Positions 1 through 64,000 of a stretch of DNA of 64,000 nt are shown here, one piece after another. A program made the translations under genes and the position numbers. Numbering within the stretch: the stretch's first letter is position 1; the number at the start of each line of letters is the position of its first letter. Under the pieces are notes generated by a model that worked only from the letters and a program-made list of their open reading frames with translations, ran no database searches and was not told where the DNA came from. The stretch is from an uncultured Oscillospiraceae bacterium (GTDB lineage: Bacteria; Bacillota; Clostridia; Oscillospirales; Oscillospiraceae): NCBI GenBank assembly GCA_950075865.1, contig CATMVA010000001.1, forward strand, positions 62,001 to 126,000, given 5' to 3'.

Positions 1-1581
1 GTCCAACGCTGCTACAGTCAAGGTGCCTGTTGCGGCAGGCCATGCCTGGACCAATAATGCGGTACAAAGAGTAAGGATTAGTGCGGAGACTGGAATCAGT
101 GGCCGAATACTTTTCCGGCAAATGAGCCAAATGAAAAAGATGGTATAGGCTACTGCAAACCATCCGGCCAAATAGCCCGAGAGGAGGGAGATTGAAGCGT
201 ACGGCCACCGGGAGATACCCTGTGCGATCCAAATCACCCACCGGGAAGGCCAGGCGGTCAGCCAAGCCATGACGGTTCCGGCAGGTGGAAAACATAAACC
301 AATACACGCTGACAACAGACTGCCGACAAAGGAAACAGAAACAGCCCAAAGAGTAAGAAAATTTGTCAACGGTCCGACCAGAGACACGGAATTAAAATGA
401 ATGGCGGACAAAGGCGAGGTAAAGAGCAGAGCCCCCAATGTCACAGCTATGGTATTGCAAAGAAAGGATAAAATATTGCGCGCCAACCGTCCGGTACGGG
501 ACTTCCACTTTGGAAGAGCCTCCATCCATTTGGTTGCCAGATTTCCCGAGACGAGATAGATTCCGGCCACCGCTGCAAAGGAGAGCTGAAGACTGATGCT
601 GCGAGCCGCATAAGGGCAAAATACAAGAAGGAGGGCCAGGACGGCAGATAAGGTGGTAGGCTTGTCTTCCTCCCGACTTGTCAGCTGTGCCAGGAAGAGG
701 ATCCCAGTCATAATGGCGGCACGAAGGGCGGAGGGGGAGTTTCCTGCCACAGCAGCATAAAAGAAAACCAGCAGGATGCCGGCAATGGCGGCAAGCCTGT
801 TTCGTTTGCCGAACAGGGCCACAAATACACCAATCAAAAAGGTGAGATGGAGTCCAGATACCGCAACTATGTGGGAGATCCCGGCCCGCTTAAAGGCCGC
901 ATAAAGCCCAGTGGGGAGAAGATCCTTGTCTCCGGTAAGAAGGGCGACCGTATATCCGGAAACATCATCGGGAAAAACTTCCAGAACAACATCCTTCAAG
1001 GCTTTGGAAACGATCTGCGGCCAATATCGGACGGGAGGCAAAGCCGGCTTTTCCAGCAGGGCGACCTCGCCCCGGGTATAGCCCAGAAGATAGATCCCCT
1101 TGGAATCAAAGTAGTCAACAGTATCTCCATGGATCTGGTCGGAAGGAGAGAGTCGGACGGATGCGGATATCACATCCCCGGGAGACAGCTCCATGGCCTC
1201 CCAGCCGGCGTACAACCGGACCTTCGGTCCGTTTTTTCCGTTTTGTTGTAATCTGACTGTGAGAGAGTAGCCATAGGAGGTCTCTGTCGGGAAGTCAGCG
1301 ACCTCCATGGTATAGCCGATAGCCTCGTCACTGATATAAGCATGGGCCGGCGCCTTGAAGAAAAAACCATAGCAACTGTACCAGAGTAGTCCCAAAGCAA
1401 GTCCGGCGGCGGCAAGGACGGCTCTGGGACGATTCTTGCCCTGCAGAAACCGGGATAACAGAAGAAGTCCTGATCCGCAAAGGATCTCTGCCGGAATAAG
1501 AACAGGCTCCGGCAGAATATAGGCCGCCAGGAAAAAGGCGACTGAAAGCGCGGAAGAAAACCAGCACAGTCTGCGGATCAT
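1..1581 (-). CDS. comEC: ComEC/Rec2 DNA-uptake channel protein (3' part missing)
   Basis: The frame starts at ATG 1581 and runs off the left edge, giving 527 visible residues. It begins with several hydrophobic segments, followed by a soluble OB-like region and then more membrane segments. The competence-domain signature GISHIVAVSGLHL is read at about residues 231-243, which is diagnostic for ComEC. The last visible residues (TLTVAALD) are where the C-terminal metallo-beta-lactamase-like domain normally begins, so that domain lies outside the window. ComEC is the inner-membrane pore that passes single-stranded DNA during transformation. It is divergent from the glucan synthase gene. Function is from family knowledge; the ATG is preceded by a weak purine-rich stretch. 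Confidence 0.93.
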   Translation of the reverse strand, partial: MIRRLCWFSSALSVAFFLAAYILPEPVLIPAEILCGSGLLLLSRFLQGKNRPRAVLAAAGLALGLLWYSCYGFFFKAPAHAYISDEAIGYTMEVADFPTETSYGYSLTVRLQQNGKNGPKVRLYAGWEAMELSPGDVISASVRLSPSDQIHGDTVDYFDSKGIYLLGYTRGEVALLEKPALPPVRYWPQIVSKALKDVVLEVFPDDVSGYTVALLTGDKDLLPTGLYAAFKRAGISHIVAVSGLHLTFLIGVFVALFGKRNRLAAIAGILLVFFYAAVAGNSPSALRAAIMTGILFLAQLTSREEDKPTTLSAVLALLLVFCPYAARSISLQLSFAAVAGIYLVSGNLATKWMEALPKWKSRTGRLARNILSFLCNTIAVTLGALLFTSPLSAIHFNSVSLVGPLTNFLTLWAVSVSFVGSLLSACIGLCFPPAGTVMAWLTAWPSRWVIWIAQGISRWPYASISLLSGYLAGWFAVAYTIFFIWLICRKSIRPLIPVSALILTLCTALLVQAWPAATGTLTVAALD

Positions 1582-1708
1582 GGGATGCCACCTTTCGCTT
1601 GATACTGTGTGCTTATTGTAGCGTTTCTTGTCGAAAAAGGCAAGGCCTTCCTCCTCGTATGAAATCTCCACGGAATGTCAAAACTGGAGGGAGACAGGAG
1701 GAATACCA

Positions 1709-4700
1709 ATGAAACTTCTGGAATTAGGCAGGGAGACGGCCCTTTCGTTGCGAGCTTCAGGAAACTGCCGGGGAAGAAAGGCCGCAAAAGAGATCCGCAG
1801 GGCCGTGGAGGACATTGAACAAACACGCCAGGACCTTTCTTGCCGCGGCTGGGACAGAATTCCCGCCGGTGCAGAATGGCTGCTGGACAACGCATGGATC
1901 GCCAAGCGGGAAGGGAAAACGGCCGAGGAGGAACTTCGGAGCGGTTCTCTACGGACAGCAGAAGGCAAAGTATACCTCCTGGCGTTGGCCGCTGCCGTGG
2001 TCAAAGTGGCCGCCAGTATGGAACAGGATGATCTGGAGCAGTATCTGGCCGGTCTCCAACAGGGGAATGCCTTGACAGAGCGGGAGCTTTCCCTCTTTGT
2101 TCCGGCCTTGAAGGGGGCACTTTGCATTCGTCTCGCAGAACTCTGTCCCTCGCTAAGAGCAGAACCAAACAGGGATGATCTGGCAGCAGAGCTAAAGCAG
2201 ATCTTTACCGGATTCCGAACAATATCTTCCGCCAATCTGGGCCCTCTTCTGGAGCGCTCAAGCCCGGTGGAACAGATCCTACAAAATGATCCAGCCGGTG
2301 TCTACCCCGCTATGGACGAGGAGACCCGTGCCCGCTATCGTCACCAGGTTTGTTTGTTGGCCAAGCGCCACGGCTTTTCCGAACAGGAGACGGCGTCCCA
2401 GGTCCTGGAGCTGGCCCTGAATGCGCAGGGTGAGGAGCGCCATATCGGCTGGTTTCTCTTCATTCGCCCTTTGGGGATGCGAAAAAGGAAACCTACAGGT
2501 GTGCTCTATGTTGCCTGTATTCTTCTGCCGACCCTTTTTGTCGCCCTTTGGCTTGGCTTTCTGCTGGAAAGCCTGGCTCTGGTCTTGCTATTGTTGCTGA
2601 CTATTTCGGATCTGGTAAAAAATCTGGTGGATTTTATCGTGGTACGAACCATCCCCCCCAGACCGGTCCACCAAATGGATCTGTCGGAGGGGATCCCGGC
2701 CGAAGGCCGGACACTTTGTGTGATCGCAGGCCTTCTGACCGGAGAGAAAAGCGGAGACGAATACGCCGCGCTTTTAGAGCGGTATCGTTTGGCCAACCGG
2801 GACAGCGGCAAGGAGCTGCGTTTTGGACTGCTGGCTGATCTGCCGGACCGGGATGCCCCCATGGGCTCCGATCAGCGGAAGTGGGTAGGGAGAGCCCAAG
2901 AGGCCATCAAGGCCCTCAACGAAAAATATAGCGGCGGCTTTTATCTCTTTTTTCGGGAACCTGTATTTCATAAGACCGATGAGAGATACGTGGGCTGGGA
3001 GCGAAAGCGGGGGGCCCTTTTGGAGTTGACACGTTCCCTCAGAGGCCGCCCCTCCGGCGTGCGGGTCATGGCAGGCAGCGCCGGTGCGTTGAAAAGCACA
3101 CAATATATCATCACACTGGATTCCGATACCTCACTCAACGTAGGCGCGGCACGGGAACTGGTAGGAGCCATGCTTCACCCCCTGAACCGTCCTGTAGTGG
3201 ATCCTGAGCGGCGGGTAGTAGTCCGCGGCTACGGACTTCTTCAGCCACGGATCGGAGTCGATCTGAGGGCAGCCAACCGATCCCAGTTTTCCCGGATCTT
3301 TGCCGGGGTGGGCGGTATCGATCCCTATGGAGGAGCCTGCAGCGACGTCTATCACGACCTTTTCGACCGCGGCAGCTACACCGGAAAGGGTATTTTTCAG
3401 ATAGATACTTTTTTGACCTGCTTGGATGGCCGTTTTCCCCAAAACAGGATCTTGTCCCACGATCTTCTGGAGGGAGCCTATCTCCACGCGGGCTTGCTGG
3501 AGACGGTGGAGCTGACCGACGGTTACCCGTACAAGGTAAGCAGCTATTTTTCCCGTCTCCACCGCTGGATCCGGGGAGACTGGCAGCTTTTGCCCTGGCT
3601 TGGCCGCAGGGTAAAGGACGAATCGGGACGGTGGGAAAAGAATCCCATCACTTCCGTGGACCGATGGAAGCTATTTGACAACCTGCGCCGTAGCCTCTCA
3701 CCGGTTTCAACGTTGGTGGCTCTGTTGCTGGGTATGTGTCTTTCGGTGCCTGCGTTTGGAACGGCCGCGGTGCTGGCCATCGTGTCGGCATGGTCCAACC
3801 TGCTCCTGACCGGAGCCGACCTGGCTGTCCGGGGCGGGGTTGGGCTTCACCGGCGATATCATGCTACCATCATTGCCGGCCTCGGCGGTATGATCCTTCA
3901 GACCCTGGTCCAGCTTCTTTTTCTACCCTGGCATGCCTGGGTATGCGCCTCTGCGGTGTGTACCGCACTCTGGCGGAGCCTGATCAGCAAAAAGAAACGG
4001 CTGGAATGGGTCACAGCTGCTGCCACTGAGGGAAAGAAAAGCACCTTTTGGTCGGGTTTCCGGTCTCAATGGCCTACAGTGGCAGTAGGCAGCTTTGCCA
4101 TGATCTTTTCCCGCTTTCCGGCCGGAGCTGCTGTTGGCCTTGTGTGGGCGGCCTCACCGGTCTTTGCCTATGCCCTTTCCCGGCCAGTTCAGGAAAGGGA
4201 CGGGGCGGCAGAGGAAGATAGGCCATTTCTGCTTCATCAGGCAAACTTGATCTGGGGGTATTTTCGTGACTGGTTGCGGGAGGAAGACCACTGGCTCCCA
4301 CCGGACAACGTGCAGGAGAAGCCCTGGTTGGGGCCTGCCCGAAGGACCTCGCCCACCAACATCGGTATGACACTGCTGAGCTGTGTCTCCGCAGCCGATT
4401 TAGAACTTATTTGCAGGGGGCATGCAGTCAAATTGATTGCTCATATCCTTGATACGGTGGAAAGTCTTCCCAAATGGAAAGGTCATCTGTATAATTGGTA
4501 TGACACAGAGCATTGCGCGCCGCTGTATCCGAGATACGTCTCCACAGTGGACAGCGGAAATCTGCGGGGAAGCCTTATTGCCCTTCGGGAAACACTTTAC
4601 CAGTGGGGGGAAGGGGGACTGGCCAGGAGGGCCGAGGCCCTGTCTGACGCAATGGATCTGGCGCCGCTCTATGACAGGGAAAGACGCCTTTTCACCATCG

Positions 4701-7700
4701 GTTTTGATGTGGAAAAGGGAGAATTGACAGAAGGCTGGTACGATCTGCTGGCCAGCGAAGCCCGGCTGACCAGCTATTTGGCTGTCGCGTTGGGGGAGAT
4801 TGATCCTAAGCATTGGCGGAAGCTGGGCCGGGGTCTGGTGGGTGATAACAATTATTGTGGCATGGCCTCGTGGACGGGCACCATGTTTGAGTACTTTATG
4901 CCCAACTTGCTGCTGCCTTGCGAGGAGGGCAGCTTGATGTATGAGTCCCTGTCTTTCTGTGTTTACGCCCAAAAGCGGCGGGGAAGCCAGAGCAAGACAC
5001 CATGGGGAATTTCAGAATCCGGTTTTTATGCCTTTGACCCGGGTATGGCCTATCAATACAAGGCCAACGGAGTCCAAACGCTGGGTATGAAACGGGGCCT
5101 GGACAAGGAACTGGTGGTGGCGCCTTACGCATCCTTCCTTGCACTCCTTCTGGCACCCCGGAGTGCGGGACGGAACCTGCGCCGCCTCCAGGATATGGGA
5201 CTGGAGGGGACCTACGGTCTCTATGAGGCAGTGGATTTTACTCCGTCACGGCTCCAAATGGGGGAAGAGTGGGCGGCTGTGCGTTCCTTTATGGTTCATC
5301 ACCTGGGGATGAGCCTTGTCGCCATAGACAATGTGCTCAATGGCAATATTATGCAGGAACGGTTCTTGAAGGACTGTTCGATTGGGGCATTTCGGGAGCT
5401 TTTGCAGGAAAAGGTTCCTGTCGGGGCACCGATTATGAAGCCGGATCGCCAGTTACAAATGGAGCGTCCCCGTCCTTCCAGGCAAAGCCAATTCTGCCGG
5501 GAGGGAGTTGGATACAATTTGGTACACCCTGCTTGTCAGCTTCTCTCAAACGGTCTGATCTCAGCATTGTGCACTGACGCGGGGGGGGTACGGCTGATAG
5601 ATGACCGTGGAGAGACACCTCTGCTGACATGCTTCAGGGAGCGGTACCTCCCGGAGGGAGTCAACTTTTTCTATCGATCTGCGACGGGTGAGCTATCTCC
5701 ATTGACGGCCGCCCCTCTTTATGAGGAGGGGGAATATGCCTGGAAATCCGTCAACAGGGCTATGCAGTGGACGCGAAAAGAAAATGGCCAAGCATCAGAA
5801 ATATGCTTTGCTCTCCCCAAAGGACTGAGAGGCGGACTATGGACCGTGACACTGGATAAACCGATGGCCGGAGAGTTGATATGTTATCTGGAACCTGTTT
5901 TGAGCCGGGAGATGGATTATTTGGCCCATCCGGCTTATTCCAAACTCTCGCTCCAAAGTCGTGGCTGGGATCGGGGGGTAACTTTTCTCCGCCGCCCCAA
6001 GGATGGAAACCGCCAAGCGGCACTAGCGATCCTCTGGGATGGTGCCGGAAGCGTTTGGAGCACCAGCCGGGAGACAGCCCTCGGTCGGGGCGGCCTGAGA
6101 AATCTGGGCTATGCGCTGGCACAGCCATTTGAAAACAAAATAGATGGTGCAGTGTTGGATCCCTGTCTTTTGATCCGGATCCCCATTCAGGAGGGAAAAC
6201 GCTTTCAATTCCATCTGGCGCTTGGAACAGAGGACGGCGAGGAAGATGCGCTTCGGACAGCCAAAGACATTATGGCTCGATCTGAACAGATCCCAGGAAA
6301 TCTAGATGGACTTCTCCGGCAACTGCAGCTTTCAGTCGCTGACGGGGTCCGCGCAATGGAGTTGCTTTCCTGCCTTGCCTTCCCCGCGAAGAAAGAAAGG
6401 CGCTTTCCGCAATCGGCCCTTTGGGCTTATGGAGTTTCAGGAGATCTTCCGATTGGAGTGGTTCTGCCCCTTCAAAAAGAGGAAACATGGGATAGGTTTC
6501 CTTTTTGCGCTCATGCCCTTTTGAGGCAGCAAGGCTTTGCTTTTGATCTTGTTTGCTTGCTTTCGGATGGTGGAAACTATCTTTCTCCGCAAAAGAATGC
6601 TTTGATGGAGCAGCTCAAAGTATTGAGAATGGAAAGCGAAGTCGGTAGAAGGGGAGGTATCCATCTGGTGGAGTGCGTTCAGGAGAAGGACACCTTGCTT
6701 TGGAAGGACTGGGCAGCGGTGGTCATGGATGCCTCCGGGCATTGGACAGATAGTAGAGAAAGGCCTCTGGTACAGCCTCCGGACTTGCCTTGTAACGTCG
6801 GGAAAGGCTTGCGGGAGTGGAGGTACGACGGAGAGGGAAATTTTGTTTTGGAGATGGATGGTGGTTTGCCACCGGTAGGATGGAGTCATTTGTTGGTCAA
6901 TGAGGATTTTGGGTGGATTACGGATGAGACGGGCTGCGGACACTTGTGGCAGAAGAACTCCAGAGAAAATCAAATTACGGAATGGAATAATGATCCGCTG
7001 GCCGTTGGAGGGCCGGAATGGTTTGTTCTGGAGCTGAAAGGCTTGCGGCGCAGCGTGTTTGGGGATGGTGAACCGATTCGGGTGACCTATGGGCTCGGAT
7101 GGGCCAGATGGGAGAAAAAATGGGGAGAGAAAACAGTGCGGACAACTGCCCTGATCCCCTGGGGCGCAAGGGGTAGGATGATCTCGGTGGAGGTGCCGGG
7201 GGAGAAGGGGACCCTGCTTCACTCGGTAAGGGGGCAAGGAGAAACACTTTATGAAATTGCCGATAGTTGTACTCTGTTTACCAATGAAAACGGGACTTTT
7301 GAGGTGGATTTCGGGGGTTTTGAGGCAGGTTTGAAGGCGACGTCGGAAAAATGGCGGAGCATATGCTGCCGGCTGACGGTGGAGACCCCGGATGAGGCGC
7401 TGAATCACTATCTGAATGGCTGGTGTCTCTATCAGGTCATTGCTGGCCGGCTGCTGGGACGAACCTCCCACTATCAGAACGGCGGGGCTTACGGTTTCCG
7501 GGACCAGCTTCAGGATACACTGGCGCTGCTGCCCTTCGATGGGACGTGGACCCGGGACCAGATTTTGCGGTGCTGCCGGCACCAGTTCCCGGAGGGGGAT
7601 GTGCAGCACTGGTGGCATGAGGTGGAGGGGGAGGAGAACCGGGGAGTCCGGACCCGGATCTCGGACGACCTGCTGTGGCTGCCCTATGCGATCATACGGT

Positions 7701-8842
7701 ATCTGGAGACTTGGAACGACTGGGAGCTTCTTTCTGTACAGGAACATTACTTGTCAGCAGATCTTCTGAAGGAGGGAGAGGGGGACCGGTATGAGGTGCC
7801 GGATAACACCACTTTTTCCGAGGATGTCTACACCCACGCCTGCCGGGCCATCCGGCTTGTGTTGGAGCGGGGCACGGGAGAGCACGGCCTTTTGAAAATG
7901 GGGGCTGGAGACTGGAACGACGGCATGGACCAGGTGGGAAATCGTGGGCAGGGGGAAAGCGTATGGCTCACCTGGTTTGGGATCACAGTCCTGGACGGCT
8001 TTGGGCCCATCGCCCGGCATCAGGGGGATGGTGAGATGGCCAGCCTCTGTGAGGAATGGGGAGAGCACCTGCGGCAGGCGGCCAGGGATGCCTGGGACGG
8101 GGACTGGTATCTTCGGGGCTGGTACGACGATGGTTCGCCCCTGGGAAGCGCCCAGTGTCAAGAGTGCCAAATCGACTCCATCGCCCAAAGCTGGGCCGTG
8201 CTGGCGGGGGAGCGGGACGGACGGGCGAAACAGGCCCTCCGGTCTGCCCTGGACAGGCTCTTTGACCGGGAGGCGGGGATCGTTAAGCTCTTTGACCCCC
8301 CCTTTGACGACGGGCCGGCTAAGCCAGGATATATCAAGGGATATCTGCCCGGCGTACGGGAAAACGGCGGCCAGTACACCCACGCCGCCGTTTGGCTGGC
8401 CCTGGCCTGCTTCGGCCTGAAGGAGGCCGAGGAGGGGTATGAGGTGATGAAGGCTTTACTGCCCGAGAATCATCCCACGGAAATCTATAAGGCCGAACCC
8501 TATGTGCTGGCGGGAGACGTCTATTCCCACCCGGACCACCTGGGCCGGGGGGGCTGGAGCTGGTACACCGGGGCCGCAGGGTGGTTCTATCAGACGGCGG
8601 TGGGAGGGTTGCTGGGCCTCAGAGTCAAGGATGGACAGCTCTATGTGGACCCGGCCCTCCCGAAGGACTGGCCGGGGTGGAGCGCCCGGTGGGAGACCGA
8701 TGGGGGAAGCCTTTTCATTCGAGTCAGACGGGGAAGGATGAAGGCTGTCCTTCTGGACGGAACGCCGGTGGAGTCGGTGGACCTGGCGGACCTGCGGGGA
8801 GAGCACGGGCTGGAGGTCACGGTGGCAGAGGAAGGGGAATAG
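1709..8842 (+). CDS. Giant membrane GT84/GH94 protein, cyclic beta-glucan synthase (NdvB/Cgs) type
   Basis: A 2377-residue protein; ATG 1709 follows a good AGGAGG and is preferred to an upstream in-frame TTG at 1628. Membrane segments are visible near residues 262-310, 665-750 and 790-820. A GT84-like glycosyltransferase lies at about 360-640, with DSDTSL (about 470), GGIDPYGGACSDVYHD and HRWIRGDWQ. A central glycoamylase-like domain (GISESGFYAFDPG, about 1099) is followed by a C-terminal GH94 phosphorylase-like domain with AGDWNDGMD (about 2066) and GRGGWSWYTGAAGW. In Cgs proteins these parts polymerise, size and cyclise beta-1,2-glucan from UDP-glucose. That product is inferred here, since related Clostridia proteins are mostly uncharacterised. 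Third-position GC appears to rise from about 7380 onward, perhaps a mosaic origin. Confidence 0.88.
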   Translation: MKLLELGRETALSLRASGNCRGRKAAKEIRRAVEDIEQTRQDLSCRGWDRIPAGAEWLLDNAWIAKREGKTAEEELRSGSLRTAEGKVYLLALAAAVVKVAASMEQDDLEQYLAGLQQGNALTERELSLFVPALKGALCIRLAELCPSLRAEPNRDDLAAELKQIFTGFRTISSANLGPLLERSSPVEQILQNDPAGVYPAMDEETRARYRHQVCLLAKRHGFSEQETASQVLELALNAQGEERHIGWFLFIRPLGMRKRKPTGVLYVACILLPTLFVALWLGFLLESLALVLLLLLTISDLVKNLVDFIVVRTIPPRPVHQMDLSEGIPAEGRTLCVIAGLLTGEKSGDEYAALLERYRLANRDSGKELRFGLLADLPDRDAPMGSDQRKWVGRAQEAIKALNEKYSGGFYLFFREPVFHKTDERYVGWERKRGALLELTRSLRGRPSGVRVMAGSAGALKSTQYIITLDSDTSLNVGAARELVGAMLHPLNRPVVDPERRVVVRGYGLLQPRIGVDLRAANRSQFSRIFAGVGGIDPYGGACSDVYHDLFDRGSYTGKGIFQIDTFLTCLDGRFPQNRILSHDLLEGAYLHAGLLETVELTDGYPYKVSSYFSRLHRWIRGDWQLLPWLGRRVKDESGRWEKNPITSVDRWKLFDNLRRSLSPVSTLVALLLGMCLSVPAFGTAAVLAIVSAWSNLLLTGADLAVRGGVGLHRRYHATIIAGLGGMILQTLVQLLFLPWHAWVCASAVCTALWRSLISKKKRLEWVTAAATEGKKSTFWSGFRSQWPTVAVGSFAMIFSRFPAGAAVGLVWAASPVFAYALSRPVQERDGAAEEDRPFLLHQANLIWGYFRDWLREEDHWLPPDNVQEKPWLGPARRTSPTNIGMTLLSCVSAADLELICRGHAVKLIAHILDTVESLPKWKGHLYNWYDTEHCAPLYPRYVSTVDSGNLRGSLIALRETLYQWGEGGLARRAEALSDAMDLAPLYDRERRLFTIGFDVEKGELTEGWYDLLASEARLTSYLAVALGEIDPKHWRKLGRGLVGDNNYCGMASWTGTMFEYFMPNLLLPCEEGSLMYESLSFCVYAQKRRGSQSKTPWGISESGFYAFDPGMAYQYKANGVQTLGMKRGLDKELVVAPYASFLALLLAPRSAGRNLRRLQDMGLEGTYGLYEAVDFTPSRLQMGEEWAAVRSFMVHHLGMSLVAIDNVLNGNIMQERFLKDCSIGAFRELLQEKVPVGAPIMKPDRQLQMERPRPSRQSQFCREGVGYNLVHPACQLLSNGLISALCTDAGGVRLIDDRGETPLLTCFRERYLPEGVNFFYRSATGELSPLTAAPLYEEGEYAWKSVNRAMQWTRKENGQASEICFALPKGLRGGLWTVTLDKPMAGELICYLEPVLSREMDYLAHPAYSKLSLQSRGWDRGVTFLRRPKDGNRQAALAILWDGAGSVWSTSRETALGRGGLRNLGYALAQPFENKIDGAVLDPCLLIRIPIQEGKRFQFHLALGTEDGEEDALRTAKDIMARSEQIPGNLDGLLRQLQLSVADGVRAMELLSCLAFPAKKERRFPQSALWAYGVSGDLPIGVVLPLQKEETWDRFPFCAHALLRQQGFAFDLVCLLSDGGNYLSPQKNALMEQLKVLRMESEVGRRGGIHLVECVQEKDTLLWKDWAAVVMDASGHWTDSRERPLVQPPDLPCNVGKGLREWRYDGEGNFVLEMDGGLPPVGWSHLLVNEDFGWITDETGCGHLWQKNSRENQITEWNNDPLAVGGPEWFVLELKGLRRSVFGDGEPIRVTYGLGWARWEKKWGEKTVRTTALIPWGARGRMISVEVPGEKGTLLHSVRGQGETLYEIADSCTLFTNENGTFEVDFGGFEAGLKATSEKWRSICCRLTVETPDEALNHYLNGWCLYQVIAGRLLGRTSHYQNGGAYGFRDQLQDTLALLPFDGTWTRDQILRCCRHQFPEGDVQHWWHEVEGEENRGVRTRISDDLLWLPYAIIRYLETWNDWELLSVQEHYLSADLLKEGEGDRYEVPDNTTFSEDVYTHACRAIRLVLERGTGEHGLLKMGAGDWNDGMDQVGNRGQGESVWLTWFGITVLDGFGPIARHQGDGEMASLCEEWGEHLRQAARDAWDGDWYLRGWYDDGSPLGSAQCQECQIDSIAQSWAVLAGERDGRAKQALRSALDRLFDREAGIVKLFDPPFDDGPAKPGYIKGYLPGVRENGGQYTHAAVWLALACFGLKEAEEGYEVMKALLPENHPTEIYKAEPYVLAGDVYSHPDHLGRGGWSWYTGAAGWFYQTAVGGLLGLRVKDGQLYVDPALPKDWPGWSARWETDGGSLFIRVRRGRMKAVLLDGTPVESVDLADLRGEHGLEVTVAEEGE

Positions 8843-8855
8843 CCCCTATTTCCTG

Positions 8856-8884
8856 TTGCAAAACCGGGCAAAAAAGGATATAAT
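8856..8884 (+). promoter_or_regulatory. Sigma-A promoter for the LytTR operon
   Basis: TTGCAA (8856-8861) and TATAAT (8879-8884) are separated by exactly 17 bp. It starts 14 bp after the glucan synthase stop codon and lies upstream of a terminator-like hairpin, so the transcript would have to read through that hairpin to reach the regulator gene. Confidence 0.75.
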
Positions 8885-8912
8885 GGCCGTAAAGCGGCAG
8901 TTTTATGGGAGA

Positions 8913-8940
8913 GGGACGCCGGCGGGCGTCCCTTTTCTTT
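8913..8940 (+). terminator. Intrinsic terminator or leader attenuator
   Basis: GGGACGCC (8913-8920) pairs with GGCGTCCC (8925-8932) around a GGCG loop and is followed by TTTTCTTTT. It can end transcription of the glucan synthase gene, and because it lies downstream of the 8856 promoter it is also in the leader of the LytTR gene. Confidence 0.75.
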
Positions 8941-8960
8941 TGAGGAAGGAGGGATGGCTG

Positions 8961-9659
8961 GTGGCGTACCGTATCGGGGTCTGTGACGACAACCAGGCGG
9001 ACCTGGAGTTTGACCGCGCTTTGCTGGAACGCTGGGCGGCGCTGCGGGGGCTGGAGGTCCGGATCCTGACCTTCCCGTCGGCCGAGGCCTTCCTGTTTCA
9101 CTACGCCGAGGACAAGGCCTTTGACGCGCTCCTTCTGGATATCGAGATGGGGGAGATGGACGGGGTCACCATGGCCAAGGCCATCCGGGCGGAGAACCAG
9201 ACGGTCCAGATCATTTTTGTGACGGGCTACTCGGACTATATCGCCGAGGGCTACGAGGTGGCGGCCCTCCACTATCTGCTGAAGCCGGTGGGGGAGGAAA
9301 AGCTGTTTTCGGTGCTGGACCGGGCCCTGGAAAAGCGGCGGAGGGACGAGAAGTGTCTGGATCTGGAATGTGGGGGGAGCCTGGTCCGGATCCCGGTCTA
9401 TGAGATCCGCTACCTGGACGTTCACCAGAACTATGTGACGGTCCACGGCAGGGAGGACTACACGGTCAAGCGCACCCTGGGAGAGTTTGAGAAGGAGCTG
9501 GACAGCCGGTTTTACCGGGTGGGGCGGGGGCAGATCGTGAACCTGACCTGCGTCCGGCGGGTCACCCGGACCGACATCCGCCTCTCGGACGGGACGGTCC
9601 TGCCCCTGCCCAGAGGGGCTTACGAGCCCCTGAACCGGGCCATTATCGAACGAACCTGA
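8961..9659 (+). CDS. LytTR-family response regulator
   Basis: 232 residues from GTG 8961, chosen because AAGGAGGG lies seven bases upstream; the nearby ATG at 8954 is in another frame. The receiver domain (about 1-120) has the acidic pocket CDD near the N terminus, the phospho-acceptor Asp in LLLDIEMGEMDG (about residue 60) and a conserved Lys in LLKPVG. A LytTR DNA-binding domain follows (about 135-230; IRYLDVHQNYVTVHG, FYRVGRGQIVNL). Such regulators commonly control peptide export, bacteriocin or quorum-sensing genes. The kinase and two ABC exporter genes follow, which suggests one signalling-export unit. Confidence 0.93.
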   Translation: MAYRIGVCDDNQADLEFDRALLERWAALRGLEVRILTFPSAEAFLFHYAEDKAFDALLLDIEMGEMDGVTMAKAIRAENQTVQIIFVTGYSDYIAEGYEVAALHYLLKPVGEEKLFSVLDRALEKRRRDEKCLDLECGGSLVRIPVYEIRYLDVHQNYVTVHGREDYTVKRTLGEFEKELDSRFYRVGRGQIVNLTCVRRVTRTDIRLSDGTVLPLPRGAYEPLNRAIIERT

Positions 9660-9672
9660 TCGGAGGTGCCCC

Positions 9673-10335
9673 ATGTCTCTCTTTTCCAAGCAGATCGACA
9701 GGCGGATCGCCGCCTATCAGCGGGAGCTGATCGAGACCCACTACCAGGAGGTGGAGAATATGTACCGCCAGACCCGGGGCTGGCGGCACGATTACCGCAA
9801 CCACATCCAGACCATGAAGGCCTACGCCGCCCAGGGGGACCTGGAGGCCATCAAGAAGTATCTGGATATGCTGGACGTGGACCTGAACACGGTGGATACG
9901 GTGGTCAAAACGGGCAACTCCATGGCCGACGCCATCCTGAACAGCAAGATCTCCCTGGCCAAGGCCCGGAATATCCCGGTGAAGGTGGACGCCCACATCC
10001 CGGTGCAGCTGAAGATGTCCGAGCTGGACCTGTGCTGTATCATCGGCAACCTCTTTGACAACGCCATCGAGGCCAGCATGAAGCTCCCCGAGGGGGAGCG
10101 GCTCATCCGGGTCTATATGGACATGAAGGGCACCCAGCTCTATATCTCCTTCACCAACTTCACCGCCGGGGGCAAGCTCAACAAGGTGGGCAAGGGGTTC
10201 CGTACCTCCAAGGGGGAGGGCCACGGCTTCGGCCTGGTCCGCATCGACGCCATCGTGGAGCGGCTGGAGGGGTATCTCAGCCGCAACAGCGAGGAGGGGG
10301 CCTTTACCACCGAGATATTGATCCCGCAGGAGTGA
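9673..10335 (+). CDS. Soluble GHKL sensor histidine kinase
   Basis: 220 residues from ATG 9673, preceded by GGAGGTG. The phospho-accepting motif WRHDYRNHI contains His39. An N box (NLFDNAIEAS) and a G box (GHGFGLVRI) of the GHKL ATPase follow. This is the AgrC/VirS-like kinase class that pairs with LytTR regulators. It lacks the usual five to seven N-terminal membrane segments, so it cannot sense an extracellular peptide by itself. It may be cytoplasmic, or it may take its signal from the adjacent exporter. It lies 13 bp after the regulator gene, in the same operon. Confidence 0.9.
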   Translation: MSLFSKQIDRRIAAYQRELIETHYQEVENMYRQTRGWRHDYRNHIQTMKAYAAQGDLEAIKKYLDMLDVDLNTVDTVVKTGNSMADAILNSKISLAKARNIPVKVDAHIPVQLKMSELDLCCIIGNLFDNAIEASMKLPEGERLIRVYMDMKGTQLYISFTNFTAGGKLNKVGKGFRTSKGEGHGFGLVRIDAIVERLEGYLSRNSEEGAFTTEILIPQE

Positions 10336-10366
10336 TCCTGCGATTCATCACCCGATTTCAACGATT

Positions 10367-10398
10367 CGTCCCCGGAATGTGCCGGGGACGGATTTTTA
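10367..10398 (+). terminator. Intrinsic terminator after the kinase gene
   Basis: CGTCCCCGG (10367-10375) pairs with CCGGGGACG (10382-10390) around a six-base loop, followed by GATTTTTA. The short T tract suggests partial read-through into the ABC transporter genes. Confidence 0.7.
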
Positions 10399-10431
10399 TG
10401 GTATGGTAGCGTCACAAGGAAGGTGAGCTCT

Positions 10432-12252
10432 ATGAACGACAAAAAAGAAAAAAAGAAGCCAAAATACAATGAGTTCCAGACCGTAAGCTGGATGATCTCT
10501 AACGCCTGGAAAAAGGACAAGGGAGTGCTGGGCTTTGCCCTACTCATCCCGGCCGTGGCCGTGGCCCTCAACCTGGCCCAGCTCTTTATCGCCCCCACCG
10601 TGCTGGGGAAGGTGGAGACCGTGGCCCCGATGGAGGAGCTGCTGGGTGCTATCCTCTTTTTCTCGGCGGCCCTGGCCCTTCTCATGGGGCTCAAGTCCTT
10701 TTTGGAGGACCGCAGCTCGGTTGGTCTCATTGAGGTGCGGACCGATATCGTGCACCAGATCAACCGGAAGGGCTGTACCACCTCCTACCCCAACCTGATG
10801 GATACCAAATTTCTGAAAGCGTACAGCCTCTCCCACGATGCCAGCAACAGCAACTGGGCGGCCACCGAGCATATCTGGAAGACCCTCTCGGCGCTTGTGG
10901 AAAATTTGGCGGGCTTTGGGATCTATCTGGCCCTTCTGTCCAACCTGGAGCCCCTGCTGCTGGCGGTGGTCCTGGTGACCAGCGTGGCCAGCTTCCTCAT
11001 CACCACCTGGACCTCCAACTGGTCGGTCCGCCACAAGGAGGAACGGGAAAAGCTGAGCGCGCAGTTTGGATTTGTCAAAAGGACCGCCCAAAGCCAGGCG
11101 GCGGCCAAGGATATCCGCATTTTCGGTCTGGCCGACTGGATCCGGGAGATTTACGAAAAAACCAATCGGTTTTATGAGGATTGTCTCCTTCGGAAAGGCA
11201 GGGTCCACTATTTGGGCGATCTGGCCGATGTGGTCTTTGCCTTTGCCCGGAACGGCATCGCCTATTTTTACCTCATTCGTATGACCCTGGATGGGGGACT
11301 CTCCGCTTCGGAATTTCTTCTCTACTTTTCCGCCTTCAGCGGCTTTTCCTCCTGGGTCATGGGGATATTGAAGCAGGTCAACACCCTCCATACCGAGAGC
11401 ATCGAGCTTTCCAATGTAATGGAGTTTCTGAACTGGCCCGAGCCCTTCCGGTTTGAGGGGGGTACCCCCATCCCCGACCTGTCGGCGGGCTGTGAGCTGA
11501 AGCTGGAGAACGTGTCCTACCGCTACCCCGAGGCGGAGGGGGACACCATCAAGAATATTTCCTTCACCATCCGGCCCGGGGAGAAGGTGGCCATTGTGGG
11601 CCTCAACGGGGCGGGAAAGACCACCCTGGTGAAGCTGCTCTGCGGCTTCCTGGACCCCACCGAGGGCAGGGTCCTTCTCAACGGGGTGGACATCCGGGAG
11701 TTTGACCGCCGGGCGTACTACGCTCTTCTCTCCGCCGTGTTCCAGGATTTCTCCCTGCTCAACATCACCCTGGCCGAGACCGTGTCCCAGCAATATGAGA
11801 ATATTGACCGGGCGAAGGTGGCCGACTGTCTGGACAAAGCGGGGCTTACCTCCAAGGTGGAGAGCCTGCCCAATGGCCTGGACACCCACATCGGCCGGGA
11901 GGTTTTCAAGGACGGCATTCTCCTGTCCGGCGGTGAGACCCAGCGGCTCATGCTTGCCCGGGCCTTATACAAGGATGGGCCCCTCCTGATGCTGGATGAA
12001 CCCACCGCCGCCCTGGACCCCATTGCGGAGAACGACGTCTACATGAAGTATAACGAGATGACCCAGGGAAAGACCTCGGTGTTTATCTCCCACCGGCTGG
12101 CCTCCACCCGGTTCTGTGACCGCATCCTCTTTTTGGCGGACGGGGTCATCGAGCAGGAGGGCACCCACGAGAGCCTGTTGGCCCAGGGGGGCGGCTACGC
12201 CGACCTCTTTGAAGTCCAGAGCCGGTATTATCGGGAAGGGAAGGATTTCTGA
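10432..12252 (+). CDS. ABC exporter half-transporter, subunit 1
   Basis: 606 residues. ATG 10432 is preferred to GTG 10423 because AAGGAAGG lies about eight bases upstream of it. An N-terminal six-helix exporter membrane domain is followed by a nucleotide-binding domain with Walker A GLNGAGKTT (about 389), signature LSGGETQRL (about 498) and Walker B LLMLDEPTAAL (about 518). The next gene is a related half-transporter starting at the last base of this stop codon, so the two very likely form a heterodimeric type IV exporter. The substrate is unknown. The neighbouring LytTR/GHKL pair suggests export of a peptide or protection against one. Confidence 0.9.
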   Translation: MNDKKEKKKPKYNEFQTVSWMISNAWKKDKGVLGFALLIPAVAVALNLAQLFIAPTVLGKVETVAPMEELLGAILFFSAALALLMGLKSFLEDRSSVGLIEVRTDIVHQINRKGCTTSYPNLMDTKFLKAYSLSHDASNSNWAATEHIWKTLSALVENLAGFGIYLALLSNLEPLLLAVVLVTSVASFLITTWTSNWSVRHKEEREKLSAQFGFVKRTAQSQAAAKDIRIFGLADWIREIYEKTNRFYEDCLLRKGRVHYLGDLADVVFAFARNGIAYFYLIRMTLDGGLSASEFLLYFSAFSGFSSWVMGILKQVNTLHTESIELSNVMEFLNWPEPFRFEGGTPIPDLSAGCELKLENVSYRYPEAEGDTIKNISFTIRPGEKVAIVGLNGAGKTTLVKLLCGFLDPTEGRVLLNGVDIREFDRRAYYALLSAVFQDFSLLNITLAETVSQQYENIDRAKVADCLDKAGLTSKVESLPNGLDTHIGREVFKDGILLSGGETQRLMLARALYKDGPLLMLDEPTAALDPIAENDVYMKYNEMTQGKTSVFISHRLASTRFCDRILFLADGVIEQEGTHESLLAQGGGYADLFEVQSRYYREGKDF

Positions 12253-14138
12253 TGAAAAACGAAAAAAAGCGCTCTCTGAAGGAGGTCCTTCAGGTCAACT
12301 GGCGGGGCGTCAAGCTGCTCCATGGAGTGAACCCCCAATATTATCCCTCCATGGTCTGCAATACGATTCTGCGGGCGGTGACCCCCTATGTGACCATCTT
12401 TTTCTCGGCCCGGATCATCAACGAGCTTGCCGGTCTTCGCCGCCCTGAGGAACTGACCCGGTGGGTGGTGATCACCCTTGTTGTGGAGGCGGTTCTGGCT
12501 CTGCTGCGGCAGGGGGCTGCCCAGTGGGTCAATATGACGGAGTCTGCCATCAGCATTCAGGAGGACATTACCCTCTTTATGGAAAAACTTTTTTCTATGG
12601 ACTATGCTGATGTGGATGACCAGGCCACCAAGGAGAAGCTTCAGAAGATTAAATTGAATGAGAGCTTTATTGCTTTGGGATTTCCTGCTGTACGCTACCG
12701 TCTTATCCCACTTCTGTCCGCACTGGCGGGGACCATCAGCGCCGTGGCCCTGACGGTCAGCCTATTTACCACCCCGGTGCCCCAGGGCAGCCCCCTGATG
12801 TTCCTCAACAGCCCCTTGTTTCTTGGGGCGGTTTTGGCTCTGCTTCTGGTGGTGACCGTTGCTACAGGGCACCTGCGGAGTATGGGAGGGAAGCTGACTT
12901 CCGCAATGAATGAGGAAGGCACCTTCGGTAACAATATTTTCGGCCATTTTGGGCATTTGGGCACCAACAAAAAGGCGGCGGTGGATGTGCGCCTCTATGA
13001 GCAGCAGGAGATGGCGGTCCACTATTTTTTGACCGAGACCACCTTTGCCCACGGCGGCGCCTATGAAAACAAGGTGGTGAAGCCCGGCTCCTGGTATGGT
13101 GCCTTCGGTGCCTCTCTCTCCGCCGTGCTCACCGGCTTCGTCTATGTGTTCACCTGCCTCAAAGCCTGGGCCGGGGCCTTCGGTGTAGGCTCGGTCACCC
13201 AGTACGTGGGGGTGGTCACTGCCCTCGCCGGAAATCTGTCCGATCTGCTGTGGTCGGTAGGCCAGCTCCGGGGCAATGTAGAGGCCATGGAGCTCATCTT
13301 TGAATTTCTTGATATGCCCAATTCCATGTACCAGGGCACCCTCACCACTGAAAAGCGGGCTGACCGGCAGTACGAGGTGGAGTTCCGGGACGTGTCTTTC
13401 AAATACCCCAACACCGACACCTGGGCCCTGCGGCACGTGAACATGAAGTTCCAGGTGGGCCGGCGGCTGGCGGTGGTGGGGGAGAACGGCAGCGGCAAGA
13501 CCACCTTTATCAAGCTGCTCTGCCGGCTCTACGACCCCACCGAGGGGCAGATCCTCCTCAACGGCATCGACATCCGCAAGTACGATTACCGGGATTACAT
13601 GAACATCTTTTCGGTGGTGTTCCAGGACTTCCAGCTTTTGGCCCAGCCCTTGGGCAGCAATGTGGCCGGGGCCATGGACTATGACCGTTCCCGGGCCGAG
13701 AAGGCCCTCATTGACGCTGGGTTCGGGGATAGGTTGGCCGAGATGCCCAAGGGGCTGGACACCTACCTTTACAAGGACCTGGACAAGGAGGGGGTGGAGG
13801 TCTCGGGGGGCGAGGCCCAGAAGATCGCCATCGCCCGGGCACTCTACAAGGACGCGCCCTTCATCATTCTGGATGAGCCTACGGCGGCGCTGGACCCGCT
13901 GGCCGAGGCCGAGATCTACTCCAAGTTTGACCAGATCGCCGGGGACCGGACGGCGGTGTATATCTCCCACCGGCTGTCCTCCTGCAAGTTCTGCGACGAG
14001 ATCGCGGTCTTTGACCACGGGGCGGTGGTGCAGCAGGGGGGACATGAGGAGCTGCTGGCCGACGAGAACGGGAAGTACCATGAGCTGTGGCACGCCCAGG
14101 CACAGTATTACGCCGAGCAGAAGGAGGAGGCGCCCTGA
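12252..14138 (+). CDS. ABC exporter half-transporter, subunit 2
   Basis: 628 residues; the ATG overlaps the preceding stop codon by one base (TGATG), indicating translational coupling. Membrane segments occupy the first 330 residues. The ATPase domain has Walker A GENGSGKTT (about 409), signature VSGGEAQKI (about 516) and Walker B FIILDEPTAAL (about 536). Both subunits have a complete EPT sequence after the Walker B Asp, so neither site is obviously degenerate. It is the partner of the preceding exporter subunit, and its 3' end overlaps the operon terminator. Confidence 0.9.
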   Translation: MKNEKKRSLKEVLQVNWRGVKLLHGVNPQYYPSMVCNTILRAVTPYVTIFFSARIINELAGLRRPEELTRWVVITLVVEAVLALLRQGAAQWVNMTESAISIQEDITLFMEKLFSMDYADVDDQATKEKLQKIKLNESFIALGFPAVRYRLIPLLSALAGTISAVALTVSLFTTPVPQGSPLMFLNSPLFLGAVLALLLVVTVATGHLRSMGGKLTSAMNEEGTFGNNIFGHFGHLGTNKKAAVDVRLYEQQEMAVHYFLTETTFAHGGAYENKVVKPGSWYGAFGASLSAVLTGFVYVFTCLKAWAGAFGVGSVTQYVGVVTALAGNLSDLLWSVGQLRGNVEAMELIFEFLDMPNSMYQGTLTTEKRADRQYEVEFRDVSFKYPNTDTWALRHVNMKFQVGRRLAVVGENGSGKTTFIKLLCRLYDPTEGQILLNGIDIRKYDYRDYMNIFSVVFQDFQLLAQPLGSNVAGAMDYDRSRAEKALIDAGFGDRLAEMPKGLDTYLYKDLDKEGVEVSGGEAQKIAIARALYKDAPFIILDEPTAALDPLAEAEIYSKFDQIAGDRTAVYISHRLSSCKFCDEIAVFDHGAVVQQGGHEELLADENGKYHELWHAQAQYYAEQKEEAP

Positions 14139-14156
14139 GGGGCGTCTCCTTTTTTG
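14125..14156 (+). terminator. Terminator overlapping the end of the exporter operon
   Basis: AGGAGGCGCC (14125-14134) pairs with GGCGTCTCCT (14141-14150), followed by TTTTT. The 5' arm and the stop codon overlap. Confidence 0.85.
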
Positions 14157-14196
14157 TTAATTTTCCATGATGGGGGGTGCCAAATGGGAAACATTA

Positions 14197-14205
14197 TGAT
14201 ATAAT
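14197..14205 (+). promoter_or_regulatory. Extended -10 promoter before lgt
   Basis: TGATATAAT is a perfect extended -10 element. The best -35 candidate, TGCCAA at 14178-14183, is weak, which is normal for extended -10 promoters. It lies 35 bp upstream of the lgt start. Confidence 0.6.
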
Positions 14206-14240
14206 AACAATTACTTTTGATTTGAAGGGCGGAGTGAACC

Positions 14241-15146
14241 GTGAACACAGTGACTTTTCCGGGCTTTGGACTTAACTTCCATGTGACGTCCATTGCCTTC
14301 CATATCTTTGGCTGGCCCATCCGGTGGTACGGCATTATTATTGCCGCCGGGTTCCTGGCCGCCGTGGTCTTCTGCTCTCGCCGGTGTCAGAAGTACGGCG
14401 TCACCGCGGAGGAGATCATTGACCTGCTGATCTACGCCGTGCCTACCTGCATCATCGGCGGACGGCTCTACTATGTGATCTTCTATCTGGACCGGTACCG
14501 CCGGGCGGACGGAAGCCTGGACTTTGGGGCCATGGTGCGGATCTGGGACGGCGGAATCGCTATCTATGGCGCCATCATCGCCGCTATCATCGTGGTGGCT
14601 GTTTTTTGCAGGGCCAGGAAGATCAGCTTTTTTGCCTTCGCCGATTTAGGCTCCATGGGAGTCATGATCGGCCAGCTGGTGGGGCGGTGGGGCAATTTCG
14701 TCAATGTGGAGTGCTATGGCGGGGAGACAACCCTGCCCTGGCGCATGGGGATCTATGGCTTTGTGGACGGCACGCGCCAGTACATGGAGGTCCATCCCAC
14801 ATTCCTCTATGAGTCGCTGTGGAATCTGGCAGGGCTTTTGCTCATCGTGTTTCTGCTGGAGAAGCGGCGGAGGTTCGATGGGCAGATCTTCTGGAGCTAC
14901 ATGGGCTGGTATGGGCTGGGGCGGGCCTGGATCGAGGGACTGCGGACCGACAGTCTGTATTTCTTCTCCACCGGGTTGCGGGTGTCTCAGGTGCTGGCGA
15001 TCATCTTCTGCCTGATGTCGGTGGTCATGCTGGTCGTGGAGCTGAGACGGCCACACACCCAGGAAGAGCTGTGGGTGAACCGCAGAGCAGCTATGGAAGC
15101 GGAGAAGGCTGAGGAAAAAGGGGAGGACGAAAGTGATCCTGCTTGA
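14241..15146 (+). CDS. lgt: Prolipoprotein diacylglyceryl transferase
   Basis: 301 residues from GTG 14241, preceded by a GGGCGGAG-like ribosome site. Seven membrane segments are expected. Family motifs are seen: [26 protein letters not shown] and [12 protein letters not shown]. Lgt moves a diacylglyceryl group from phosphatidylglycerol to the lipobox Cys of prelipoproteins at the membrane. The C-terminal tail (about 280-301) is charged and poorly conserved. Its end overlaps folD by 14 bases, so the two are co-transcribed. Confidence 0.95.
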
Positions 15147-15975
15147 CGGAAAGGCGCTGGCGGCCAAGATCAAGGCGGAGACCCGGCAAAAGGCCGAGCA
15201 GATGGCTCGCAGACCCGGCCTGGCAGTGATTCTGGTGGGGGAGGACCCTGCCTCCCGGGTCTATGTGAACGGGAAGAGGAGGGACTGCGCCGAGTGCGGG
15301 TTTTACAGCGAGGAGTATACCCTGCCAGAAACGGTGTGCCAAGCCCAGCTTTTAGAGCTGATCGAGGGCTTGAATGAGCGTGGGGACATTGACGGCATTC
15401 TTGTGCAACTGCCTCTGCCCGGGCATTTGAACGAGCAGGAGGTTATCAATGCCATCGATCCGGAAAAGGATGTGGATTGTTTCCATCCGGTCAATGTGGG
15501 CAAGCTGATGATCGGAAGGGAGGGCTTTTTGCCCTGTACGCCGGCCGGCGTGATGGCTCTTTTGGACGAGTACCACATCGACCCCGCCGGCAAGCGTGCC
15601 GTGGTGGTAGGGCGCTCCAATATCGTAGGGAAGCCACAGGCGATCCTTTTGCTCCAACGGGACGCCACCGTTACCATCTGCCACTCCAGGACCCCTGGCC
15701 TGGCCGAAATTTGCCGACAGGCTGATATCCTTGTCAGTGCAGTTGGCCGTAGAGGACTGATCACGGCCGATATGGCGAAGGAGGGGGCTGTGGTCATTGA
15801 TGTGGCCATGAACCGCAACGAAGAGGGAAAGCTGTGCGGAGATGTGGACTTTGATGCAGTGGCTCTCAAGGCTTCCTATATCACGCCAGTGCCCGGTGGG
15901 GTCGGGCCCATGACGAGGGCGGTCCTGATGAAAAACACCCTCTATTCGGCCCAAAGAAGACAGAATTTGAAATAA
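15133..15975 (+). CDS. folD: Methylene-THF dehydrogenase / methenyl-THF cyclohydrolase
   Basis: 280 residues, the usual length, from GTG 15133 with GGGAGGA upstream. Characteristic motifs are [42 protein letters not shown] (NADP site) and the C-terminal [10 protein letters not shown]. The enzyme interconverts 5,10-methylene- and 10-formyl-tetrahydrofolate in the cytoplasm, feeding purine and formyl-Met synthesis. It overlaps lgt. Confidence 0.97.
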
Positions 15976-15979
15976 GGGG

Positions 15980-16008
15980 TGGAAAAATCCCGTTTGTTGT
16001 GTTACAAT
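15980..16008 (+). promoter_or_regulatory. Probable promoter for nrdR
   Basis: TACAAT (16003-16008) lies 17 bp after TGGAAA (15980-15985). It starts just after the folD stop and 34 bp before the nrdR ATG. Confidence 0.45.
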
Positions 16009-16041
16009 CTTTTCAAATCCTGTGTAGGAGTGTGCTGAAAC

Positions 16042-16497
16042 ATGAAATGTCCTTTCTGCGGTTATCTTGACAGCAAGGTGGTGGACTCCCGCCCCGCCGA
16101 GGATGGCACCAGCATCCGCCGCCGCCGGGAGTGCCTTTCCTGCAAAAAGCGGTTCACTACCTTTGAGGTGATGGAAACCCTGCCTGTGGTGGTCATCAAA
16201 AAGGATGGCAGCCGGCAGAGCTTTGACAAGAGCAAGCTCCTCAACGGCATGATCCGGGCCTGTGAGAAGCGTCCGGTGCCCTTTGACACCCTTCAGCAGA
16301 TCGCCGACGAGATCGAGCAGAATCTGCAGAATGAGATGAACCGGGAGGTCTCCTCCACCAAAATCGGCGAGATGGTCATGGACCGGCTGAAGGATGTGGA
16401 CGAGGTAGCTTACGTCCGTTTTGCTTCGGTTTATCGTCAGTTTAAGGATATCAGCACCTTTATGTCCGAGCTGAACAAACTGCTGGAAGAAAAGTAA
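16042..16497 (+). CDS. nrdR: Transcriptional repressor of ribonucleotide reductase genes
   Basis: 151 residues, the standard NrdR length. The N-terminal zinc ribbon has the four Cys in CPFCG and CLSCKKRF, with the family motif [17 protein letters not shown] between them. An ATP-cone domain (about 49-140) binds ATP or dATP and controls DNA binding. NrdR represses ribonucleotide reductase operons. No nrd genes are in the window, so its targets lie elsewhere. Confidence 0.97.
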
Positions 16498-16513
16498 GTG
16501 TCCCATAAAGAAG

Positions 16514-16551
16514 AAAAAGCACAGAGGTCATTGAGGGCCTCTGTGCTTTTT
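16514..16551. terminator. Bidirectional terminator between nrdR and the DUF4363 gene
   Basis: AAAAAGCACAGAGG pairs with CCTCTGTGCTTTTT (core 16519-16527 with 16538-16546). The A and T flanks make it work for both convergent transcripts. Confidence 0.85.
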
Positions 16552-16932
16552 CTATAAAATATTTTTCAGAGTGAGCTGCTCGGCTTCGGTGAGAAGTTTT
16601 AGCTGGGCGATGAGCTTGGCGTTGGCGGCGGAGTACTCTCCGCCTTCCTCACACTCCAGGAATTCCGCTACCTCGCAGAAGGACATATAGATCTCATCGG
16701 CATCTTGATGGCGGAGGAGAAGATAGAGGTAGATTTCTTTCTCGTCCCAGACCTGATGGGCTTTCCGGTTATATTCCGAGGCGGCGGCCCAGTCACCTGC
16801 TTCGGCGCGTTCCTCCGCCTGCTCCAAAAGTGCGGTGAGTTCCCCGGTGAAGCCGGAGAGGTAAAAGCTGTGGGCCAGCGTGCCGGCCAGAATGGCCAGC
16901 AGCAGCCCGACCGCGATCCAGATCTGTTTCAT
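16552..16932 (-). CDS. DUF4363-family membrane-anchored protein
   Basis: 126 residues with one N-terminal membrane segment (IWIAVGLLLAILAGTLA), followed by a helical outside domain rich in Glu and Ala. The length and pattern fit DUF4363, a family of unknown function found in spore-forming Clostridia next to DUF421 proteins. Its ATG overlaps the end of the DUF421 gene by four bases (ATGA), so the two are co-translated. Function is unknown. Confidence 0.8.
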   Translation of the reverse strand: MKQIWIAVGLLLAILAGTLAHSFYLSGFTGELTALLEQAEERAEAGDWAAASEYNRKAHQVWDEKEIYLYLLLRHQDADEIYMSFCEVAEFLECEEGGEYSAANAKLIAQLKLLTEAEQLTLKNIL

Positions 16933-17609
16933 TTGACCGCCTCCTTGGGGGCGAAATAGGTCCGCCCCAGTTCATCCGCCGTCAGGAGGTAGACCTCCTC
17001 CGGTTTTTTGACACCGTGGGATTTGAGCTGCTTGCTCAGCCAGACCTGGTCGTAGCCTCTGGTCTTCAGATTGTGGTCCAGCACCCGTCCGTCGTTGATG
17101 ATCACCAACGGCAGTCCTGCCTCCTCGGGCACCACTGCCATATCTTTGGCGATTGGTGGCTTTTGGTCGGAGAAGGGGAGGACCGAGATCTGGCCATTGG
17201 TCTCCAGAATGGCGTATTTTACGGTGGAGATATCGGTGATCCCCTTCATGCGGAGCTCCTCCATCAGTTCATCCACAGTAAAGCGGTTTTTGGCCATCTC
17301 CCGCTGGTGAAGTTTACCGTTTTCCACAATGATGGAGGGCCGCCCGCAGATCAGCACCCGGAATTTGACGCTTTTCATGGACAGTACGGAAATGATCATG
17401 GTGATGCACAGAAGGGTAAGGATCGGAATAATGCCGGAAAGCAGGGGGATACCAAAGTCCTGCATGGGGACCGCCGCCAGATCGGCGATGATGAGGGCGA
17501 GCACCAGCTCGGAGGGCTCCAGCTCGCCCACCTGACGTTTGCCCATAAGCCGGATCCCGGCGATGATGAACAGGTATAGGATCACTGTTCGGACAAAGGC
17601 GATGACCAT
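16929..17609 (-). CDS. DUF421 (YetF-like) membrane protein
   Basis: 226 residues from ATG 17609, chosen because AAGGAGGT lies just upstream; a start at 17651 would add 14 residues without a ribosome site. Three N-terminal membrane segments are followed by two small cytoplasmic domains (GRPSIIVENGKL; LPLVIINDGRVL). The family includes Bacillus YetF and spore-membrane proteins; its molecular role is not settled. It forms a two-gene operon with the DUF4363 gene. Association with spore formation is inference from family distribution. Confidence 0.85.
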   Translation of the reverse strand: MVIAFVRTVILYLFIIAGIRLMGKRQVGELEPSELVLALIIADLAAVPMQDFGIPLLSGIIPILTLLCITMIISVLSMKSVKFRVLICGRPSIIVENGKLHQREMAKNRFTVDELMEELRMKGITDISTVKYAILETNGQISVLPFSDQKPPIAKDMAVVPEEAGLPLVIINDGRVLDHNLKTRGYDQVWLSKQLKSHGVKKPEEVYLLTADELGRTYFAPKEAVK

Positions 17610-17759
17610 AAAAGACCTCCTTCGGGCGTTCCTATGGGCCAGTATGGGCAAATAGAGAGGGAAGTATGCCTGGGAAGTATGTGGAAAGCACCTTGTTGCC
17701 GAAAAAAGGCCAACAAACAGATTAGCCTTTGGATAAAATCACGATTTCAGATAATTACA

Positions 17760-17788
17760 TTGCAAGGACCGTTGATTTGAGCTAAAAT
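17760..17788 (+). promoter_or_regulatory. Sigma-A promoter for the uncharacterised 17827 operon
   Basis: TTGCAA (17760-17765) and TAAAAT (17783-17788) are 17 bp apart, 38 bp upstream of the ATG. Confidence 0.6.
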
Positions 17789-17826
17789 ATTTTCGGATAT
17801 CAAACCCGAAAAGAGGGGGTGACCCG

Positions 17827-18495
17827 ATGCGCAGAAGATATCTGAGATTTGATATTTGGCTGTGCCTGCTGCTGGCTTTTGGCGTAAGTCTCGGCACCGC
17901 GAAAATAACGGAGTGGATCACGCCCCGCTTCTATGAAGATTATGTGGAAGAACATACGGTGGCGGACGGCGACATCGGTGGCCGGGCAGGCAAGGATATT
18001 CCGCGGGTACAAAACGTGGATGAGTTGCTGCGGCAGGAAAAGTTTACCATTGTATCCCCCGGCATTGAGTACCGGAACAGAGGAGCGGGCTATCACAATG
18101 GGGTTTACATGTACTCTGTAACGCTGCCCTCCGGTGAGCTGGTGGCCGCTGTCATCAATATGGAGAACGTCCAGCAGGAGGGGGATTACTACACCAGCGA
18201 CCACATCCTTCCTGTAGGTGAGGTTGTCTACGATGACCTTGCCGCGGACAAATATTTCATGCAGCAGATCCAGTACGGCGGGGAGCTGAGCCGCACGGAT
18301 TTTTACATTGATATGAGAGGGGAAGGCGGAAAGGTAAGCCAGGAGGCCTACAACGACCACTATGCCGATATTGTTCAGGTCATCACGGTCCTTGTCTGTT
18401 TCCCCCTTTTCCATTCGATAGGGGCGAAGTTGGAACTGTTCCCCTTCTTTTTTACCCCGAAAAGGCTGAAGGAACAGAAAAGCGAGTGGGAATAA
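17827..18495 (+). CDS. Uncharacterised membrane protein with N- and C-terminal anchors
   Basis: 222 residues from ATG 17827 with GAGGGGGTG upstream. A membrane segment at about residues 8-26 and another near 188-206 flank a 160-residue, probably extracytoplasmic domain rich in Tyr and acidic residues (EYRNRGAGYHNGVYMYSVTLPSGELVAA). I do not recognise a family. Its coding end (E-W-E-stop) happens to match the guaA island core (see findings). It is the first gene of a three-gene run whose members are spaced or overlapped tightly, so they may act together. Confidence 0.7.
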   Translation: MRRRYLRFDIWLCLLLAFGVSLGTAKITEWITPRFYEDYVEEHTVADGDIGGRAGKDIPRVQNVDELLRQEKFTIVSPGIEYRNRGAGYHNGVYMYSVTLPSGELVAAVINMENVQQEGDYYTSDHILPVGEVVYDDLAADKYFMQQIQYGGELSRTDFYIDMRGEGGKVSQEAYNDHYADIVQVITVLVCFPLFHSIGAKLELFPFFFTPKRLKEQKSEWE

Positions 18496-18536
18496 AGACT
18501 ATGGTGCCTATATTTTCTGATAAGGGAGAGGGTATT

Positions 18537-19130
18537 ATGCAATCAGAAGGAGTCAAAAAAGTAAACTATGTCTATCTGCTGGCAGCGATTTTTGCCCCCA
18601 TCGCACTTATTGTATTGGGTGGATGGATCGGCTACCAATTCTTCCGTGATGGCGGGACCGGAGCGGTGATATGCTTTATGGGCCCCACGGCTCTGGCGGT
18701 GCTCTGGTGGTTTTTTGGGGTGACCACCATTTGGAAACAGAGGAAAAAGAAGATGATGAAACAGTTGGATGAGCAGGGCTTTGCCCGTAACCACACCTTC
18801 TTTGGCAGAGGTCAGACCGTTGTGGTAGACCAGCAGCAGGGAAAGGTAGCTCTCCTTTTTTTCTGGAATCCATTTGTGCTGTATGTCTTCCCGGCCAGCC
18901 GGATATCCAACGCCTGGACGGAGGATGGAGCCGGTGGAGCCGGCTTTCTCAGGGGAACCAGCCGGGTGAGCTTCCTGTTTCAGGTAGACAGAGTGAAGGT
19001 AAGGGTAGATACCTTTACATCGAATCAGCGTTGGAAGATGGAAGACCCCAAGGTGCTGGAGGGAATCTCCAAGGCGGATCTGTGGGTCCAGGTCCTGTCC
19101 CAGGCCCGGCAGCAGAGCACTGGTGTGTGA
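18537..19130 (+). CDS. Uncharacterised protein with two membrane segments
   Basis: 197 residues. ATG 18537 is preferred over the upstream GTG 18486, since GGGAGAGGG precedes it. Two membrane segments (about 11-30 and 43-63) are followed by a basic linker (KQRKKKMMKQ) and a soluble beta-rich domain (TVVVDQQQGKVALLFFWNPF). This layout resembles bacterial PH-like membrane proteins, but that is only a shape argument. No catalytic motif is visible. Confidence 0.65.
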   Translation: MQSEGVKKVNYVYLLAAIFAPIALIVLGGWIGYQFFRDGGTGAVICFMGPTALAVLWWFFGVTTIWKQRKKKMMKQLDEQGFARNHTFFGRGQTVVVDQQQGKVALLFFWNPFVLYVFPASRISNAWTEDGAGGAGFLRGTSRVSFLFQVDRVKVRVDTFTSNQRWKMEDPKVLEGISKADLWVQVLSQARQQSTGV

Positions 19131-19131
19131 T

Positions 19132-19482
19132 ATGGGACTTCTCGACAAGTGGCTTCAAAAGTATCAGGATGACTGGTGCAGGGATTGCAATTGTGCGATG
19201 GAAAAGCTCCGGAAGCAGCTTTACGCCCTGCCCTGCACGATGGTAGGTCACTATTCAGAGCACAAGGAGCCGGAATTTTACAGGAAGAACCTCTGTAAGG
19301 TGGAGAAAAAGGCAGATATTCCCGCGGGAATGTATGCCTGCGGCGCCATTCAATACCGTTGCCCGGAATGCGGTAAGCGGATCACCTTACTGGATCCGTT
19401 CCTGCCGGTTCGGGGAGAGGAGAAGCACGAGGGGAATATTCTCTTTGAAAAAGGCGAGTTGGACGAGTTTTTGTGGTGGTAA
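19132..19482 (+). CDS. Uncharacterised Cys-rich protein, possible metal binder
   Basis: 116 residues from ATG 19132, two bases after the preceding stop; a GTG at 19123 would overlap the neighbour. Two Cys clusters, CRDCNC near the N terminus and CPECGKR at about residue 80, plus single Cys residues, look like a split zinc ribbon. The family is not recognised. The gene is tightly linked to the two upstream membrane-protein genes, and it ends 41 bp before guaA. Confidence 0.6.
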
Positions 19483-19523
19483 AGATGTCGTTTCAAATGA
19501 AAAAGGAGAGAGGGAGAAAGTAT

Positions 19524-21065
19524 ATGAATCATCAGCTTGTGATCGTTTTGGACTTTGGCGGCCAGTACAACCAGCTGATCGCCCGCCGGGTTCGGGAGTG
19601 CGGCGTTTACTGTGAGGTCAAGCCCTACACGACATCCGTTGCAGAGATCAAGGCCCTTGCGCCCATCGGCATCATTTTTACCGGCGGACCGGGCAGCGTA
19701 TATGATCTCAAGGCCCCCCAGGCTGACCCGGAGTTGTTTCGGTTGGGCGTGCCCATTCTGGGCATCTGCTATGGCTGTCAGCTTCTGGCCCATAATCTGG
19801 GCGGAAGGGTCACCGCTGCCCAGGAGAACACGGCCCGGGAGTACGGCAAGACCGAGACCTTCTTTGATCCCGACTGCAAGCTGTTCCGTGGTCTGCCCCC
19901 TCAAAGTGTGACCTGGATGAGCCATGGGGACTACATGGAGAAGGTGCCTGAAGGATTCTCTCTGGTGGCTCATTCCGACGCCTGCCCCAATGTGGCCATC
20001 TGCGACGAGAGCCGTGGATTCTATGGGGTCCAGTTCCATCCCGAGGTGAACCACACAGAGAACGGTTTTGGCATGATCCGCAACTTCCTCTATAAGGTCT
20101 GCGGCGCCAAGGGAGACTGGACCATGGGAGATTACAAGGCCGCTGCCATCCGCCAGATCCGGGAGAAGGTGGGCTCCGGCAAGGTTCTGCTGGCCCTGTC
20201 CGGCGGCGTGGATTCCTCGGTGGCCGCCGCTCTGTTGGCCGAGGCGGTAGGGAACCAGCTCACCTGCGTCTTTGTGGATCACGGCCTGATGCGTCTGAAC
20301 GAGGGGGACGAGGTGGAGCAGGCCTTTGCCAAATGGGATATCCATTTTGTCCGGGCCAACGCGGAGGCTCTGTTTCTCTCCAAGCTGGCCGGGGTCACCG
20401 AGCCGGAGCGGAAGCGGAAGATCATCGGCGAGGAATTTATTAGGGTCTTTGAGGCCGAGGCCAAGAAGATCGGCAAGGTGGATTATCTGGTCCAGGGGAC
20501 CATCTACCCTGACGTGATTGAGTCCGGGCTGGGAGACGCCGCCGTCATCAAGAGCCATCACAACGTGGGCGGACTGCCTGACTATGTGGATTTCAAAGAG
20601 ATCATCGAACCCCTGCGCCTTCTTTTCAAGGATGAGGTCCGTCAGCTGGGCCGGGAGCTGGGTCTGCCGAAGTATCTGGTCATGCGTCAGCCTTTCCCGG
20701 GCCCCGGTCTTGCCATCCGGATCATCGGGGAGATCACCAAGGAGAAGCTGGATACCCTGCGGTTGGCCGACTTTATCTTCCGGGATGAGATCGCCAAAGC
20801 CCATCTGGAGGGGACCATGAACCAGTATTTCGCCGTCCTGACGAATATGCGCTCGGTGGGCGTGATGGGCGACGGACGGACTTACGACTATACACTGGCC
20901 CTCCGAAGCGTGACCACCACCGATTTCATGACAGCCGACTGGACCCGGATTCCTTACGAAGTCCTGGACCGGGTCAGCGTTCGTATCGTCAACGAGGTGC
21001 CGAATATCAACCGGATCGTTTACGATATCACCTCCAAGCCACCGGCTACTATTGAGTGGGAATGA
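19524..21065 (+). CDS. guaA: GMP synthase (glutamine-hydrolysing)
   Basis: 513 residues from ATG 19524 (AAAGGAGAG upstream). The N-terminal class I glutaminase has the catalytic Cys in GICYGCQLL (about 79) and the His/Glu pair in HPEVNH. The ATP pyrophosphatase has the P-loop LSGGVDSS (about 224), and the C-terminal dimerisation domain ends in the usual TIEWE. It aminates XMP to GMP. The final codons GAG TGG GAA coincide with the integration core of the 10.3-kb island, which changes the stop from an inferred TAA to TGA but leaves the protein intact. The native terminator is now at 31344. Confidence 0.98.
21054..21063 (+). repeat. attL core of the guaA island
   Basis: GAGTGGGAAT, the last nine coding bases of guaA plus one, repeated at 31323-31332. 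The guaA 3' end is a well-known integration target for tyrosine-integrase elements. Confidence 0.85.
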
Positions 21066-21124
21066 TTTCAGAAGCCCAGAAAAAGCCCGGAATGACTGGG
21101 TTTTCTAAGGCCTGATGCCCTTCG

Positions 21125-21142
21125 TGGCAACGATTTGGCAAC
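21125..21142 (+). promoter_or_regulatory. Candidate integrase arm-type sites, left end
   Basis: Two TGGCAAC copies (21125-21131, 21136-21142) start 11 bp apart. The same pair with the same spacing is found at the right end (31204-31221). Confidence 0.6.
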
Positions 21143-21160
21143 ATTTTTCATTATTCATAA

Positions 21161-21208
21161 AAAGAGAGCTAACTGATTTTGATTAGTCAGTTAGCTCTCT
21201 TTTTCTTT
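21161..21208. terminator. Bidirectional terminator inside the left end of the island
   Basis: GAGAGCTAACTGA (21164-21176) pairs with TCAGTTAGCTCTC (21187-21199), with A-rich left and T-rich right flanks. It would now terminate guaA transcripts and also those of the convergent repressor gene. Confidence 0.85.
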
Positions 21209-21262
21209 TTATTATTATTTTGTGCAACAAACGGCCTTTCCCGTGGCCTACAAGTGAGAGGG

Positions 21263-21751
21263 TCAAAAGAGGTCCTGGGGCGGCACCTTCACATAGTTCT
21301 GGGTCTTATCAAACTCCGGGTAGTGGTAGCGCCACTTGTCGTAGTCCTCTTTGGAGATCTCACCCGCCTCCAGCATGGCGTCGGCCTGCTGCCAGGAACA
21401 GAGCATCTCATGCAGCCGAGCTGCGTCCTTGTTCTTCCGCACATCGACCTTCAAGCATACTTCTCCATCCATCTCGCTGATCTTGAGCCCGTAGTTGTCC
21501 TCAAGGGTAAACAGGGTATGCATAAGGCCCACATAGGAGTCTATATCAGGAACAGAGAGCGCATGGGGCGAGACATCCAGTACCTCAGCCAAAGCGGCGG
21601 TCAGGTCTGCCTTTGGGGTTCTTGATCCTGTTTCGTACTGTGCAAGGCGCACATCAGCAGACTTCTCCGGGAAGCCCAGTGACATGCCGAGATATTTTTG
21701 TGTCATCCCCCGTAGGAGACGGAAAAAGTGAATTCGTTCACCAATCGCCAT
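21263..21751 (-). CDS. Xre-family repressor of the island
   Basis: 162 residues. An N-terminal helix-turn-helix (GERIHFFRLLRGMTQKYLG to ETGSRTPKADLTAAL, residues 4-60) is followed by a domain of unknown fold rich in acidic residues. It is divergent from xis and int. TGCTTAG half-sites lie in both facing promoters, so it probably represses integrase/excisionase transcription and its own gene. That role is inferred from position and operators. Confidence 0.85.
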   Translation of the reverse strand: MAIGERIHFFRLLRGMTQKYLGMSLGFPEKSADVRLAQYETGSRTPKADLTAALAEVLDVSPHALSVPDIDSYVGLMHTLFTLEDNYGLKISEMDGEVCLKVDVRKNKDAARLHEMLCSWQQADAMLEAGEISKEDYDKWRYHYPEFDKTQNYVKVPPQDLF

Positions 21752-21786
21752 ATCATCAACTCCAATCGTTGGTTGTCTTTATAGAA

Positions 21787-21815
21787 AGCGTAGCAGAAAT
21801 GCTTAGGAAAGTCAA
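21787..21815 (-). promoter_or_regulatory. Promoter of the island repressor gene
   Basis: On the minus strand TTGACT (21815-21810) and TACGCT (21792-21787) are 17 bp apart. A TGCTTAG operator motif (21800-21806) lies in the spacer, which suggests autoregulation. Confidence 0.65.
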
Positions 21816-21915
21816 GAGAATACTAAACAATTTTATTTAATTTATTTTGTGTGCGCCGATTGACACAAGCTATTATGCTTAGTATAATGACAATAGGCAA
21901 AGCATATTTGCTTAG
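21792..21915 (+). promoter_or_regulatory. Promoter for xis/int with three AAGCA-N-TGCTT operators
   Basis: TTGACA (21860-21865) and TATAAT (21883-21888) are 17 bp apart, a near-consensus promoter. TGCTTAG occurs at 21800-21806, 21876-21882 and 21909-21915, each as one half of a dyad with AAGC or AGCA to its left (for example AAGCA 21900-21904 with TGCTT 21909-21913). The second copy abuts the -10 and the third lies just downstream. The rest of the roughly 300-base gap before xis has no further gene I can support. Confidence 0.65.
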
Positions 21916-22055
21916 TTAAAGTAACTGAAGAAACTTTTTTCAAAATTCTTGGGTGCAAAATCTGAAAAAAGTGGCAGTAGAGAGTGAGGAGGTCTTTATG
22001 AAAAGCAAAATTAGCAGGCAGAAACGATCAATAAGGAAAGGAAGGTATTTTATTT

Positions 22056-22253
22056 ATGCAGAAACAGAGTTTTATGCGAGCAGACGAAGTTGCTCAGGAA
22101 TTAGGCATCTCCAAATCCCACGCCTACAAGGTGATCCATGGGCTTAATGAAGAATTGCAGGAGAAAGGGTATCTGACCATCTCCGGCCGTGTCAATCGAG
22201 AATTCTTCAGGGAGAAGTATTACTATACCAAAACAGCAAAGGAGGAATCATAA
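22056..22253 (+). CDS. Excisionase-like DNA-binding protein (Xis)
   Basis: 65 residues from ATG 22056 with AAGGAAGG upstream. MRADEVAQELGISKSHAYK is a winged helix-turn-helix of the MerR/excisionase type. Its stop overlaps the integrase ATG (TAATG), the common xis-int arrangement. It likely bends the att DNA and steers the integrase toward excision. Confidence 0.8.
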   Translation: MQKQSFMRADEVAQELGISKSHAYKVIHGLNEELQEKGYLTISGRVNREFFREKYYYTKTAKEES

Positions 22254-23326
22254 TGGCAGTTTACAAGGAAGAAAAAACCGGAACTTGGCGGGCAGTTTAT
22301 CGCTATACCGATTGGAATGGTGAGCGGAAACAGACCCAAAAGAGGGGCTTCAAGACCAAGCGAGAGGCACAGGCTTGGGAGCGTGAACAGGTTCATAAAA
22401 CCAGCGCTGATTTTGATATGAATTTCAAAAGTTTTGTGGAACTTTACACAGCGGATATGAAGACCCGGCTCAAGGAAAACACCTGGGCCACAAAGGAGCA
22501 TATTATCCGCACCAAGCTACTCCCCTACTTCGGCAAGCTGAAGATGTGTAACATCACCGCCCAACAGATCATCACCTGGCAGAACGAGATGCTGAACCAC
22601 AAGGATGAAAAGGGACAGCCCTATTCACCTGTGTACCTTAAGACGGTTCACAATCAACTCAGTGCCATCTTTAACCACGCAGTACGGTATTACAATCTCC
22701 GTGATAACCCTTGCAAAAAGGCTGGCAGTATGGGGAAAAAGAAAAACCGAGAGATGATGTTCTGGACCAAGGAGCAGTACTTGAAATTTGCCGAGGTGAT
22801 GATGGATAAACCGCTATCCTTCTATGCCTTTGAGATGCTTTACTGGTGCGGTATCCGAGAGGGAGAACTTCTGGCTTTGACCCCGACAGATTTTGACTTT
22901 GAGAAGCGCACTGTCACCATCAACAAATCCTATCAGCGGCTGAATGGACAGGATTTGATTACTACTCCAAAAACTGAAAAGAGTAATCGGATTATCACTA
23001 TGCCGCAGTTTCTGGCAGAGGAAATTCAGGATTACCTCAAAATGCTCTACGGCATTGGAGCAGATGACCGAATGTTCACCGTCACCAAGAGTTATCTCCA
23101 CCGGGAGATGGATAGAGGCTCCAAAGAGGCCGGAGTCCCGCGTATCCGAATCCACGATATTCGTCACAGCGCAGTTTCGCTTTTGATCGACATGGGGTTC
23201 TCCGCCACAGCCATCGCAGATCGGGTAGGTCATGAGAGCATCGACATCACTTACAATTATGCACACCTGTTTCCGTCCAAACAAACGGAAATGGCAGATA
23301 AATTGAATATGGAAAGGGGCAATTAA
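22253..23326 (+). CDS. int: Tyrosine-recombinase integrase
   Basis: 357 residues. An N-terminal AP2-like arm-binding domain (about 1-50) precedes the SAM-like core-binding domain (about 55-150). The catalytic domain shows Arg in CGIREGE (about 199), Lys in PKTEKSNR, HDIRHSA (about 300), GHESIDITYNYAH and the nucleophile Tyr of NYAHLF (about 335). It integrates the element at the guaA end by recombination at GAGTGGGAAT. It is translationally coupled to xis. Confidence 0.95.
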   Translation: MAVYKEEKTGTWRAVYRYTDWNGERKQTQKRGFKTKREAQAWEREQVHKTSADFDMNFKSFVELYTADMKTRLKENTWATKEHIIRTKLLPYFGKLKMCNITAQQIITWQNEMLNHKDEKGQPYSPVYLKTVHNQLSAIFNHAVRYYNLRDNPCKKAGSMGKKKNREMMFWTKEQYLKFAEVMMDKPLSFYAFEMLYWCGIREGELLALTPTDFDFEKRTVTINKSYQRLNGQDLITTPKTEKSNRIITMPQFLAEEIQDYLKMLYGIGADDRMFTVTKSYLHREMDRGSKEAGVPRIRIHDIRHSAVSLLIDMGFSATAIADRVGHESIDITYNYAHLFPSKQTEMADKLNMERGN

Positions 23327-23328
23327 AA

Positions 23329-23664
23329 ATGTCAGCAAAAAATTTGGATAAGCACAATCGTTGGAGAAACAAGGCCGTATCTTTCCGGGTCTCCCCTGAG
23401 GAGGATGCCCAGATTGAAACAGCAGTCAAGCTCACCGGACTGACCAAGCAGGATTATATCATCCGTCGGCTGCTCTGCCGGGATGTGGTGGTGCATGGAA
23501 ATCCAAGAGTCTATAAGGCACTGCGAGATCAGCTGGCTGCTGTGCTGGACGAGCTGCGCCGGATTGAAGCTGGGCAAGGAGTAAATGAGGAACTGTTGGA
23601 CACCATTCAGATGATCACAACCATTATGAAAGGAATGCGGGAGGATATTGCCTATGATCGATGA
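23329..23664 (+). CDS. MobC-like relaxosome accessory protein
   Basis: 111 residues. The N-terminal ribbon-helix-helix pattern (AVSFRVSPEEDAQIETAVKL, TKQDYIIRRLL) and the following helical domain resemble MobC-type proteins; a shorter MobC is present in the other island (46874-47188). Such proteins help a relaxase open the oriT duplex. No relaxase is encoded in this island, so it may serve a relaxase supplied from elsewhere. It overlaps the RepA-like gene by 11 bases. Confidence 0.7.
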   Translation: MSAKNLDKHNRWRNKAVSFRVSPEEDAQIETAVKLTGLTKQDYIIRRLLCRDVVVHGNPRVYKALRDQLAAVLDELRRIEAGQGVNEELLDTIQMITTIMKGMREDIAYDR

Positions 23665-24838
23665 AAAAAAGAAAATGACCACCCAGGACTCATCTGTTGG
23701 CGCAGACGATGGGCAGTCAATCTCTAAAAACTCTGACATTAGTATAACCACTTCCAAGGAAGAAATCAACGATGAAGTTGTAAATCCTCAGGAAAGCCTG
23801 GAAGAAATGTACCGCAAGATACAGCGCATGAGCGACCCAGCTTACCTGCACACTGTAACCCTGGACGAGCTGATGGACAATGTGTTTGAGGTAAAGTCTG
23901 CGGTGATTGAAAACCTGCTCTATACTGGAGCATATATCCTTGCCGGAGCGCCCAAAATCGGCAAGTCTTTTCTGGTGGCGCAGATCGCCCACCATGTCAG
24001 CACTGGGCAGGATTTGTGGGGTTACAAAGTTCATCAAGGAACAGTCCTCTATCTTGCTTTGGAAGATGACGAAAGCCGTTTGCAGCGCAGGATGTTCCGC
24101 ATGTTCGGTGTGGAGGGGACAAGCTCTCTCCACTTTGCTACCAGTGCCAAGATGATTGGCAGCGGTTTGGATGAACAACTTGAAAAGTTTGTCCGGGAAC
24201 ACAGAGACACCAAATTGATTATCGTGGATACCCTGCAAAAAGTCCGGGAGATGGTAAGCGACAATTACAGCTATTCCAGCGATTATGAGGTGATTGGAAA
24301 ACTGAAACAATTTGCAGACCGGCATGGAGTTTGCATCCTGATTGTCCACCACACCAGAAAGCAGCCTGCGGGAGATAGCTTTGAGAAGATTTCCGGTACC
24401 ACCGGACTGTCGGGCTGTGCAGATGGGGCACTCATTATGCAGAAAGAAAAACGAACTGACGGAAAGGCTACACTGGAAATTAGTGGACGGGATCAGCCGG
24501 ATCAGCGGCTGTATCTAAGTAAAGACCAGGAGCGTTTGGTATGGCTTCTCGACCATGCAGAGAATGAGCTTTGGAAGCAGCCTCCGGACCCGGTGCTGGA
24601 AGCGGTAGCGAAAATGGTATCTGACGAAAACCGCGAGTGGGAAGGCAGCCCTACAGAGCTTGCCGAAGCCCTCCAGTTGAATATGGCAGTGAACCGCCTT
24701 ACCAAGCATTTGAATGTGAATGCCAGTCGCCTGCTGGAAGAACATCAGGTGAAGTACGAAAACAAAACCAAGCATGCCGGAAGGCGTATCAGGCTGACTT
24801 ATATGGTAGAAGCACCTATGGTTGAAGTAATTAAGTAA
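23654..24838 (+). CDS. RepA-like hexameric-helicase-type ATPase
   Basis: 394 residues from ATG 23654 (GGGAGG upstream); an in-frame TTG at 23648 is less likely. A RecA-fold ATPase has Walker A GAPKIGKS (about 97), YLALEDDE, Walker B LIIVDTLQ and the ILIVHHTRK motif, as in plasmid RSF1010 RepA-type helicases. The C terminus looks like a winged-helix domain. It probably helps replicate or process the excised element. A paralogue with the same motifs lies at 45661-46794 in the second island. Confidence 0.85.
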   Translation: MIDEKKKMTTQDSSVGADDGQSISKNSDISITTSKEEINDEVVNPQESLEEMYRKIQRMSDPAYLHTVTLDELMDNVFEVKSAVIENLLYTGAYILAGAPKIGKSFLVAQIAHHVSTGQDLWGYKVHQGTVLYLALEDDESRLQRRMFRMFGVEGTSSLHFATSAKMIGSGLDEQLEKFVREHRDTKLIIVDTLQKVREMVSDNYSYSSDYEVIGKLKQFADRHGVCILIVHHTRKQPAGDSFEKISGTTGLSGCADGALIMQKEKRTDGKATLEISGRDQPDQRLYLSKDQERLVWLLDHAENELWKQPPDPVLEAVAKMVSDENREWEGSPTELAEALQLNMAVNRLTKHLNVNASRLLEEHQVKYENKTKHAGRRIRLTYMVEAPMVEVIK

Positions 24839-24850
24839 AGCGCGACGCTT

Positions 24851-25354
24851 GCAACGGTCGCGACGGTGTTTTGAGGGGTACTCCCAGCACCGTTGCGACC
24901 GTCGCCACCGTTGCGGAAAAGAAAATATGAGGTGGTGTTTTGCCACCCCATTGTTCAAGAGGATGCCCCATTTTAGGGCACCCCAAGATCACCATAGGAT
25001 GTCGCGTTTCACGACACCCGATGCGCCAAAACAGGATACAGTGTGCGGAGTAAAAGCGAACGATGGGAAAACATTTTGCCCACGCATCTAGCGAGAGCTA
25101 CTGTGTTTCACGGTAGACCTCAGGCAGTAAGGGTGGAACGATTTGTTCCATGGCATCTTAAAGGGGACGGCGCTTCGGCGTACCCTTTCAAAGTGTTCGC
25201 AGAACGCGCAGCCACAGAATGAAATTCTGTGTTCAAAAGGGGCTTGGGGGCGCTGCCCTCAACAAGCAGACGGCAGGAAATGTGAGTGTGTATTAACACT
25301 CGCATTGCTTGCCGGATTTGTGTGTGGATAGCCACACGCATTGCTTGCCAGATT
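24851..25354. repeat. Array of about ten short hairpins, candidate oriT or single-strand origin
   Basis: This 589-base gap holds no gene but many dyads. The largest is CGGTCGCGACGGTG (24855-24868) with CACCGTTGCGACCG (24888-24901). Smaller ones include GGTGG/CCACC (24931-24947), TGCCC/GGGCA (24964-24980), TGTCG/CGACA (25000-25016), CTACTG/CGGTAG (25098-25116), TGGAAC/GTTCCA (25134-25150), CACAGAAT/ATTCTGTG (25213-25231), GGGC/GCCC (25248-25258), GAGTGT/ACACTC (25284-25301) and GTGTGG/CCACAC (25322-25337). The last two are each followed by CGCATTGCTTGCC. Two others share the flanks GGAT and ACCC. Position after a RepA-like gene suggests a DNA-processing origin. Confidence 0.6.
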
Positions 25355-25427
25355 CTAAAATTAACGAAACGGACTTTGTACCGCTACGGAAAATCAACCG
25401 AAATTTAAGCATTAGGAGGTAACGACT

Positions 25428-25673
25428 ATGAGAAAGATTTTGTCCTGTGAGTTCAACCTGGACACCGCCTGTGTGGAGCTGCATCTGGCGGATGAAACGC
25501 TGCTCTCCATTGACTGCACCGCCGTGGAGAACAAATTAGCAAACAGTATGTACCAGCGGTCGGAGCTAGACTGGCTAATTTATAATGATCCGCTGGCCTA
25601 CGCCGAGCTGATTTTGAACGGTGACCCGGAACGATATCTAAAGGCTGTGACAGCAAAACCTTTGTTTGATTAA
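25428..25673 (+). CDS. Small conserved-looking mobile-element protein of unknown function
   Basis: 81 residues from ATG 25428 with TAGGAGGT upstream. It is acidic and soluble, with no motif I can name (ACVELHLADETLLSIDCTAVENKL). Small proteins of this kind are common between the mobilisation module and the cargo in Clostridia elements. Function is unknown. Confidence 0.65.
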   Translation: MRKILSCEFNLDTACVELHLADETLLSIDCTAVENKLANSMYQRSELDWLIYNDPLAYAELILNGDPERYLKAVTAKPLFD

Positions 25674-25729
25674 AACTAAGAAAGGTTATCTGTTGTACCG
25701 AGATGGTCTCATCATATCGTGAGCATGTC

Positions 25730-25763
25730 TTGAGTTATTGTGTAGTTTGTGGTATAATAACTC
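25730..25763 (+). promoter_or_regulatory. Promoter and operator of the controller/restriction genes
   Basis: TTGAGT (25730-25735) and TATAAT (25753-25758) are 17 bp apart. An 8-bp inverted repeat, GAGTTATT (25732-25739) and AATAACTC (25756-25763), overlaps both boxes, so a dimeric regulator bound there would block or tune the promoter. Confidence 0.7.
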
Positions 25764-25789
25764 ATCCGAATATGATGGGAGAAATTAAG

Positions 25790-26002
25790 ATGCCAGTCTC
25801 GTATGACAAGCTTTGGAAAACCCTTATTGATAAAAAGATGAAACGCTCGGACTTAAAGGATGCTGCTGGTATTAGTTTTAATGTCTTAGCAAAGATGGGA
25901 AAAGATGAATTTGTATCAATGGAAAGCCTATACAAAATTTGTGTAGCATTAGACTGCGGTATTGATGAAATTATGGAGTTTACAAATAATGAGCATGCTT
26001 GA
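25790..26002 (+). CDS. Small helix-turn-helix controller (C-protein-like)
   Basis: 70 residues from ATG 25790 (GGGAGAAA upstream). Nearly the whole protein is an Xre-type helix-turn-helix (YDKLWKTLIDKKMKRSDLKD, VSMESLYKICVALDCGIDEI). Its end overlaps the methyltransferase start by 14 bases. In type II systems a small protein of this kind times endonuclease expression after transfer, and the palindromic operator in its own promoter supports autoregulation. It could instead be a generic repressor. Confidence 0.75.
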   Translation: MPVSYDKLWKTLIDKKMKRSDLKDAAGISFNVLAKMGKDEFVSMESLYKICVALDCGIDEIMEFTNNEHA

Positions 26003-27476
26003 CTTTGCAATTATGGCAACAACAGAATATATTGACCACATGCCAAAAAGTCAGCGCAAGAAATATGGTCAGTTCTTTACGAGCAAAGAGACTGCCATTT
26101 TTATGGCTGGACTGTTTGAAATCCCTAATGGGTGTGAGGCGCTTTCTATTCTCGATCCTGGCGCAGGTTCTGGAATTCTTTCAATTGCACTATTGGAACG
26201 CCTGCAATCCTTTTCAGCGATAAAAGAGATTAGATTGGTTTGTTATGAGAATGACCCTAATATAATGGAGTTACTTCGAACCAATTTAGAGACAGCGTGT
26301 AGTTATGCCCAACAGGAAATATCTTACGAGATCGTTTCTGATAACTACATTTTAAGCCAATCAAATGACTACAACTTAATGTTAGGTGCAAATTTAAATC
26401 CTGAAAAATTTGATTTTATAATTGGAAATCCTCCATATATGAAAATAGCTAAGGATACCCCAGAAGCTTTGGCGATGCCAGATGTTTGCTATGGTGCGCC
26501 TAATCTCTATTTTCTCTTTGCTTCTATGAGTTTGTTTAACTTAAAAGATGACGGAGAAATGGTTTATATTATTCCGCGCTCCTGGACTTCTGGCGCGTAT
26601 TTCAAAAGATTTCGTCAGAAGTTTTTAAACGAAGGGGCTTTGGAGCATATCCACTTGTTTGTTAGCCGAGATAAGGTCTTTGAAAAAGAAAGTGTACTGC
26701 AGGAAACCATCATTATAAAGCTTAAAAAAACGCACCTAAAACCTAAAACAATCACGATTACTACTACCCAAAGTAATGCGGACTTTTCAGAAAAGACAAT
26801 TTTTGAGGCTCCGTACTCTGCCGTTATCAACGGACCAGATTTCTATGTATATCTGGTAACAAATGCTGAGGAGGTAGAGACAGTTAATAGTTTGAACAAG
26901 TGGGAAAACACCCTGCCAAGTATTGGTCTAAAAATGAAGACTGGCCTTACAGTTGATTTCCGAAACAGAGAAGCACTGAGAGATGCAGCTGAAGATCAGT
27001 CTGTTCCATTGTTCTATTCTCAGCACATACAAAATGGCAAAGTGGTTTTTCCTGTAGGGAAGGAACACGAGTATCTGGTTACTGAGCAGAGGGGACTATT
27101 ACAACCAAATAAGAACTATCTTTTTGTTAAACGATTTACAGCAAAGGAAGAACATAGGCGGCTTCAATGTGGTATTTATCTGGCAAAAAAGCATCCTGAG
27201 TATTCCCAAATCAGTACACAAAACAAGATAAATTTTATCGATGGGATGTGTGATCTTTCGGAGTGTGTTGTGTACGGGCTTTATGTCTTGTTTAACTCCA
27301 CCTTGTATGACTGCTATTATAGGATCTTGAATGGTTCAACGCAGGTCAATTCGACTGAGGTGAACTCTATGCCGGTTCCATCCATGGATATCATTGAGGC
27401 CATGGGGAAAGAGCTGATAGCTGCACACGATATGTCGGAACCTGTTTGTGACAGAATTTTGAGAGGTTATGTATGA
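25989..27476 (+). CDS. N6-adenine DNA methyltransferase of a BsuBI/PstI-type system
   Basis: 495 residues from ATG 25989; the preceding GGAG is about ten bases away. The N-terminal MTase domain has motif I LDPGAGSGILS and motif IV IGNPPYMKIAK (about 147), i.e. an N6-adenine enzyme, with a C-terminal target-recognition region. It overlaps the endonuclease gene by four bases. Its partner is BsuBI/PstI-like, and those enzymes recognise CTGCAG, so A-methylation of that site is the leading prediction, not proven. AT-rich codon use unlike the chromosome. Confidence 0.88.
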   Translation: MSMLDFAIMATTEYIDHMPKSQRKKYGQFFTSKETAIFMAGLFEIPNGCEALSILDPGAGSGILSIALLERLQSFSAIKEIRLVCYENDPNIMELLRTNLETACSYAQQEISYEIVSDNYILSQSNDYNLMLGANLNPEKFDFIIGNPPYMKIAKDTPEALAMPDVCYGAPNLYFLFASMSLFNLKDDGEMVYIIPRSWTSGAYFKRFRQKFLNEGALEHIHLFVSRDKVFEKESVLQETIIIKLKKTHLKPKTITITTTQSNADFSEKTIFEAPYSAVINGPDFYVYLVTNAEEVETVNSLNKWENTLPSIGLKMKTGLTVDFRNREALRDAAEDQSVPLFYSQHIQNGKVVFPVGKEHEYLVTEQRGLLQPNKNYLFVKRFTAKEEHRRLQCGIYLAKKHPEYSQISTQNKINFIDGMCDLSECVVYGLYVLFNSTLYDCYYRILNGSTQVNSTEVNSMPVPSMDIIEAMGKELIAAHDMSEPVCDRILRGYV

Positions 27477-28393
27477 GTAAAATTGATGAAGCAAAAGAAA
27501 TCTTAAATGCCTTGCAAGTCCCGGCAAAGCAGCAAAATGCTATGTGCTGTTGTGTTTTGCTGACGATGGCAGGACTCTTAGAGGAAACTTCATGGCAAGA
27601 TGCAACCAACGAATGGATTCGTATTCACGATGTAATTGCTTTTGCCAATAACAATTATGGGACTACTTATGCGGAAAATAGTCGAGAGACATTCCGTAAA
27701 CAGGCTATGCATCATTTTAGAAATGCAGCTTTTATTGAGGATAATGGCAAGGCTACCAATAGTCCGAATTATCGCTATCGGCTGACAGATGAAATGCTGA
27801 AGTTGATACAGAGCTTTGGTACAGATTGGTGGGAAACCAAGCTTGCTTCTTTTCAAACTAATCACGAAACGCTTGTTCAGCTATATGCTTCTAAGCGTGT
27901 CAGACGCAAAATGCCAGTGAAGATCAACGGTGAAGATTTCACTTTTTCTCCAGGAGAGCATAATCAACTTCAAAAAGCAATTATCGAGGAATTTGCACCA
28001 CGCTTTGCTCCAAATTCGGAATGCCTCTATGTTGGCGATACCATCGAAAAAGATTTGGTAAAGAACGAGGACAGGCTTCGTGAACTCGGATTTACTATTA
28101 CATTACATGACAAGATGCCAGATGTAGTCCTCTACTCAGAGGAAAAGAACTGGCTGTACTTTATAGAGTCGGTAACATCTGTTGGGCCGATGGAGCCGAA
28201 ACGCATCAAAGAGATCGAAGAAATGACCACCGGCGTAACTGCAGGGAAAATCTATGTTACAGCTTTTCTGGATTTCAAGACATTCAAGAAGTTTTCTGAG
28301 ACACTTGCTTGGGAAACAGAAGTTTGGATTGCTGATATGCCGGATCATATGATCCATTTGAATGGGGATAAGTTCTTGGGACCAAGAAAGTAA
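27473..28393 (+). CDS. Type II restriction endonuclease, BsuBI/PstI family
   Basis: 306 residues starting with the ATGA overlap of the methyltransferase stop. The C-terminal half carries the family signature: YVGDTIEKDLVKNEDRL, KMPDVVLYSEEKNWLYFIES and SVGPMEPKRIKEIEE. The N-terminal half is helical and probably recognises DNA. The prototype enzymes cut CTGCAG. That hexamer occurs in this window, even within this gene near 28236, so the host depends on the methyltransferase if specificity is the same. Confidence 0.9.
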   Translation: MSKIDEAKEILNALQVPAKQQNAMCCCVLLTMAGLLEETSWQDATNEWIRIHDVIAFANNNYGTTYAENSRETFRKQAMHHFRNAAFIEDNGKATNSPNYRYRLTDEMLKLIQSFGTDWWETKLASFQTNHETLVQLYASKRVRRKMPVKINGEDFTFSPGEHNQLQKAIIEEFAPRFAPNSECLYVGDTIEKDLVKNEDRLRELGFTITLHDKMPDVVLYSEEKNWLYFIESVTSVGPMEPKRIKEIEEMTTGVTAGKIYVTAFLDFKTFKKFSETLAWETEVWIADMPDHMIHLNGDKFLGPRK

Positions 28394-28447
28394 TGCTTAA
28401 TGGATAAATGAAGTTGATTTTTCTACAAATTCCGAAGGAGGGATATT

Positions 28448-31150
28448 GTGAATACCAAAATAGAGGTCTGTATCAAAGAAGAAGAGACAACAACCTGTAA
28501 AGGCGGTATCCTCGAAAAATTGGTTGCTCAAGTCTTAACATGTCAGCAGTACGAAGTAACTCAAACAGTTCGAGTTACTGGAATTGAAATAGATGTACTT
28601 GCACAACATAAGTTCACAGGGCAAACTATCTTAGTAGAATGTAAAGCATGGGATAGTGCATTGCCTGCGGATGTTATAACAAAACTGCTGGGAAATGGTT
28701 TGTTAAAGGGAATAAAAACATGTTGGTTAGTTACAACAGGTGGATTGTCTAAAGACGCCGAAGGCATACGAATTGAGTGGGAAAATGCAAAGCGAGAAGG
28801 CCTGGTTTTCTTCACTCAAAACAGAATTATCGACTTGTTAACTGATTCACATTTGATCAAATCAGTTGATATCATCTGTGAGCCATTAAAAGATCGATTT
28901 ACAATGGGAAGCGAAGCACTGCTCATGCTGACATCCGAAGGAATGTATTGGATTGTTCCTGTTACAGATTCAGAAGTGGGGCTTTCGTCATCGGTGCTTG
29001 CATTTGATGCAACAACGGGCCGACGCATTGTGTCTACAGATCAATTAAATGAGCTCAAAACTCGAAAAAATAGTTTTAGCAGTTTTCAATGGCTTGGCGA
29101 GGAACCTGTTGACACTAAAATTTCAGAAGTATTAATGGAAGAATACAACAATATTGTCCCTGTCATCAGTGGAGATGACTGGACAGACTACCGTCCTGCC
29201 AGACCAGAAGATTTCGTGGGTCGTAAAAAAATTCTTTCTAATATTTTCGAATTTTGGGAAAATGTTAATGGAGGAAGCTCAAATACCCGATTGTTCTCAA
29301 TTAAAGCTCCTTCAGGCATGGGAAAAAGTTCTGTTGTTCTGAAGGCTGTTTCCATAGCTTCAAGTAACAGAAAGTACAGCAAAAAATTTTTTGTTTTTGC
29401 TGTAGATGTACGGACTGCCGTTTCTTCCAGATATGCAGAAATGGCATTGAAAGCATGCTTTGATTCGGCTGACGAACATGGATTTACAGATGTTACACAA
29501 CGCAATGTGACTTCTACGACTATCAATCAATTTCTTCATAATGAATCCATCCAGAAAACCCTGTCTTATTTGAAAGAACAGGGAAAAACAATGGTAATTA
29601 TTTTTGACCAGTTTGAGGAACTGTTTTCGAAAAAAGAACTGTATCCTCTCTTTGACAGCGTGAAAAGTTTATGTAACGAAGTAGATGCACTACAGGGGCA
29701 GTTGGTCTTGGGGTTTGCATGGAAAACAGATTTAACGATTCCCGTAGAGCATCCAGCGTACTATTTGTGGTCTAATCTTGCGGATAGACGAAAAGAATTT
29801 GAATTACAGCAGTTTAAACCTTCAGAAATAAAGAGTGCTATTGGTTTGTTTGGAAAACAGCTGCAAGAACCAGTGAATCCTATCTTGGCAAATTATCTTA
29901 CAAAACAGTGCCAAGGCTATCCTTGGCTATTGAAGAAATTGTGTATTCATGTGTTTAAGTTAATTCATGAAGGAAGTAGCCAAGAATATGTTATTGGTCA
30001 AAGATTGAATATTGTGGATTTGTTTGAACGCGATATTTCTGAGCTGACCCCTGATCAACATGCCTGCGTTCTTGAAATTGCAAAAACTTCTCCTGCTGAC
30101 TATTTTGCCATTGCAGAAACCTATGGAAGTGATATGGTGCAGGCACTAATCAATGCGCGGGTTGTCATCAGAAGAGCTTCGAAATTGACACTGTACTGGG
30201 ATATTTTCAGGGATTATGTTTTGAACCATGTAACGCCGGAATTATTGTTAGATTATATACCGCAGTTGCAGTTTGGCTCGGATATAAGAGCTTTTACATG
30301 TTTGTTAGAACATGGGGATATGACATCAGCAGAACTGAGCAAACAGTTGTCTGTTAGCCCTGCTACTGTGGATAACATAATGATCGATGCTGTGATGTTT
30401 GGTGTTGCACAGAAAAACAATAACACTATTCATCTCATACCGGAATCAAAAGAAGATTTAGTTTTACAATTACAGACATTGTTCAAAAAGCATGTAATTT
30501 ATAGCGAGCTAAAACAGCGTGGTGTAGAATCGTTCGACTATGTCTATTTTCAGAAAATCTTTCAATCCAGTTATAATGATGTCAATATCAAAGAAAAGAC
30601 AAAAGAAATGTATTGCAGTAAATTATATGGCTGGTTACTTCGTTTGGGCCTACTTGAAGAGGTCAAAGGTCATGTGACTATTGCCAGTACTGCAAATCCC
30701 AAGACAGTTTTGTTGAACACCCAGAGAACTCCACGGAGAGGTAAATATCAATGGGGAAATAGCAATCTATTTTGGGGACAAAGCTCTCCTGATAAAGTCA
30801 TTGACGCATATGATCGGATTGCATCTGAAAGCATTGGCTATGAAGCTTTAAAGTCACAAGGATATAGAAATGCAATTGAGGCTTTAGTTGCTGCTGGGGC
30901 AATCACGAAAAACGGTGATGCTTTTGTTATCAGATGTAATCTTGAGCAGGTATTTAAAAATATTAAGGAAACTGAAACAATTAAGTTTGCACAAAAGACA
31001 ATGGCAGAGCATCCCGAAATCAAAAGCGAGAGTATGGGTATATTGCTTGAAGAGCAATTCTCTAGAAAATGGACACCGGCATCGCAGAAGCGTTATGGCA
31101 ATGCAATAATTAGATGGGTTAAATACTTGAATAACCTAACAAAAACATAG
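28448..31150 (+). CDS. Mrr-like nuclease fused to a STAND-type ATPase, candidate antiviral protein
   Basis: 900 residues from GTG 28448 (GAAGGAGGG upstream). Residues 18-130 form a PD-(D/E)XK domain of the Mrr type: Asp49 in GIEIDV and Glu64/Lys66 in LVECKAW. A linker leads to an ATPase with RPEDFVGRKK (about 252), Walker A APSGMGKSS (287-295) and Walker B MVIIFDQFEEL (382-392). The C-terminal 300 residues contain winged-helix segments (SAELSKQLSVSPATVDNIM) and no visible TPR repeats. Nuclease-STAND fusions act in antiviral STAND (Avs) defence, and the restriction genes next door fit a defence role. It is much shorter than typical Avs proteins, so its trigger is unknown. Confidence 0.8.
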   Translation: MNTKIEVCIKEEETTTCKGGILEKLVAQVLTCQQYEVTQTVRVTGIEIDVLAQHKFTGQTILVECKAWDSALPADVITKLLGNGLLKGIKTCWLVTTGGLSKDAEGIRIEWENAKREGLVFFTQNRIIDLLTDSHLIKSVDIICEPLKDRFTMGSEALLMLTSEGMYWIVPVTDSEVGLSSSVLAFDATTGRRIVSTDQLNELKTRKNSFSSFQWLGEEPVDTKISEVLMEEYNNIVPVISGDDWTDYRPARPEDFVGRKKILSNIFEFWENVNGGSSNTRLFSIKAPSGMGKSSVVLKAVSIASSNRKYSKKFFVFAVDVRTAVSSRYAEMALKACFDSADEHGFTDVTQRNVTSTTINQFLHNESIQKTLSYLKEQGKTMVIIFDQFEELFSKKELYPLFDSVKSLCNEVDALQGQLVLGFAWKTDLTIPVEHPAYYLWSNLADRRKEFELQQFKPSEIKSAIGLFGKQLQEPVNPILANYLTKQCQGYPWLLKKLCIHVFKLIHEGSSQEYVIGQRLNIVDLFERDISELTPDQHACVLEIAKTSPADYFAIAETYGSDMVQALINARVVIRRASKLTLYWDIFRDYVLNHVTPELLLDYIPQLQFGSDIRAFTCLLEHGDMTSAELSKQLSVSPATVDNIMIDAVMFGVAQKNNNTIHLIPESKEDLVLQLQTLFKKHVIYSELKQRGVESFDYVYFQKIFQSSYNDVNIKEKTKEMYCSKLYGWLLRLGLLEEVKGHVTIASTANPKTVLLNTQRTPRRGKYQWGNSNLFWGQSSPDKVIDAYDRIASESIGYEALKSQGYRNAIEALVAAGAITKNGDAFVIRCNLEQVFKNIKETETIKFAQKTMAEHPEIKSESMGILLEEQFSRKWTPASQKRYGNAIIRWVKYLNNLTKT

Positions 31151-31203
31151 GCAGGTTATTGGCTTCAGGACTAAACATCGGGGACAAAATTCAGGATGAT
31201 CTC

Positions 31204-31221
31204 TGGCAACACTCTGGCAAC
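31204..31221 (+). promoter_or_regulatory. Candidate integrase arm-type sites, right end
   Basis: TGGCAAC at 31204-31210 and 31215-31221, again 11 bp apart and in the same orientation as the left pair. Confidence 0.6.
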
Positions 31222-31322
31222 AAAAAATCAGATAGCCTCTACTATCTGAATAATGAAAAGAATACCAATACTCTGAGCGAAATCTTATAAGCAAATCTGT
31301 TTAGAAAACATCTAACAGGAGC

Positions 31323-31332
31323 GAGTGGGAAT
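31323..31332 (+). repeat. attR core of the guaA island
   Basis: GAGTGGGAAT followed by AA, so the uninterrupted guaA would have ended GAG TGG GAA TAA here. Chromosomal sequence resumes after it. Confidence 0.85.
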
Positions 31333-31343
31333 AAAATAGAAAC

Positions 31344-31385
31344 GGTCCTTTACCGGGAAGCGTGCGGTGAAGGGCCTTTTTATTA
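31344..31385 (+). terminator. Displaced native terminator of guaA
   Basis: GGTCCTTTACCG (31344-31355) pairs with CGGTGAAGGGCC (31365-31376), followed by TTTTTATT. It begins 12 bp after attR, at the distance expected of the original guaA terminator. Confidence 0.8.
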
Positions 31386-31414
31386 TGGACAGTGGCTGGG
31401 ATCTATGCTATACT
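31386..31414 (+). promoter_or_regulatory. Promoter for the leader ORF and GNAT gene
   Basis: TGGACA (31386-31391) and TATACT (31409-31414) with a 17-bp spacer, starting right after the guaA terminator. Confidence 0.7.
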
Positions 31415-31462
31415 CGGATGCGGTGGGGGTACCAAAAAACATAAAAAGAAAGGAAGACTGAC

Positions 31463-31504
31463 ATGAAAGGTCTGAATAGGCGTTTGCGGAGGGCTGACGC
31501 CTGA
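31463..31504 (+). CDS. 13-residue leader peptide upstream of the acetyltransferase gene
   Basis: ATG 31463 is preceded by AAAGGAAG and encodes MKGLNRRLRRADA, stopping at TGA 31502. The peptide contains Arg-Leu-Arg, the +X+ motif known to stall ribosomes with macrolides in ErmD-type leaders. Codons 7-11 form the first arm of a hairpin that competes with one covering the next ribosome site. A regulatory role is inferred. Confidence 0.55.
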   Translation: MKGLNRRLRRADA

Positions 31505-31534
31505 TAAAACCGCCCTCCAAACATATTTTGGAGG
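31482..31534 (+). promoter_or_regulatory. Three-arm translational attenuator before the GNAT gene
   Basis: Arm 1 (31482-31494, GTTTGCGGAGGGC) can pair with arm 2 (31512-31522, GCCCTCCAAAC). Arm 2 bases 31514-31521 (CCTCCAAA) can instead pair with 31527-31534 (TTTGGAGG), which contains the GNAT ribosome site. The two structures exclude each other. Confidence 0.6.
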
Positions 31535-31545
31535 AATCATTCCCT

Positions 31546-32748
31546 ATGCAAATCAAGTACAAAAATGTGACCCTGCGGGATATGCGGGAGAGCGATATCG
31601 ATGACGAGATCCGATGGAGCACCGTGGAGACCCAATGGTCCTTATGGGACGCGCCCTGGGAGATGGAGGAAGAGCTGGCGAACTTCGATCCCGAGGCGCA
31701 TCGGAAAAAGGAGTTGGAGTGGCTGTCCAAGCCCAGGCCGGACCACCGGCTGAGCCTGGAGATTGAAACCGCGGACGGGGTACACATCGGCAGCGTATCC
31801 TCGTACTGTATCGACGACGAGCTGGAATGGCAAGGACAGATCCCCGGGGATGTGGACCGAAAGACCCTGCGCTGGGCGGTGGGCATCGACATTGAGGACT
31901 CTGCTTACTGGTCGGGCGGCTGGGGGACCCAGGCCTTGACTGCCTATCTTCTGTATCATCTGTCGGAGGGGTATACCAGGCTCTACACCCAGACATGGTC
32001 GGGAAATCTGCGTATGGTCGGTCTGGCCGAAAAGCTGGGATTTCGGGAATGCCGCCGGAAAGTAGGATTCCGGCAAGTACGGGGAGAACTCTATGACAGT
32101 ATGACCTTTCAGTTGGACCGGGATACCTTTGAGGCCTATCTGGCCTCCGTGGGCGGGGAACTGCAGGTCCTGAGGTCGCCAGCGTTGGAGCTGTATATTC
32201 CTCAGGAGAAGGATATGTGGTTTGCCCGGCAGATGTACGAGGACCGGGATACCATGGCCTATAATGCGGGGTGGCCGATCTCTTATTCCGGTTATCACCC
32301 GGATACCGGCTGTATTGATTTTCCGGAAAACCGATGGGCTGACAAAATAAAGCGCTTTACAGCTGATGGAGCAGACAGCTTTTACGCCTTTGTGCGGGAG
32401 ACGGAGACAGGGACGTTCGTTGGGGAGGTCAATTTTCAACATACGGCATCCAAGAAGTGGCATGACATGGGCGTTGTGCTGTACGCACCCTTTCGGGGGA
32501 AGGGATATGGCGGCCCGGTGCTGGAGTTGCTCCTGCGTCAGGCGTTTCTGAAGCGGGGTGTGGAGAGGCTGCACAACAGCTTTGAGGCAGAACGGGACTC
32601 CGCCCTTGCCATTCATCGGCGGGCCGGCTTCCGGCAGGTGGGAACCAGTCAGTGGACCCGCTTTGGAGAACCTGTGACCCTGTTGGAGTTGGAGTTGACG
32701 CGAGAGGAGTATCTGGCCCAACGGCGGAAAGACAACGCCCTGTCATGA
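31546..32748 (+). CDS. Tandem-domain GNAT acetyltransferase
   Basis: 400 residues from ATG 31546, twelve bases after GGAGG; an upstream in-frame TTG (31528) lies inside the ribosome site. Two GNAT domains are visible. The first (about 1-190) has SGGWGTQALTAYLLYHL and NLRMVGLAEKLGFRE. The second (about 200-385) has APFRGKGYGGPVLELLL and DSALAIHRRAGFRQ, each an acetyl-CoA binding loop plus the typical N-x-x-x-x-x-x-GF ending. The substrate is unknown. Leader-controlled expression suggests antibiotic or ribosome-linked regulation, but this is inference. Confidence 0.85.
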   Translation: MQIKYKNVTLRDMRESDIDDEIRWSTVETQWSLWDAPWEMEEELANFDPEAHRKKELEWLSKPRPDHRLSLEIETADGVHIGSVSSYCIDDELEWQGQIPGDVDRKTLRWAVGIDIEDSAYWSGGWGTQALTAYLLYHLSEGYTRLYTQTWSGNLRMVGLAEKLGFRECRRKVGFRQVRGELYDSMTFQLDRDTFEAYLASVGGELQVLRSPALELYIPQEKDMWFARQMYEDRDTMAYNAGWPISYSGYHPDTGCIDFPENRWADKIKRFTADGADSFYAFVRETETGTFVGEVNFQHTASKKWHDMGVVLYAPFRGKGYGGPVLELLLRQAFLKRGVERLHNSFEAERDSALAIHRRAGFRQVGTSQWTRFGEPVTLLELELTREEYLAQRRKDNALS

Positions 32749-32840
32749 GGGATCTCCGTCCCAAAATGCTTAAAAAGAGCGAAAGCGTTTGACTTTTCCT
32801 TGCCATTTGGAACAAACTTCTCCGTAAGGCCAAAAAAGCC

Positions 32841-32869
32841 TTGACAAGAGAGTGGAAAAATTTTATACT
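32841..32869 (+). promoter_or_regulatory. Strong sigma-A promoter for glnA
   Basis: Perfect TTGACA (32841-32846) and TATACT (32864-32869) with a 17-bp spacer. The predicted transcript start is near 32876, at the first base of the leader hairpin. Confidence 0.85.
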
Positions 32870-32875
32870 CAATTT

Positions 32876-32928
32876 GTCGTGGAGAACGAAGGCGTTCCGA
32901 CCCGGTGGGGCGGAGCGCCTTCATTTTT
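32876..32928 (+). promoter_or_regulatory. glnA leader with competing terminator and antiterminator hairpins
   Basis: The terminator pairs GAAGGCGTTCCG (32888-32899) with CGGAGCGCCTTC (32911-32922), then has TTTTT. The alternative pairs GTCG (32876-32879) with CGAC (32898-32901) and GAAC (32884-32887) with GTTC (32894-32897), leaving the six-base loop GAAGGC. An ANTAR regulator, a class of RNA-binding antiterminators, is encoded just after glnA. Confidence 0.65.
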
Positions 32929-32951
32929 AGAAAAGGAAAGGGGAGCCCTAT

Positions 32952-34283
32952 ATGGCTTACACCAAGGAAGACATCATCCGAATCGTGAAGGAGCAGGACA
33001 TCGAGTTTGTCCGTATGCAGTTTACCGATATTTTCGGGCAGCTCAAGAATGTGGCCATTACGGCCTCTCAGATCGGGAAGGCGGTCAACAACGAGATCAT
33101 GCTGGACGGATCTTCCATTGAAGGTTTTGTCCGGATCAATGAGTCCGATCAGTATCTGTATCCCGATTTGGATTCCTTTACTATCTTCCCTTGGCGGCCA
33201 CAGCAGGGAAGAGTGGCCAGGCTGATCTGCGACGTCTATAACCCGGATGGGACTCCCTTTGTGGGCGATCCCAGAGGTGTTTTGAAGCGGGTGCTGGCTA
33301 AGGCCAAGGCCATGGGCTATGACGCCTTTAACGTGGGGCCAGAAGCTGAATTCTTCCTGTTCCAAACTGATGACGAGGGGAAGCCCACCACCAAGACCAA
33401 TGACGAGGCCGGCTACTTCGACCTTGGCCCATTGGATCACGGCGAGGGTACCCGTCGTGAGATCTGCCTGGCCCTTGAGCAGATGGATTTTGAGATCGAG
33501 GCCAGCCACCACGAGGTGGCGCAGGGCCAGCACGAGATCGATTTTAAGTATGCCGAGGCCCTGCGTACCGCCGACAACATCATGACCTTCAAGCTGGCCG
33601 TCAAGACCCTGGCCCAGAAAAACGGGCTTCACGCCACCTTTATGCCCAAGCCCATTTTCGGAATCAACGGTTCCGGGATGCACACCAACATGTCCCTATT
33701 CAAGGACGGAAAGAATGTTTTTGCCGATCCAAATGGGGAGAAGGGGCTCTCTAAGGAGTGTTATTCCTTTATTGCTGGCCTTCTCTATCATGTGAAGGGC
33801 TTTGCTGCAATCACCAATCCGCTGGTCAACTCTTACAAGCGGCTGGTGCCTGGATATGAAGCGCCCTGTTATCTGGCCTGGTCGGCGTCCAACCGCTCGG
33901 CGCTGATCCGGATCCCCGCCTCCCGTGGGTTAGGGACCCGGGTGGAACTCCGCTCTCCCGATCCCTGCTGCAACCCCTATCTGGCGCTGGCCGTGTGTCT
34001 GGCGGCCGGCCTGGATGGCATTGAGAAGGGAATGACCCCGCCGGCCGAGATCACCGAAAACATCTTCAAGATGGATGACGCTGCCCGTAAAGCCCATGGC
34101 ATTGACAGCCTGCCGGGCTCTTTGGAGGAGGCCATCCAGGCCATGAAGGGGGATCAGCTGGTGCTGGATACCCTAGGAGAGCACATCGCAGAAAACTACA
34201 TCGAGGGAAAGATGAAGGAATGGGACGAATACCGCACCCGAGTCAGCTCCTGGGAGCGGGAGAAGTACATCATCAATTACTGA
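32952..34283 (+). CDS. glnA: Glutamine synthetase, type I
   Basis: 443 residues from ATG 32952 with AAAGGAAAGGGGA upstream, the length of the GSI-alpha enzymes of Firmicutes. Landmarks are [16 protein letters not shown], the metal ligands in GPEAEFFLF, the [15 protein letters not shown] loop and the RIPASRG motif. It makes glutamine from glutamate, ammonia and ATP. I see no adenylylation-site insertion. It is probably regulated by the leader terminator and by the ANTAR protein 39 bp downstream. Confidence 0.97.
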
Positions 34284-34322
34284 TCGTATCCTTGAACTTC
34301 CCATGTCAGGAGGTGATCCGGG

Positions 34323-34862
34323 ATGGAGCAGGTGATCCTCGCCTTTGAGAGAGAGAAAAACGCCCGGCATATTCGGGATATCATAGAGAATGCCGGCTTG
34401 GCCGAATGTCTGATCTGCCATTCAGCCGCCGAAGTAAAGCGCTTGGCCAGCAGGCAGGGGATCCATGCGGTGGTCTGCGGGTATAAGCTGCCGGATGAGA
34501 CGGCTCAGAGCCTTGCGGATGACCTGCCGGAGACCTGCTCCATTCTGATCCTTGCCGTGCAGAGTATGCTGGATCTGATCGACAACAGGGAAGGGCTCTT
34601 TAAGCTTCCGGCTCCGGCTGCCAGAAATGACCTGATCTCTATGGTAGACAGGAGCCTATCAAGAAGGAGCCTGTTGGAGCGGTATATCCGCACTCAGCGT
34701 TCGATGGAAGAACTCAGTCTGATTGAGGAAGCCAAACGGTGGTTGATGTCAGAGCGGGGGATGAGCGAGGAGGAGGCCCATCGCTTTTTGCAGAAAAAGA
34801 GTATGGATACCGGGAAAAGGCTGCCCCAGACTGCACAAATGATTCTTGACGGTGCTTTTTGA
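34323..34862 (+). CDS. ANTAR-domain regulator with a degenerate receiver
   Basis: 179 residues from ATG 34323 (CAGGAGGTG upstream). The N-terminal 110 residues have a receiver-like pattern, but the phospho-acceptor position reads VVCGYKLPDE, so the Asp is missing. A coiled-coil linker leads to a C-terminal ANTAR domain (IEEAKRWLMSERGMSEEEA, residues about 130-175). ANTAR domains bind RNA hairpins and prevent termination. The link to glnA suggests nitrogen control of the leader at 32876, perhaps through protein contact rather than phosphorylation. Confidence 0.88.
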   Translation: MEQVILAFEREKNARHIRDIIENAGLAECLICHSAAEVKRLASRQGIHAVVCGYKLPDETAQSLADDLPETCSILILAVQSMLDLIDNREGLFKLPAPAARNDLISMVDRSLSRRSLLERYIRTQRSMEELSLIEEAKRWLMSERGMSEEEAHRFLQKKSMDTGKRLPQTAQMILDGAF

Positions 34863-34874
34863 GCTTGCTATAAT
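34846..34874 (+). promoter_or_regulatory. Promoter for the dapF-dapL operon
   Basis: TTGACG (34846-34851) and TATAAT (34869-34874) are 17 bp apart. The promoter overlaps the last codons of the ANTAR gene. Confidence 0.7.
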
Positions 34875-34878
34875 ATCA

Positions 34879-34949
34879 GAAAGGTCCGGGACCTTTCCGA
34901 TTGCAGACGCCACAGGGCGGCAGTCAAACGGGTTGACTGCCGCCTTTTC
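34879..34949 (+). terminator. Leader hairpin plus terminator before dapF
   Basis: A first hairpin, AAAGGTC (34880-34886) with GACCTTT (34890-34896), is followed by a terminator, GGCGGCAGTCAA (34916-34927) with TTGACTGCCGCC (34933-34944) and TTTT. It ends the glnA operon and, since it lies after the 34846 promoter, may attenuate dapF. No known riboswitch was recognised in the short space between. Confidence 0.7.
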
Positions 34950-34971
34950 ATGTAAAGGAGGCGCTTCATTT

Positions 34972-35775
34972 ATGCATTTTACCAAGATGCAAGGGCTGGG
35001 AAACGACTATGTCTATCTGGACTGTACCAAGGAAGCTCCCCGAAACCTGTCCGAGCTGGCGAAAAAGATCTCCGATCGACATTTTGGCATTGGCTCCGAT
35101 GGCTTGATCTGCATTTTTCCATCGGGAAAAGCAGACTTTCAAATGCGGATGTTCAACGCCGATGGCTCTGAGGGCGAGATGTGCGGAAACGGGATCCGCT
35201 GCGTAGGTAAGTTTGTCTATGATAAGGGCCTGACTGAGAAAACGAACCTTACCATAGAAACTTTAGCGGGAATCAAAACGCTGAAGTTGACCGTGGAGGG
35301 GGATGTGGTTTCCGTTGTAACGGTAGATATGGGCATCCCACAGATCGGGGAGGCTCGCACTATAACGCTTCAGGGGAAGGAATACCGGGGGATCCTGGTC
35401 TCAATGGGGAATCCTCATCTTGTGTTCCCGGTCAAATCCGTAAAGGGTTTTGACTTGCGGATACATGCGCCGCTTTCGATTCCAAACCCTGCCTTTCCGA
35501 ATGGGGTCAATGTAGAGATCTCGGAAATAGCGGCGCCCGATCACGTATTGATGCGCGTGTGGGAGCGGGGAAGCGGTGAGACCCTGGCATGCGGCACGGG
35601 GGCCTGCGCCACGGTGGCTGCCTTTGTCAGCGAAGGTATGATCAAGCGGGAGACTACCGTTACTCTGCTGGGCGGTGACTTGCACATCCGTTGGGAGGAA
35701 GCGGACGGGCATATCTATATGACAGGACCTGCCGCCACTGTCTATGAAGGAGATTGGCCCGAAATCGATCTGTAA
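34972..35775 (+). CDS. dapF: Diaminopimelate epimerase
   Basis: 267 residues from ATG 34972 (AAAGGAGG upstream); an open frame extends 42 codons further 5' but has no ribosome site. The two active-site Cys are visible in [12 protein letters not shown] and [12 protein letters not shown]. It begins with the family start [17 protein letters not shown]. It converts LL- to meso-diaminopimelate for lysine and peptidoglycan. It is followed 16 bp later by dapL, the preceding step of the aminotransferase pathway. Confidence 0.97.
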
Positions 35776-35791
35776 GGGGAGGAAACAAGAT

Positions 35792-37009
35792 ATGGCACAT
35801 GTAAATGAAAACTTTTTGAAACTTCCGGGAGGATATTTGTTTCCGGAGATCGGACGCCGGGTCCGGGCCTACTCTGCTGAAAACCCTGGCAAAAAGCTGA
35901 TTCGGCTGGGGATCGGGGATGTGACTCAGCCACTTGCCCCTGCCGTGGTGGAGGCCATGGTCAAGGCCTCCCTGGAGATGGGCGGTAAGGAGACCTTCCG
36001 CGGCTACTGCGAAGAGACCTGCGGCGCTTATGATTTTATCCGCTTTGCCATCCGAAACGACTACAAGGCCAAAGGGGTGGAGATTTCCGACGAGGAGATT
36101 TTTCTCTCGGACGGGGCCAAGAGCGACTGCGGCAACATCGGCGATATATTCTCCCTGGACAATGTGGTCGCCGTATGTGACCCGGTCTATCCGGTCTATG
36201 TGGACACCAACGCCATGGCCGGTCGGGCGGGAGACCATGATGGGGAACGGTGGAGCAACCTGATCTATCTGCCCTGTACAGCGGAGAATGGATTTTTCCC
36301 GGCTCTTCCGGAGAGGAAGGTGCCCGACCTGATCTATATCTGTTCACCCAACAACCCTACCGGAGCCGCCGCTACCCGGGAACAGCTCCAGGTGTGGGTG
36401 GATTACGCCAACGCACATGGCAGCGTGATCCTCTACGACAGTGCCTATGAGGCCTTTATTTCCGAGCCAGGAATCCCTCACAGCATTTATGAGGTGGAGG
36501 GGGCAAAGACCTGTGCCATTGAGTTCCGGTCCTTCTCCAAAACCGCCGGTTTTACCGGTGTGCGGTGTGCCTATACGGTGATCCCCAAGGCCCTGAAGCG
36601 AGATGGAGTGTCCCTAAACGCCCTGTGGAATCGTCGTCAGGGCACCAAGTTTAATGGGGTGAGCTATGTCGTTCAACGGGCTGCCGAGGCTACCTTTACC
36701 CCTGAAGGACAGACCCAGATCAGAAAGACCATCTCTTTTTACCTTAATAACGCCAGGGTTATCCGGGAAGGCCTCAGCCAGGCTGGGCTCACCGTGTACG
36801 GCGGGGTCAATGCCCCCTATATCTGGGCCAGGACCCCGGACGGAATAGCCTCTTGGGACTTCTTTGATAAGCTCCTGCGTCAGGCCAATGTGGTCACTAC
36901 CCCAGGCGCCGGATTCGGCCCCAGCGGGGAGGGATACATCCGCCTTACCGCCTTTGGCGACGCTCAAGACACCGAGGAAGCGGTGGAACGGATTGTGAGT
37001 ATTCTTTAA
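35792..37009 (+). CDS. dapL: LL-diaminopimelate aminotransferase
   Basis: 405 residues from ATG 35792 with GGGGAGGA upstream. A PLP-dependent class I/II aminotransferase with [18 protein letters not shown] and the PLP Lys in [10 protein letters not shown]. DapL converts tetrahydrodipicolinate directly to LL-DAP, bypassing succinylated or acetylated intermediates; its presence is typical of many anaerobic Clostridia. It is operonic with dapF. Confidence 0.96.
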
Positions 37010-37019
37010 GAAGAGATAC

Positions 37020-37051
37020 AAAAGGCAGTGGAGCATATCCACTGCCTTTTG
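37020..37051. terminator. Bidirectional terminator between dapL and cotJC
   Basis: AAAGGCAGTGGA (37021-37032) pairs with TCCACTGCCTTT (37038-37049), with A and T flanks on the two sides. Confidence 0.85.
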
Positions 37052-37064
37052 TATTCGGAAATCT

Positions 37065-37475
37065 TTACTTATCGAATGCCGGATTGACAAAATAGACGTT
37101 TTTCTGGTCCATCTTCTCCTTAGCCAGCTTAATGGCCTCACCGAAGCGCTGGAAGTGAATGATTTCACGTTCCCGTAGGAAACGGATCACGTCATTCACA
37201 TCAGGGTCATCGGACAAACGCAGGATATTGTCATAGGTGAGCCGGGCTTTTTGCTCGGCCGCCAGATCCTCAGTCAGGTCGGCGATCACGTCGCCGGTGG
37301 ACTGCATGGTAGCGGCAGACCAGGGGTAACCAGAGGCGAACTGGGGATAGATGCCTGTGGTATGGTCCACGAAATAGGTGTCAAACCCGGCGGTTCGAAT
37401 CTGCTCCTCGGTGAGATTCCGGGTGAGTTGATGGACAACAGTGGCCACCATCTCCAGGTGCCCCAGCTCCTCGGT
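37065..37475 (-). pseudogene. cotJC: cotJC, C-terminal part, cut off by the 12.7-kb island
   Basis: Reading from 37475, the frame encodes the last 135 residues of CotJC, a manganese-catalase-type spore-coat protein: TEELGHLEMVATVVHQLT, DTYFVDHTTGIYPQFASGYPW, and a C-terminal REREIIHFQRFGEA helix. The metal-binding Glu and His residues of the catalase fold lie in this part. The N-terminal 63 residues are at 50170-50357. Joining the halves at the shared AC (minus strand) gives an intact 198-residue protein, so this is an interrupted rather than a decayed gene. No stops or frameshifts are seen. Confidence 0.93.
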
Positions 37476-37747
37476 ACCTACAAAGGGGTCGAAATGTACC
37501 AGTTCAGAACCGGAAGAATCCAGTGGTTTCAAAGGCTTGCCAGCAGGTTACCTTTACACCCTGCCGCCTCAGCGGGTACCCTTTCGCCGCCTGAGAACAG
37601 GGGAGATGAGCTTTTATAAAAAGGACAAGCCCTCTTGGAGAGTAGACGTATATGTGGCACTTCCGTGTTGAATTCTGATCAGGTATTCCCAAATGATGTC
37701 GTTTGTAGTAAAATAATAGAAAATGCGGACGAAAGGCAGTGAACTGT

Positions 37748-39214
37748 ATGATTACAGGCGAACTGAAAAACAAGATCAACGCTCTATGGGAAATCTTCTG
37801 GACGGGCGGCATCACCAATCCCTTGGACGTGGTGGAGCAGATGACCTACCTGATGTTCATCCACGATCTGGATGAGACGGACAGCCGTAAGGCCAAGGAA
37901 TCCGTCATGCTGGGCCTGCCCCACAGGAGCATTTTTGAGGAGAACAGCCAGCTCAAGTGGTCAGTGTTTCACGACTTCCCCGCCGAGCGGATGTACACTG
38001 TCATGCAGGAGCAGGTGTTTCCCTTCATCAAGAACCTCCACGGGGACAGGGAGAGCGCCTACGCCCGGTACATGGACGACGCCATTTTCAAAGTCCCCAC
38101 CCCCCTGATGCTGGAGAAGATCGTCACCGCTCTGGACGAAATTTACGACCAGATGGCCCAACTCCAGGACAGGGACGTGCGGGGGGACGTGTACGAGTAC
38201 CTGCTGTCCAAGATCGCCACCGCCGGGGTCAACGGCCAGTTTCGCACCCCCCGGCACATCATCAAAATGATGGTGGAGCTGATGGCCCCCGGCCCGGACG
38301 AGGTCATCTGTGACCCGGCCTGCGGCACCTCCGGCTTCCTGGTGGCGGCGGGAGAGTACCTGAAGGAGCACCACAGGGAGGAAATCTTTTTCAATCGGGA
38401 GAAAAAAGCCCACTACATGAACGCCATGTTCCACGGCTACGATATGGACCGCACCATGCTGCGCATCGGTGCCATGAACATGATGACCCACGGAGTGGAC
38501 AGCCCCACCATCCAGTACCAGGACAGCCTGTCCGACCAGAACACCGACCGGGAGAAGTACTCCCTCATCCTGGCCAATCCCCCCTTCAAGGGCAGCCTGG
38601 ACGCCGATATCGTGTCCGCCGACCTCTTAAAGCTGTGCAAGACCAAGAAGACCGAGCTGCTGTTTCTGGCCCTGTTCCTGAAGATGCTCCGGGTGGGCGG
38701 GCGGTGCGCCTGCATCGTCCCCGACGGCGTTCTGTTCGGGTCGTCCAAGGCCCACAAGGACATCCGCCGGGAGCTGGTGGAGAACCACCGCCTGGAGGCC
38801 GTTATCTCCATGCCCTCGGGGGTGTTCAAGCCCTACGCCGGGGTGTCTACCGGGGTGCTCATCTTCACCAAGACCGGCCACGGCGGGACGGACCAGGTGT
38901 GGTTCTACGACATGCGGGCCGACGGCCTCTCCCTGGACGACAAGCGTGCCCCCACGGCGGAGAACGACATCCCCGATATCGTCGCCCGGTTCCATAACCT
39001 GGCAGGGGAGACGGCCCGGGCCCGGACTGAGCAGTCCTTCCTGGTGCCCAAGGGGGAGATCGTGGAGAATGGCTACGACCTGTCCATCAACAAGTACAAA
39101 AAAACTGAGTACGTCCCCGTGGAGTACCCGCCCACCAGCGAGATTTTCGCCCAGCTTCGGGAGCTGGAGGCGGAGATTCAGAAGGGGCTGGAGGAATTGG
39201 AGGGGATGGTGTGA
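37748..39214 (+). CDS. hsdM: Type I restriction-modification methyltransferase subunit
   Basis: 488 residues from ATG 37748 (GAAAGGCAG upstream). An N-terminal helical HsdM domain (ELKNKINALWEIFWTGGI) precedes the MTase core with motif I DPACGTSGFL (about 188) and motif IV NPPF (about 277), an N6-adenine enzyme. It acts as M2S with HsdS, and as R2M2S for cleavage. The GC-rich codon use contrasts with hsdS. A weak promoter candidate (TTCCCA, 17 bp, TAAAAT at 37709-37714) lies upstream. Its stop overlaps the hsdS start. Confidence 0.96.
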   Translation: MITGELKNKINALWEIFWTGGITNPLDVVEQMTYLMFIHDLDETDSRKAKESVMLGLPHRSIFEENSQLKWSVFHDFPAERMYTVMQEQVFPFIKNLHGDRESAYARYMDDAIFKVPTPLMLEKIVTALDEIYDQMAQLQDRDVRGDVYEYLLSKIATAGVNGQFRTPRHIIKMMVELMAPGPDEVICDPACGTSGFLVAAGEYLKEHHREEIFFNREKKAHYMNAMFHGYDMDRTMLRIGAMNMMTHGVDSPTIQYQDSLSDQNTDREKYSLILANPPFKGSLDADIVSADLLKLCKTKKTELLFLALFLKMLRVGGRCACIVPDGVLFGSSKAHKDIRRELVENHRLEAVISMPSGVFKPYAGVSTGVLIFTKTGHGGTDQVWFYDMRADGLSLDDKRAPTAENDIPDIVARFHNLAGETARARTEQSFLVPKGEIVENGYDLSINKYKKTEYVPVEYPPTSEIFAQLRELEAEIQKGLEELEGMV

Positions 39215-40314
39215 TGATACAATTAGGCGATATTTGCACTAAAGCTTCTTCTGGTATTGCACAAAAAGATTTGGAACATTGCAACGGTGCTTATCCGATT
39301 TATGGGGCAAGCGGCCTGATTAAATATGTGGATTTTTATCAGCAAGAAAATCCATATGTAGCGGTTGTAAAAGATGGAGCAGGCGTAGGCAGAGTAATGC
39401 AATTACCTGCAAAATCATCGGTCATAGGGACTATGCAATATATCATCCCTAATGAGGGAATCAGTGTCCAATACTTGGCTTATGCGATGGAACACATGAA
39501 TCTGGCAAAATATTATACAGGAGCTACTATTCCGCATATTTATTTCAAAGACTACTGCAAGGAAAAACTTCAGGCTCACAATACGGACGAGCAAAGACAT
39601 ATTGCGCTTGTATTGGGCAAAATTGCCGGCCTGATCTCCCTCCGTAAACAGCAGCTTGCCAAATTAGATGAACTGGTCAAGGCAAGATTTATGGAGATGT
39701 TTGGGGACCCGGTTACTAATCCATACAACTGGGAGCAAGTACCACTAAAAACATCTGCGATACGTTTGAGCGATGGCCCATTTGGTTCAAATTTGAAATC
39801 AGAACATTATGTACAGAGCGGTATTCGTGTAATTCGTTTGGGAAACATTGGGGTGGGTGAGTTTATTGATAAAGATAAGTCATTTATTTCCAAAGAACAC
39901 TATGAACAACTAAAGAAATATACATGCAAGCCGGGAGAAATTGTCATTGGAACGTTAGGTGACCCTAATTTGAGAGCATGTATCGTTCCTGAATATTTGG
40001 GAATTGCAATAAACAAGGCTGATTGTGTACATTATGTTCCGAAAAGTGGTATGTTGTTGGCAGATTTTGTCTGTCAATATATAAATTGTCCTGAAACTCT
40101 GTTGCTAGCGGCGTCAATGGTGCATGGTCAAACAAGAAGTAGAATTTCGTCAGGACAGCTTGCTGATTTGCCAATTTTTATGCCTCCAATAGAAATTCAA
40201 AAAGAATTTACGTGTTTTTATCAAGCAAAGAACAGACAAAAGTTGACAATCCAGCAGAGTTTGGATAAACTGGAAATGCTGAGGAAATCGCTGATGCAGG
40301 AGTATTTTGGGTAG
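39214..40314 (+). CDS. hsdS: Type I restriction specificity subunit
   Basis: 366 residues from ATG 39214, overlapping the hsdM stop. Two target-recognition domains are each followed by a conserved helical segment: NTDEQRHIALVLGKIAGLISLRKQQLAKLDELVKA and IEIQKEF to QSLDKLEMLRKSL. TRD1 spans about 1-125 and TRD2 about 170-320. The gene is clearly richer in AT than its hsdM and hsdR neighbours, consistent with exchange of specificity domains by recombination. The recognition sequence cannot be predicted from this alone. Confidence 0.93.
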   Translation: MIQLGDICTKASSGIAQKDLEHCNGAYPIYGASGLIKYVDFYQQENPYVAVVKDGAGVGRVMQLPAKSSVIGTMQYIIPNEGISVQYLAYAMEHMNLAKYYTGATIPHIYFKDYCKEKLQAHNTDEQRHIALVLGKIAGLISLRKQQLAKLDELVKARFMEMFGDPVTNPYNWEQVPLKTSAIRLSDGPFGSNLKSEHYVQSGIRVIRLGNIGVGEFIDKDKSFISKEHYEQLKKYTCKPGEIVIGTLGDPNLRACIVPEYLGIAINKADCVHYVPKSGMLLADFVCQYINCPETLLLAASMVHGQTRSRISSGQLADLPIFMPPIEIQKEFTCFYQAKNRQKLTIQQSLDKLEMLRKSLMQEYFG

Positions 40315-40449
40315 ACCCTCTCCGCCCCAGTGTGCGCACTGGGGCACCTCCCCCAATGGGGGAGGTTTTAAGTGGCGCAATCAAGTAATTCTGTGCGTAG
40401 CTCCCCCTTTGGGGGAGCTGTCGCCGCCGAAGGCGGTGACTGAGAGGGT
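40315..40449. repeat. 135-bp palindromic repeat element with 8-bp terminal inverted repeats
   Basis: It begins right after the hsdS stop with ACCCTCTC (40315-40322) and ends with GAGAGGGT (40442-40449). Inside are four hairpins: CCCCAGTG/CACTGGGG (40325-40344), CCTCCCCC/GGGGGAGG (40347-40365), AGCTCCCCC/GGGGGAGCT (40399-40419) and CCGCC/GGCGG (40424-40436). Similar REP/MITE-like units are familiar from gut Clostridia genomes. It sits directly before the DUF559 gene. Confidence 0.75.
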
Positions 40450-40468
40450 GTTCGCCCAGGAGGTAATC

Positions 40469-40828
40469 ATGACAGTTCCCAAAAACGGCCAAATGCTCCC
40501 CAGGGCAAGAGAGCTGCGCCGGAACATGACACCGCAGGAGAAAAAACTATGGTATCAGTTTTTGCGGAAATATCCTGTCAAAATTTATAAACAACGGATT
40601 GTTGAATCATTTATTGTGGATTTCTATTGTGCTTCCGCAAAGCTGGTCATTGAGCTGGACGGTTCCCAGCACTATACAGAGCAGGGAGAAGCATATGACG
40701 CAGAGCGCAGCGCCTGCTTAGCGCGCTACGGACTGGAAGTGGTACGGTTTACAAATAGTGAGATTGACACGGAATTTGACGCAGTTTGTAGAAAAATTCA
40801 TACTGTAATTCAAGAAAGACAGGGGTGA
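40469..40828 (+). CDS. DUF559-family endonuclease-like protein
   Basis: 119 residues from ATG 40469 with CAGGAGGT upstream. The pattern RARELRRNMTPQEKKLW, VESFIVDFYCASAKLVIELD and EVVRFTNSEI is that of DUF559, a Vsr-like PD-(D/E)XK nuclease fold. It lies between hsdS and hsdR, four bases before hsdR, so it is translated within the restriction operon. Its role there is unknown. It may be a hitch-hiking gene linked to the palindromic repeat just upstream, or an accessory nuclease. Confidence 0.85.
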   Translation: MTVPKNGQMLPRARELRRNMTPQEKKLWYQFLRKYPVKIYKQRIVESFIVDFYCASAKLVIELDGSQHYTEQGEAYDAERSACLARYGLEVVRFTNSEIDTEFDAVCRKIHTVIQERQG

Positions 40829-40832
40829 CACC

Positions 40833-43800
40833 ATGACCAACTTCGACCGCTTCCTCACCGACTCCCAATTCAGCTCTTTTGCCGAAGCCGCCGCGGCGGC
40901 GGAGAAAATCCTGCACATCGACCTGGCCGCCTGCATCCTGAACTGCCGGCGGGCGATGGAGTGCGGGGTCAAGTGGATGTACTCGGTGGACGGCGCGCTG
41001 GTCAAGCCCTGGCAGGACACCCTGGTAAACCTGATGGGGACGGCGGAGTTCCGGGAGATTGTGGGGAAGGACCTGTGGAAGCGGATGGACCACATCCGCC
41101 GCATGGGCAACGCCGCCGCCCACGGGGGCAAGGCGCTGACCCGGGCCCAGGCGGAGCTGTGTCTGGAGAACCTGTACATATTCCTGGACTTCGTGGCCTA
41201 CTGCTACGGAACCGACTATCAGGAGGGGCAGTTTGACCGCTCCCTGCTGGAGGAGCGGCCCGCTGAACCGGTGCCGGCCCCAACTGCCCCTAACGTGGAC
41301 CTGGAGGCCCTCATCGCGGAGAACCAAAAGCTCAAAGCGGAGCTCACCGCCCGGCGGGAGGAGCAGAAGCAGAGCTATGTGCCCAAGCCCCTGGACCTCA
41401 CCGAGTACGAGACCCGCAAGCTGTACATCGACGCCATGCTCCTGGACGCCGGCTGGACCCAGGGCCAGGACTGGCTGAACGAGGTGGAGCTGTCCGGTAT
41501 GCCCAACAAGTCGGGGGTGGGCTATGCCGACTATGTGCTCTATGGCTCCGACGGCCGGCCCCTGGCGGTGATCGAGGCCAAGCGCACCTGCGTGGACGTG
41601 TCCAAGGGCCGCCAGCAGGCCAAGCTGTACGCCAGCATTCTGGAGGAAAAATACGGCCGCCGTCCGGTGGTCTTTCTCACCAACGGCTTCGACACCCGCA
41701 TCGACGACGGGGCCTATCCGGAGCGGAAGGTTGCGGCCATCTACTCCAAACGGGACCTGGAGAAGCTGTTCAATCTGCGCGCCATGCGGACAAGCCTGGC
41801 CGATGTGGCGGTGGACAAGGACATCGCCGGTCGCTGGTATCAGGAGAGTGCCGTCAAGGCGGTGTGCGGCAGCTTTGCGCAGAACCGCCGGAAGGCCCTG
41901 CTGGTCATGGCCACCGGTTCGGGCAAGACGAGAACGGTGATCGCTCTGTGTGATGTGCTGCTGCGCCGCGGCTGGGTGAAGAATATCCTGTTTCTGGCCG
42001 ACCGGAACTCCTTGGTCACCCAGGCCAAGCGGAGCTTTGTCAACCTGCTGCCCAGCCTGTCGGTGACCAACCTGTGTGAGGAGAAGAACAACACCGCCGC
42101 CCGGTGCGTCTTTTCCACCTACCAGACCATGATGAACTGCATCGACGCGGTGCAGGACGAGGAGGGCAAGCTGTTTACCTGCGGCCACTTCGACCTGGTC
42201 ATCTGTGACGAAGCCCACCGCTCTATTTACAACAAATACCGGGACATTTTCACCTACTTCGACGCCCCGCTGGTGGGCCTCACTGCCACCCCCAAGGACG
42301 AGATCGACAAGAACACCTACGAGGTCTTTGAGCTGGCCAACGGCGACCCCACGTTCGGCTATGAACTGGCCCAGGCGGTGGCCGACGGCTTCCTGGTGGA
42401 CTTTATGAGTGTGGAGACCCGGCTGAAATTCCTGGAGGAGGGCATCGCCTACGACGAGCTGTCCGCCGAGGACAGGGAGGCGTACGAAAATACCTTTGAG
42501 GACGAAAACGGGGAGCTGCCCGAGAAAATCAGCTCCCCCGCCCTCAACGAGTGGGTCTTTAACGAAGATACCATCAAAGAGGTCTTGAACATCCTCATGA
42601 CCCACGGTCTGCACATCGACTACGGCGAGAAGCTGGGCAAGACCATCATCTTTGCCAAGAACCACCGCCACGCTGAGAAGATTCTGGAAATTTTCGGCCG
42701 GGAGTACCCTGATCTGCCCGGCTACGCCATGGTCATCGACAACTATATGACCTACGCCCAGAGCGCCATTGACGACTTCTCCGACCCAAAAAAGCTGCCC
42801 CAGATCGCCATCTCAGTGGACATGCTGGACACCGGCATCGACGTACCTGAGGTGCTGAACCTGGTATTTTTCAAGAAAGTAATGAGCAAGGCCAAGTTCT
42901 GGCAGATGATTGGGCGGGGTACCCGGCTGTGTCCGGGACTGCTGGACGGGACGGACAAGGAGAAGTTCTATATCTTCGATTTCTGTGGAAATTTTGAGTT
43001 TTTCCGTATGAATGACAAGGGAAAGCCCGCAGTCAGCCGCCTGCCTCTCCAGGGCGCGGTTTTCCAGCTCAAGGCCCAAATTGTGTATAAGCTCCAGGAT
43101 CTGGCCTATCAGACAGAGGAGCTGATCGCCTTCCGCCAGGGGCTGGTGGCGGACATGGTGGCCAAGGTTCGGGCGCTGAACCGGGAGAACTTCGCCGTCC
43201 GCCAACATCTGCGGTATGTGGAGAAGTTCAGCAATGTGGAGAGTTACGCCGCCCTCAGCTATGAGGACACGCTGAACATCGGAGAGGAATTGGCCCCGCT
43301 GATTGCCCCAGACGGGGATGACCCCAAGGCGGTCCGCTTTGACGCATTGATATACGGCATCGAGTTGGCCTGCCTTGCCGGCGAGAAGTACACCCGCGCC
43401 CGGAACGATCTGCTGAAAAAGGTCCAGGGGATCGCCAGAGTGGCCAACATCCCGGCCATTCAGACCCACTCAGATTTGATTGACAAAATTCTTCACACTA
43501 ACTATCTGGATGATGCGGGGATGAACGAATTTGAGCACATTCGGGAAAACCTGAGGGATTTGATCAAGTACATCCCAGTCGAACTTGCCCACTACACCAC
43601 CAACTTCGACGATGAAATTCTGTCCATAGAATGGAAAGAGTCCCAGCTGGAGAACAATGACCTGCAAAACTACAAGGCCAAGGCGGAGTACTATGTCCGC
43701 CAGCACCAGGACGAGGCGGTCATCGCCAAGCTGAAGGGCAATGTTCCGCTGACAACAGAGGATGTGACTGCGCTGGAGCGCATCCTATGGAGCGAGGTGG

Positions 43801-44123
43801 GCAGCCGTCAGGACTATGAGGCGGAGTTGGGGGCCAAGCCTCTGGGGGAGTTCGTCCGGGAGATCGTGGGACTGGATATGCACGCGGCAAAAGCGGCCTT
43901 TTCCCAATACCTCACCGATACCAGTCTGGACAGCCGTCAGATCTATTTCGTGAACCAGATCGTGGAGTATATCGTCCGCAACGGTATGATGAAAGATCTG
44001 TCTGTACTCCAGGAGCCGCCCTTCACCGACCAGGGCAGTGTGGTGGAGGTGTTCACCGACATCTCCCTCTGGCTGGGCATCAAGGCGGTGATCGACAAGA
44101 TCAACGCCAATGCAGCGGCATAA
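40833..44123 (+). CDS. hsdR: Type I restriction enzyme endonuclease/translocase subunit
   Basis: 1096 residues from ATG 40833. An N-terminal DUF4145-like helical region (about 10-115) is followed by the HsdR nuclease domain with GVGYADYVLYG and AVIEAKRT (the E-x-K of the active site). The motor has Walker A ATGSGKT (about 360), DEAH (about 459) and SVDMLDTGIDVPEV with QMIGRGTR (motif VI). The C-terminal helical domain binds HsdM. It cuts DNA after translocation from unmethylated sites. Complete, with no frameshift seen. Confidence 0.95.
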   Translation: MTNFDRFLTDSQFSSFAEAAAAAEKILHIDLAACILNCRRAMECGVKWMYSVDGALVKPWQDTLVNLMGTAEFREIVGKDLWKRMDHIRRMGNAAAHGGKALTRAQAELCLENLYIFLDFVAYCYGTDYQEGQFDRSLLEERPAEPVPAPTAPNVDLEALIAENQKLKAELTARREEQKQSYVPKPLDLTEYETRKLYIDAMLLDAGWTQGQDWLNEVELSGMPNKSGVGYADYVLYGSDGRPLAVIEAKRTCVDVSKGRQQAKLYASILEEKYGRRPVVFLTNGFDTRIDDGAYPERKVAAIYSKRDLEKLFNLRAMRTSLADVAVDKDIAGRWYQESAVKAVCGSFAQNRRKALLVMATGSGKTRTVIALCDVLLRRGWVKNILFLADRNSLVTQAKRSFVNLLPSLSVTNLCEEKNNTAARCVFSTYQTMMNCIDAVQDEEGKLFTCGHFDLVICDEAHRSIYNKYRDIFTYFDAPLVGLTATPKDEIDKNTYEVFELANGDPTFGYELAQAVADGFLVDFMSVETRLKFLEEGIAYDELSAEDREAYENTFEDENGELPEKISSPALNEWVFNEDTIKEVLNILMTHGLHIDYGEKLGKTIIFAKNHRHAEKILEIFGREYPDLPGYAMVIDNYMTYAQSAIDDFSDPKKLPQIAISVDMLDTGIDVPEVLNLVFFKKVMSKAKFWQMIGRGTRLCPGLLDGTDKEKFYIFDFCGNFEFFRMNDKGKPAVSRLPLQGAVFQLKAQIVYKLQDLAYQTEELIAFRQGLVADMVAKVRALNRENFAVRQHLRYVEKFSNVESYAALSYEDTLNIGEELAPLIAPDGDDPKAVRFDALIYGIELACLAGEKYTRARNDLLKKVQGIARVANIPAIQTHSDLIDKILHTNYLDDAGMNEFEHIRENLRDLIKYIPVELAHYTTNFDDEILSIEWKESQLENNDLQNYKAKAEYYVRQHQDEAVIAKLKGNVPLTTEDVTALERILWSEVGSRQDYEAELGAKPLGEFVREIVGLDMHAAKAAFSQYLTDTSLDSRQIYFVNQIVEYIVRNGMMKDLSVLQEPPFTDQGSVVEVFTDISLWLGIKAVIDKINANAAA

Positions 44124-44134
44124 TCCAATACAGT

Positions 44135-44172
44135 CCAGGAACCGGTTAATCTGAAACCGGTTCCTGGTTCTT
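44135..44172. terminator. Terminator after hsdR, overlapping the convergent gene
   Basis: CCAGGAACCGGTT (44135-44147) pairs with AACCGGTTCCTGG (44155-44167), followed by TTCTTCTT. The 13-bp stem also covers the stop codon of the minus-strand gene. Confidence 0.8.
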
Positions 44173-45402
44173 CTTGTACTGATCCCGCAGGCTTTGATGC
44201 CCCTCCTGGTCTTTTTGAATCAGAGCCTCCCTTGTAAAATACTGCCACTGAGGATTGTCCGTAGGTTTACCGAGATCAAGCACCATAAAAGAAGCCGGAT
44301 ATTTCCGCTCGGGATCGAAGTCCAAGTCGGCGGCCACCCGCTTTTGCCAAAAGCTCTCCTCCGGCAGTAGCTCTTGCTTGACGGTATTGTAACTGGCCAG
44401 TTCATGGGTGGTGTCGATGCGCCTCAGAAATTCCTCTGCCTTGATTCTCCCTGCCATATACTCCCGACGAGCCTGACGGGCATTTGTTTCCCATTCGTCG
44501 TACTGCATAGGTGTCATGGGAATCAAGCGATCCCGCTGATTCTCCGGTGCGTCCTGATAGCGGAGCATCCTGGCATACATCCGGTCCCGCAGCTGCTTGA
44601 ACAGCTTCAGGGCGTCATCCTGTTCTGGACCCTTTCTGCGTTTGAGGTTTGCCCCCCGTTTTTTGCAGGACTGTCCGTCAAAAATCCGGTCGCAGTAGAG
44701 CGCTCTGGCTTTGGTTTTCGGTATGAAGTAATTCCAGCAGCAGTCGCACCGGGCAATGCGCTGCTTTTCCTGGCGGAAGTACAGCATCAGCTCCACCAGC
44801 CTCAGCTGATACACATTGTCCACCGGGAGCGGCAGGATTGCATTCTTATAGCCATCCAGCCGGGCGGGGTCACAGAACTCTGCAATCTTGGGATAAACGC
44901 CACGCAACTTTTCAAACCGCTTCTGTTGGGTAGCCCTCTCCATCCCGTCGAAGGTCATCTCCATGATGTTGCGAAGCCGAATCTGTGTGTAGATGGGAAC
45001 CTCCAGGGCTTGCAGTAAGCGCCGTCCGGCGTGAAGGAGGAACGACGCGGAGCCGTCATCCTGCATCCGCAGAACTTGCTCCAGTAGATTTCCCAACTCA
45101 AAGAAACCGAGTGGGTCAATCTCTCGAAGCATAGATGGGAGCATCAGCACCTCAGCAGTCAAGTCCTCCAGCTCGGACACCGAAATATTCAGCTTTGCCT
45201 CAAATAGCGGATGCCCTTCATAGAGACGTTGGATTTCCCGGCGGTAGGCGGTATAATCTATCTCCGCCGCAGCGACCAAATCCTCCGTAGGTGTAACAAA
45301 AGGAAGATTTGTCTCTGGCCCATATGTCCCAGACATCACAACACAAATTTTCTCATCGTCCCCAGTCTCAATCCAGAGACTGGGGAATTTTTTGCCTGCC
45401 AT
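44146..45402 (-). CDS. Uncharacterised protein with a Cys-rich zinc-binding motif (DUF6076-like)
   Basis: 418 residues; ATG 45402 follows GAGGAGGGAG. The first 210 residues are mostly helical. Cys219, Cys222, Cys237 and Cys246 (CDCCWNYFIP, YCDRIFDGQSC) form a treble-clef-like zinc motif resembling the CGNR/DUF6076 class of accessory-genome proteins. A basic helical region follows. It is the only minus-strand gene of the island, between the restriction and mobilisation modules. Function is unknown; a nucleic-acid-binding or defence-related role is only a guess from context. Confidence 0.65.
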   Translation of the reverse strand: MAGKKFPSLWIETGDDEKICVVMSGTYGPETNLPFVTPTEDLVAAAEIDYTAYRREIQRLYEGHPLFEAKLNISVSELEDLTAEVLMLPSMLREIDPLGFFELGNLLEQVLRMQDDGSASFLLHAGRRLLQALEVPIYTQIRLRNIMEMTFDGMERATQQKRFEKLRGVYPKIAEFCDPARLDGYKNAILPLPVDNVYQLRLVELMLYFRQEKQRIARCDCCWNYFIPKTKARALYCDRIFDGQSCKKRGANLKRRKGPEQDDALKLFKQLRDRMYARMLRYQDAPENQRDRLIPMTPMQYDEWETNARQARREYMAGRIKAEEFLRRIDTTHELASYNTVKQELLPEESFWQKRVAADLDFDPERKYPASFMVLDLGKPTDNPQWQYFTREALIQKDQEGHQSLRDQYKKNQEPVSD

Positions 45403-45660
45403 GCCGCTCCCTCCTCAAGATCACTTCATGATGTAAAGACGGCTGGATTTATTGTAGCATGACAGCGAGGAAAAAGAAAGTCTGGACGAACCTTGACAAC
45501 TGAATACCCACCACCAGAGAGGATATGTCTTCGGTTCCAGTACCGCCATGACCCCGCAGATGTGGGTAAGCGTACCAGAGGAGAACACTATGCGGCAGAG
45601 AAGCCTGGCGCAGGAACGGGTATGGTGTGTGGCCTAACAACACAGAAAAGGAGAATTGAA

Positions 45661-46794
45661 ATGAACAAGCTCAACACCATCGACGGTGAGACCCTGATGA
45701 GCCGTCCGCTCCAGCCGCTGAACTTCGTGGTGGACACATTGATCTCCCAGGGTCTGCACATCCTCGCAGGCTCTCCCAAGGTCGGGAAGTCCTGGCTGGC
45801 CCTGTGGCTGGCGGTGGCCGTTGCCAAGGGCGAACCCGTCTGGGGAATGCAGGTAAAGCAGGGAACGACTCTGTACCTCTGCTTGGAGGACTCCCAGCTC
45901 CGCATCCAGAACCGACTGTTCGACGTGACGGAGGATGCACCAGCTAATGTCCACTTCTGCACTGAGAGCCGCATCCTGGGTGATGGATTGACCGAGCAGC
46001 TGGAGCAGTTCCTCAGTGAGCACCCGGACACCTCCCTCGTCATCATCGACACCCTGCAAATGATTCGGGGCGCTGTCTATGACAACACCTACGCCAACGA
46101 CTACCGCGACCTGTCCGCCCTAAAGCGTCTGGCTGATGCCCATGGTATCGCCATCCTGCTGATCCACCATCTGCGGAAAGAAAAGGCGGACGATGTGTTC
46201 AATCGCATCTCTGGCACTACCGCCATCAGCGGCGCGGTGGACGCCAGCTTCACGCTGGTGGAGGAGCAGCGGGGCAGCGGCAGAGCGAAGCTCAGTTGTA
46301 TCGGTCGGGACATCGAGTACCGGGAACTGGAGCTACGCCGCAATGCCGACAACGTGTGGGAAGTGACAGCGGACAGCTATCAGCAGCCGGAACTGCTGGG
46401 CAGCAAAGTGGTCGTTCTCCTCTCTGCCTTACTCCAAAACCGTTCTCAGTTTATCGGCACTCCCACGGAGCTGGCACAGCGCATCGACCCTGTCGGCACA
46501 GAAGGAATCACGCCTAAGAACGTCTCCAAGAAAATCCTACAAAGCGTTGAGGCTCTAAGCAATGCGGGTATCACAGCGGTCATACGCAGGAGTAACGGAA
46601 AGCGGCTGATCGATCTGCGTCGTGCCGATAGTGCCGACAACGTCGGGACCAGCGTGGCCGACCCTGTTGACCCTGTCACCACCGCTGTAACGCCTCGTGT
46701 GGGCCAGCAGGAGGCAAGGCGGGAGCTGATACCCGGTCAGACAGAGAGGCTCCCGTTGGGGCGGAAAACCCACCCTTGGGTGGGGCAAGCATAG
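45661..46794 (+). CDS. RepA-like hexameric-helicase-type ATPase of the second island
   Basis: 377 residues from ATG 45661 (AAAGGAGA upstream). RecA-fold ATPase with Walker A GSPKVGKS (37-44), YLCLEDSQ, Walker B LVIIDTLQ and ILLIHHLRK. It aligns by eye along its whole ATPase core with the protein at 23654-24838. The C-terminal 60 residues are low-complexity and overlap hairpin-forming DNA. It probably drives replication or strand separation of the excised element. Confidence 0.85.
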   Translation: MNKLNTIDGETLMSRPLQPLNFVVDTLISQGLHILAGSPKVGKSWLALWLAVAVAKGEPVWGMQVKQGTTLYLCLEDSQLRIQNRLFDVTEDAPANVHFCTESRILGDGLTEQLEQFLSEHPDTSLVIIDTLQMIRGAVYDNTYANDYRDLSALKRLADAHGIAILLIHHLRKEKADDVFNRISGTTAISGAVDASFTLVEEQRGSGRAKLSCIGRDIEYRELELRRNADNVWEVTADSYQQPELLGSKVVVLLSALLQNRSQFIGTPTELAQRIDPVGTEGITPKNVSKKILQSVEALSNAGITAVIRRSNGKRLIDLRRADSADNVGTSVADPVDPVTTAVTPRVGQQEARRELIPGQTERLPLGRKTHPWVGQA

Positions 46795-46861
46795 CATCCG
46801 GCTATACGCCGGCCGCATTCGCCGGGGCAAAGCCCCTGCATCCCCTGCCCCTAAAGGGGAG
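46769..46861. repeat. Hairpin cluster before mobC, candidate oriT
   Basis: CCCACCC/GGGTGGG (46769-46784), CCGGC/GCCGG (46798-46812), an alternative CCGGC/GCCGG (46809-46825), GGGGC/GCCCC (46824-46836) and CCCC/GGGG before the mobC ribosome site. It overlaps the end of the RepA-like gene and lies immediately upstream of mobC and the relaxase gene, the usual oriT position. Confidence 0.5.
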
Positions 46862-46873
46862 AAAGGAAATATA

Positions 46874-47188
46874 ATGCAAAGAAGAAAAACAGAAATTGTC
46901 ACAGCTCGAATGACACCGAAGGTGAAAGCCCAACTCCAGCAGCGGGCACGAGACGCCAACATGACGCTCACAGACTACCTGTGTATTTGCGGACTGGGGC
47001 GGGAGATCGTTCGGGTAGAGGGATTGGATGCTGTCCTCTCTGAACTGAAAGCCCAGGGCCGTAACCTCAACCAGCTCACCACACTGGCCAACATGGGACG
47101 GCTCACTGTCCTCCGCAGCGACGAGCTGATCGACAGGTATGCCGACCTCTGCGCGGCCATCCGCAGACTGACAAAGGAGGTGAGGTGA
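46874..47188 (+). CDS. mobC: MobC relaxosome protein
   Basis: 104 residues from ATG 46874 with GAAAGGAAA upstream. A ribbon-helix-helix N terminus (IVTARMTPKVKAQLQQRA) is followed by the MobC signature GRNLNQLTTLANMG. MobC binds oriT and helps the relaxase nick. It overlaps the relaxase start (GTGATG). Confidence 0.9.
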   Translation: MQRRKTEIVTARMTPKVKAQLQQRARDANMTLTDYLCICGLGREIVRVEGLDAVLSELKAQGRNLNQLTTLANMGRLTVLRSDELIDRYADLCAAIRRLTKEVR

Positions 47189-48183
47189 TGGCTACCTTCA
47201 CCGCTATCCGAAACAAGAAGCAGACCGCCGGCGCTATGCTGGGTGTGCTGTCCTATGTGGTGCAGGCGAAGAAAACGATGCTGGACGGCGCGTGTCTGGT
47301 CACTGGGAGCAACTGCGTACCCCAGACGTCCTACCTGGAGATGATGACCACCAAGCAGCGGTTTCGAAAAGCGGACGGCAGGCAGTTCTACCACTTCGTC
47401 CAGTCCTTCTCCGAAGATGACGACCTCACACCCCAAGAGGCTAACGCCATCGGTCTGGAACTGGCACAGAGAGCGTTTCCTGGCTATGAGGTGGTGATTG
47501 CCACCCACGTGGACACCAGCCACCTCCACAACCATCTGGTGGTGAACAGCGTCAGCTGTGAGAGTGGCAGAAAGCTCCACCAGAACCGTGAAACCTTGCT
47601 GGCGCACCGGCAGCTCAACGACGAGATTTGTAAGGCCCACGGACTGCAGGTTCTGGAGGCACCAGAGAAGTATCCGAAGAAGAAGCGGATGAAGCCCGGC
47701 GAGTACCAGGCGGGGTTGCGGGCGGACAGCTGGAAGCTGGATCTGATTCAGGCCATCAACGAGGCGCTGGAGTACGCCGTTGATCGGGAGAGTTTTATTG
47801 AGAATATGGAGTACGAAGGTTACGAGGTGACCTGGACGGATACCCGGAAGCACATCACCTTCACCTGCCCCAACGGGCGGAAGTGCCGGGACAGCAGTCT
47901 CCACGACGAGACTTTCCTCAAAGAAAATCTGGAGGCGCTGTTCGCCTACCGGCAGGCTGTGGGATTCTGCCCCGGCAGTGTGGAACCGGACGAGGGTTGG
48001 ATAGGTGAGTTGACAAGCGGACTTATTCAGCTGGGCAGGGCAGTGGAGCGCAGTGATGACCTGCCGCCGCTCCCTACACCGCCGACTTGGACAGATAGCA
48101 AGCAGCGCCGCCGGGAGGCCATCAAGAAGATGGCCATGGGGCAGAAGTTCAGCGGCAGCCAACAGTGGGAACAGTCCATGTGA
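47188..48183 (+). CDS. MobA/VirD2-family relaxase
   Basis: 331 residues from ATG 47188 with AAGGAGGTGAG upstream. The metal-binding HUH-type motif HVDTSHLHNH spans residues 107-116, and Tyr23 (LSYVVQ) is the likely nucleophile. The basic C terminus (KQRRREAIKKMAMGQK) probably binds DNA. It nicks oriT and pilots the strand into a helper conjugation channel. No type IV secretion genes are in the window, so the island is mobilisable, not self-transmissible. Confidence 0.92.
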   Translation: MATFTAIRNKKQTAGAMLGVLSYVVQAKKTMLDGACLVTGSNCVPQTSYLEMMTTKQRFRKADGRQFYHFVQSFSEDDDLTPQEANAIGLELAQRAFPGYEVVIATHVDTSHLHNHLVVNSVSCESGRKLHQNRETLLAHRQLNDEICKAHGLQVLEAPEKYPKKKRMKPGEYQAGLRADSWKLDLIQAINEALEYAVDRESFIENMEYEGYEVTWTDTRKHITFTCPNGRKCRDSSLHDETFLKENLEALFAYRQAVGFCPGSVEPDEGWIGELTSGLIQLGRAVERSDDLPPLPTPPTWTDSKQRRREAIKKMAMGQKFSGSQQWEQSM

Positions 48184-48201
48184 AAATTCAGGAGGTACAA
48201 A

Positions 48202-48249
48202 ATGAAATTTTATAATGGCCAGAGCAACAGCCACATGAAAATAAAATAA
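48202..48249 (+). CDS. Possible 15-codon mini-ORF after the relaxase gene
   Basis: ATG 48202 is placed ideally behind CAGGAGGTA and encodes MKFYNGQSNSHMKIK. It is very short, and the ribosome site could be a remnant of a longer gene. Kept as a possibility only. Confidence 0.3.
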   Translation: MKFYNGQSNSHMKIK

Positions 48250-48317
48250 GAAAGGGGCAAAATTAATCAAAGCAGGCCAGTCCTATGCATACCCTTGGAG
48301 CAAAGGGGAGTGGCAGG

Positions 48318-48503
48318 ATGGCAGAACAGGCGCGGTTGCTTGATATCAAGAATGACCGGGAGATCACGAAAGAAACCGACAGCCAGTTCTTGTTTGAGTA
48401 TCAAAGAGCCGTTCTGCTGACGCTGAAGGACAAAGGTGTATTAAATGAAATGCAGTATCGATATGCAGAAGAAAAGCTGAAAAAACAGTTGAAACAATTC
48501 TAA
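48318..48503 (+). CDS. Small SHOCT-like protein upstream of the recombinase
   Basis: 61 residues from ATG 48318; an upstream ATG at 48285 would add 11 residues. The C terminus (QRAVLLTLKDKGVLNEMQYRYAEEKLKKQL) resembles the SHOCT oligomerisation motif: a long helix, a turn and a basic helix. It is found before large serine recombinases in related elements and may be a recombination accessory factor. That role is inferred from position. Confidence 0.6.
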   Translation: MAEQARLLDIKNDREITKETDSQFLFEYQRAVLLTLKDKGVLNEMQYRYAEEKLKKQLKQF

Positions 48504-48522
48504 AAAGTAATAGACTTTTGAC

Positions 48523-48557
48523 GACTGGTACGGTATATTGAGTGTGCCGTACCAGTC
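48523..48557. promoter_or_regulatory. Perfect 11-bp inverted repeat upstream of the serine recombinase
   Basis: GACTGGTACGG (48523-48533) and CCGTACCAGTC (48547-48557) flank a 13-base loop, 29 bp before the recombinase ATG. No T tract follows on either strand, so it looks like an operator or recombinase-binding site rather than a terminator. Confidence 0.55.
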
Positions 48558-48585
48558 AAAATAAAACGGAGGGGCGAACGATACC

Positions 48586-50208
48586 ATGATAAAAGTAGCA
48601 TCTTACTGCCGTGTGTCTACAGACCGGGATGATCAGGCCAATTCATTTGAGAGCCAACAGCGATATTTTAAGGAGTACATCGACCGCCAGCCAGACTGGG
48701 AGTTGTATGAAGTCTACGCTGACGAGGGAATCACCGGAACGTCGACGAAGAAACGAGCCGCCTTCAATCGAATGATTGCCGACGCCCATTTGGGGAAATT
48801 TCAGTTGATCCTTACCAAGGAGGTCAGCCGTTTTTCTCGAAATATATTGGACACCATCACCTACACCCGAGAGCTGAAAGCGTTGGGGGTAGGTGTTCTG
48901 TTTATGAACGACGGGATCAGTACCCTGGAGCCGGACGCCGAGCTTCGGCTGTCCATCATGGGATCGATTGCCCAGGAGGAGAGCAGAAAAACGTCGACCC
49001 GGGTGAAGTGGGGACAGACCAGGCGGATGGAGCAGGGGGTAGTGTTCGGAAGATCGCTCTTGGGCTATGATGTAAAGGATGGTTGCCTGACAGTAAATCC
49101 AGAGGGCGCGGAGATTGTCAGGTTGATCTTCTACAAATATGGCGTGGAGAAAAAGGGAACTACTGTCATTGCTCGGGAGCTTCGGGAGGCGGGGTATCGG
49201 ACCCATAGCGGCAATATGAAATGGTCCAACACCCACATCGTCAAAATCCTGAAGAATGAGAAATATGTGGGAGATCTGGTGCAGAAGAAGACCATCACGC
49301 CGGATTACCTGAGCCACGCCAAGAAATACAACCACGGGGAGGAGGAACTGGTGATTATACGGGACCACCATGAGCCTATCATTGACCGGGAGTTGTGGGA
49401 CACCGTTCAGCGGGAGCTGAAAAAGCGGAACCGCAATGGGGAATTGGGGGCGGGACACTCCAACCGCTATGTGTTCAGCGGTAAAATCAAGTGCGGAGAG
49501 TGCGGGGCCAGCTTTGTTTCCCGGAAGAAATCCCGTAAGGATGGTTCGCTTTATAAGCGTTGGAGCTGCTATACTGCCACGTCAGAGGGGCAGAAACGGA
49601 TCGATGTTCGGGGTAATGAGGTAGGCTGCGATGTAGGTAAACTCCTGCGGGATGAATTGGCGTTGGATATCCTCCAGCAGTCTCTGACCACCCTGCGAAT
49701 GGACCGGGACAGGATCATCCAAAATGTCACTGCTCTGGCATTAGAGGCAATTCAGATGTGCGAGGAAGGAAGCACTGACAGGGCTGAGGCGTTGGAATAT
49801 GAAATCAGCCAGCTGAAGCAAAAGAAAGCGGATGTGCTGGACGCCTTCTTCTCCAAGCAAATCACAAAAGAGGAGATGCAGTTGGTTAACCAGCGGTACG
49901 ATAGGGAGCTGGAAGATTTTCAACGGAGGCTGGAGGGGGTACGAGAGCGAGAGAGTATCACTTACGAGAAGGATCAGCTGGAGAAGGATGTGGGCCGTCA
50001 GGTGGTTGACATTGTAAATTGTAGGGCAGACAGCGAGGTGCTTTACAAAAATGTCCTGGACCACATGGTGGTACACAAGGACCGAAAAATTGAGGTTTTT
50101 CTAAATCTTTTGCCGCAAAAATGGACTTTTGTACTGGAAAATCTGCGCAAGTCCCAGAATAACACCCCAGTGCCGATATCGGTAAGAAGAGCCTTCAGCT
50201 CAGGATAA
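48586..50208 (+). CDS. Large serine recombinase of the cotJC island
   Basis: 540 residues from ATG 48586 (GGAGGGG upstream). The resolvase domain has the catalytic Ser11 in YCRVSTDRDDQ and Arg residues in SRFSRN. A Recombinase domain (about 160-280), a zinc ribbon (CGECG at about 303 with a later GCDVG) and a coiled coil follow, as in TndX/SpoIVCA-like enzymes. The last 13 codons (from 50170) are read from antisense cotJC, so the C terminus depends on the insertion. In the circular form the same frame would continue at 37476 to a stop at 37671. It presumably excises the island and restores cotJC. Confidence 0.94.
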   Translation: MIKVASYCRVSTDRDDQANSFESQQRYFKEYIDRQPDWELYEVYADEGITGTSTKKRAAFNRMIADAHLGKFQLILTKEVSRFSRNILDTITYTRELKALGVGVLFMNDGISTLEPDAELRLSIMGSIAQEESRKTSTRVKWGQTRRMEQGVVFGRSLLGYDVKDGCLTVNPEGAEIVRLIFYKYGVEKKGTTVIARELREAGYRTHSGNMKWSNTHIVKILKNEKYVGDLVQKKTITPDYLSHAKKYNHGEEELVIIRDHHEPIIDRELWDTVQRELKKRNRNGELGAGHSNRYVFSGKIKCGECGASFVSRKKSRKDGSLYKRWSCYTATSEGQKRIDVRGNEVGCDVGKLLRDELALDILQQSLTTLRMDRDRIIQNVTALALEAIQMCEEGSTDRAEALEYEISQLKQKKADVLDAFFSKQITKEEMQLVNQRYDRELEDFQRRLEGVRERESITYEKDQLEKDVGRQVVDIVNCRADSEVLYKNVLDHMVVHKDRKIEVFLNLLPQKWTFVLENLRKSQNNTPVPISVRRAFSSG

Positions 50209-50357
50209 GGCATGGCGTACCGTTGGGAGAGATAGCGCAGGGAAGCTCCCAACTCTCCATCGGGCCCCCCGTACTGGCTGATAATGACCGAAGCCAGCTT
50301 GGGGTTGGTGTTTTTGATCTTCACCGGGTACTGCAGTTTTTTCTCATACATGAACAT
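50170..50357 (-). pseudogene. cotJC: cotJC, N-terminal part, cut off by the island
   Basis: ATG 50357 starts MFMYEKKLQYPVKIKN, the typical CotJC N terminus. Host coding continues through ISQYGGPDGELGASLRYLSQ to ALLTDIGT, where the island begins. The full-length family continues with EEL, which is exactly what the 37475 side encodes. In the present state the frame would run into the recombinase gene and stop at 50043, giving a 104-residue hybrid. It starts three bases after the cotJB stop, as in the cotJABC operon. Confidence 0.93.
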
Positions 50358-50360
50358 GGC

Positions 50361-50813
50361 TTACTTCTTGCCTCCTTCCGGATAGTCCCAGGGCCAAGGA
50401 TCCATGACCCAGCAGTTCCAATTCTTCTGGCCGGCGGTGGCGAACATGGTGACCGGGCCGTACATTGACTCGTACTTTTCCCGGCCGGCCTTCTCCAGGG
50501 CAGAATACTGCTGAAAGAGAGCAAAGGCCTCGGCGTCATCCTGATGGGTATCCAGGTAGAGCCCCAGCTCCTGAAGGACAAACTCCAGGGCCTGGAGTTC
50601 GCCCAGTGGCCCCTTTACCACATTCGGGGCATCCACCTTCAGATGGAAGGGAAGGTTGAGCCCAGGAAAGAGGGTCCCGTTGCTAAGAGCGTCATTTTGG
50701 CTATACCGCTTGGGGTTTGTCTGTTGAAAGGGGACATAGGGCACTGCCAGTGGAGCGCACTCCGGCAATGTGCCGCAGGCATCCTGACAGACGGGATTCT
50801 TATCAGGTTCCAA
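50361..50813 (-). CDS. CotJA-CotJB fusion spore-coat protein
   Basis: 150 residues from TTG 50813, eight bases after AAGGAGG. The N-terminal half (VPYVPFQQTNPKRY, SNGTLFPGLNLPF) matches the small CotJA pattern. The C-terminal half (GELQALEFVLQELGLYLDTH to WVMDPWPWDY) matches CotJB. In Bacillus these are separate genes, cotJA, cotJB and cotJC. The three products are coat proteins laid down by the mother cell. Sigma-E control is likely but I could not assign a promoter. Confidence 0.85.
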   Translation of the reverse strand: MEPDKNPVCQDACGTLPECAPLAVPYVPFQQTNPKRYSQNDALSNGTLFPGLNLPFHLKVDAPNVVKGPLGELQALEFVLQELGLYLDTHQDDAEAFALFQQYSALEKAGREKYESMYGPVTMFATAGQKNWNCWVMDPWPWDYPEGGKK

Positions 50814-50965
50814 GATGGTTCCTCCTTACGCGCAAGTGATATGGAGGGATAAGCGCCTCCGAACCACTCTATGCTCGCCATGGATGGGACGAAATCGGGA
50901 CAGCTGGCAGAGAAAGGGAATAACCGGACCGCCGAGGCATAGATTGACGGGGGAGGGGATGTTCT

Positions 50966-51703
50966 GTGAAAAAAAGCAGTCTGAAAAAAATCTTGGCGTT
51001 CATTTTGGCGCTCCTGCTTATGGGCGGTACAGCTTTTCTGGTCTGTACAAGACGTTCTGATCAGGTAGTCTGGGCGCCGATCCGGCACAGTGGGCAGCAG
51101 TTGATCCTGGACGCTGGCCACGGCGGAGAGGACGGCGGTGCCGTATCTTTAACGGGTATGCCAGAAAGCAATATCAACCTGGCTGTGGTCCTTCGGATAG
51201 ACCAGCTTCTCGGTTTTTGCGGAGTATCCCCCATACTGATCCGGGATCAGGATATTTCTATCTATGATGAGGGGTGTGACACCCTCCGGGAAAAAAAGGT
51301 CTCCGATATTCATAATCGGGTAGCGCTCATCGAGGGGACAGAAAACGCTCTGGTAATCAGCATCCATCAGAACACCTTTTCCAATTCCGCTTACCATGGC
51401 GCCCAGGTTTTTTATCGGGAAGGGGAGGAGAGCCTGTCCCTGGCCACATTGGTACAGGATGCCCTGCGGGAAGGTCTGGATCCGGGCAATCAAAGAGAGC
51501 CCACCAAGATCCCTGATTCGGTCTATTTGATGAAGCATATCACCTGTCCGGCCATCTTGGTGGAGTGCGGATTTTTATCCAACCCGGAGGAGGAGGCCAA
51601 GTTGCGCTCCGAGGCATATCAGACCCAAATCGCGCTCTGTGTCACGTCAGCGTTACTGAAAAGTAAACAAAATGCTGGCCTATCTGGCCAACCTGTGATA
51701 TAA
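50966..51703 (+). CDS. cwlD: N-acetylmuramoyl-L-alanine amidase, CwlD-like
   Basis: 245 residues from GTG 50966 with GGGGAGGGG upstream. An N-terminal signal anchor (ILAFILALLLMGGTAFLV) precedes an Amidase_3 domain with zinc His in LDAGHGGEDGGA, Glu, HQNTF and the catalytic Glu in VECGFLSN. CwlD makes muramic-delta-lactam in spore cortex, needed for germination. Identification as CwlD rather than another Amidase_3 rests on length, the single domain and the spore-gene neighbourhood. Confidence 0.85.
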   Translation: MKKSSLKKILAFILALLLMGGTAFLVCTRRSDQVVWAPIRHSGQQLILDAGHGGEDGGAVSLTGMPESNINLAVVLRIDQLLGFCGVSPILIRDQDISIYDEGCDTLREKKVSDIHNRVALIEGTENALVISIHQNTFSNSAYHGAQVFYREGEESLSLATLVQDALREGLDPGNQREPTKIPDSVYLMKHITCPAILVECGFLSNPEEEAKLRSEAYQTQIALCVTSALLKSKQNAGLSGQPVI

Positions 51704-51704
51704 T
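51696..51704 (+). promoter_or_regulatory. Extended -10 promoter before radA
   Basis: TGATATAAT, identical to the lgt promoter element, lies at the end of cwlD and 34 bp before the radA ATG. No good -35 is visible. Confidence 0.55.
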
Positions 51705-51737
51705 TACTTTATCAAAGAGAAAAGCGGGTGGAACGAA

Positions 51738-53114
51738 ATGCCCAAAGAGAAAACCATATTTTTCTGTACCGAGTGCGGAAATGAGGTCCTGCGTTGGCAG
51801 GGACAGTGTCCTGCCTGCGGTGCCTGGAATACCATCGTAGAGAAACCATCCGAGCCCAAAAGCAAAACGACCAGGTCAACTTCAGGGCGGCGGGATGGCA
51901 GCGGAATGGGCTTCTCCCGACCTCGCCCCATTCAGGAAGTGGAGACCACCGATGAGTTGCGTTTTAAGACGGGGATGAGCGAACTGGACCGAGTCCTGGG
52001 CGGTGGCGCGGTAAAGGGGGCTCTTGTCCTGGTGGGCGGCGCTCCTGGTATCGGAAAATCCACCCTTATGCTTCAAATCTGCGACAATCTCTGCCGTTTT
52101 GCCAATGTTCTCTACGTCTCCGGCGAGGAATCGGAGCGTCAGATCAAGCTGCGGGCCGAGCGGCTCCGCGTCAGGGGGGAGGGACTTTATCTTCTGGCTG
52201 AGACCAACCTGGAGAATATCCTGGAGTCGGTGGACGAGCTGAAGCCTGACGTACTGATCGTAGACTCCATTCAGACCCTTTATAACGGCGATCTAACCAC
52301 CTCGCCGGGCAGTGTCGGTCAGGTAAAAGACTGCACGCTGGCTCTGATGAACGTAGCAAAAAGCATGGGGATCACCGTTTTTGTCATCGGCCATGTAAAC
52401 AAGGAGGGCTCCATCGCCGGCCCCAAGGTGCTGGAGCATATGGTGGACTGCGTTCTGTACTTTGAGGGGGAGCAACAGACCACTTACCGTATTCTCCGAG
52501 CGGCAAAAAACCGTTTTGGCGCAACCAATGAGATTGGTGTATTTGAGATGGCCGACACCGGCCTGACTGAGGTCCCAAATCCCTCGGAAATGCTTCTGGA
52601 TGGTCGGCCCACGGACACTCCAGGTACCTGCGTTACCTGTGCCATGGAGGGCGTCCGGCCGGTCCTGGCCGAGGTTCAGGCCCTGCTGACACCCACCAGT
52701 TCCGACCGTCCCCGGCGGATGGTTTCTGGTGTGGACTTCAACCGCACCATGCTGATGCTGGCCGTATTGGAAAAAAGGGGAGGACTTCTGGTCCATTCCT
52801 GTGATGCCTATGTAAACGTGGTAGGCGGCCTGGAGCTTGAGGAGCCCGCAGTAGATTTGGCCATGATCATTGCACTGGCATCCAGCTTTCGGGACAAGCC
52901 CGTGCCGGGAGATTTGGTGGCCGTTGGTGAAGTGGGCCTGACTGGAGAGCTGCGTTCGGTCAACAACCTGAATCAGCGGCTTTCCGAGATCCGCAGGCTG
53001 GGGTTTAGCAAATGCGTGGTTCCGGCCCGGTGCGGTAAGGTGATCGTGCCCGATGGTTTGCAACTGATCAAGGTGAAAAACATCCGGGAAGTCTTATCCG
53101 CGGTTTTGCAGTAA
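51738..53114 (+). CDS. radA: DNA repair and recombination ATPase RadA
   Basis: 458 residues, the standard length. N-terminal zinc finger CTECGNE/CPACGAW, Walker A GGAPGIGKST (about 99), the RadA-specific KNRFG (about 256) and a C-terminal Lon-like domain. It promotes branch migration in recombinational repair. The start ATG 51738 is preceded by GCGGGTGG. Classically found near DNA-integrity and sporulation genes in Firmicutes. Confidence 0.97.
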   Translation: MPKEKTIFFCTECGNEVLRWQGQCPACGAWNTIVEKPSEPKSKTTRSTSGRRDGSGMGFSRPRPIQEVETTDELRFKTGMSELDRVLGGGAVKGALVLVGGAPGIGKSTLMLQICDNLCRFANVLYVSGEESERQIKLRAERLRVRGEGLYLLAETNLENILESVDELKPDVLIVDSIQTLYNGDLTTSPGSVGQVKDCTLALMNVAKSMGITVFVIGHVNKEGSIAGPKVLEHMVDCVLYFEGEQQTTYRILRAAKNRFGATNEIGVFEMADTGLTEVPNPSEMLLDGRPTDTPGTCVTCAMEGVRPVLAEVQALLTPTSSDRPRRMVSGVDFNRTMLMLAVLEKRGGLLVHSCDAYVNVVGGLELEEPAVDLAMIIALASSFRDKPVPGDLVAVGEVGLTGELRSVNNLNQRLSEIRRLGFSKCVVPARCGKVIVPDGLQLIKVKNIREVLSAVLQ

Positions 53115-53176
53115 CCTCGAGGAAATGGGATTTTGACCAGCATTCTTAATGAGAGAGGAGGTTTTGGAGGCAGAGA

Positions 53177-53197
53177 CAAAAGTAAACAAAATAAAAA
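53177..53197 (+). repeat. attL of the filamentous prophage
   Basis: A 21-bp sequence containing AAGTAAACAAAA then TAAAAA, identical to 58688-58708. The right-hand palindromic arm is missing here and replaced by CATTATAGCATA, so attP carries only one good arm. Confidence 0.85.
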
Positions 53198-53212
53198 CAT
53201 TATAGCATAACA

Positions 53213-53369
53213 ACGCCCCCCTTTCCCGTCAGGGTAGGGGGGCGTGTTGCTACCATAGAAGGGGGGCACGGGTGCCGACCGCAGGTCGGCTCCTGTAGCC
53301 CTCCTTCTATTACTTGACTGTAGCAACACTTAACCGACATTTTCGGTTTTTAGTCCCATAAATGGGACT
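53213..53369. repeat. Phage intergenic region with nested hairpins (candidate origin/packaging signal)
   Basis: The 290-base gap after radA holds attL and these dyads: ACGCCCCCC/GGGGGGCGT (53213-53245); an outer GTTGCTAC/GTAGCAAC (53246-53327) enclosing ATAGAAGG/CCTTCTAT (53255-53310) and GCCGACC/GGTCGGC (53274-53290); and AGTCCCA/TGGGACT (53352-53369). In the circular phage genome this region follows the replication gene, where filamentous phages keep replication and packaging signals. Confidence 0.6.
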
Positions 53370-53404
53370 TTGTTAACAGTTTGTTCACAGGTCACCTGAA
53401 GGTG

Positions 53405-53623
53405 TTATCGTGGCCAATCTAACCCCCGTGGCAGGCCGAGAATATAGTCTGCTGATACGTGGTAGTATAGGCAGAGTTCCCGTAGTTTTTCTACTGTCAT
53501 GCTCTGTTGTCCTTTTTCATATTTGCTTATTTGTTGTTTGGTTGATTTTAGGACTTTGGCGGCTTCTTCTTGTTTGATGTCTCGGTCTTGTCTTGTGGCT
53601 TTTAGTCTTTCGTACCATTCCAT
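53405..53623 (-). CDS. Xre-family prophage repressor
   Basis: 72 residues from ATG 53623 with GAGGTGA upstream. A single helix-turn-helix domain (YERLKATRQDRDIKQEEAAK, STKQQISKYEKGQQSMT). Divergent from the structural genes; it probably maintains lysogeny by repressing the 53669 promoter. Confidence 0.85.
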   Translation of the reverse strand: MEWYERLKATRQDRDIKQEEAAKVLKSTKQQISKYEKGQQSMTVEKLRELCLYYHVSADYILGLPRGLDWPR

Positions 53624-53668
53624 TTTAATCACCTCAAAAAAATTTTAAGTCAACTTTTAAGATTACTC

Positions 53669-53697
53669 TTGACAGTCGCCTTATGAGGTGATATTAT
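53669..53697 (+). promoter_or_regulatory. Main rightward prophage promoter
   Basis: TTGACA (53669-53674) and TATTAT (53692-53697) are 17 bp apart. AGGTGAT- and GGGTGAC-like motifs around it may be repressor operators. Confidence 0.65.
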
Positions 53698-53750
53698 ACT
53701 CTTGTAATCATCCTTTAGGGTGACTAACTAAAAAACAGGAGGTGTTCTAC

Positions 53751-53906
53751 ATGTATCTTGAAACGTTTGTTTGGTCTGTTTTTTTGGATGGTGAGTTTCT
53801 CTTAGATTTTTTGGGTACTTTTGACATGATGGTTAATTTTTTTCGTTGCTTTCTTCGGAAATTTCCGGGACATAAAGTCACGGTCGAAAAAAAGGAGGAA
53901 ATATAA
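53751..53906 (+). CDS. Small prophage protein, 51 residues
   Basis: ATG 53751 follows CAGGAGGTG. The protein has an aromatic, hydrophobic first half (FVWSVFLDGEFLLDFLG) and a basic tail (RKFPGHKVTVEKKEE). Its stop directly abuts the next ATG. Function unknown; possibly an early regulatory or membrane-associated phage protein. Confidence 0.6.
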   Translation: MYLETFVWSVFLDGEFLLDFLGTFDMMVNFFRCFLRKFPGHKVTVEKKEEI

Positions 53907-54170
53907 ATGCACTTCAACATACAGCTTCAATTCCTGGGTCTCTCGGCCCCTCAGCAGATGAAGGATGGTGGCGTTCTTTACAAGGCGTCTTTCTATGACC
54001 CCAACGCCGCCGCTCCTCTTACCCTCAATATGATGGGTAATAGGGAAGAAATGGTCAATTTCCTTTCTTCCTGCAAGTTTGGGGCCTTTTTGGACTGCAA
54101 CTTTGCTCTTGCGGCAAAGGATAATCTTTATAGGCTTTCGTTGGTCTCCTGCCAGCTGGCCGGGAAGTGA
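53907..54170 (+). CDS. Small prophage protein, candidate single-stranded-DNA-binding (pV-like)
   Basis: 87 residues from ATG 53907 with AAAGGAGGA upstream. A predicted beta-rich protein (MHFNIQLQFLGLS, GVLYKASFYDP) with no cysteine signature. Position and size before the coat genes match the ssDNA-binding proteins of filamentous phages that coat the genome before extrusion. Assignment is by position and shape only. Confidence 0.55.
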   Translation: MHFNIQLQFLGLSAPQQMKDGGVLYKASFYDPNAAAPLTLNMMGNREEMVNFLSSCKFGAFLDCNFALAAKDNLYRLSLVSCQLAGK

Positions 54171-54394
54171 GGTTCCACCCTCGCTTGGAGGTCGTCTTTA
54201 CTCCCTCGGAAGAGGTAACCAAGTTACGAGAACAAGTCAAGACGCTTCAACAGAGTTTAGACGGCCTCCAAGCAGATTATAACCGGGTCGAATTGCTATA
54301 TCGGTCGGAATGTTGTATCAACCTCGAGTTGCAAGACATTCTTCGGGCTAATCACATTCCGTACCGTGAAGCAATCGCCAAATATACCGGGTAG
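54167..54394 (+). CDS. Prophage coiled-coil protein
   Basis: 75 residues from GTG 54167, overlapping the previous stop (GTGA). A coiled coil (VTKLREQVKTLQQSLDGLQ) fills the middle. No family recognised. Confidence 0.6.
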   Translation: MRFHPRLEVVFTPSEEVTKLREQVKTLQQSLDGLQADYNRVELLYRSECCINLELQDILRANHIPYREAIAKYTG

Positions 54395-54425
54395 CGGTTT
54401 TCCTGTTCCTCTGCCCGGTCTATAT

Positions 54426-54500
54426 CGCGGGGTACAAGTAACGGTAACTTACCAGGCTTTGAACCTGGGTATGTCGGTTCGATTCCGGCCCCCGCAACCA
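54426..54500 (+). tRNA. tRNA-Gln-like gene (anticodon TTG) inside the prophage
   Basis: The cloverleaf can be drawn: acceptor GCGGGG/CCCCGC, a three-pair D stem AAG/CTT, anticodon stem CCAGG/CCTGG with loop CTTTGAA (anticodon TTG), T stem GTCGG/CCGGC with loop TTCGATT, and an encoded CCA at 54498-54500. Base pair 1-72 is a C-A mismatch and the D stem is short, so it may be poorly functional. Its antisense frame gives the false protein pattern GPESNRH known from tRNA genes. Confidence 0.6.
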
Positions 54501-54538
54501 GAATATCTTGGCCGGATATATCCCAGAGGAAAGGAGGA

Positions 54539-54755
54539 ATGACCTCAAGGAAGTAGTACTACTGCCGCTGTTAGCTTTGCCACTTTCCAGCCCATCGTTG
54601 ACGCTATTCAGGGCGTTATCACCCCTCAGGCTCTCATTTCGATTCTTGCCGGTGCCGCAGGCGTTGCCATCGTCTTTGTGCTGATGTGGTGGGGCGCTCG
54701 TACCGTCTCCAAGATTATCATGCGTGCCGTCAAGCGTGGTAAGCTGTCCGTCTGA
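54539..54755 (+). CDS. Major coat protein (pVIII-like), apparent +1 frameshift after codon 4
   Basis: From 54552 a clear frame encodes 67 residues with the pVIII layout: polar N terminus (SSTTAAVSFATFQPIVDAIQ), one membrane segment (LISILAGAAGVAIVFVLMWW) and a basic DNA-facing tail (KIIMRAVKRGKLSV). A stop (TGA 54540-54542) precedes it and no ATG, GTG or TTG lies between. The only ATG near the AAAGGAGGA ribosome site (54539) is one base out of phase and stops after five codons unless a +1 shift occurs around AGGAAGTAG. It could be programmed frameshifting, a mutation or a sequencing error. Confidence 0.65.
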
Positions 54756-54773
54756 TTTCGTTCCTTCTGCCTT

Positions 54774-54807
54774 GGGGCTGGGGCTTCGGTCCTGGCCCCT
54801 CTTTTTT
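54774..54807 (+). terminator. Central terminator after the coat-protein gene
   Basis: GGGGCTGGGGC (54774-54784) pairs, with G-T wobbles, with GTCCTGGCCCC (54789-54799) around a TTCG tetraloop, followed by TCTTTTTT. Filamentous phages commonly have such a terminator after gene VIII so that the coat protein is overproduced. Confidence 0.85.
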
Positions 54808-54827
54808 ATCCGTTGGAGGTGTTTTTC

Positions 54828-54974
54828 ATGGTTGTAAGTGATATCGCCCTGCTCTTTGCTGAGGTCGTCCGGGAGGCAATCCCTATTTCTATCGTGTGGT
54901 ATCTCGGTGAGCTCATTGTTTCTACCTTCCTTCGTGCCGCTTTTGGCGGTAAGTTGACCTTCAAGGCCGTTTAA
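54828..54974 (+). CDS. Small prophage membrane protein (minor coat-like)
   Basis: 48 residues from ATG 54828 with TTGGAGGTG upstream. One amphipathic or membrane helix (AIPISIVWYLGELIVSTFL) and a short basic tail. Size and place fit the pVII/pIX-type end-cap proteins of filamentous phages. Confidence 0.6.
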   Translation: MVVSDIALLFAEVVREAIPISIVWYLGELIVSTFLRAAFGGKLTFKAV

Positions 54975-54982
54975 CCGTTGCC

Positions 54983-55063
54983 GTTGGCCAATCGACAAGC
55001 TCACACACGCTCTATCGTGTGAGTGCAGGCGTTGGCCAATGGCCTGGCGGCCCCCGGGCCGCC
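54983..55063. repeat. Repeat and hairpin segment before the Zot-type gene
   Basis: GTTGGCCAAT occurs twice (54983-54992, 55031-55040) around the hairpin CTCACAC/GTGTGAG (55000-55023); a GC-rich dyad GGCGGCCC/GGGCCGCC (55046-55063) follows. Possibly a second replication signal or a transcription-control element. Confidence 0.45.
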
Positions 55064-55089
55064 TATGGCACCCACCCAAAGGAGGACAT

Positions 55090-55854
55090 ATGAAAAGTAA
55101 GTATCTTAAAGGCTCCCTGGATCCTTCGGACATGCTTAAAAGTGTTCAGTATAAGAAGGATTTCAAGAAGCAGAATCCCACGTATTTTGACCCGGACGGC
55201 CTTATGATTTTTTGTGGCCCACAGGGAAGCGGTAAGACCCTTTCCGCTGTCCAGTACTGCCGGAAGATTCTTTTCCGGTATCCCCGGTGTAAGTTCGTTA
55301 CCAACGTGGCTATAGAGGGCTTGCCGGAGGGCGTAGAAGTCATCGAGTATGACGGTATAAAGACACTCTCTGATGTCACGAACGGTTACGAGGGTGTTCT
55401 ATATCTCATCGATGAGATTCACTTGGAATTTAATAGTTTGGAAAGTAAGTCTATCTCCATCGAGGAAATGACCGAGTTCGCCCAGCAGAGGAAGCAGAGG
55501 AAACACATTGTTGGTACATCTCAGGTTTTTATGAGGATGGCCAAGCCCCTTCGGGAGCAGATAAAGCGGGTCGTTCTCTGTCAGAATTTTTTTGGCCTTA
55601 TTCAGCACAATATCGAAATTGATGGCACTACCGCCACGGAAAAGGATGGTGAATTACATGCAGAGGTTAAGGGGAATTATTACTGGTTCCATACTCCCGA
55701 ATTGTACAGGAGCTATGACACGTATGCTAAAATGCACAGGTACAAAAAGGAGTGGCAAGGGCGGTCTACGGCTCCCGGCGTTCTTCCTTATGTTCTTGAT
55801 GGTCCTTCAGCTTTCAAGCGTCCCGGTATTGGCCGTGGCCGTCAACCCCTCTGA
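55090..55854 (+). CDS. Zot-type phage assembly ATPase (pI-like)
   Basis: 254 residues from ATG 55090 with AAAGGAGGA upstream. Walker A GPQGSGKT (about 43-50), Walker B VLYLIDEIHLEF and the family pattern QQRKQRKHIVGTSQ. Zot/pI ATPases drive extrusion of filamentous virions through the membrane. The usual membrane segment is not obvious, so a separate membrane partner may exist. It overlaps the next gene by 131 bases in another frame. Confidence 0.9.
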   Translation: MKSKYLKGSLDPSDMLKSVQYKKDFKKQNPTYFDPDGLMIFCGPQGSGKTLSAVQYCRKILFRYPRCKFVTNVAIEGLPEGVEVIEYDGIKTLSDVTNGYEGVLYLIDEIHLEFNSLESKSISIEEMTEFAQQRKQRKHIVGTSQVFMRMAKPLREQIKRVVLCQNFFGLIQHNIEIDGTTATEKDGELHAEVKGNYYWFHTPELYRSYDTYAKMHRYKKEWQGRSTAPGVLPYVLDGPSAFKRPGIGRGRQPL

Positions 55855-56338
55855 GAGCCCCTCAGCGGCCGCCGGGGCTGCCGGGGGGGAGGGGGGGGGG
55901 TCCTTATACTCTTACCATGATGTGGCCTCTTCCTACGGCGTAGGAACGTCAAATATCAATATTTTTGGGCCTGTGGTCTCTAAGTTGCCCTATGGTATGC
56001 ATTATGTCTATTGGAGGGAGGGACAGTATGAATACCGTCTTGCCTATGGGCCGGACCTATCATATAGCAATGGCCGCTTTTCTGGAGCTATTGTGGAGAC
56101 TATTACTTATCGCACCAACACGGGGTCCGGTAATCAAGCTACGTTCGTTCACTCTTCGGAAGGCCCTTTTACATTGTATCCGGGCAACTATTTAGTTTGG
56201 TCTGATTTGGGTCACTATCCAACACTTTACGAAAGGGGAGTAGAGGATTATGTTCATGCGGCGGTTTTGTTCTTGGCTGTGTATCTTTGCTGTATGCTGT
56301 TCCGTTCTTTGTGGCTCAGTATCTGCGGTAGGGATTGA
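55724..56338 (+). CDS. Secreted or membrane prophage protein, overlapping the assembly ATPase gene
   Basis: About 204 residues if ATG 55724 is the start (AGGAG about 11 bases upstream); a shorter start inside LPAFFLMFLMVL is possible. The N terminus is a signal peptide (RLPAFFLMFLMVLQLSSVPV), followed by a Gly/Ala-rich linker, a Tyr-rich domain and a C-terminal membrane segment (AAVLFLAVYLCCMLFRSLWL). Probably a minor virion protein at one tip. No family recognised. Confidence 0.65.
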   Translation: MLKCTGTKRSGKGGLRLPAFFLMFLMVLQLSSVPVLAVAVNPSESPSAAAGAAGGEGGGSLYSYHDVASSYGVGTSNINIFGPVVSKLPYGMHYVYWREGQYEYRLAYGPDLSYSNGRFSGAIVETITYRTNTGSGNQATFVHSSEGPFTLYPGNYLVWSDLGHYPTLYERGVEDYVHAAVLFLAVYLCCMLFRSLWLSICGRD

Positions 56339-57647
56339 TGATATATACGGCGGGAATCCTTGGGAGGATTTCGAGAATCTTCCAGGCGTTGACCAAGTGT
56401 TTCCCTCCGAAAAGCCTATTCCCCCTGGCCCTGCCTATGTCCCCGGTTATGATTTAGTCGGTGAGGGGGGAGGTCTTTTTTCTCTTATTCCTGATGGTAA
56501 TATGTATTTTACATCATATTCCGGTAATTTTATTTCTTATAGCGGTTATCAGCCTCATTTAACTTTGAATGCTAATTCTTATAAAATTCCTTCTCAAATT
56601 GGGTCTGGTAATGAGGAAATGTTTGGTTCTTCTAATCTTTTTTATGGTGTCAATAATAATTCTAATGTTCAAGTTAATTTGAATTTTAAATTAGCTGATT
56701 TGTCTTTAACTTCTTCTTTTGATGTTCCTGAAGGTGCTTCAAGTCTATCTTTTAAAGGTAGTTTGCAATTTTTATATTCGGTGGCGAAGGGGTCTACTGC
56801 TCCGGTAACAATTTCTTCTGTGCCCTCTCGTACAGCTTATCAGGCGTGTTCTATTTCTGTCGCTGGGGCTGTTTATAATGGCGTCTGGAATGAACAATCT
56901 CAATCATTTGATTTTGATATTTCTGAAATTGATATATCCTCTTTTTCGGGGTCTTCGGTTGATTTTGTTATTAGATTTTCTCAAAGTCAGGGGTATTCTG
57001 GTTGGACTTTTTCTTATGCTGGGTTTAGTGGTGCTTCTGGGTATGGTGCTATTAGATTTATGTTTGTTGATGGTGTAAATGTAGCTTTTACATTTCCTGA
57101 AACTCCCGGTGGCGGTTTCGACGAAGAGAGCAAAGGGTTGCTTCGTACTATCGTCGATGGCGTAAAGGCTATTGTTACGGGCATTATTGAGATGCCCGTC
57201 AAAATTGCGTCCGCTATTCTGGATGGCATTAAATCCTTGTTCATTCCAGATGAAGCTGGTTTGCAGGAGTTGAAGGGGAAGTATCAAACACTTCTTGAAA
57301 CGAAATTCGGCTTTGTTTATCAGTCGTTCCAAATGTTGGGCACTCTCTTTGATACTGTTATTAGTGCTTGGGGCGACCACTCCGACTATACTTTTGAATT
57401 TCCGGGCATTTCTTTCTCTATGCAGGGAGAGATCTTCACCCTTGTTGAGCGACAGGTTATTAGCCTTGACAATGAACTTATGGACGTTCTCCGGGGCTTC
57501 GCTGGTACTCTTGTTTCTCTTATCTGTGTTCTGGCTTTGGTTCACAGTATGGAAACGCTTTTTATTGCTATAGTCTCGGGCAAGAATTACTTTGACTTCC
57601 TTGCTATGCAGCGGGAGGCAGAGGCAGAAGTGGAGGCCTCACAATGA
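56250..57647 (+). CDS. Prophage adsorption protein (pIII-like)
   Basis: 465 residues from ATG 56250 (or 56256). Signal peptide (FCSWLCIFAVCCSVLCGSVS), a long Asn/Ser/Gly-rich beta domain (about 70-280), an amphipathic region and a C-terminal membrane anchor (TLVSLICVLALVHSMETLFI). This architecture is that of filamentous-phage host-recognition proteins. The DNA for the middle domain (about 56480-57100) is much richer in AT than the rest of the prophage, suggesting replacement of the receptor-binding part. Overlaps the previous gene by 89 bases. Confidence 0.75.
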   Translation: MFMRRFCSWLCIFAVCCSVLCGSVSAVGIDDIYGGNPWEDFENLPGVDQVFPSEKPIPPGPAYVPGYDLVGEGGGLFSLIPDGNMYFTSYSGNFISYSGYQPHLTLNANSYKIPSQIGSGNEEMFGSSNLFYGVNNNSNVQVNLNFKLADLSLTSSFDVPEGASSLSFKGSLQFLYSVAKGSTAPVTISSVPSRTAYQACSISVAGAVYNGVWNEQSQSFDFDISEIDISSFSGSSVDFVIRFSQSQGYSGWTFSYAGFSGASGYGAIRFMFVDGVNVAFTFPETPGGGFDEESKGLLRTIVDGVKAIVTGIIEMPVKIASAILDGIKSLFIPDEAGLQELKGKYQTLLETKFGFVYQSFQMLGTLFDTVISAWGDHSDYTFEFPGISFSMQGEIFTLVERQVISLDNELMDVLRGFAGTLVSLICVLALVHSMETLFIAIVSGKNYFDFLAMQREAEAEVEASQ

Positions 57648-57925
57648 TTATAACTGCTGTCGCCAATGTGATATATACGCTCCTGGATGTGCTTTTTGTC
57701 TTTGAACTTCCCCAGTTCCCGCAGGGGATAGTTAACGTGTTTAATACCGTTTCTACGTCTATAGATACGGGTATAGACATTTTCCATGCTTTCCTTGGCA
57801 ATACGGCTATGGGTGTGATTGGTATCTGTTTGCAGTTTGTCATATATGCAAATGTGGCGTATTTCACAATTTCGCTTATTTTCTTTGTTCTTAAAAAGAT
57901 TCCTTTCCTTGGATTGGGGGATTAA
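57644..57925 (+). CDS. Small membrane prophage protein (pVI-like)
   Basis: 93 residues; the ATG overlaps the previous stop (ATGA). Two hydrophobic segments (VIYTLLDVLFVF and FVIYANVAYFTISLIFFVL) separated by an amphipathic stretch. In filamentous phages pVI follows pIII and caps the same end of the virion. Confidence 0.65.
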   Translation: MIITAVANVIYTLLDVLFVFELPQFPQGIVNVFNTVSTSIDTGIDIFHAFLGNTAMGVIGICLQFVIYANVAYFTISLIFFVLKKIPFLGLGD

Positions 57926-57931
57926 GTAAAT

Positions 57932-58696
57932 ATGCTTTACAACGTTAGGAAGAAAACCTTTCCTGATGGCACGAAGCATTATACATGGCATGAAATTAAA
58001 GATGATGTAGGGTATACCATTCTTCCCAGGGATGAGAAGGAAAGGGAGGAGGAAGAGCATACTCCGGATAAAGAGCGCAGTCAGAAGGTTAGCCAAAGTC
58101 GTGCCGTTCAGACTGTTTATGATTTATGCATGTCTAATCCATGGACATGGTTTTTAACTCTCACTTTTGACCCGGAGAAGGTTGATAGCTTTGATTATGA
58201 CGAGTGCGTAGAAGCTATTGTTTTGTTTACTTTGAAATTACGTAGAAGGGGGATTCAATATGTTATTGTACCAGAACAACACAAGTCCGGAAGATGGCAT
58301 TTTCACGGTTTACTTTATGATTCTACAGGATGCTTACCAGTTAGCCCTGCATATGATGAACGAGGACGGCCCAGACTTGACGGAAGTGGCCGACAAGTGT
58401 ATAATTGTGCCATATATGACTATGGTTTTTCGACAGTCACTGAAATTGGCGATACTGTTAAGGCAAGCGGGTATCTCTGTAAATACATATCTAAGTCACT
58501 TACAGTCCCAGAAGGAAAAAAGCGGTACTGGGCCAGTCGTGGACTAAATCGGCCTGATGTTGCATATTTGGATTTGCCCGAAACGATGATTAACCGAATG
58601 CTTTTAAAGGCCGACTATACGAAAACCACCGAGACAGAGCGGGGGCGTTACGTATTCTTTGAGAGGAAAGGAGGAAAGGACTTGGCGCAAAAGTAA
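57932..58696 (+). CDS. Rolling-circle replication initiator (HUH family)
   Basis: 254 residues from ATG 57932. The metal-binding motif is GRWHFHG (about 122) and the nucleophile Tyr lies in ASGYLCKYISKSL (about 178). Such proteins nick the double-strand origin and start rolling-circle replication. The stop codon TAA (58694-58696) lies inside the attR repeat, so it is unchanged on excision. Confidence 0.9.
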   Translation: MLYNVRKKTFPDGTKHYTWHEIKDDVGYTILPRDEKEREEEEHTPDKERSQKVSQSRAVQTVYDLCMSNPWTWFLTLTFDPEKVDSFDYDECVEAIVLFTLKLRRRGIQYVIVPEQHKSGRWHFHGLLYDSTGCLPVSPAYDERGRPRLDGSGRQVYNCAIYDYGFSTVTEIGDTVKASGYLCKYISKSLTVPEGKKRYWASRGLNRPDVAYLDLPETMINRMLLKADYTKTTETERGRYVFFERKGGKDLAQK

Positions 58697-58720
58697 ACAA
58701 AATAAAAATTTTGTTTACTT
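58688..58720 (+). repeat. attR of the prophage, containing a complete dif-like palindrome
   Basis: AAGTAAACAAAA (58691-58702), six-base centre TAAAAA (58703-58708), TTTTGTTTACTT (58709-58720). Perfect 12-bp arms around a 6-bp centre is the layout of Xer/dif sites. The right arm lies 15 bp before the start codon of the xer gene. Confidence 0.8.
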
Positions 58721-58735
58721 CAGAGGAGGGCAAAA

Positions 58736-59836
58736 ATGCCATATAGGCCCTCAAGGGGTCTCTTTGAGCTATCTACATCCGATGCGTCTTGTCTCTTTTC
58801 TATCATGGACTATCGTACCGACGCACCACCGATTCTTCGGGACTTTCTGACTTATCATGAAGCCATCCAGGGCCATTCCAGAAAAACGGTTGATGAATAC
58901 TTCTTGGATCTGCGCAACTTCTTTCGTTACATTAAAATAGAAAAAAACAAGGTCCCACGGACCGCTGAATTTGACTCTATCGATATCAGCGACGTGGACC
59001 TTGATTTGGTGCGCTTTGTGACTCTCTCTGATGTCTATTCCTACATGAACTATCTCAGCCGTGACCGGGCTCAGCACCCAAACAGCGACCGGACCGATTA
59101 TGGGCTGAAGGCAACTTCACGGGCCCGAAAAATTGCCGCCATTCGTTCCTTTTATAAGTACCTTACCAACAAGGCTAAGCTTCTGACCGAGAATCCCATG
59201 CAAGATCTGGACTCTCCCCGGACCAAAAAATCGCTTCCCCGGTATTTGGATTTGGACGGCAGTATTCAGCTCTTGGAGAGCGTTGACGGCCCCTTTCAGG
59301 AGCGTGACCGGTGCATCCTGACCCTCTTTTTGAATTGCGGATTGCGAATCTCTGAATTGATTGGCTTGAATAAAACGGATGTTCGGGGCGACCAACTCCG
59401 TGTCTTGGGCAAGGGCAACAAAGAGCGTATTTTATACTTAAATGATGCCTGTATACAGTCAATTCAGGACTATTTGGCTGTCAGAAGTGACCAGCAGGCA
59501 ATTGACAAAAATGCTCTTTTCCTCAGTAGCCGCCGCACCCGGATCTCCAAGGCTGCCGTAGAAAAGCTGGTCAAGAAATATTTGACCAAGGCGGGCCTGG
59601 ACAGTACCCAGTATTCTCCTCACAAGCTGCGCCATACGGCGGCGACCTTGATGCTTCAAAATGGCGTCGACGTCAGGACACTTCAGGAGGTTCTGGGACA
59701 CGAAAACCTGAATACCACCCAAATCTATACTCATGTTGACAACGAAAACCTACGCATGGCGGCCAAAGCCAATCCGCTTGGGAAACTCAAACGCAAGGAA
59801 AAACCACAGGACGAGGAGTCGGACGAAGAGCTTTAA
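58736..59836 (+). CDS. Xer-type tyrosine recombinase
   Basis: 366 residues from ATG 58736 (GAGGAGGG upstream); an ATG at 58805 has no ribosome site. SAM-like N-terminal domain (RDFLTYHEAIQGHSRKTVDEY) and catalytic residues in CGLRISELIGL (about 202), GKGNKER, HKLRHTAATL (about 297), GHENLNTTQIYTHV and Tyr at about 332. Probably a chromosomal XerC/D-like protein whose own site was used by the phage. It is longer than usual XerC/D (about 300) because of an N-terminal extension and a charged tail. Confidence 0.9.
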   Translation: MPYRPSRGLFELSTSDASCLFSIMDYRTDAPPILRDFLTYHEAIQGHSRKTVDEYFLDLRNFFRYIKIEKNKVPRTAEFDSIDISDVDLDLVRFVTLSDVYSYMNYLSRDRAQHPNSDRTDYGLKATSRARKIAAIRSFYKYLTNKAKLLTENPMQDLDSPRTKKSLPRYLDLDGSIQLLESVDGPFQERDRCILTLFLNCGLRISELIGLNKTDVRGDQLRVLGKGNKERILYLNDACIQSIQDYLAVRSDQQAIDKNALFLSSRRTRISKAAVEKLVKKYLTKAGLDSTQYSPHKLRHTAATLMLQNGVDVRTLQEVLGHENLNTTQIYTHVDNENLRMAAKANPLGKLKRKEKPQDEESDEEL

Positions 59837-60336
59837 GCCGGATGGGATCCTAAAATGTGCAGAAAACGAATATTCTGGTACACATAGGTGTTGAGAGGCC
59901 GATAGTCTGCATCATAGGAATGGGCGGCCAACAGCACGTTTTCCGGCATAGCGGGACTGCCTATCTGTACAACAATGGGCGTATGAGAAAAAACCTCTCC
60001 CTTAAAGTTAAACTGAATAAAATCTCCCGGCAGAAGCTGGGACAAATCAGTCTCAATGGCGAACGGTCCCGGTGATGGATCGGCCCTTCGAAGGAAGTTC
60101 CGGAAATAGATTACCCCTGTCCAAGCCGGAGACTTTTGGTTGGCGTCAATATAATACCAGCCATAGGTCGGGGTGAAATTCATAATCCCAGTGCCCGCAT
60201 AGAGACACTGTGAAGCAAAATTGGTACAATCTCCGCCGATCTCCTCATAGTCATAATACAACGGATTTCGGCCAAAGGCCCATTTGTGCGCATAGGCCAC
60301 GGCCGCCTCCCGGTCATATGGGATGATGGAACGCAT
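59833..60336 (-). CDS. Amidase-domain (Amidase_6) protein
   Basis: 167 residues from ATG 60336 with AAAGGAGGGAGG upstream. YDREAAVAYAHKWAF, GGDCTNFASQCLYAG (Cys nucleophile) and FSHTPIVV are typical of Amidase_6, a putative cysteine amidase family frequent in spore-forming Clostridia. No signal peptide. It converges on the xer gene with a 4-base overlap. Substrate unknown, probably a cell-wall or spore-related amide. Confidence 0.85.
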   Translation of the reverse strand: MRSIIPYDREAAVAYAHKWAFGRNPLYYDYEEIGGDCTNFASQCLYAGTGIMNFTPTYGWYYIDANQKSPAWTGVIYFRNFLRRADPSPGPFAIETDLSQLLPGDFIQFNFKGEVFSHTPIVVQIGSPAMPENVLLAAHSYDADYRPLNTYVYQNIRFLHILGSHPA

Positions 60337-60431
60337 GGAGCCTCCCTCCTTTCCAGATATCCTATGCCTCTTCAAAAAGAAATGTCCTCCGGCGATGTGG
60401 TTCGCCGGAGGACGTTGTTGTAAAGTGATAT

Positions 60432-61523
60432 TTATAGACGTTGCACTGTAACCTTGGAAAAGGCTTCATCTGATATTGCCTTATCGATTACGCCCATGGA
60501 AGTCAGTCGGTCCAGAAGGGTACTCTTCTCCCCTTCCGTTTTTGTGGACAAAGCTACCCAGGATACATAGACGACCTGTGCCCGGAGAAAGGGCTTTTCA
60601 CTTAGCAGAACGGCTTCGCCGTTTGTCAGAATCCCCATATCGCGGACATCATTGACAGCATTTTTCCAGGTGAAATCTTCTCCGGTATAGCCAAGAGCCA
60701 GCATCGTAAAGGTGATATAATCCCGTGGGGTCAAGGTATCTGTCGCACCAAAAACCACCTGACCCTGGGCATTAACGCCCCGGCCGACTGTATATCCTTT
60801 ATGGTAGGCATAGGACACAAAGGGCAGCGCCCAGTTGGGGACATCAGCAAAGGTGACCGAGGCATCCTGAAACATGCTGGCTTCCTCAATCTCGCCCAGG
60901 AGACGCAACAACATAATGATTCCCTCGGTACGGGTAGGCGCACGCTCCAGCTCATAACCAGATCCGTAAGGCACGGTGCTGCCCTCAAACATACCCGCAT
61001 TGTGGAGCGCGTCGGCCAGGGCGTTATAATCGATCTCCTGACTGGGGTTAAACTGATAGATGCCGGTCAGGCGGATCACCGCCGTATCCGTTGTGACCGA
61101 AAAAGCTGCTATAGTGTTCTCGACCGCCAGATAGCGGTGGTCACTCAGAATGATCCCTCCCGCACTGGGAAACTCGATTCCTTCGGTCACATCCAGAATT
61201 ACACCTGAGGCAGAGGCGGAAAGCTCCCCTGCCAGCGCTATCAGACTGGAACCGCTCTCCAGCCTGATCACGTCTCCCCGCTTGACACGCAGTTCGCTTC
61301 CGACTGTTCCAGCATCGAAAAGATGGTCTTTCAACCCATCGAGCTGGTCGTCCACATGATCCTTGACCGATTCTTCGGCCTTGGGAAAAAACGTATCCTG
61401 CAACCATTTCAACGCCACAAAGGGATCATTGGATGAACCAGCCTCACTGGCGGCCGCCGTGACAAGACCGGAAATCAGAAATCCGATCAGTAGCAGAAGA
61501 GCAAGCTCTTTCTTGTGTTTCAT
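60432..61523 (-). CDS. Secreted S-layer-homology-like protein
   Basis: 363 residues from ATG 61523 (GGAGGA upstream). Signal peptide (ALLLLIGFLISGLVTAAASE), then a beta-rich domain (about 60-160) and SLH-like repeats in the C-terminal half (PTRTEGIIMLLRLLGE, TPRDYITFTMLALGYTGEDF). SLH modules bind cell-wall polymers. The gene overlaps the rex stop by four bases and so is in the rex operon. The partner polymer is unknown. Confidence 0.78.
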   Translation of the reverse strand: MKHKKELALLLLIGFLISGLVTAAASEAGSSNDPFVALKWLQDTFFPKAEESVKDHVDDQLDGLKDHLFDAGTVGSELRVKRGDVIRLESGSSLIALAGELSASASGVILDVTEGIEFPSAGGIILSDHRYLAVENTIAAFSVTTDTAVIRLTGIYQFNPSQEIDYNALADALHNAGMFEGSTVPYGSGYELERAPTRTEGIIMLLRLLGEIEEASMFQDASVTFADVPNWALPFVSYAYHKGYTVGRGVNAQGQVVFGATDTLTPRDYITFTMLALGYTGEDFTWKNAVNDVRDMGILTNGEAVLLSEKPFLRAQVVYVSWVALSTKTEGEKSTLLDRLTSMGVIDKAISDEAFSKVTVQRL

Positions 61524-62152
61524 GATTCCTCCGAAATCAGATAACTGAGGGTCAGCAGGCTGTCGGCAAAGTGGACATTTTCGACTACCACACCGGAAGC
61601 TGAGAGATTCAAGTCGGAATTGGTAAAGTTCCAGATACCCTTCACGCCCCCGGCAATGAGCTTTTCAGCCATGGGAATGGCCGCCGCACGGGGAACCGTC
61701 AGGATCCCTACGCTGGTGGGATTCTCCTTAAGATACTGTTCCAGATCAGACAGCGGATAGACCTGCACATCGGAGATCTGGCGCCCAATAATGCTGGGAG
61801 AAATATCAAATGCAGCTGCGAGGTGGAAACCGCTGCGGTCAAAGTGGAAGTTCTCCATCAAGGCCCGGCCCAAGTTGCCTACGCCAAGGATTACGGCAGT
61901 GTGTCCTCTGTCCATGCCCAGGATCGCGGCGATCTCCCCCTTCAGGGACTCTACGTTGTACCCATATCCCTGCTGGCCAAACTCGCCAAAGCAAGACAGA
62001 TCCTGCCGGATCTGGGAGGCTGTCAGATTCATAGACTCGCCCAGCGCACTGGACGAGACCCGGACGACCCCAGCCTTCGCAAGATCCGTCAAATGACGGT
62101 AATAACGGGGCAAACGCCGAATTACTGCACTGGATACCTTTTCTTTTTTCAT
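61520..62152 (-). CDS. rex: Redox-sensing transcriptional repressor Rex
   Basis: 210 residues from ATG 62152 (AGGTGGGA upstream). Winged helix (VIRRLPRYYRHL, TASQIRQDLSCFGEFGQQGYGY) and Rossmann NADH-binding domain with GVGNLGRAL. Rex senses NADH/NAD and controls fermentation genes. Overlaps the SLH gene. I could not identify a clear TTGTGAA Rex site in its own promoter. Confidence 0.95.
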   Translation of the reverse strand: MKKEKVSSAVIRRLPRYYRHLTDLAKAGVVRVSSSALGESMNLTASQIRQDLSCFGEFGQQGYGYNVESLKGEIAAILGMDRGHTAVILGVGNLGRALMENFHFDRSGFHLAAAFDISPSIIGRQISDVQVYPLSDLEQYLKENPTSVGILTVPRAAAIPMAEKLIAGGVKGIWNFTNSDLNLSASGVVVENVHFADSLLTLSYLISEES

Positions 62153-62190
62153 ATGAATTCCCACCTATTTCTCTCGACTTTTGTAAAATA

Positions 62191-62219
62191 AGTCTATCTT
62201 ATCTTGAGCGTTTTGTCAA
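62191..62219 (-). promoter_or_regulatory. Promoter of rex
   Basis: On the minus strand TTGACA (62219-62214) and TAGACT (62196-62191) with a 17-bp spacer, about 40 bp upstream of the rex ATG and just beyond the ligA stop. Confidence 0.75.
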
Positions 62220-62228
62220 CGTATAGCT

Positions 62229-64000
<1,772 letters not shown>

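Follow-up and report, generated by a model that had tools for sequence, protein, structure and literature searches.

In the 64,000-nucleotide stretch of uncultured Oscillospiraceae DNA analysed here (the window), cotJC, a sporulation gene expressed in the mother cell, carries an in-frame interruption, an island of 12,696 bp whose two junctions can both be read, placing it inside a sporulation gene as skin-type elements are. The island has the make-up of an integrative and mobilizable element (IME), and we consider it probable that the attachment site (attB) of its recombinase lies within cotJC, that entry splits the gene and exit rebuilds it, and that the rebuilt gene is used by some hosts. 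The many relatives with an in-frame split cotJC suggest, at the level of sequence comparison, that excision of the island is how cells restore the gene.

Both parts of cotJC lie on the minus strand where the first-pass annotation had located them, the 5′ piece running from the ATG to Gly62 (50173..50357) and the 3′ piece from the Gly62 codon to the stop (37065..37478), as delimited by alignment and attP symmetry; joined, they form an uninterrupted CotJC of 198 amino acids. Directly upstream of cotJC and outside the island is a cotJB-like gene (50361..50813, minus strand), recognized as an open reading frame (ORF) whose counterpart in L186 is annotated CotJB. The annotation had taken a GT common to both junctions as the point of rejoining; this GT is present (37474–37475 and 50170–50171), but the most likely crossover is the GG of codon 62, three bases off, which reads CC on the forward strand in the attL core (37477..37478) and the attR core (50173..50174). 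Whichever is chosen, excision regains I-G-T-E-E, so that the predicted exact restoration stands.

The GG core was placed by the symmetry of attP sites rebuilt for 26 elements, the best symmetry falling exactly there in 23 of them. Matched ends averaged 14.3 symmetric positions of 24 at this core, against 4.0–8.3 at the other 19 offsets and 11.0 for mispaired ends (sd 0.43, largest of 200 = 12.1), and since matched exceed mispaired ends, the two ends of an element correspond to one another. The least symmetric attP sites of the 26 are those of L162 and the window itself, the latter with 9 of 24 positions. On paper, the rejoined allele reads in frame in 25 of the 26 elements; the exception, L059, meets a scaffold gap.

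ORF and domain scans confirmed the description of the insertion as a mobilisable island that carries type I restriction genes and a large serine recombinase. A type I restriction-modification system is encoded on the plus strand by HsdM (37739..39214; N6_Mtase, HsdM_N; PADLOC MTase_I E=5e-184), HsdS (39211..40314; Methylase_S; PADLOC Specificity_I) and HsdR (40833..44123; ResIII, EcoEI_R_C, HSDR_N; PADLOC REase_I E=3e-159), with a DUF559 protein gene (40307..40828, plus) whose listed ORF starts within hsdS and whose true start may be later. A DUF6076-like protein follows on the minus strand (44146..45402; E=2.7e-5), and the remaining genes, all on the plus strand, encode an AAA_25 ATPase of the replication-helicase type (45493..46794; domain match), a MobC/NikA-like mobilisation protein (46874..47188; NikA-like match), a MobA/VirD2-type relaxase (47185..48183; Relaxase E=2e-37), a conserved small protein (48318..48503) and the island's own site-specific recombinase, a large serine recombinase of 540 amino acids (48586..50208; Resolvase, Recombinase, Zn_ribbon_recom; PHROG integrase E=3e-121). 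The Pfam scan of these ten ORFs thus recovered integrase and relaxase, with neither mating-channel genes of the island's own nor phage structural genes among them.

The small protein, conserved in alignment and modelled as a two-helix hairpin (pLDDT 92.6), is a candidate directionality factor that may control the direction of recombination; it had no match in Pfam, NCBIfam or PHROG. Relatives of it are present in 115 of 133 partly redundant loci and went undetected in the other 18, which include L068/L069 and L144–L146. At the corresponding position, L144 has a 54-amino-acid ORF of like appearance. Between the small gene and the recombinase lies an inverted repeat, GACTGGTACGG ... CCGTACCAGTC (48523..48557), possibly an operator or terminator.

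The site of the window island is not a matter of chance, since cotJC is split at the same codon in 78 of 80 related recombinase loci from several Clostridia lineages (77 by the boundary of the cotJC exon alignment at the codon, L085 by inspection); in the other two, L065 and L109, the DNA examined showed no cotJC. Judged from these sequences, the family of recombinases is specific to cotJC and amounts to a large collection of serine integrases whose matched attachment sites fall at a single conserved target. Relatives had been expected to carry the same island family at the same site, and the integrase family indeed occurs at cotJC in many genomes; insertion at unrelated sites, named beforehand as contrary evidence, was seen in none of the related loci. 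Another contrary outcome, a second intact cotJC, was likewise not encountered in the host genome (37 contigs, 89.4% complete), where the split cotJC is the sole Mn_catalase gene found and where SpoIVA was found. Among the 32 host-family genomes with the best integrase matches, 30 lack a near-complete second cotJC, the exceptions being G038 and G259.

Under the mechanism we propose, the recombinase would recognise an attB in cotJC at Gly62, immediately ahead of the conserved TEELGH segment; on entry, attP would recombine with attB and so split cotJC into two in-frame exons, and the reverse reaction on exit would rebuild it. Where an element has probably sat for long, the exons appear to be under purifying selection, and because they do, the rebuilt gene would be used by at least some hosts.

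A competing explanation, which we regard as rather unlikely, holds that cotJC is a convenient, dispensable integration site subject to horizontal turnover and vegetative excision, the split gene being silent and the insertions young. Much about the window agrees with it: the island backbone (AAA_25, MobC, relaxase and recombinase) is 94–99% identical to that of L041, whereas identity between the host N exons is just 81% (pS 0.77), and recombinase dS between the two is 0.165 with the host exon saturated. L153 and L154 similarly share element genes at dS 0.06–0.42 with host genes near 1.1–1.2. The uninterrupted cotJC anticipated in relatives, which also suits this explanation, is indicated by near-full-length Mn_catalase matches in five of five sampled congeners, and the two that were checked carry an intact cotJC (92–93% identical). 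Because a near-identical backbone accompanies a saturated host exon in L041, the window island is shown to move horizontally, its insertion apparently too recent for decay to show; the halves are as clean as the first-pass annotation reported, but in an apparently recent, horizontally acquired island this is weak evidence for the window alone. What tells against a dispensable site is the behaviour of related loci, some of which have lost their transfer genes and kept the recombinase. In related species, elements in which no transfer genes can be recognised have persisted alongside a promoterless 3′ exon with dN/dS values of 0.009 (L149/L150), 0.021 (L145/L146), 0.026 (L068/L069), 0.028 (L148/L152) and 0.084 (L144/L145), and in these pairs the element genes have diverged as much as, or more than, the host flanks. 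In L149/L150 and L068/L069, certain flanking genes are at dS 0.05–0.28, far below the element, and diverged copies may have been acquired separately; in L146 the reading frame of the recombinase is disrupted close to its end. Also weighing against the mechanism we propose, interruption brings no stronger constraint on the 3′ exon when all pairs are taken together (median dN/dS 0.166 for 96 interrupted pairs versus 0.156 for 60 intact ones). Wholesale decay was absent from the 3′ exons examined, contrary to what a dispensable site would lead one to expect. Since split exons stay constrained and one assembly holds both junction forms, rebuilt cotJC is, at the family level, probably used by at least some hosts.

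It is highly improbable that the two CotJC pieces are instead produced as individual proteins that associate into a split enzyme, with the DNA left unexcised. An upstream in-frame ATG or GTG with a Shine–Dalgarno-like stretch is available to 6 of 41 3′ exons, but in 14 of the 41 no start codon at all lies in frame ahead of the junction, so the 3′ exon would seldom be usable alone; moreover, the DNA just upstream of it belongs to the element and varies between elements, and the manganese catalase metal ligands are, we presume, spread over both pieces. Even less credible is that the split arose as an artefact when metagenome bins were assembled. Many loci, including most of those named here, do come from metagenome assemblies, but a single contig, at least 126 kb long, contains both window junctions, the same split occurs in isolates such as Flavonifractor sp. 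An10 (L043) and Pusillibacter faecalis MM59 (L186), and the attP symmetry also counts against an artefact.

Returning to excision and rebuilding, the assembly with both junction forms is L059 (UBA1417), in which attL, attR and an allele-matched rejoined junction are all present, the last two on pieces that meet at a 2-N scaffold gap; it could be a mixture with an empty-site strain, and only there did the rejoined junction occur as the genome's own allele. A rejoined motif was present in 3 of 44 split genomes, in none of them as the genome's own excised allele: that of G259 is a different allele (79 of 98 bases), and those of G024 and G183 are element ends encoding a like motif. Free attP was absent from viral contigs searched with one exact pattern and from 300 genomes searched with one loose pattern; the loose pattern gave two hits, in G145 to an integrated end and in G118 of poor quality. 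The human-gut ‘phage’ records MT839280.1 and MT837874.1, both short and both matching the recombinase, were rejected as circles; each carries a cotJC exon, which marks it as integrated DNA, and terminal overlaps are absent from both. Sigma-E-like promoters occurred in 2 of 99 upstream regions (about 1 expected) in a scan that was blind, the host's own cotJ genes giving none. Active excision in the window strain, and its timing in sporulation, are what we infer.

Among the closest known counterparts is the gin element, described as a 28.6-kb non-phage genomic island in gerE of Bacillus cereus ATCC10987 that carries a restriction/modification system and three recombinase genes and is excised by the serine recombinase GirC with the directionality factor GirX, excision during sporulation having been demonstrated experimentally (PMC5595907). 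Both are islands in a mother-cell sporulation gene with a restriction system and a serine recombinase, but the target here is cotJC, the element is mobilizable, its excision is predicted only and its family extends over many Clostridia. For skin in sigK and SP-beta in spsM, reported as phage or phage-like, developmental control is proven (PMC4191935). The window island shares with them a serine-recombinase element that splits a sporulation gene in frame and whose precise excision would rebuild it, but it carries relaxase genes, and none of its ten scanned ORFs is a phage structural gene. With Firmicutes IMEs it shares a serine integrase and relaxase in the absence of conjugation channel genes among those ORFs, differing in that it attaches within a sporulation gene whose in-frame exons are conserved. 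A split cotJC need not be a pseudogene, a caution for annotators, and if rejoining is developmental, sporulation gene rearrangement would be common in gut Clostridia rather than confined to a handful of cases.

cotJC is an insertion hot spot: across 300 genomes sampled from the host's family, at least 73 of the 237 with a cotJC match have the gene broken at one of three recurrent sites, and at least 9 at two of them; the count of 73 includes 17 genomes that showed a single side of the break and leaves out genomes, G038 among them, that have an intact copy besides the split one. The 80 genomes scanned for breaks were picked by eye for absence of a near-full-length match; G056 and G286, likewise with weak matches, were not among them. 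Up to two elements occur within one cotJC, and isolate D16-51 (L091) has three exons; the gene is also split in the isolate Ructibacterium gallinarum DSM 107454 (L082). A bolder reading, which we put forward as conceivable and short of probable, makes cotJC a gene-in-pieces hub of gut Clostridia, where separate serine-recombinase elements would cut three conserved-motif codons, sometimes two per gene. Mobile defence islands would enter, and some would lose transfer genes, gain metabolic genes (for example, one for a pyrimidine nucleoside phosphorylase) and end up as developmental switches fixed in place. One or two excisions in the doomed mother cell would then have to precede synthesis of the coat catalase, and the site would offer a safe harbour where defence genes are carried at little cost. 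If rejoining is developmental, living relatives would display intermediate stages on the way from a mobile defence island to a fixed developmental element. Separately, G280 shows an exact 127-base contig overlap within cotJC, at a position that is a poor fit to an insertion site.

The spore-coat gene cotJC, encoded on the window's minus strand, is split into a 3′ piece at 37065-37478 and a 5′ piece at 50173-50357, separated by an island of 12,696 bp that carries hsd genes, much as the first-pass annotation had described it (a restriction island of about 12.7 kb). The island encodes, in order, HsdM, HsdS, a DUF559 protein, HsdR, a DUF6076-like protein (on the strand opposite to the others), an AAA_25 ATPase, a NikA-like mobilization protein, a MobA/VirD2-type relaxase, a 60-61-amino acid protein and a large serine recombinase of 540 amino acids; no mating-channel or phage structural families were found in the ten island open reading frames scanned. 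The stretch that separates the small gene from the recombinase holds an inverted repeat with 11-base arms (48523-48557; none of 100 shuffles held two such matches). Joined, the two pieces encode a 198-amino acid CotJC, so the annotation's claim that rejoining restores the gene holds in sequence. The source genome, assembled to 2.29 Mb in 37 contigs and 89.4% complete, has a SpoIVA gene and yielded one Mn_catalase gene, the split one; the second intact cotJC that would make restoration irrelevant was not found in it.

The window's split cotJC belongs to a large family of such loci. GTDB species genomes were scanned with the window recombinase and the best 80 loci taken (51-96% identical); a cotJC exon ended or began at the same codon in 77 of these and, by inspection, in L085. 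No cotJC exon was seen in the locus sequence of L065, whose contig stops 39 bases past the recombinase gene, or of L109. The exon lay within 700 bases of the recombinase in 68 of the 80, and host titles included Oscillospiraceae, Lachnospiraceae, Butyricicoccus, Pelotomaculum and others. A further split cotJC with adjoining restriction genes (L186, Pusillibacter faecalis MM59) sits on a 504-kb record called a plasmid, which also holds ruvABC, radA and xerD and looks like a chromosome-like replicon.

The joined element ends (attP) were rebuilt for 26 of the elements whose two ends were both available, and formed an inverted repeat. Centring on GG in the Gly62 codon gave a mean symmetry of 14.3 of 24 positions, compared with 4.0-8.3 for 19 other offsets, and 23 of the 26 peaked exactly at this GG. 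Left ends mispaired with other elements' right ends gave 11.0 (s.d. 0.43; largest of 200 shuffles, 12.1). The window scored 9, a minimum that it shares with L162, even though 22 bases of its left half-site match those of L161 exactly. The recombination core is therefore most likely this GG (CC on the plus strand, 37477-37478 and 50173-50174) and not the GT originally proposed; the restored protein is the same in either case. After rejoining, 25 of the 26 alleles stay in frame across DIGTEE(L/M)xH and on through the rest of the available exon, and the remaining one, L059, runs into a scaffold gap. The L161 allele lacks its first codons owing to a second break upstream, and that of L167 ends at a further break.

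The 3′ exon of the interrupted gene is cut off from the gene's promoter and start codon; an in-frame start codon was wholly absent from 14 of 41 such exons, and an ATG or GTG stood behind a Shine-Dalgarno-like stretch in 6. Its dN/dS was 0.021 (L145/L146), 0.009 (L149/L150), 0.026 (L068/L069), 0.028 (L148/L152) and 0.084 (L144/L145) in five pairs with dS of 0.40-1.28, all from the small elements described below that look fixed, and the median across all comparable pairs was 0.166 for interrupted (96 pairs) versus 0.156 for intact genes (60 pairs). Such conservation of a long-split gene is most simply explained by rejoining; counting against this reading, the L146 recombinase (4461-5600) has its frame broken near the C terminus, with the remainder about 270 bases further on. 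The scaffold of L059 (Ruminococcaceae bacterium UBA1417) runs from an element end through GG and 19 bases of 3′ exon to two Ns, after which come 14 bases from the tail of the N exon, GG and a complete 3′ exon; an intact attR (an element-host junction) lies about 5 kb off in the same scaffold. Since the 14 bases match the N exon of the same genome, the sequenced population contained both interrupted and rejoined forms, arising either from excision or from the admixture of a strain whose site is empty. The 26-base rejoined probe from L059 occurred at no other locus examined, no rejoined junction was seen among these loci for the other 25 elements, and no free attP was found. We consider it likely that excision rebuilds the split cotJC in some hosts; that rebuilding is tied to sporulation is plausible, at roughly even chances.

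A sigma-E-like match occurred in 2 of 99 upstream regions, against about 1 expected, and in none upstream of the window's cotJ genes, a result that speaks neither for nor against sporulation control. Relatives of the 60-61-amino acid protein, whose gene immediately precedes that of the recombinase, occur in 115 of 133 loci, a partly redundant set. Its model is a two-helix hairpin, and the protein is a candidate directionality factor. As described in PMC5595907, gin in gerE is a non-phage island with restriction genes that is excised during sporulation, and it is the closest precedent; skin and SP-beta are covered in PMC4191935. Our literature search, whose coverage mostly excluded subscription papers, found no account of elements in cotJC; papers mentioning both cotJC and an integrase include one on C. 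difficile (PMC11222575), which mentions a CotJC homologue adjoining a prophage.

The window's element moves horizontally: the L041 backbone is 94-99% identical to it (recombinase dS 0.165), and the cotJC N exons of the two share 81% protein identity with saturated synonymous change. L153/L154 represent another recent transfer, with an element dS of 0.06-0.42 against about 1.1-1.2 for the host. Other elements, of 3-5 kb, look fixed; besides a recombinase they hold a small number of genes unrelated to transfer, and no window-like relaxase or MobC was found in them. Their cargo includes pyrimidine nucleoside phosphorylase (L144-L146), HD-CE and MatE proteins (L068/L069), alcohol dehydrogenase and a LysR regulator (L149/L150), or DNA alkylation repair, DUF134 and DUF218 proteins (L148, partly L152). 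Element genes in such pairs have diverged as much as, or more than, the host flanks, which speaks against recent transfer, although some flanking genes of L149/L150 and L068/L069 are much less diverged than the element, and these elements may have been acquired separately. The L152 recombinase reading frame (4477-6681, 734 amino acids) may be fused to the DNA alkylation repair gene, which in the related L148 stands separately after the recombinase.

Mn_catalase matched in 237 of 300 genomes of the same family. Eighty genomes, chosen by eye as having no near-full-length match listed, were re-searched, and at least 73 were broken at one of three recurrent cotJC sites: A near codon 31 (QYGGPDGEL; at least 25 genomes), B near codon 62 (DIGTEELGHLE; at least 42) and C near codon 136 (EDLAAEQKAR; at least 15), motifs that presumably hold metal ligands. 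Both sides of a break were visible in at least 56 genomes and two break sites in at least 9; the serine recombinases of site A and C elements differ from those of site B. Of the 32 genomes in the family that matched the recombinase best, 30 lacked a near-complete second cotJC, the exceptions being G038, with a full-length copy, and G259, with a piece that spans codons 30-197. Three collinear pieces occur in G150 (L168) and in the cultured isolate Bacterium D16-51 (L091; 15272-15180, 11700-11584 and 4120-3644, with breaks near codons 31 and 62). The 5.8-kb site A element of L173 (G051, 2534-8359) pairs a type III restriction-modification system with a different serine recombinase, which places defence genes at a further cotJC site. 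The site C elements L175 and L176 (in G214 and G089), each about 9 kb long, encode an Orn/Lys/Arg decarboxylase that, with their other reading frames, looks by eye like a polyamine gene set. In G143, cotJC pieces broken at sites A and C lie at 71980-72309, 112357-112455 and 129685-129852 of C1, and the third runs on the other strand, which suggests an inversion or a scaffold error. In G280, 127 bases within cotJC recur exactly at positions 3627-3753 of C5 and at the end of C30, the signature of a graph break.
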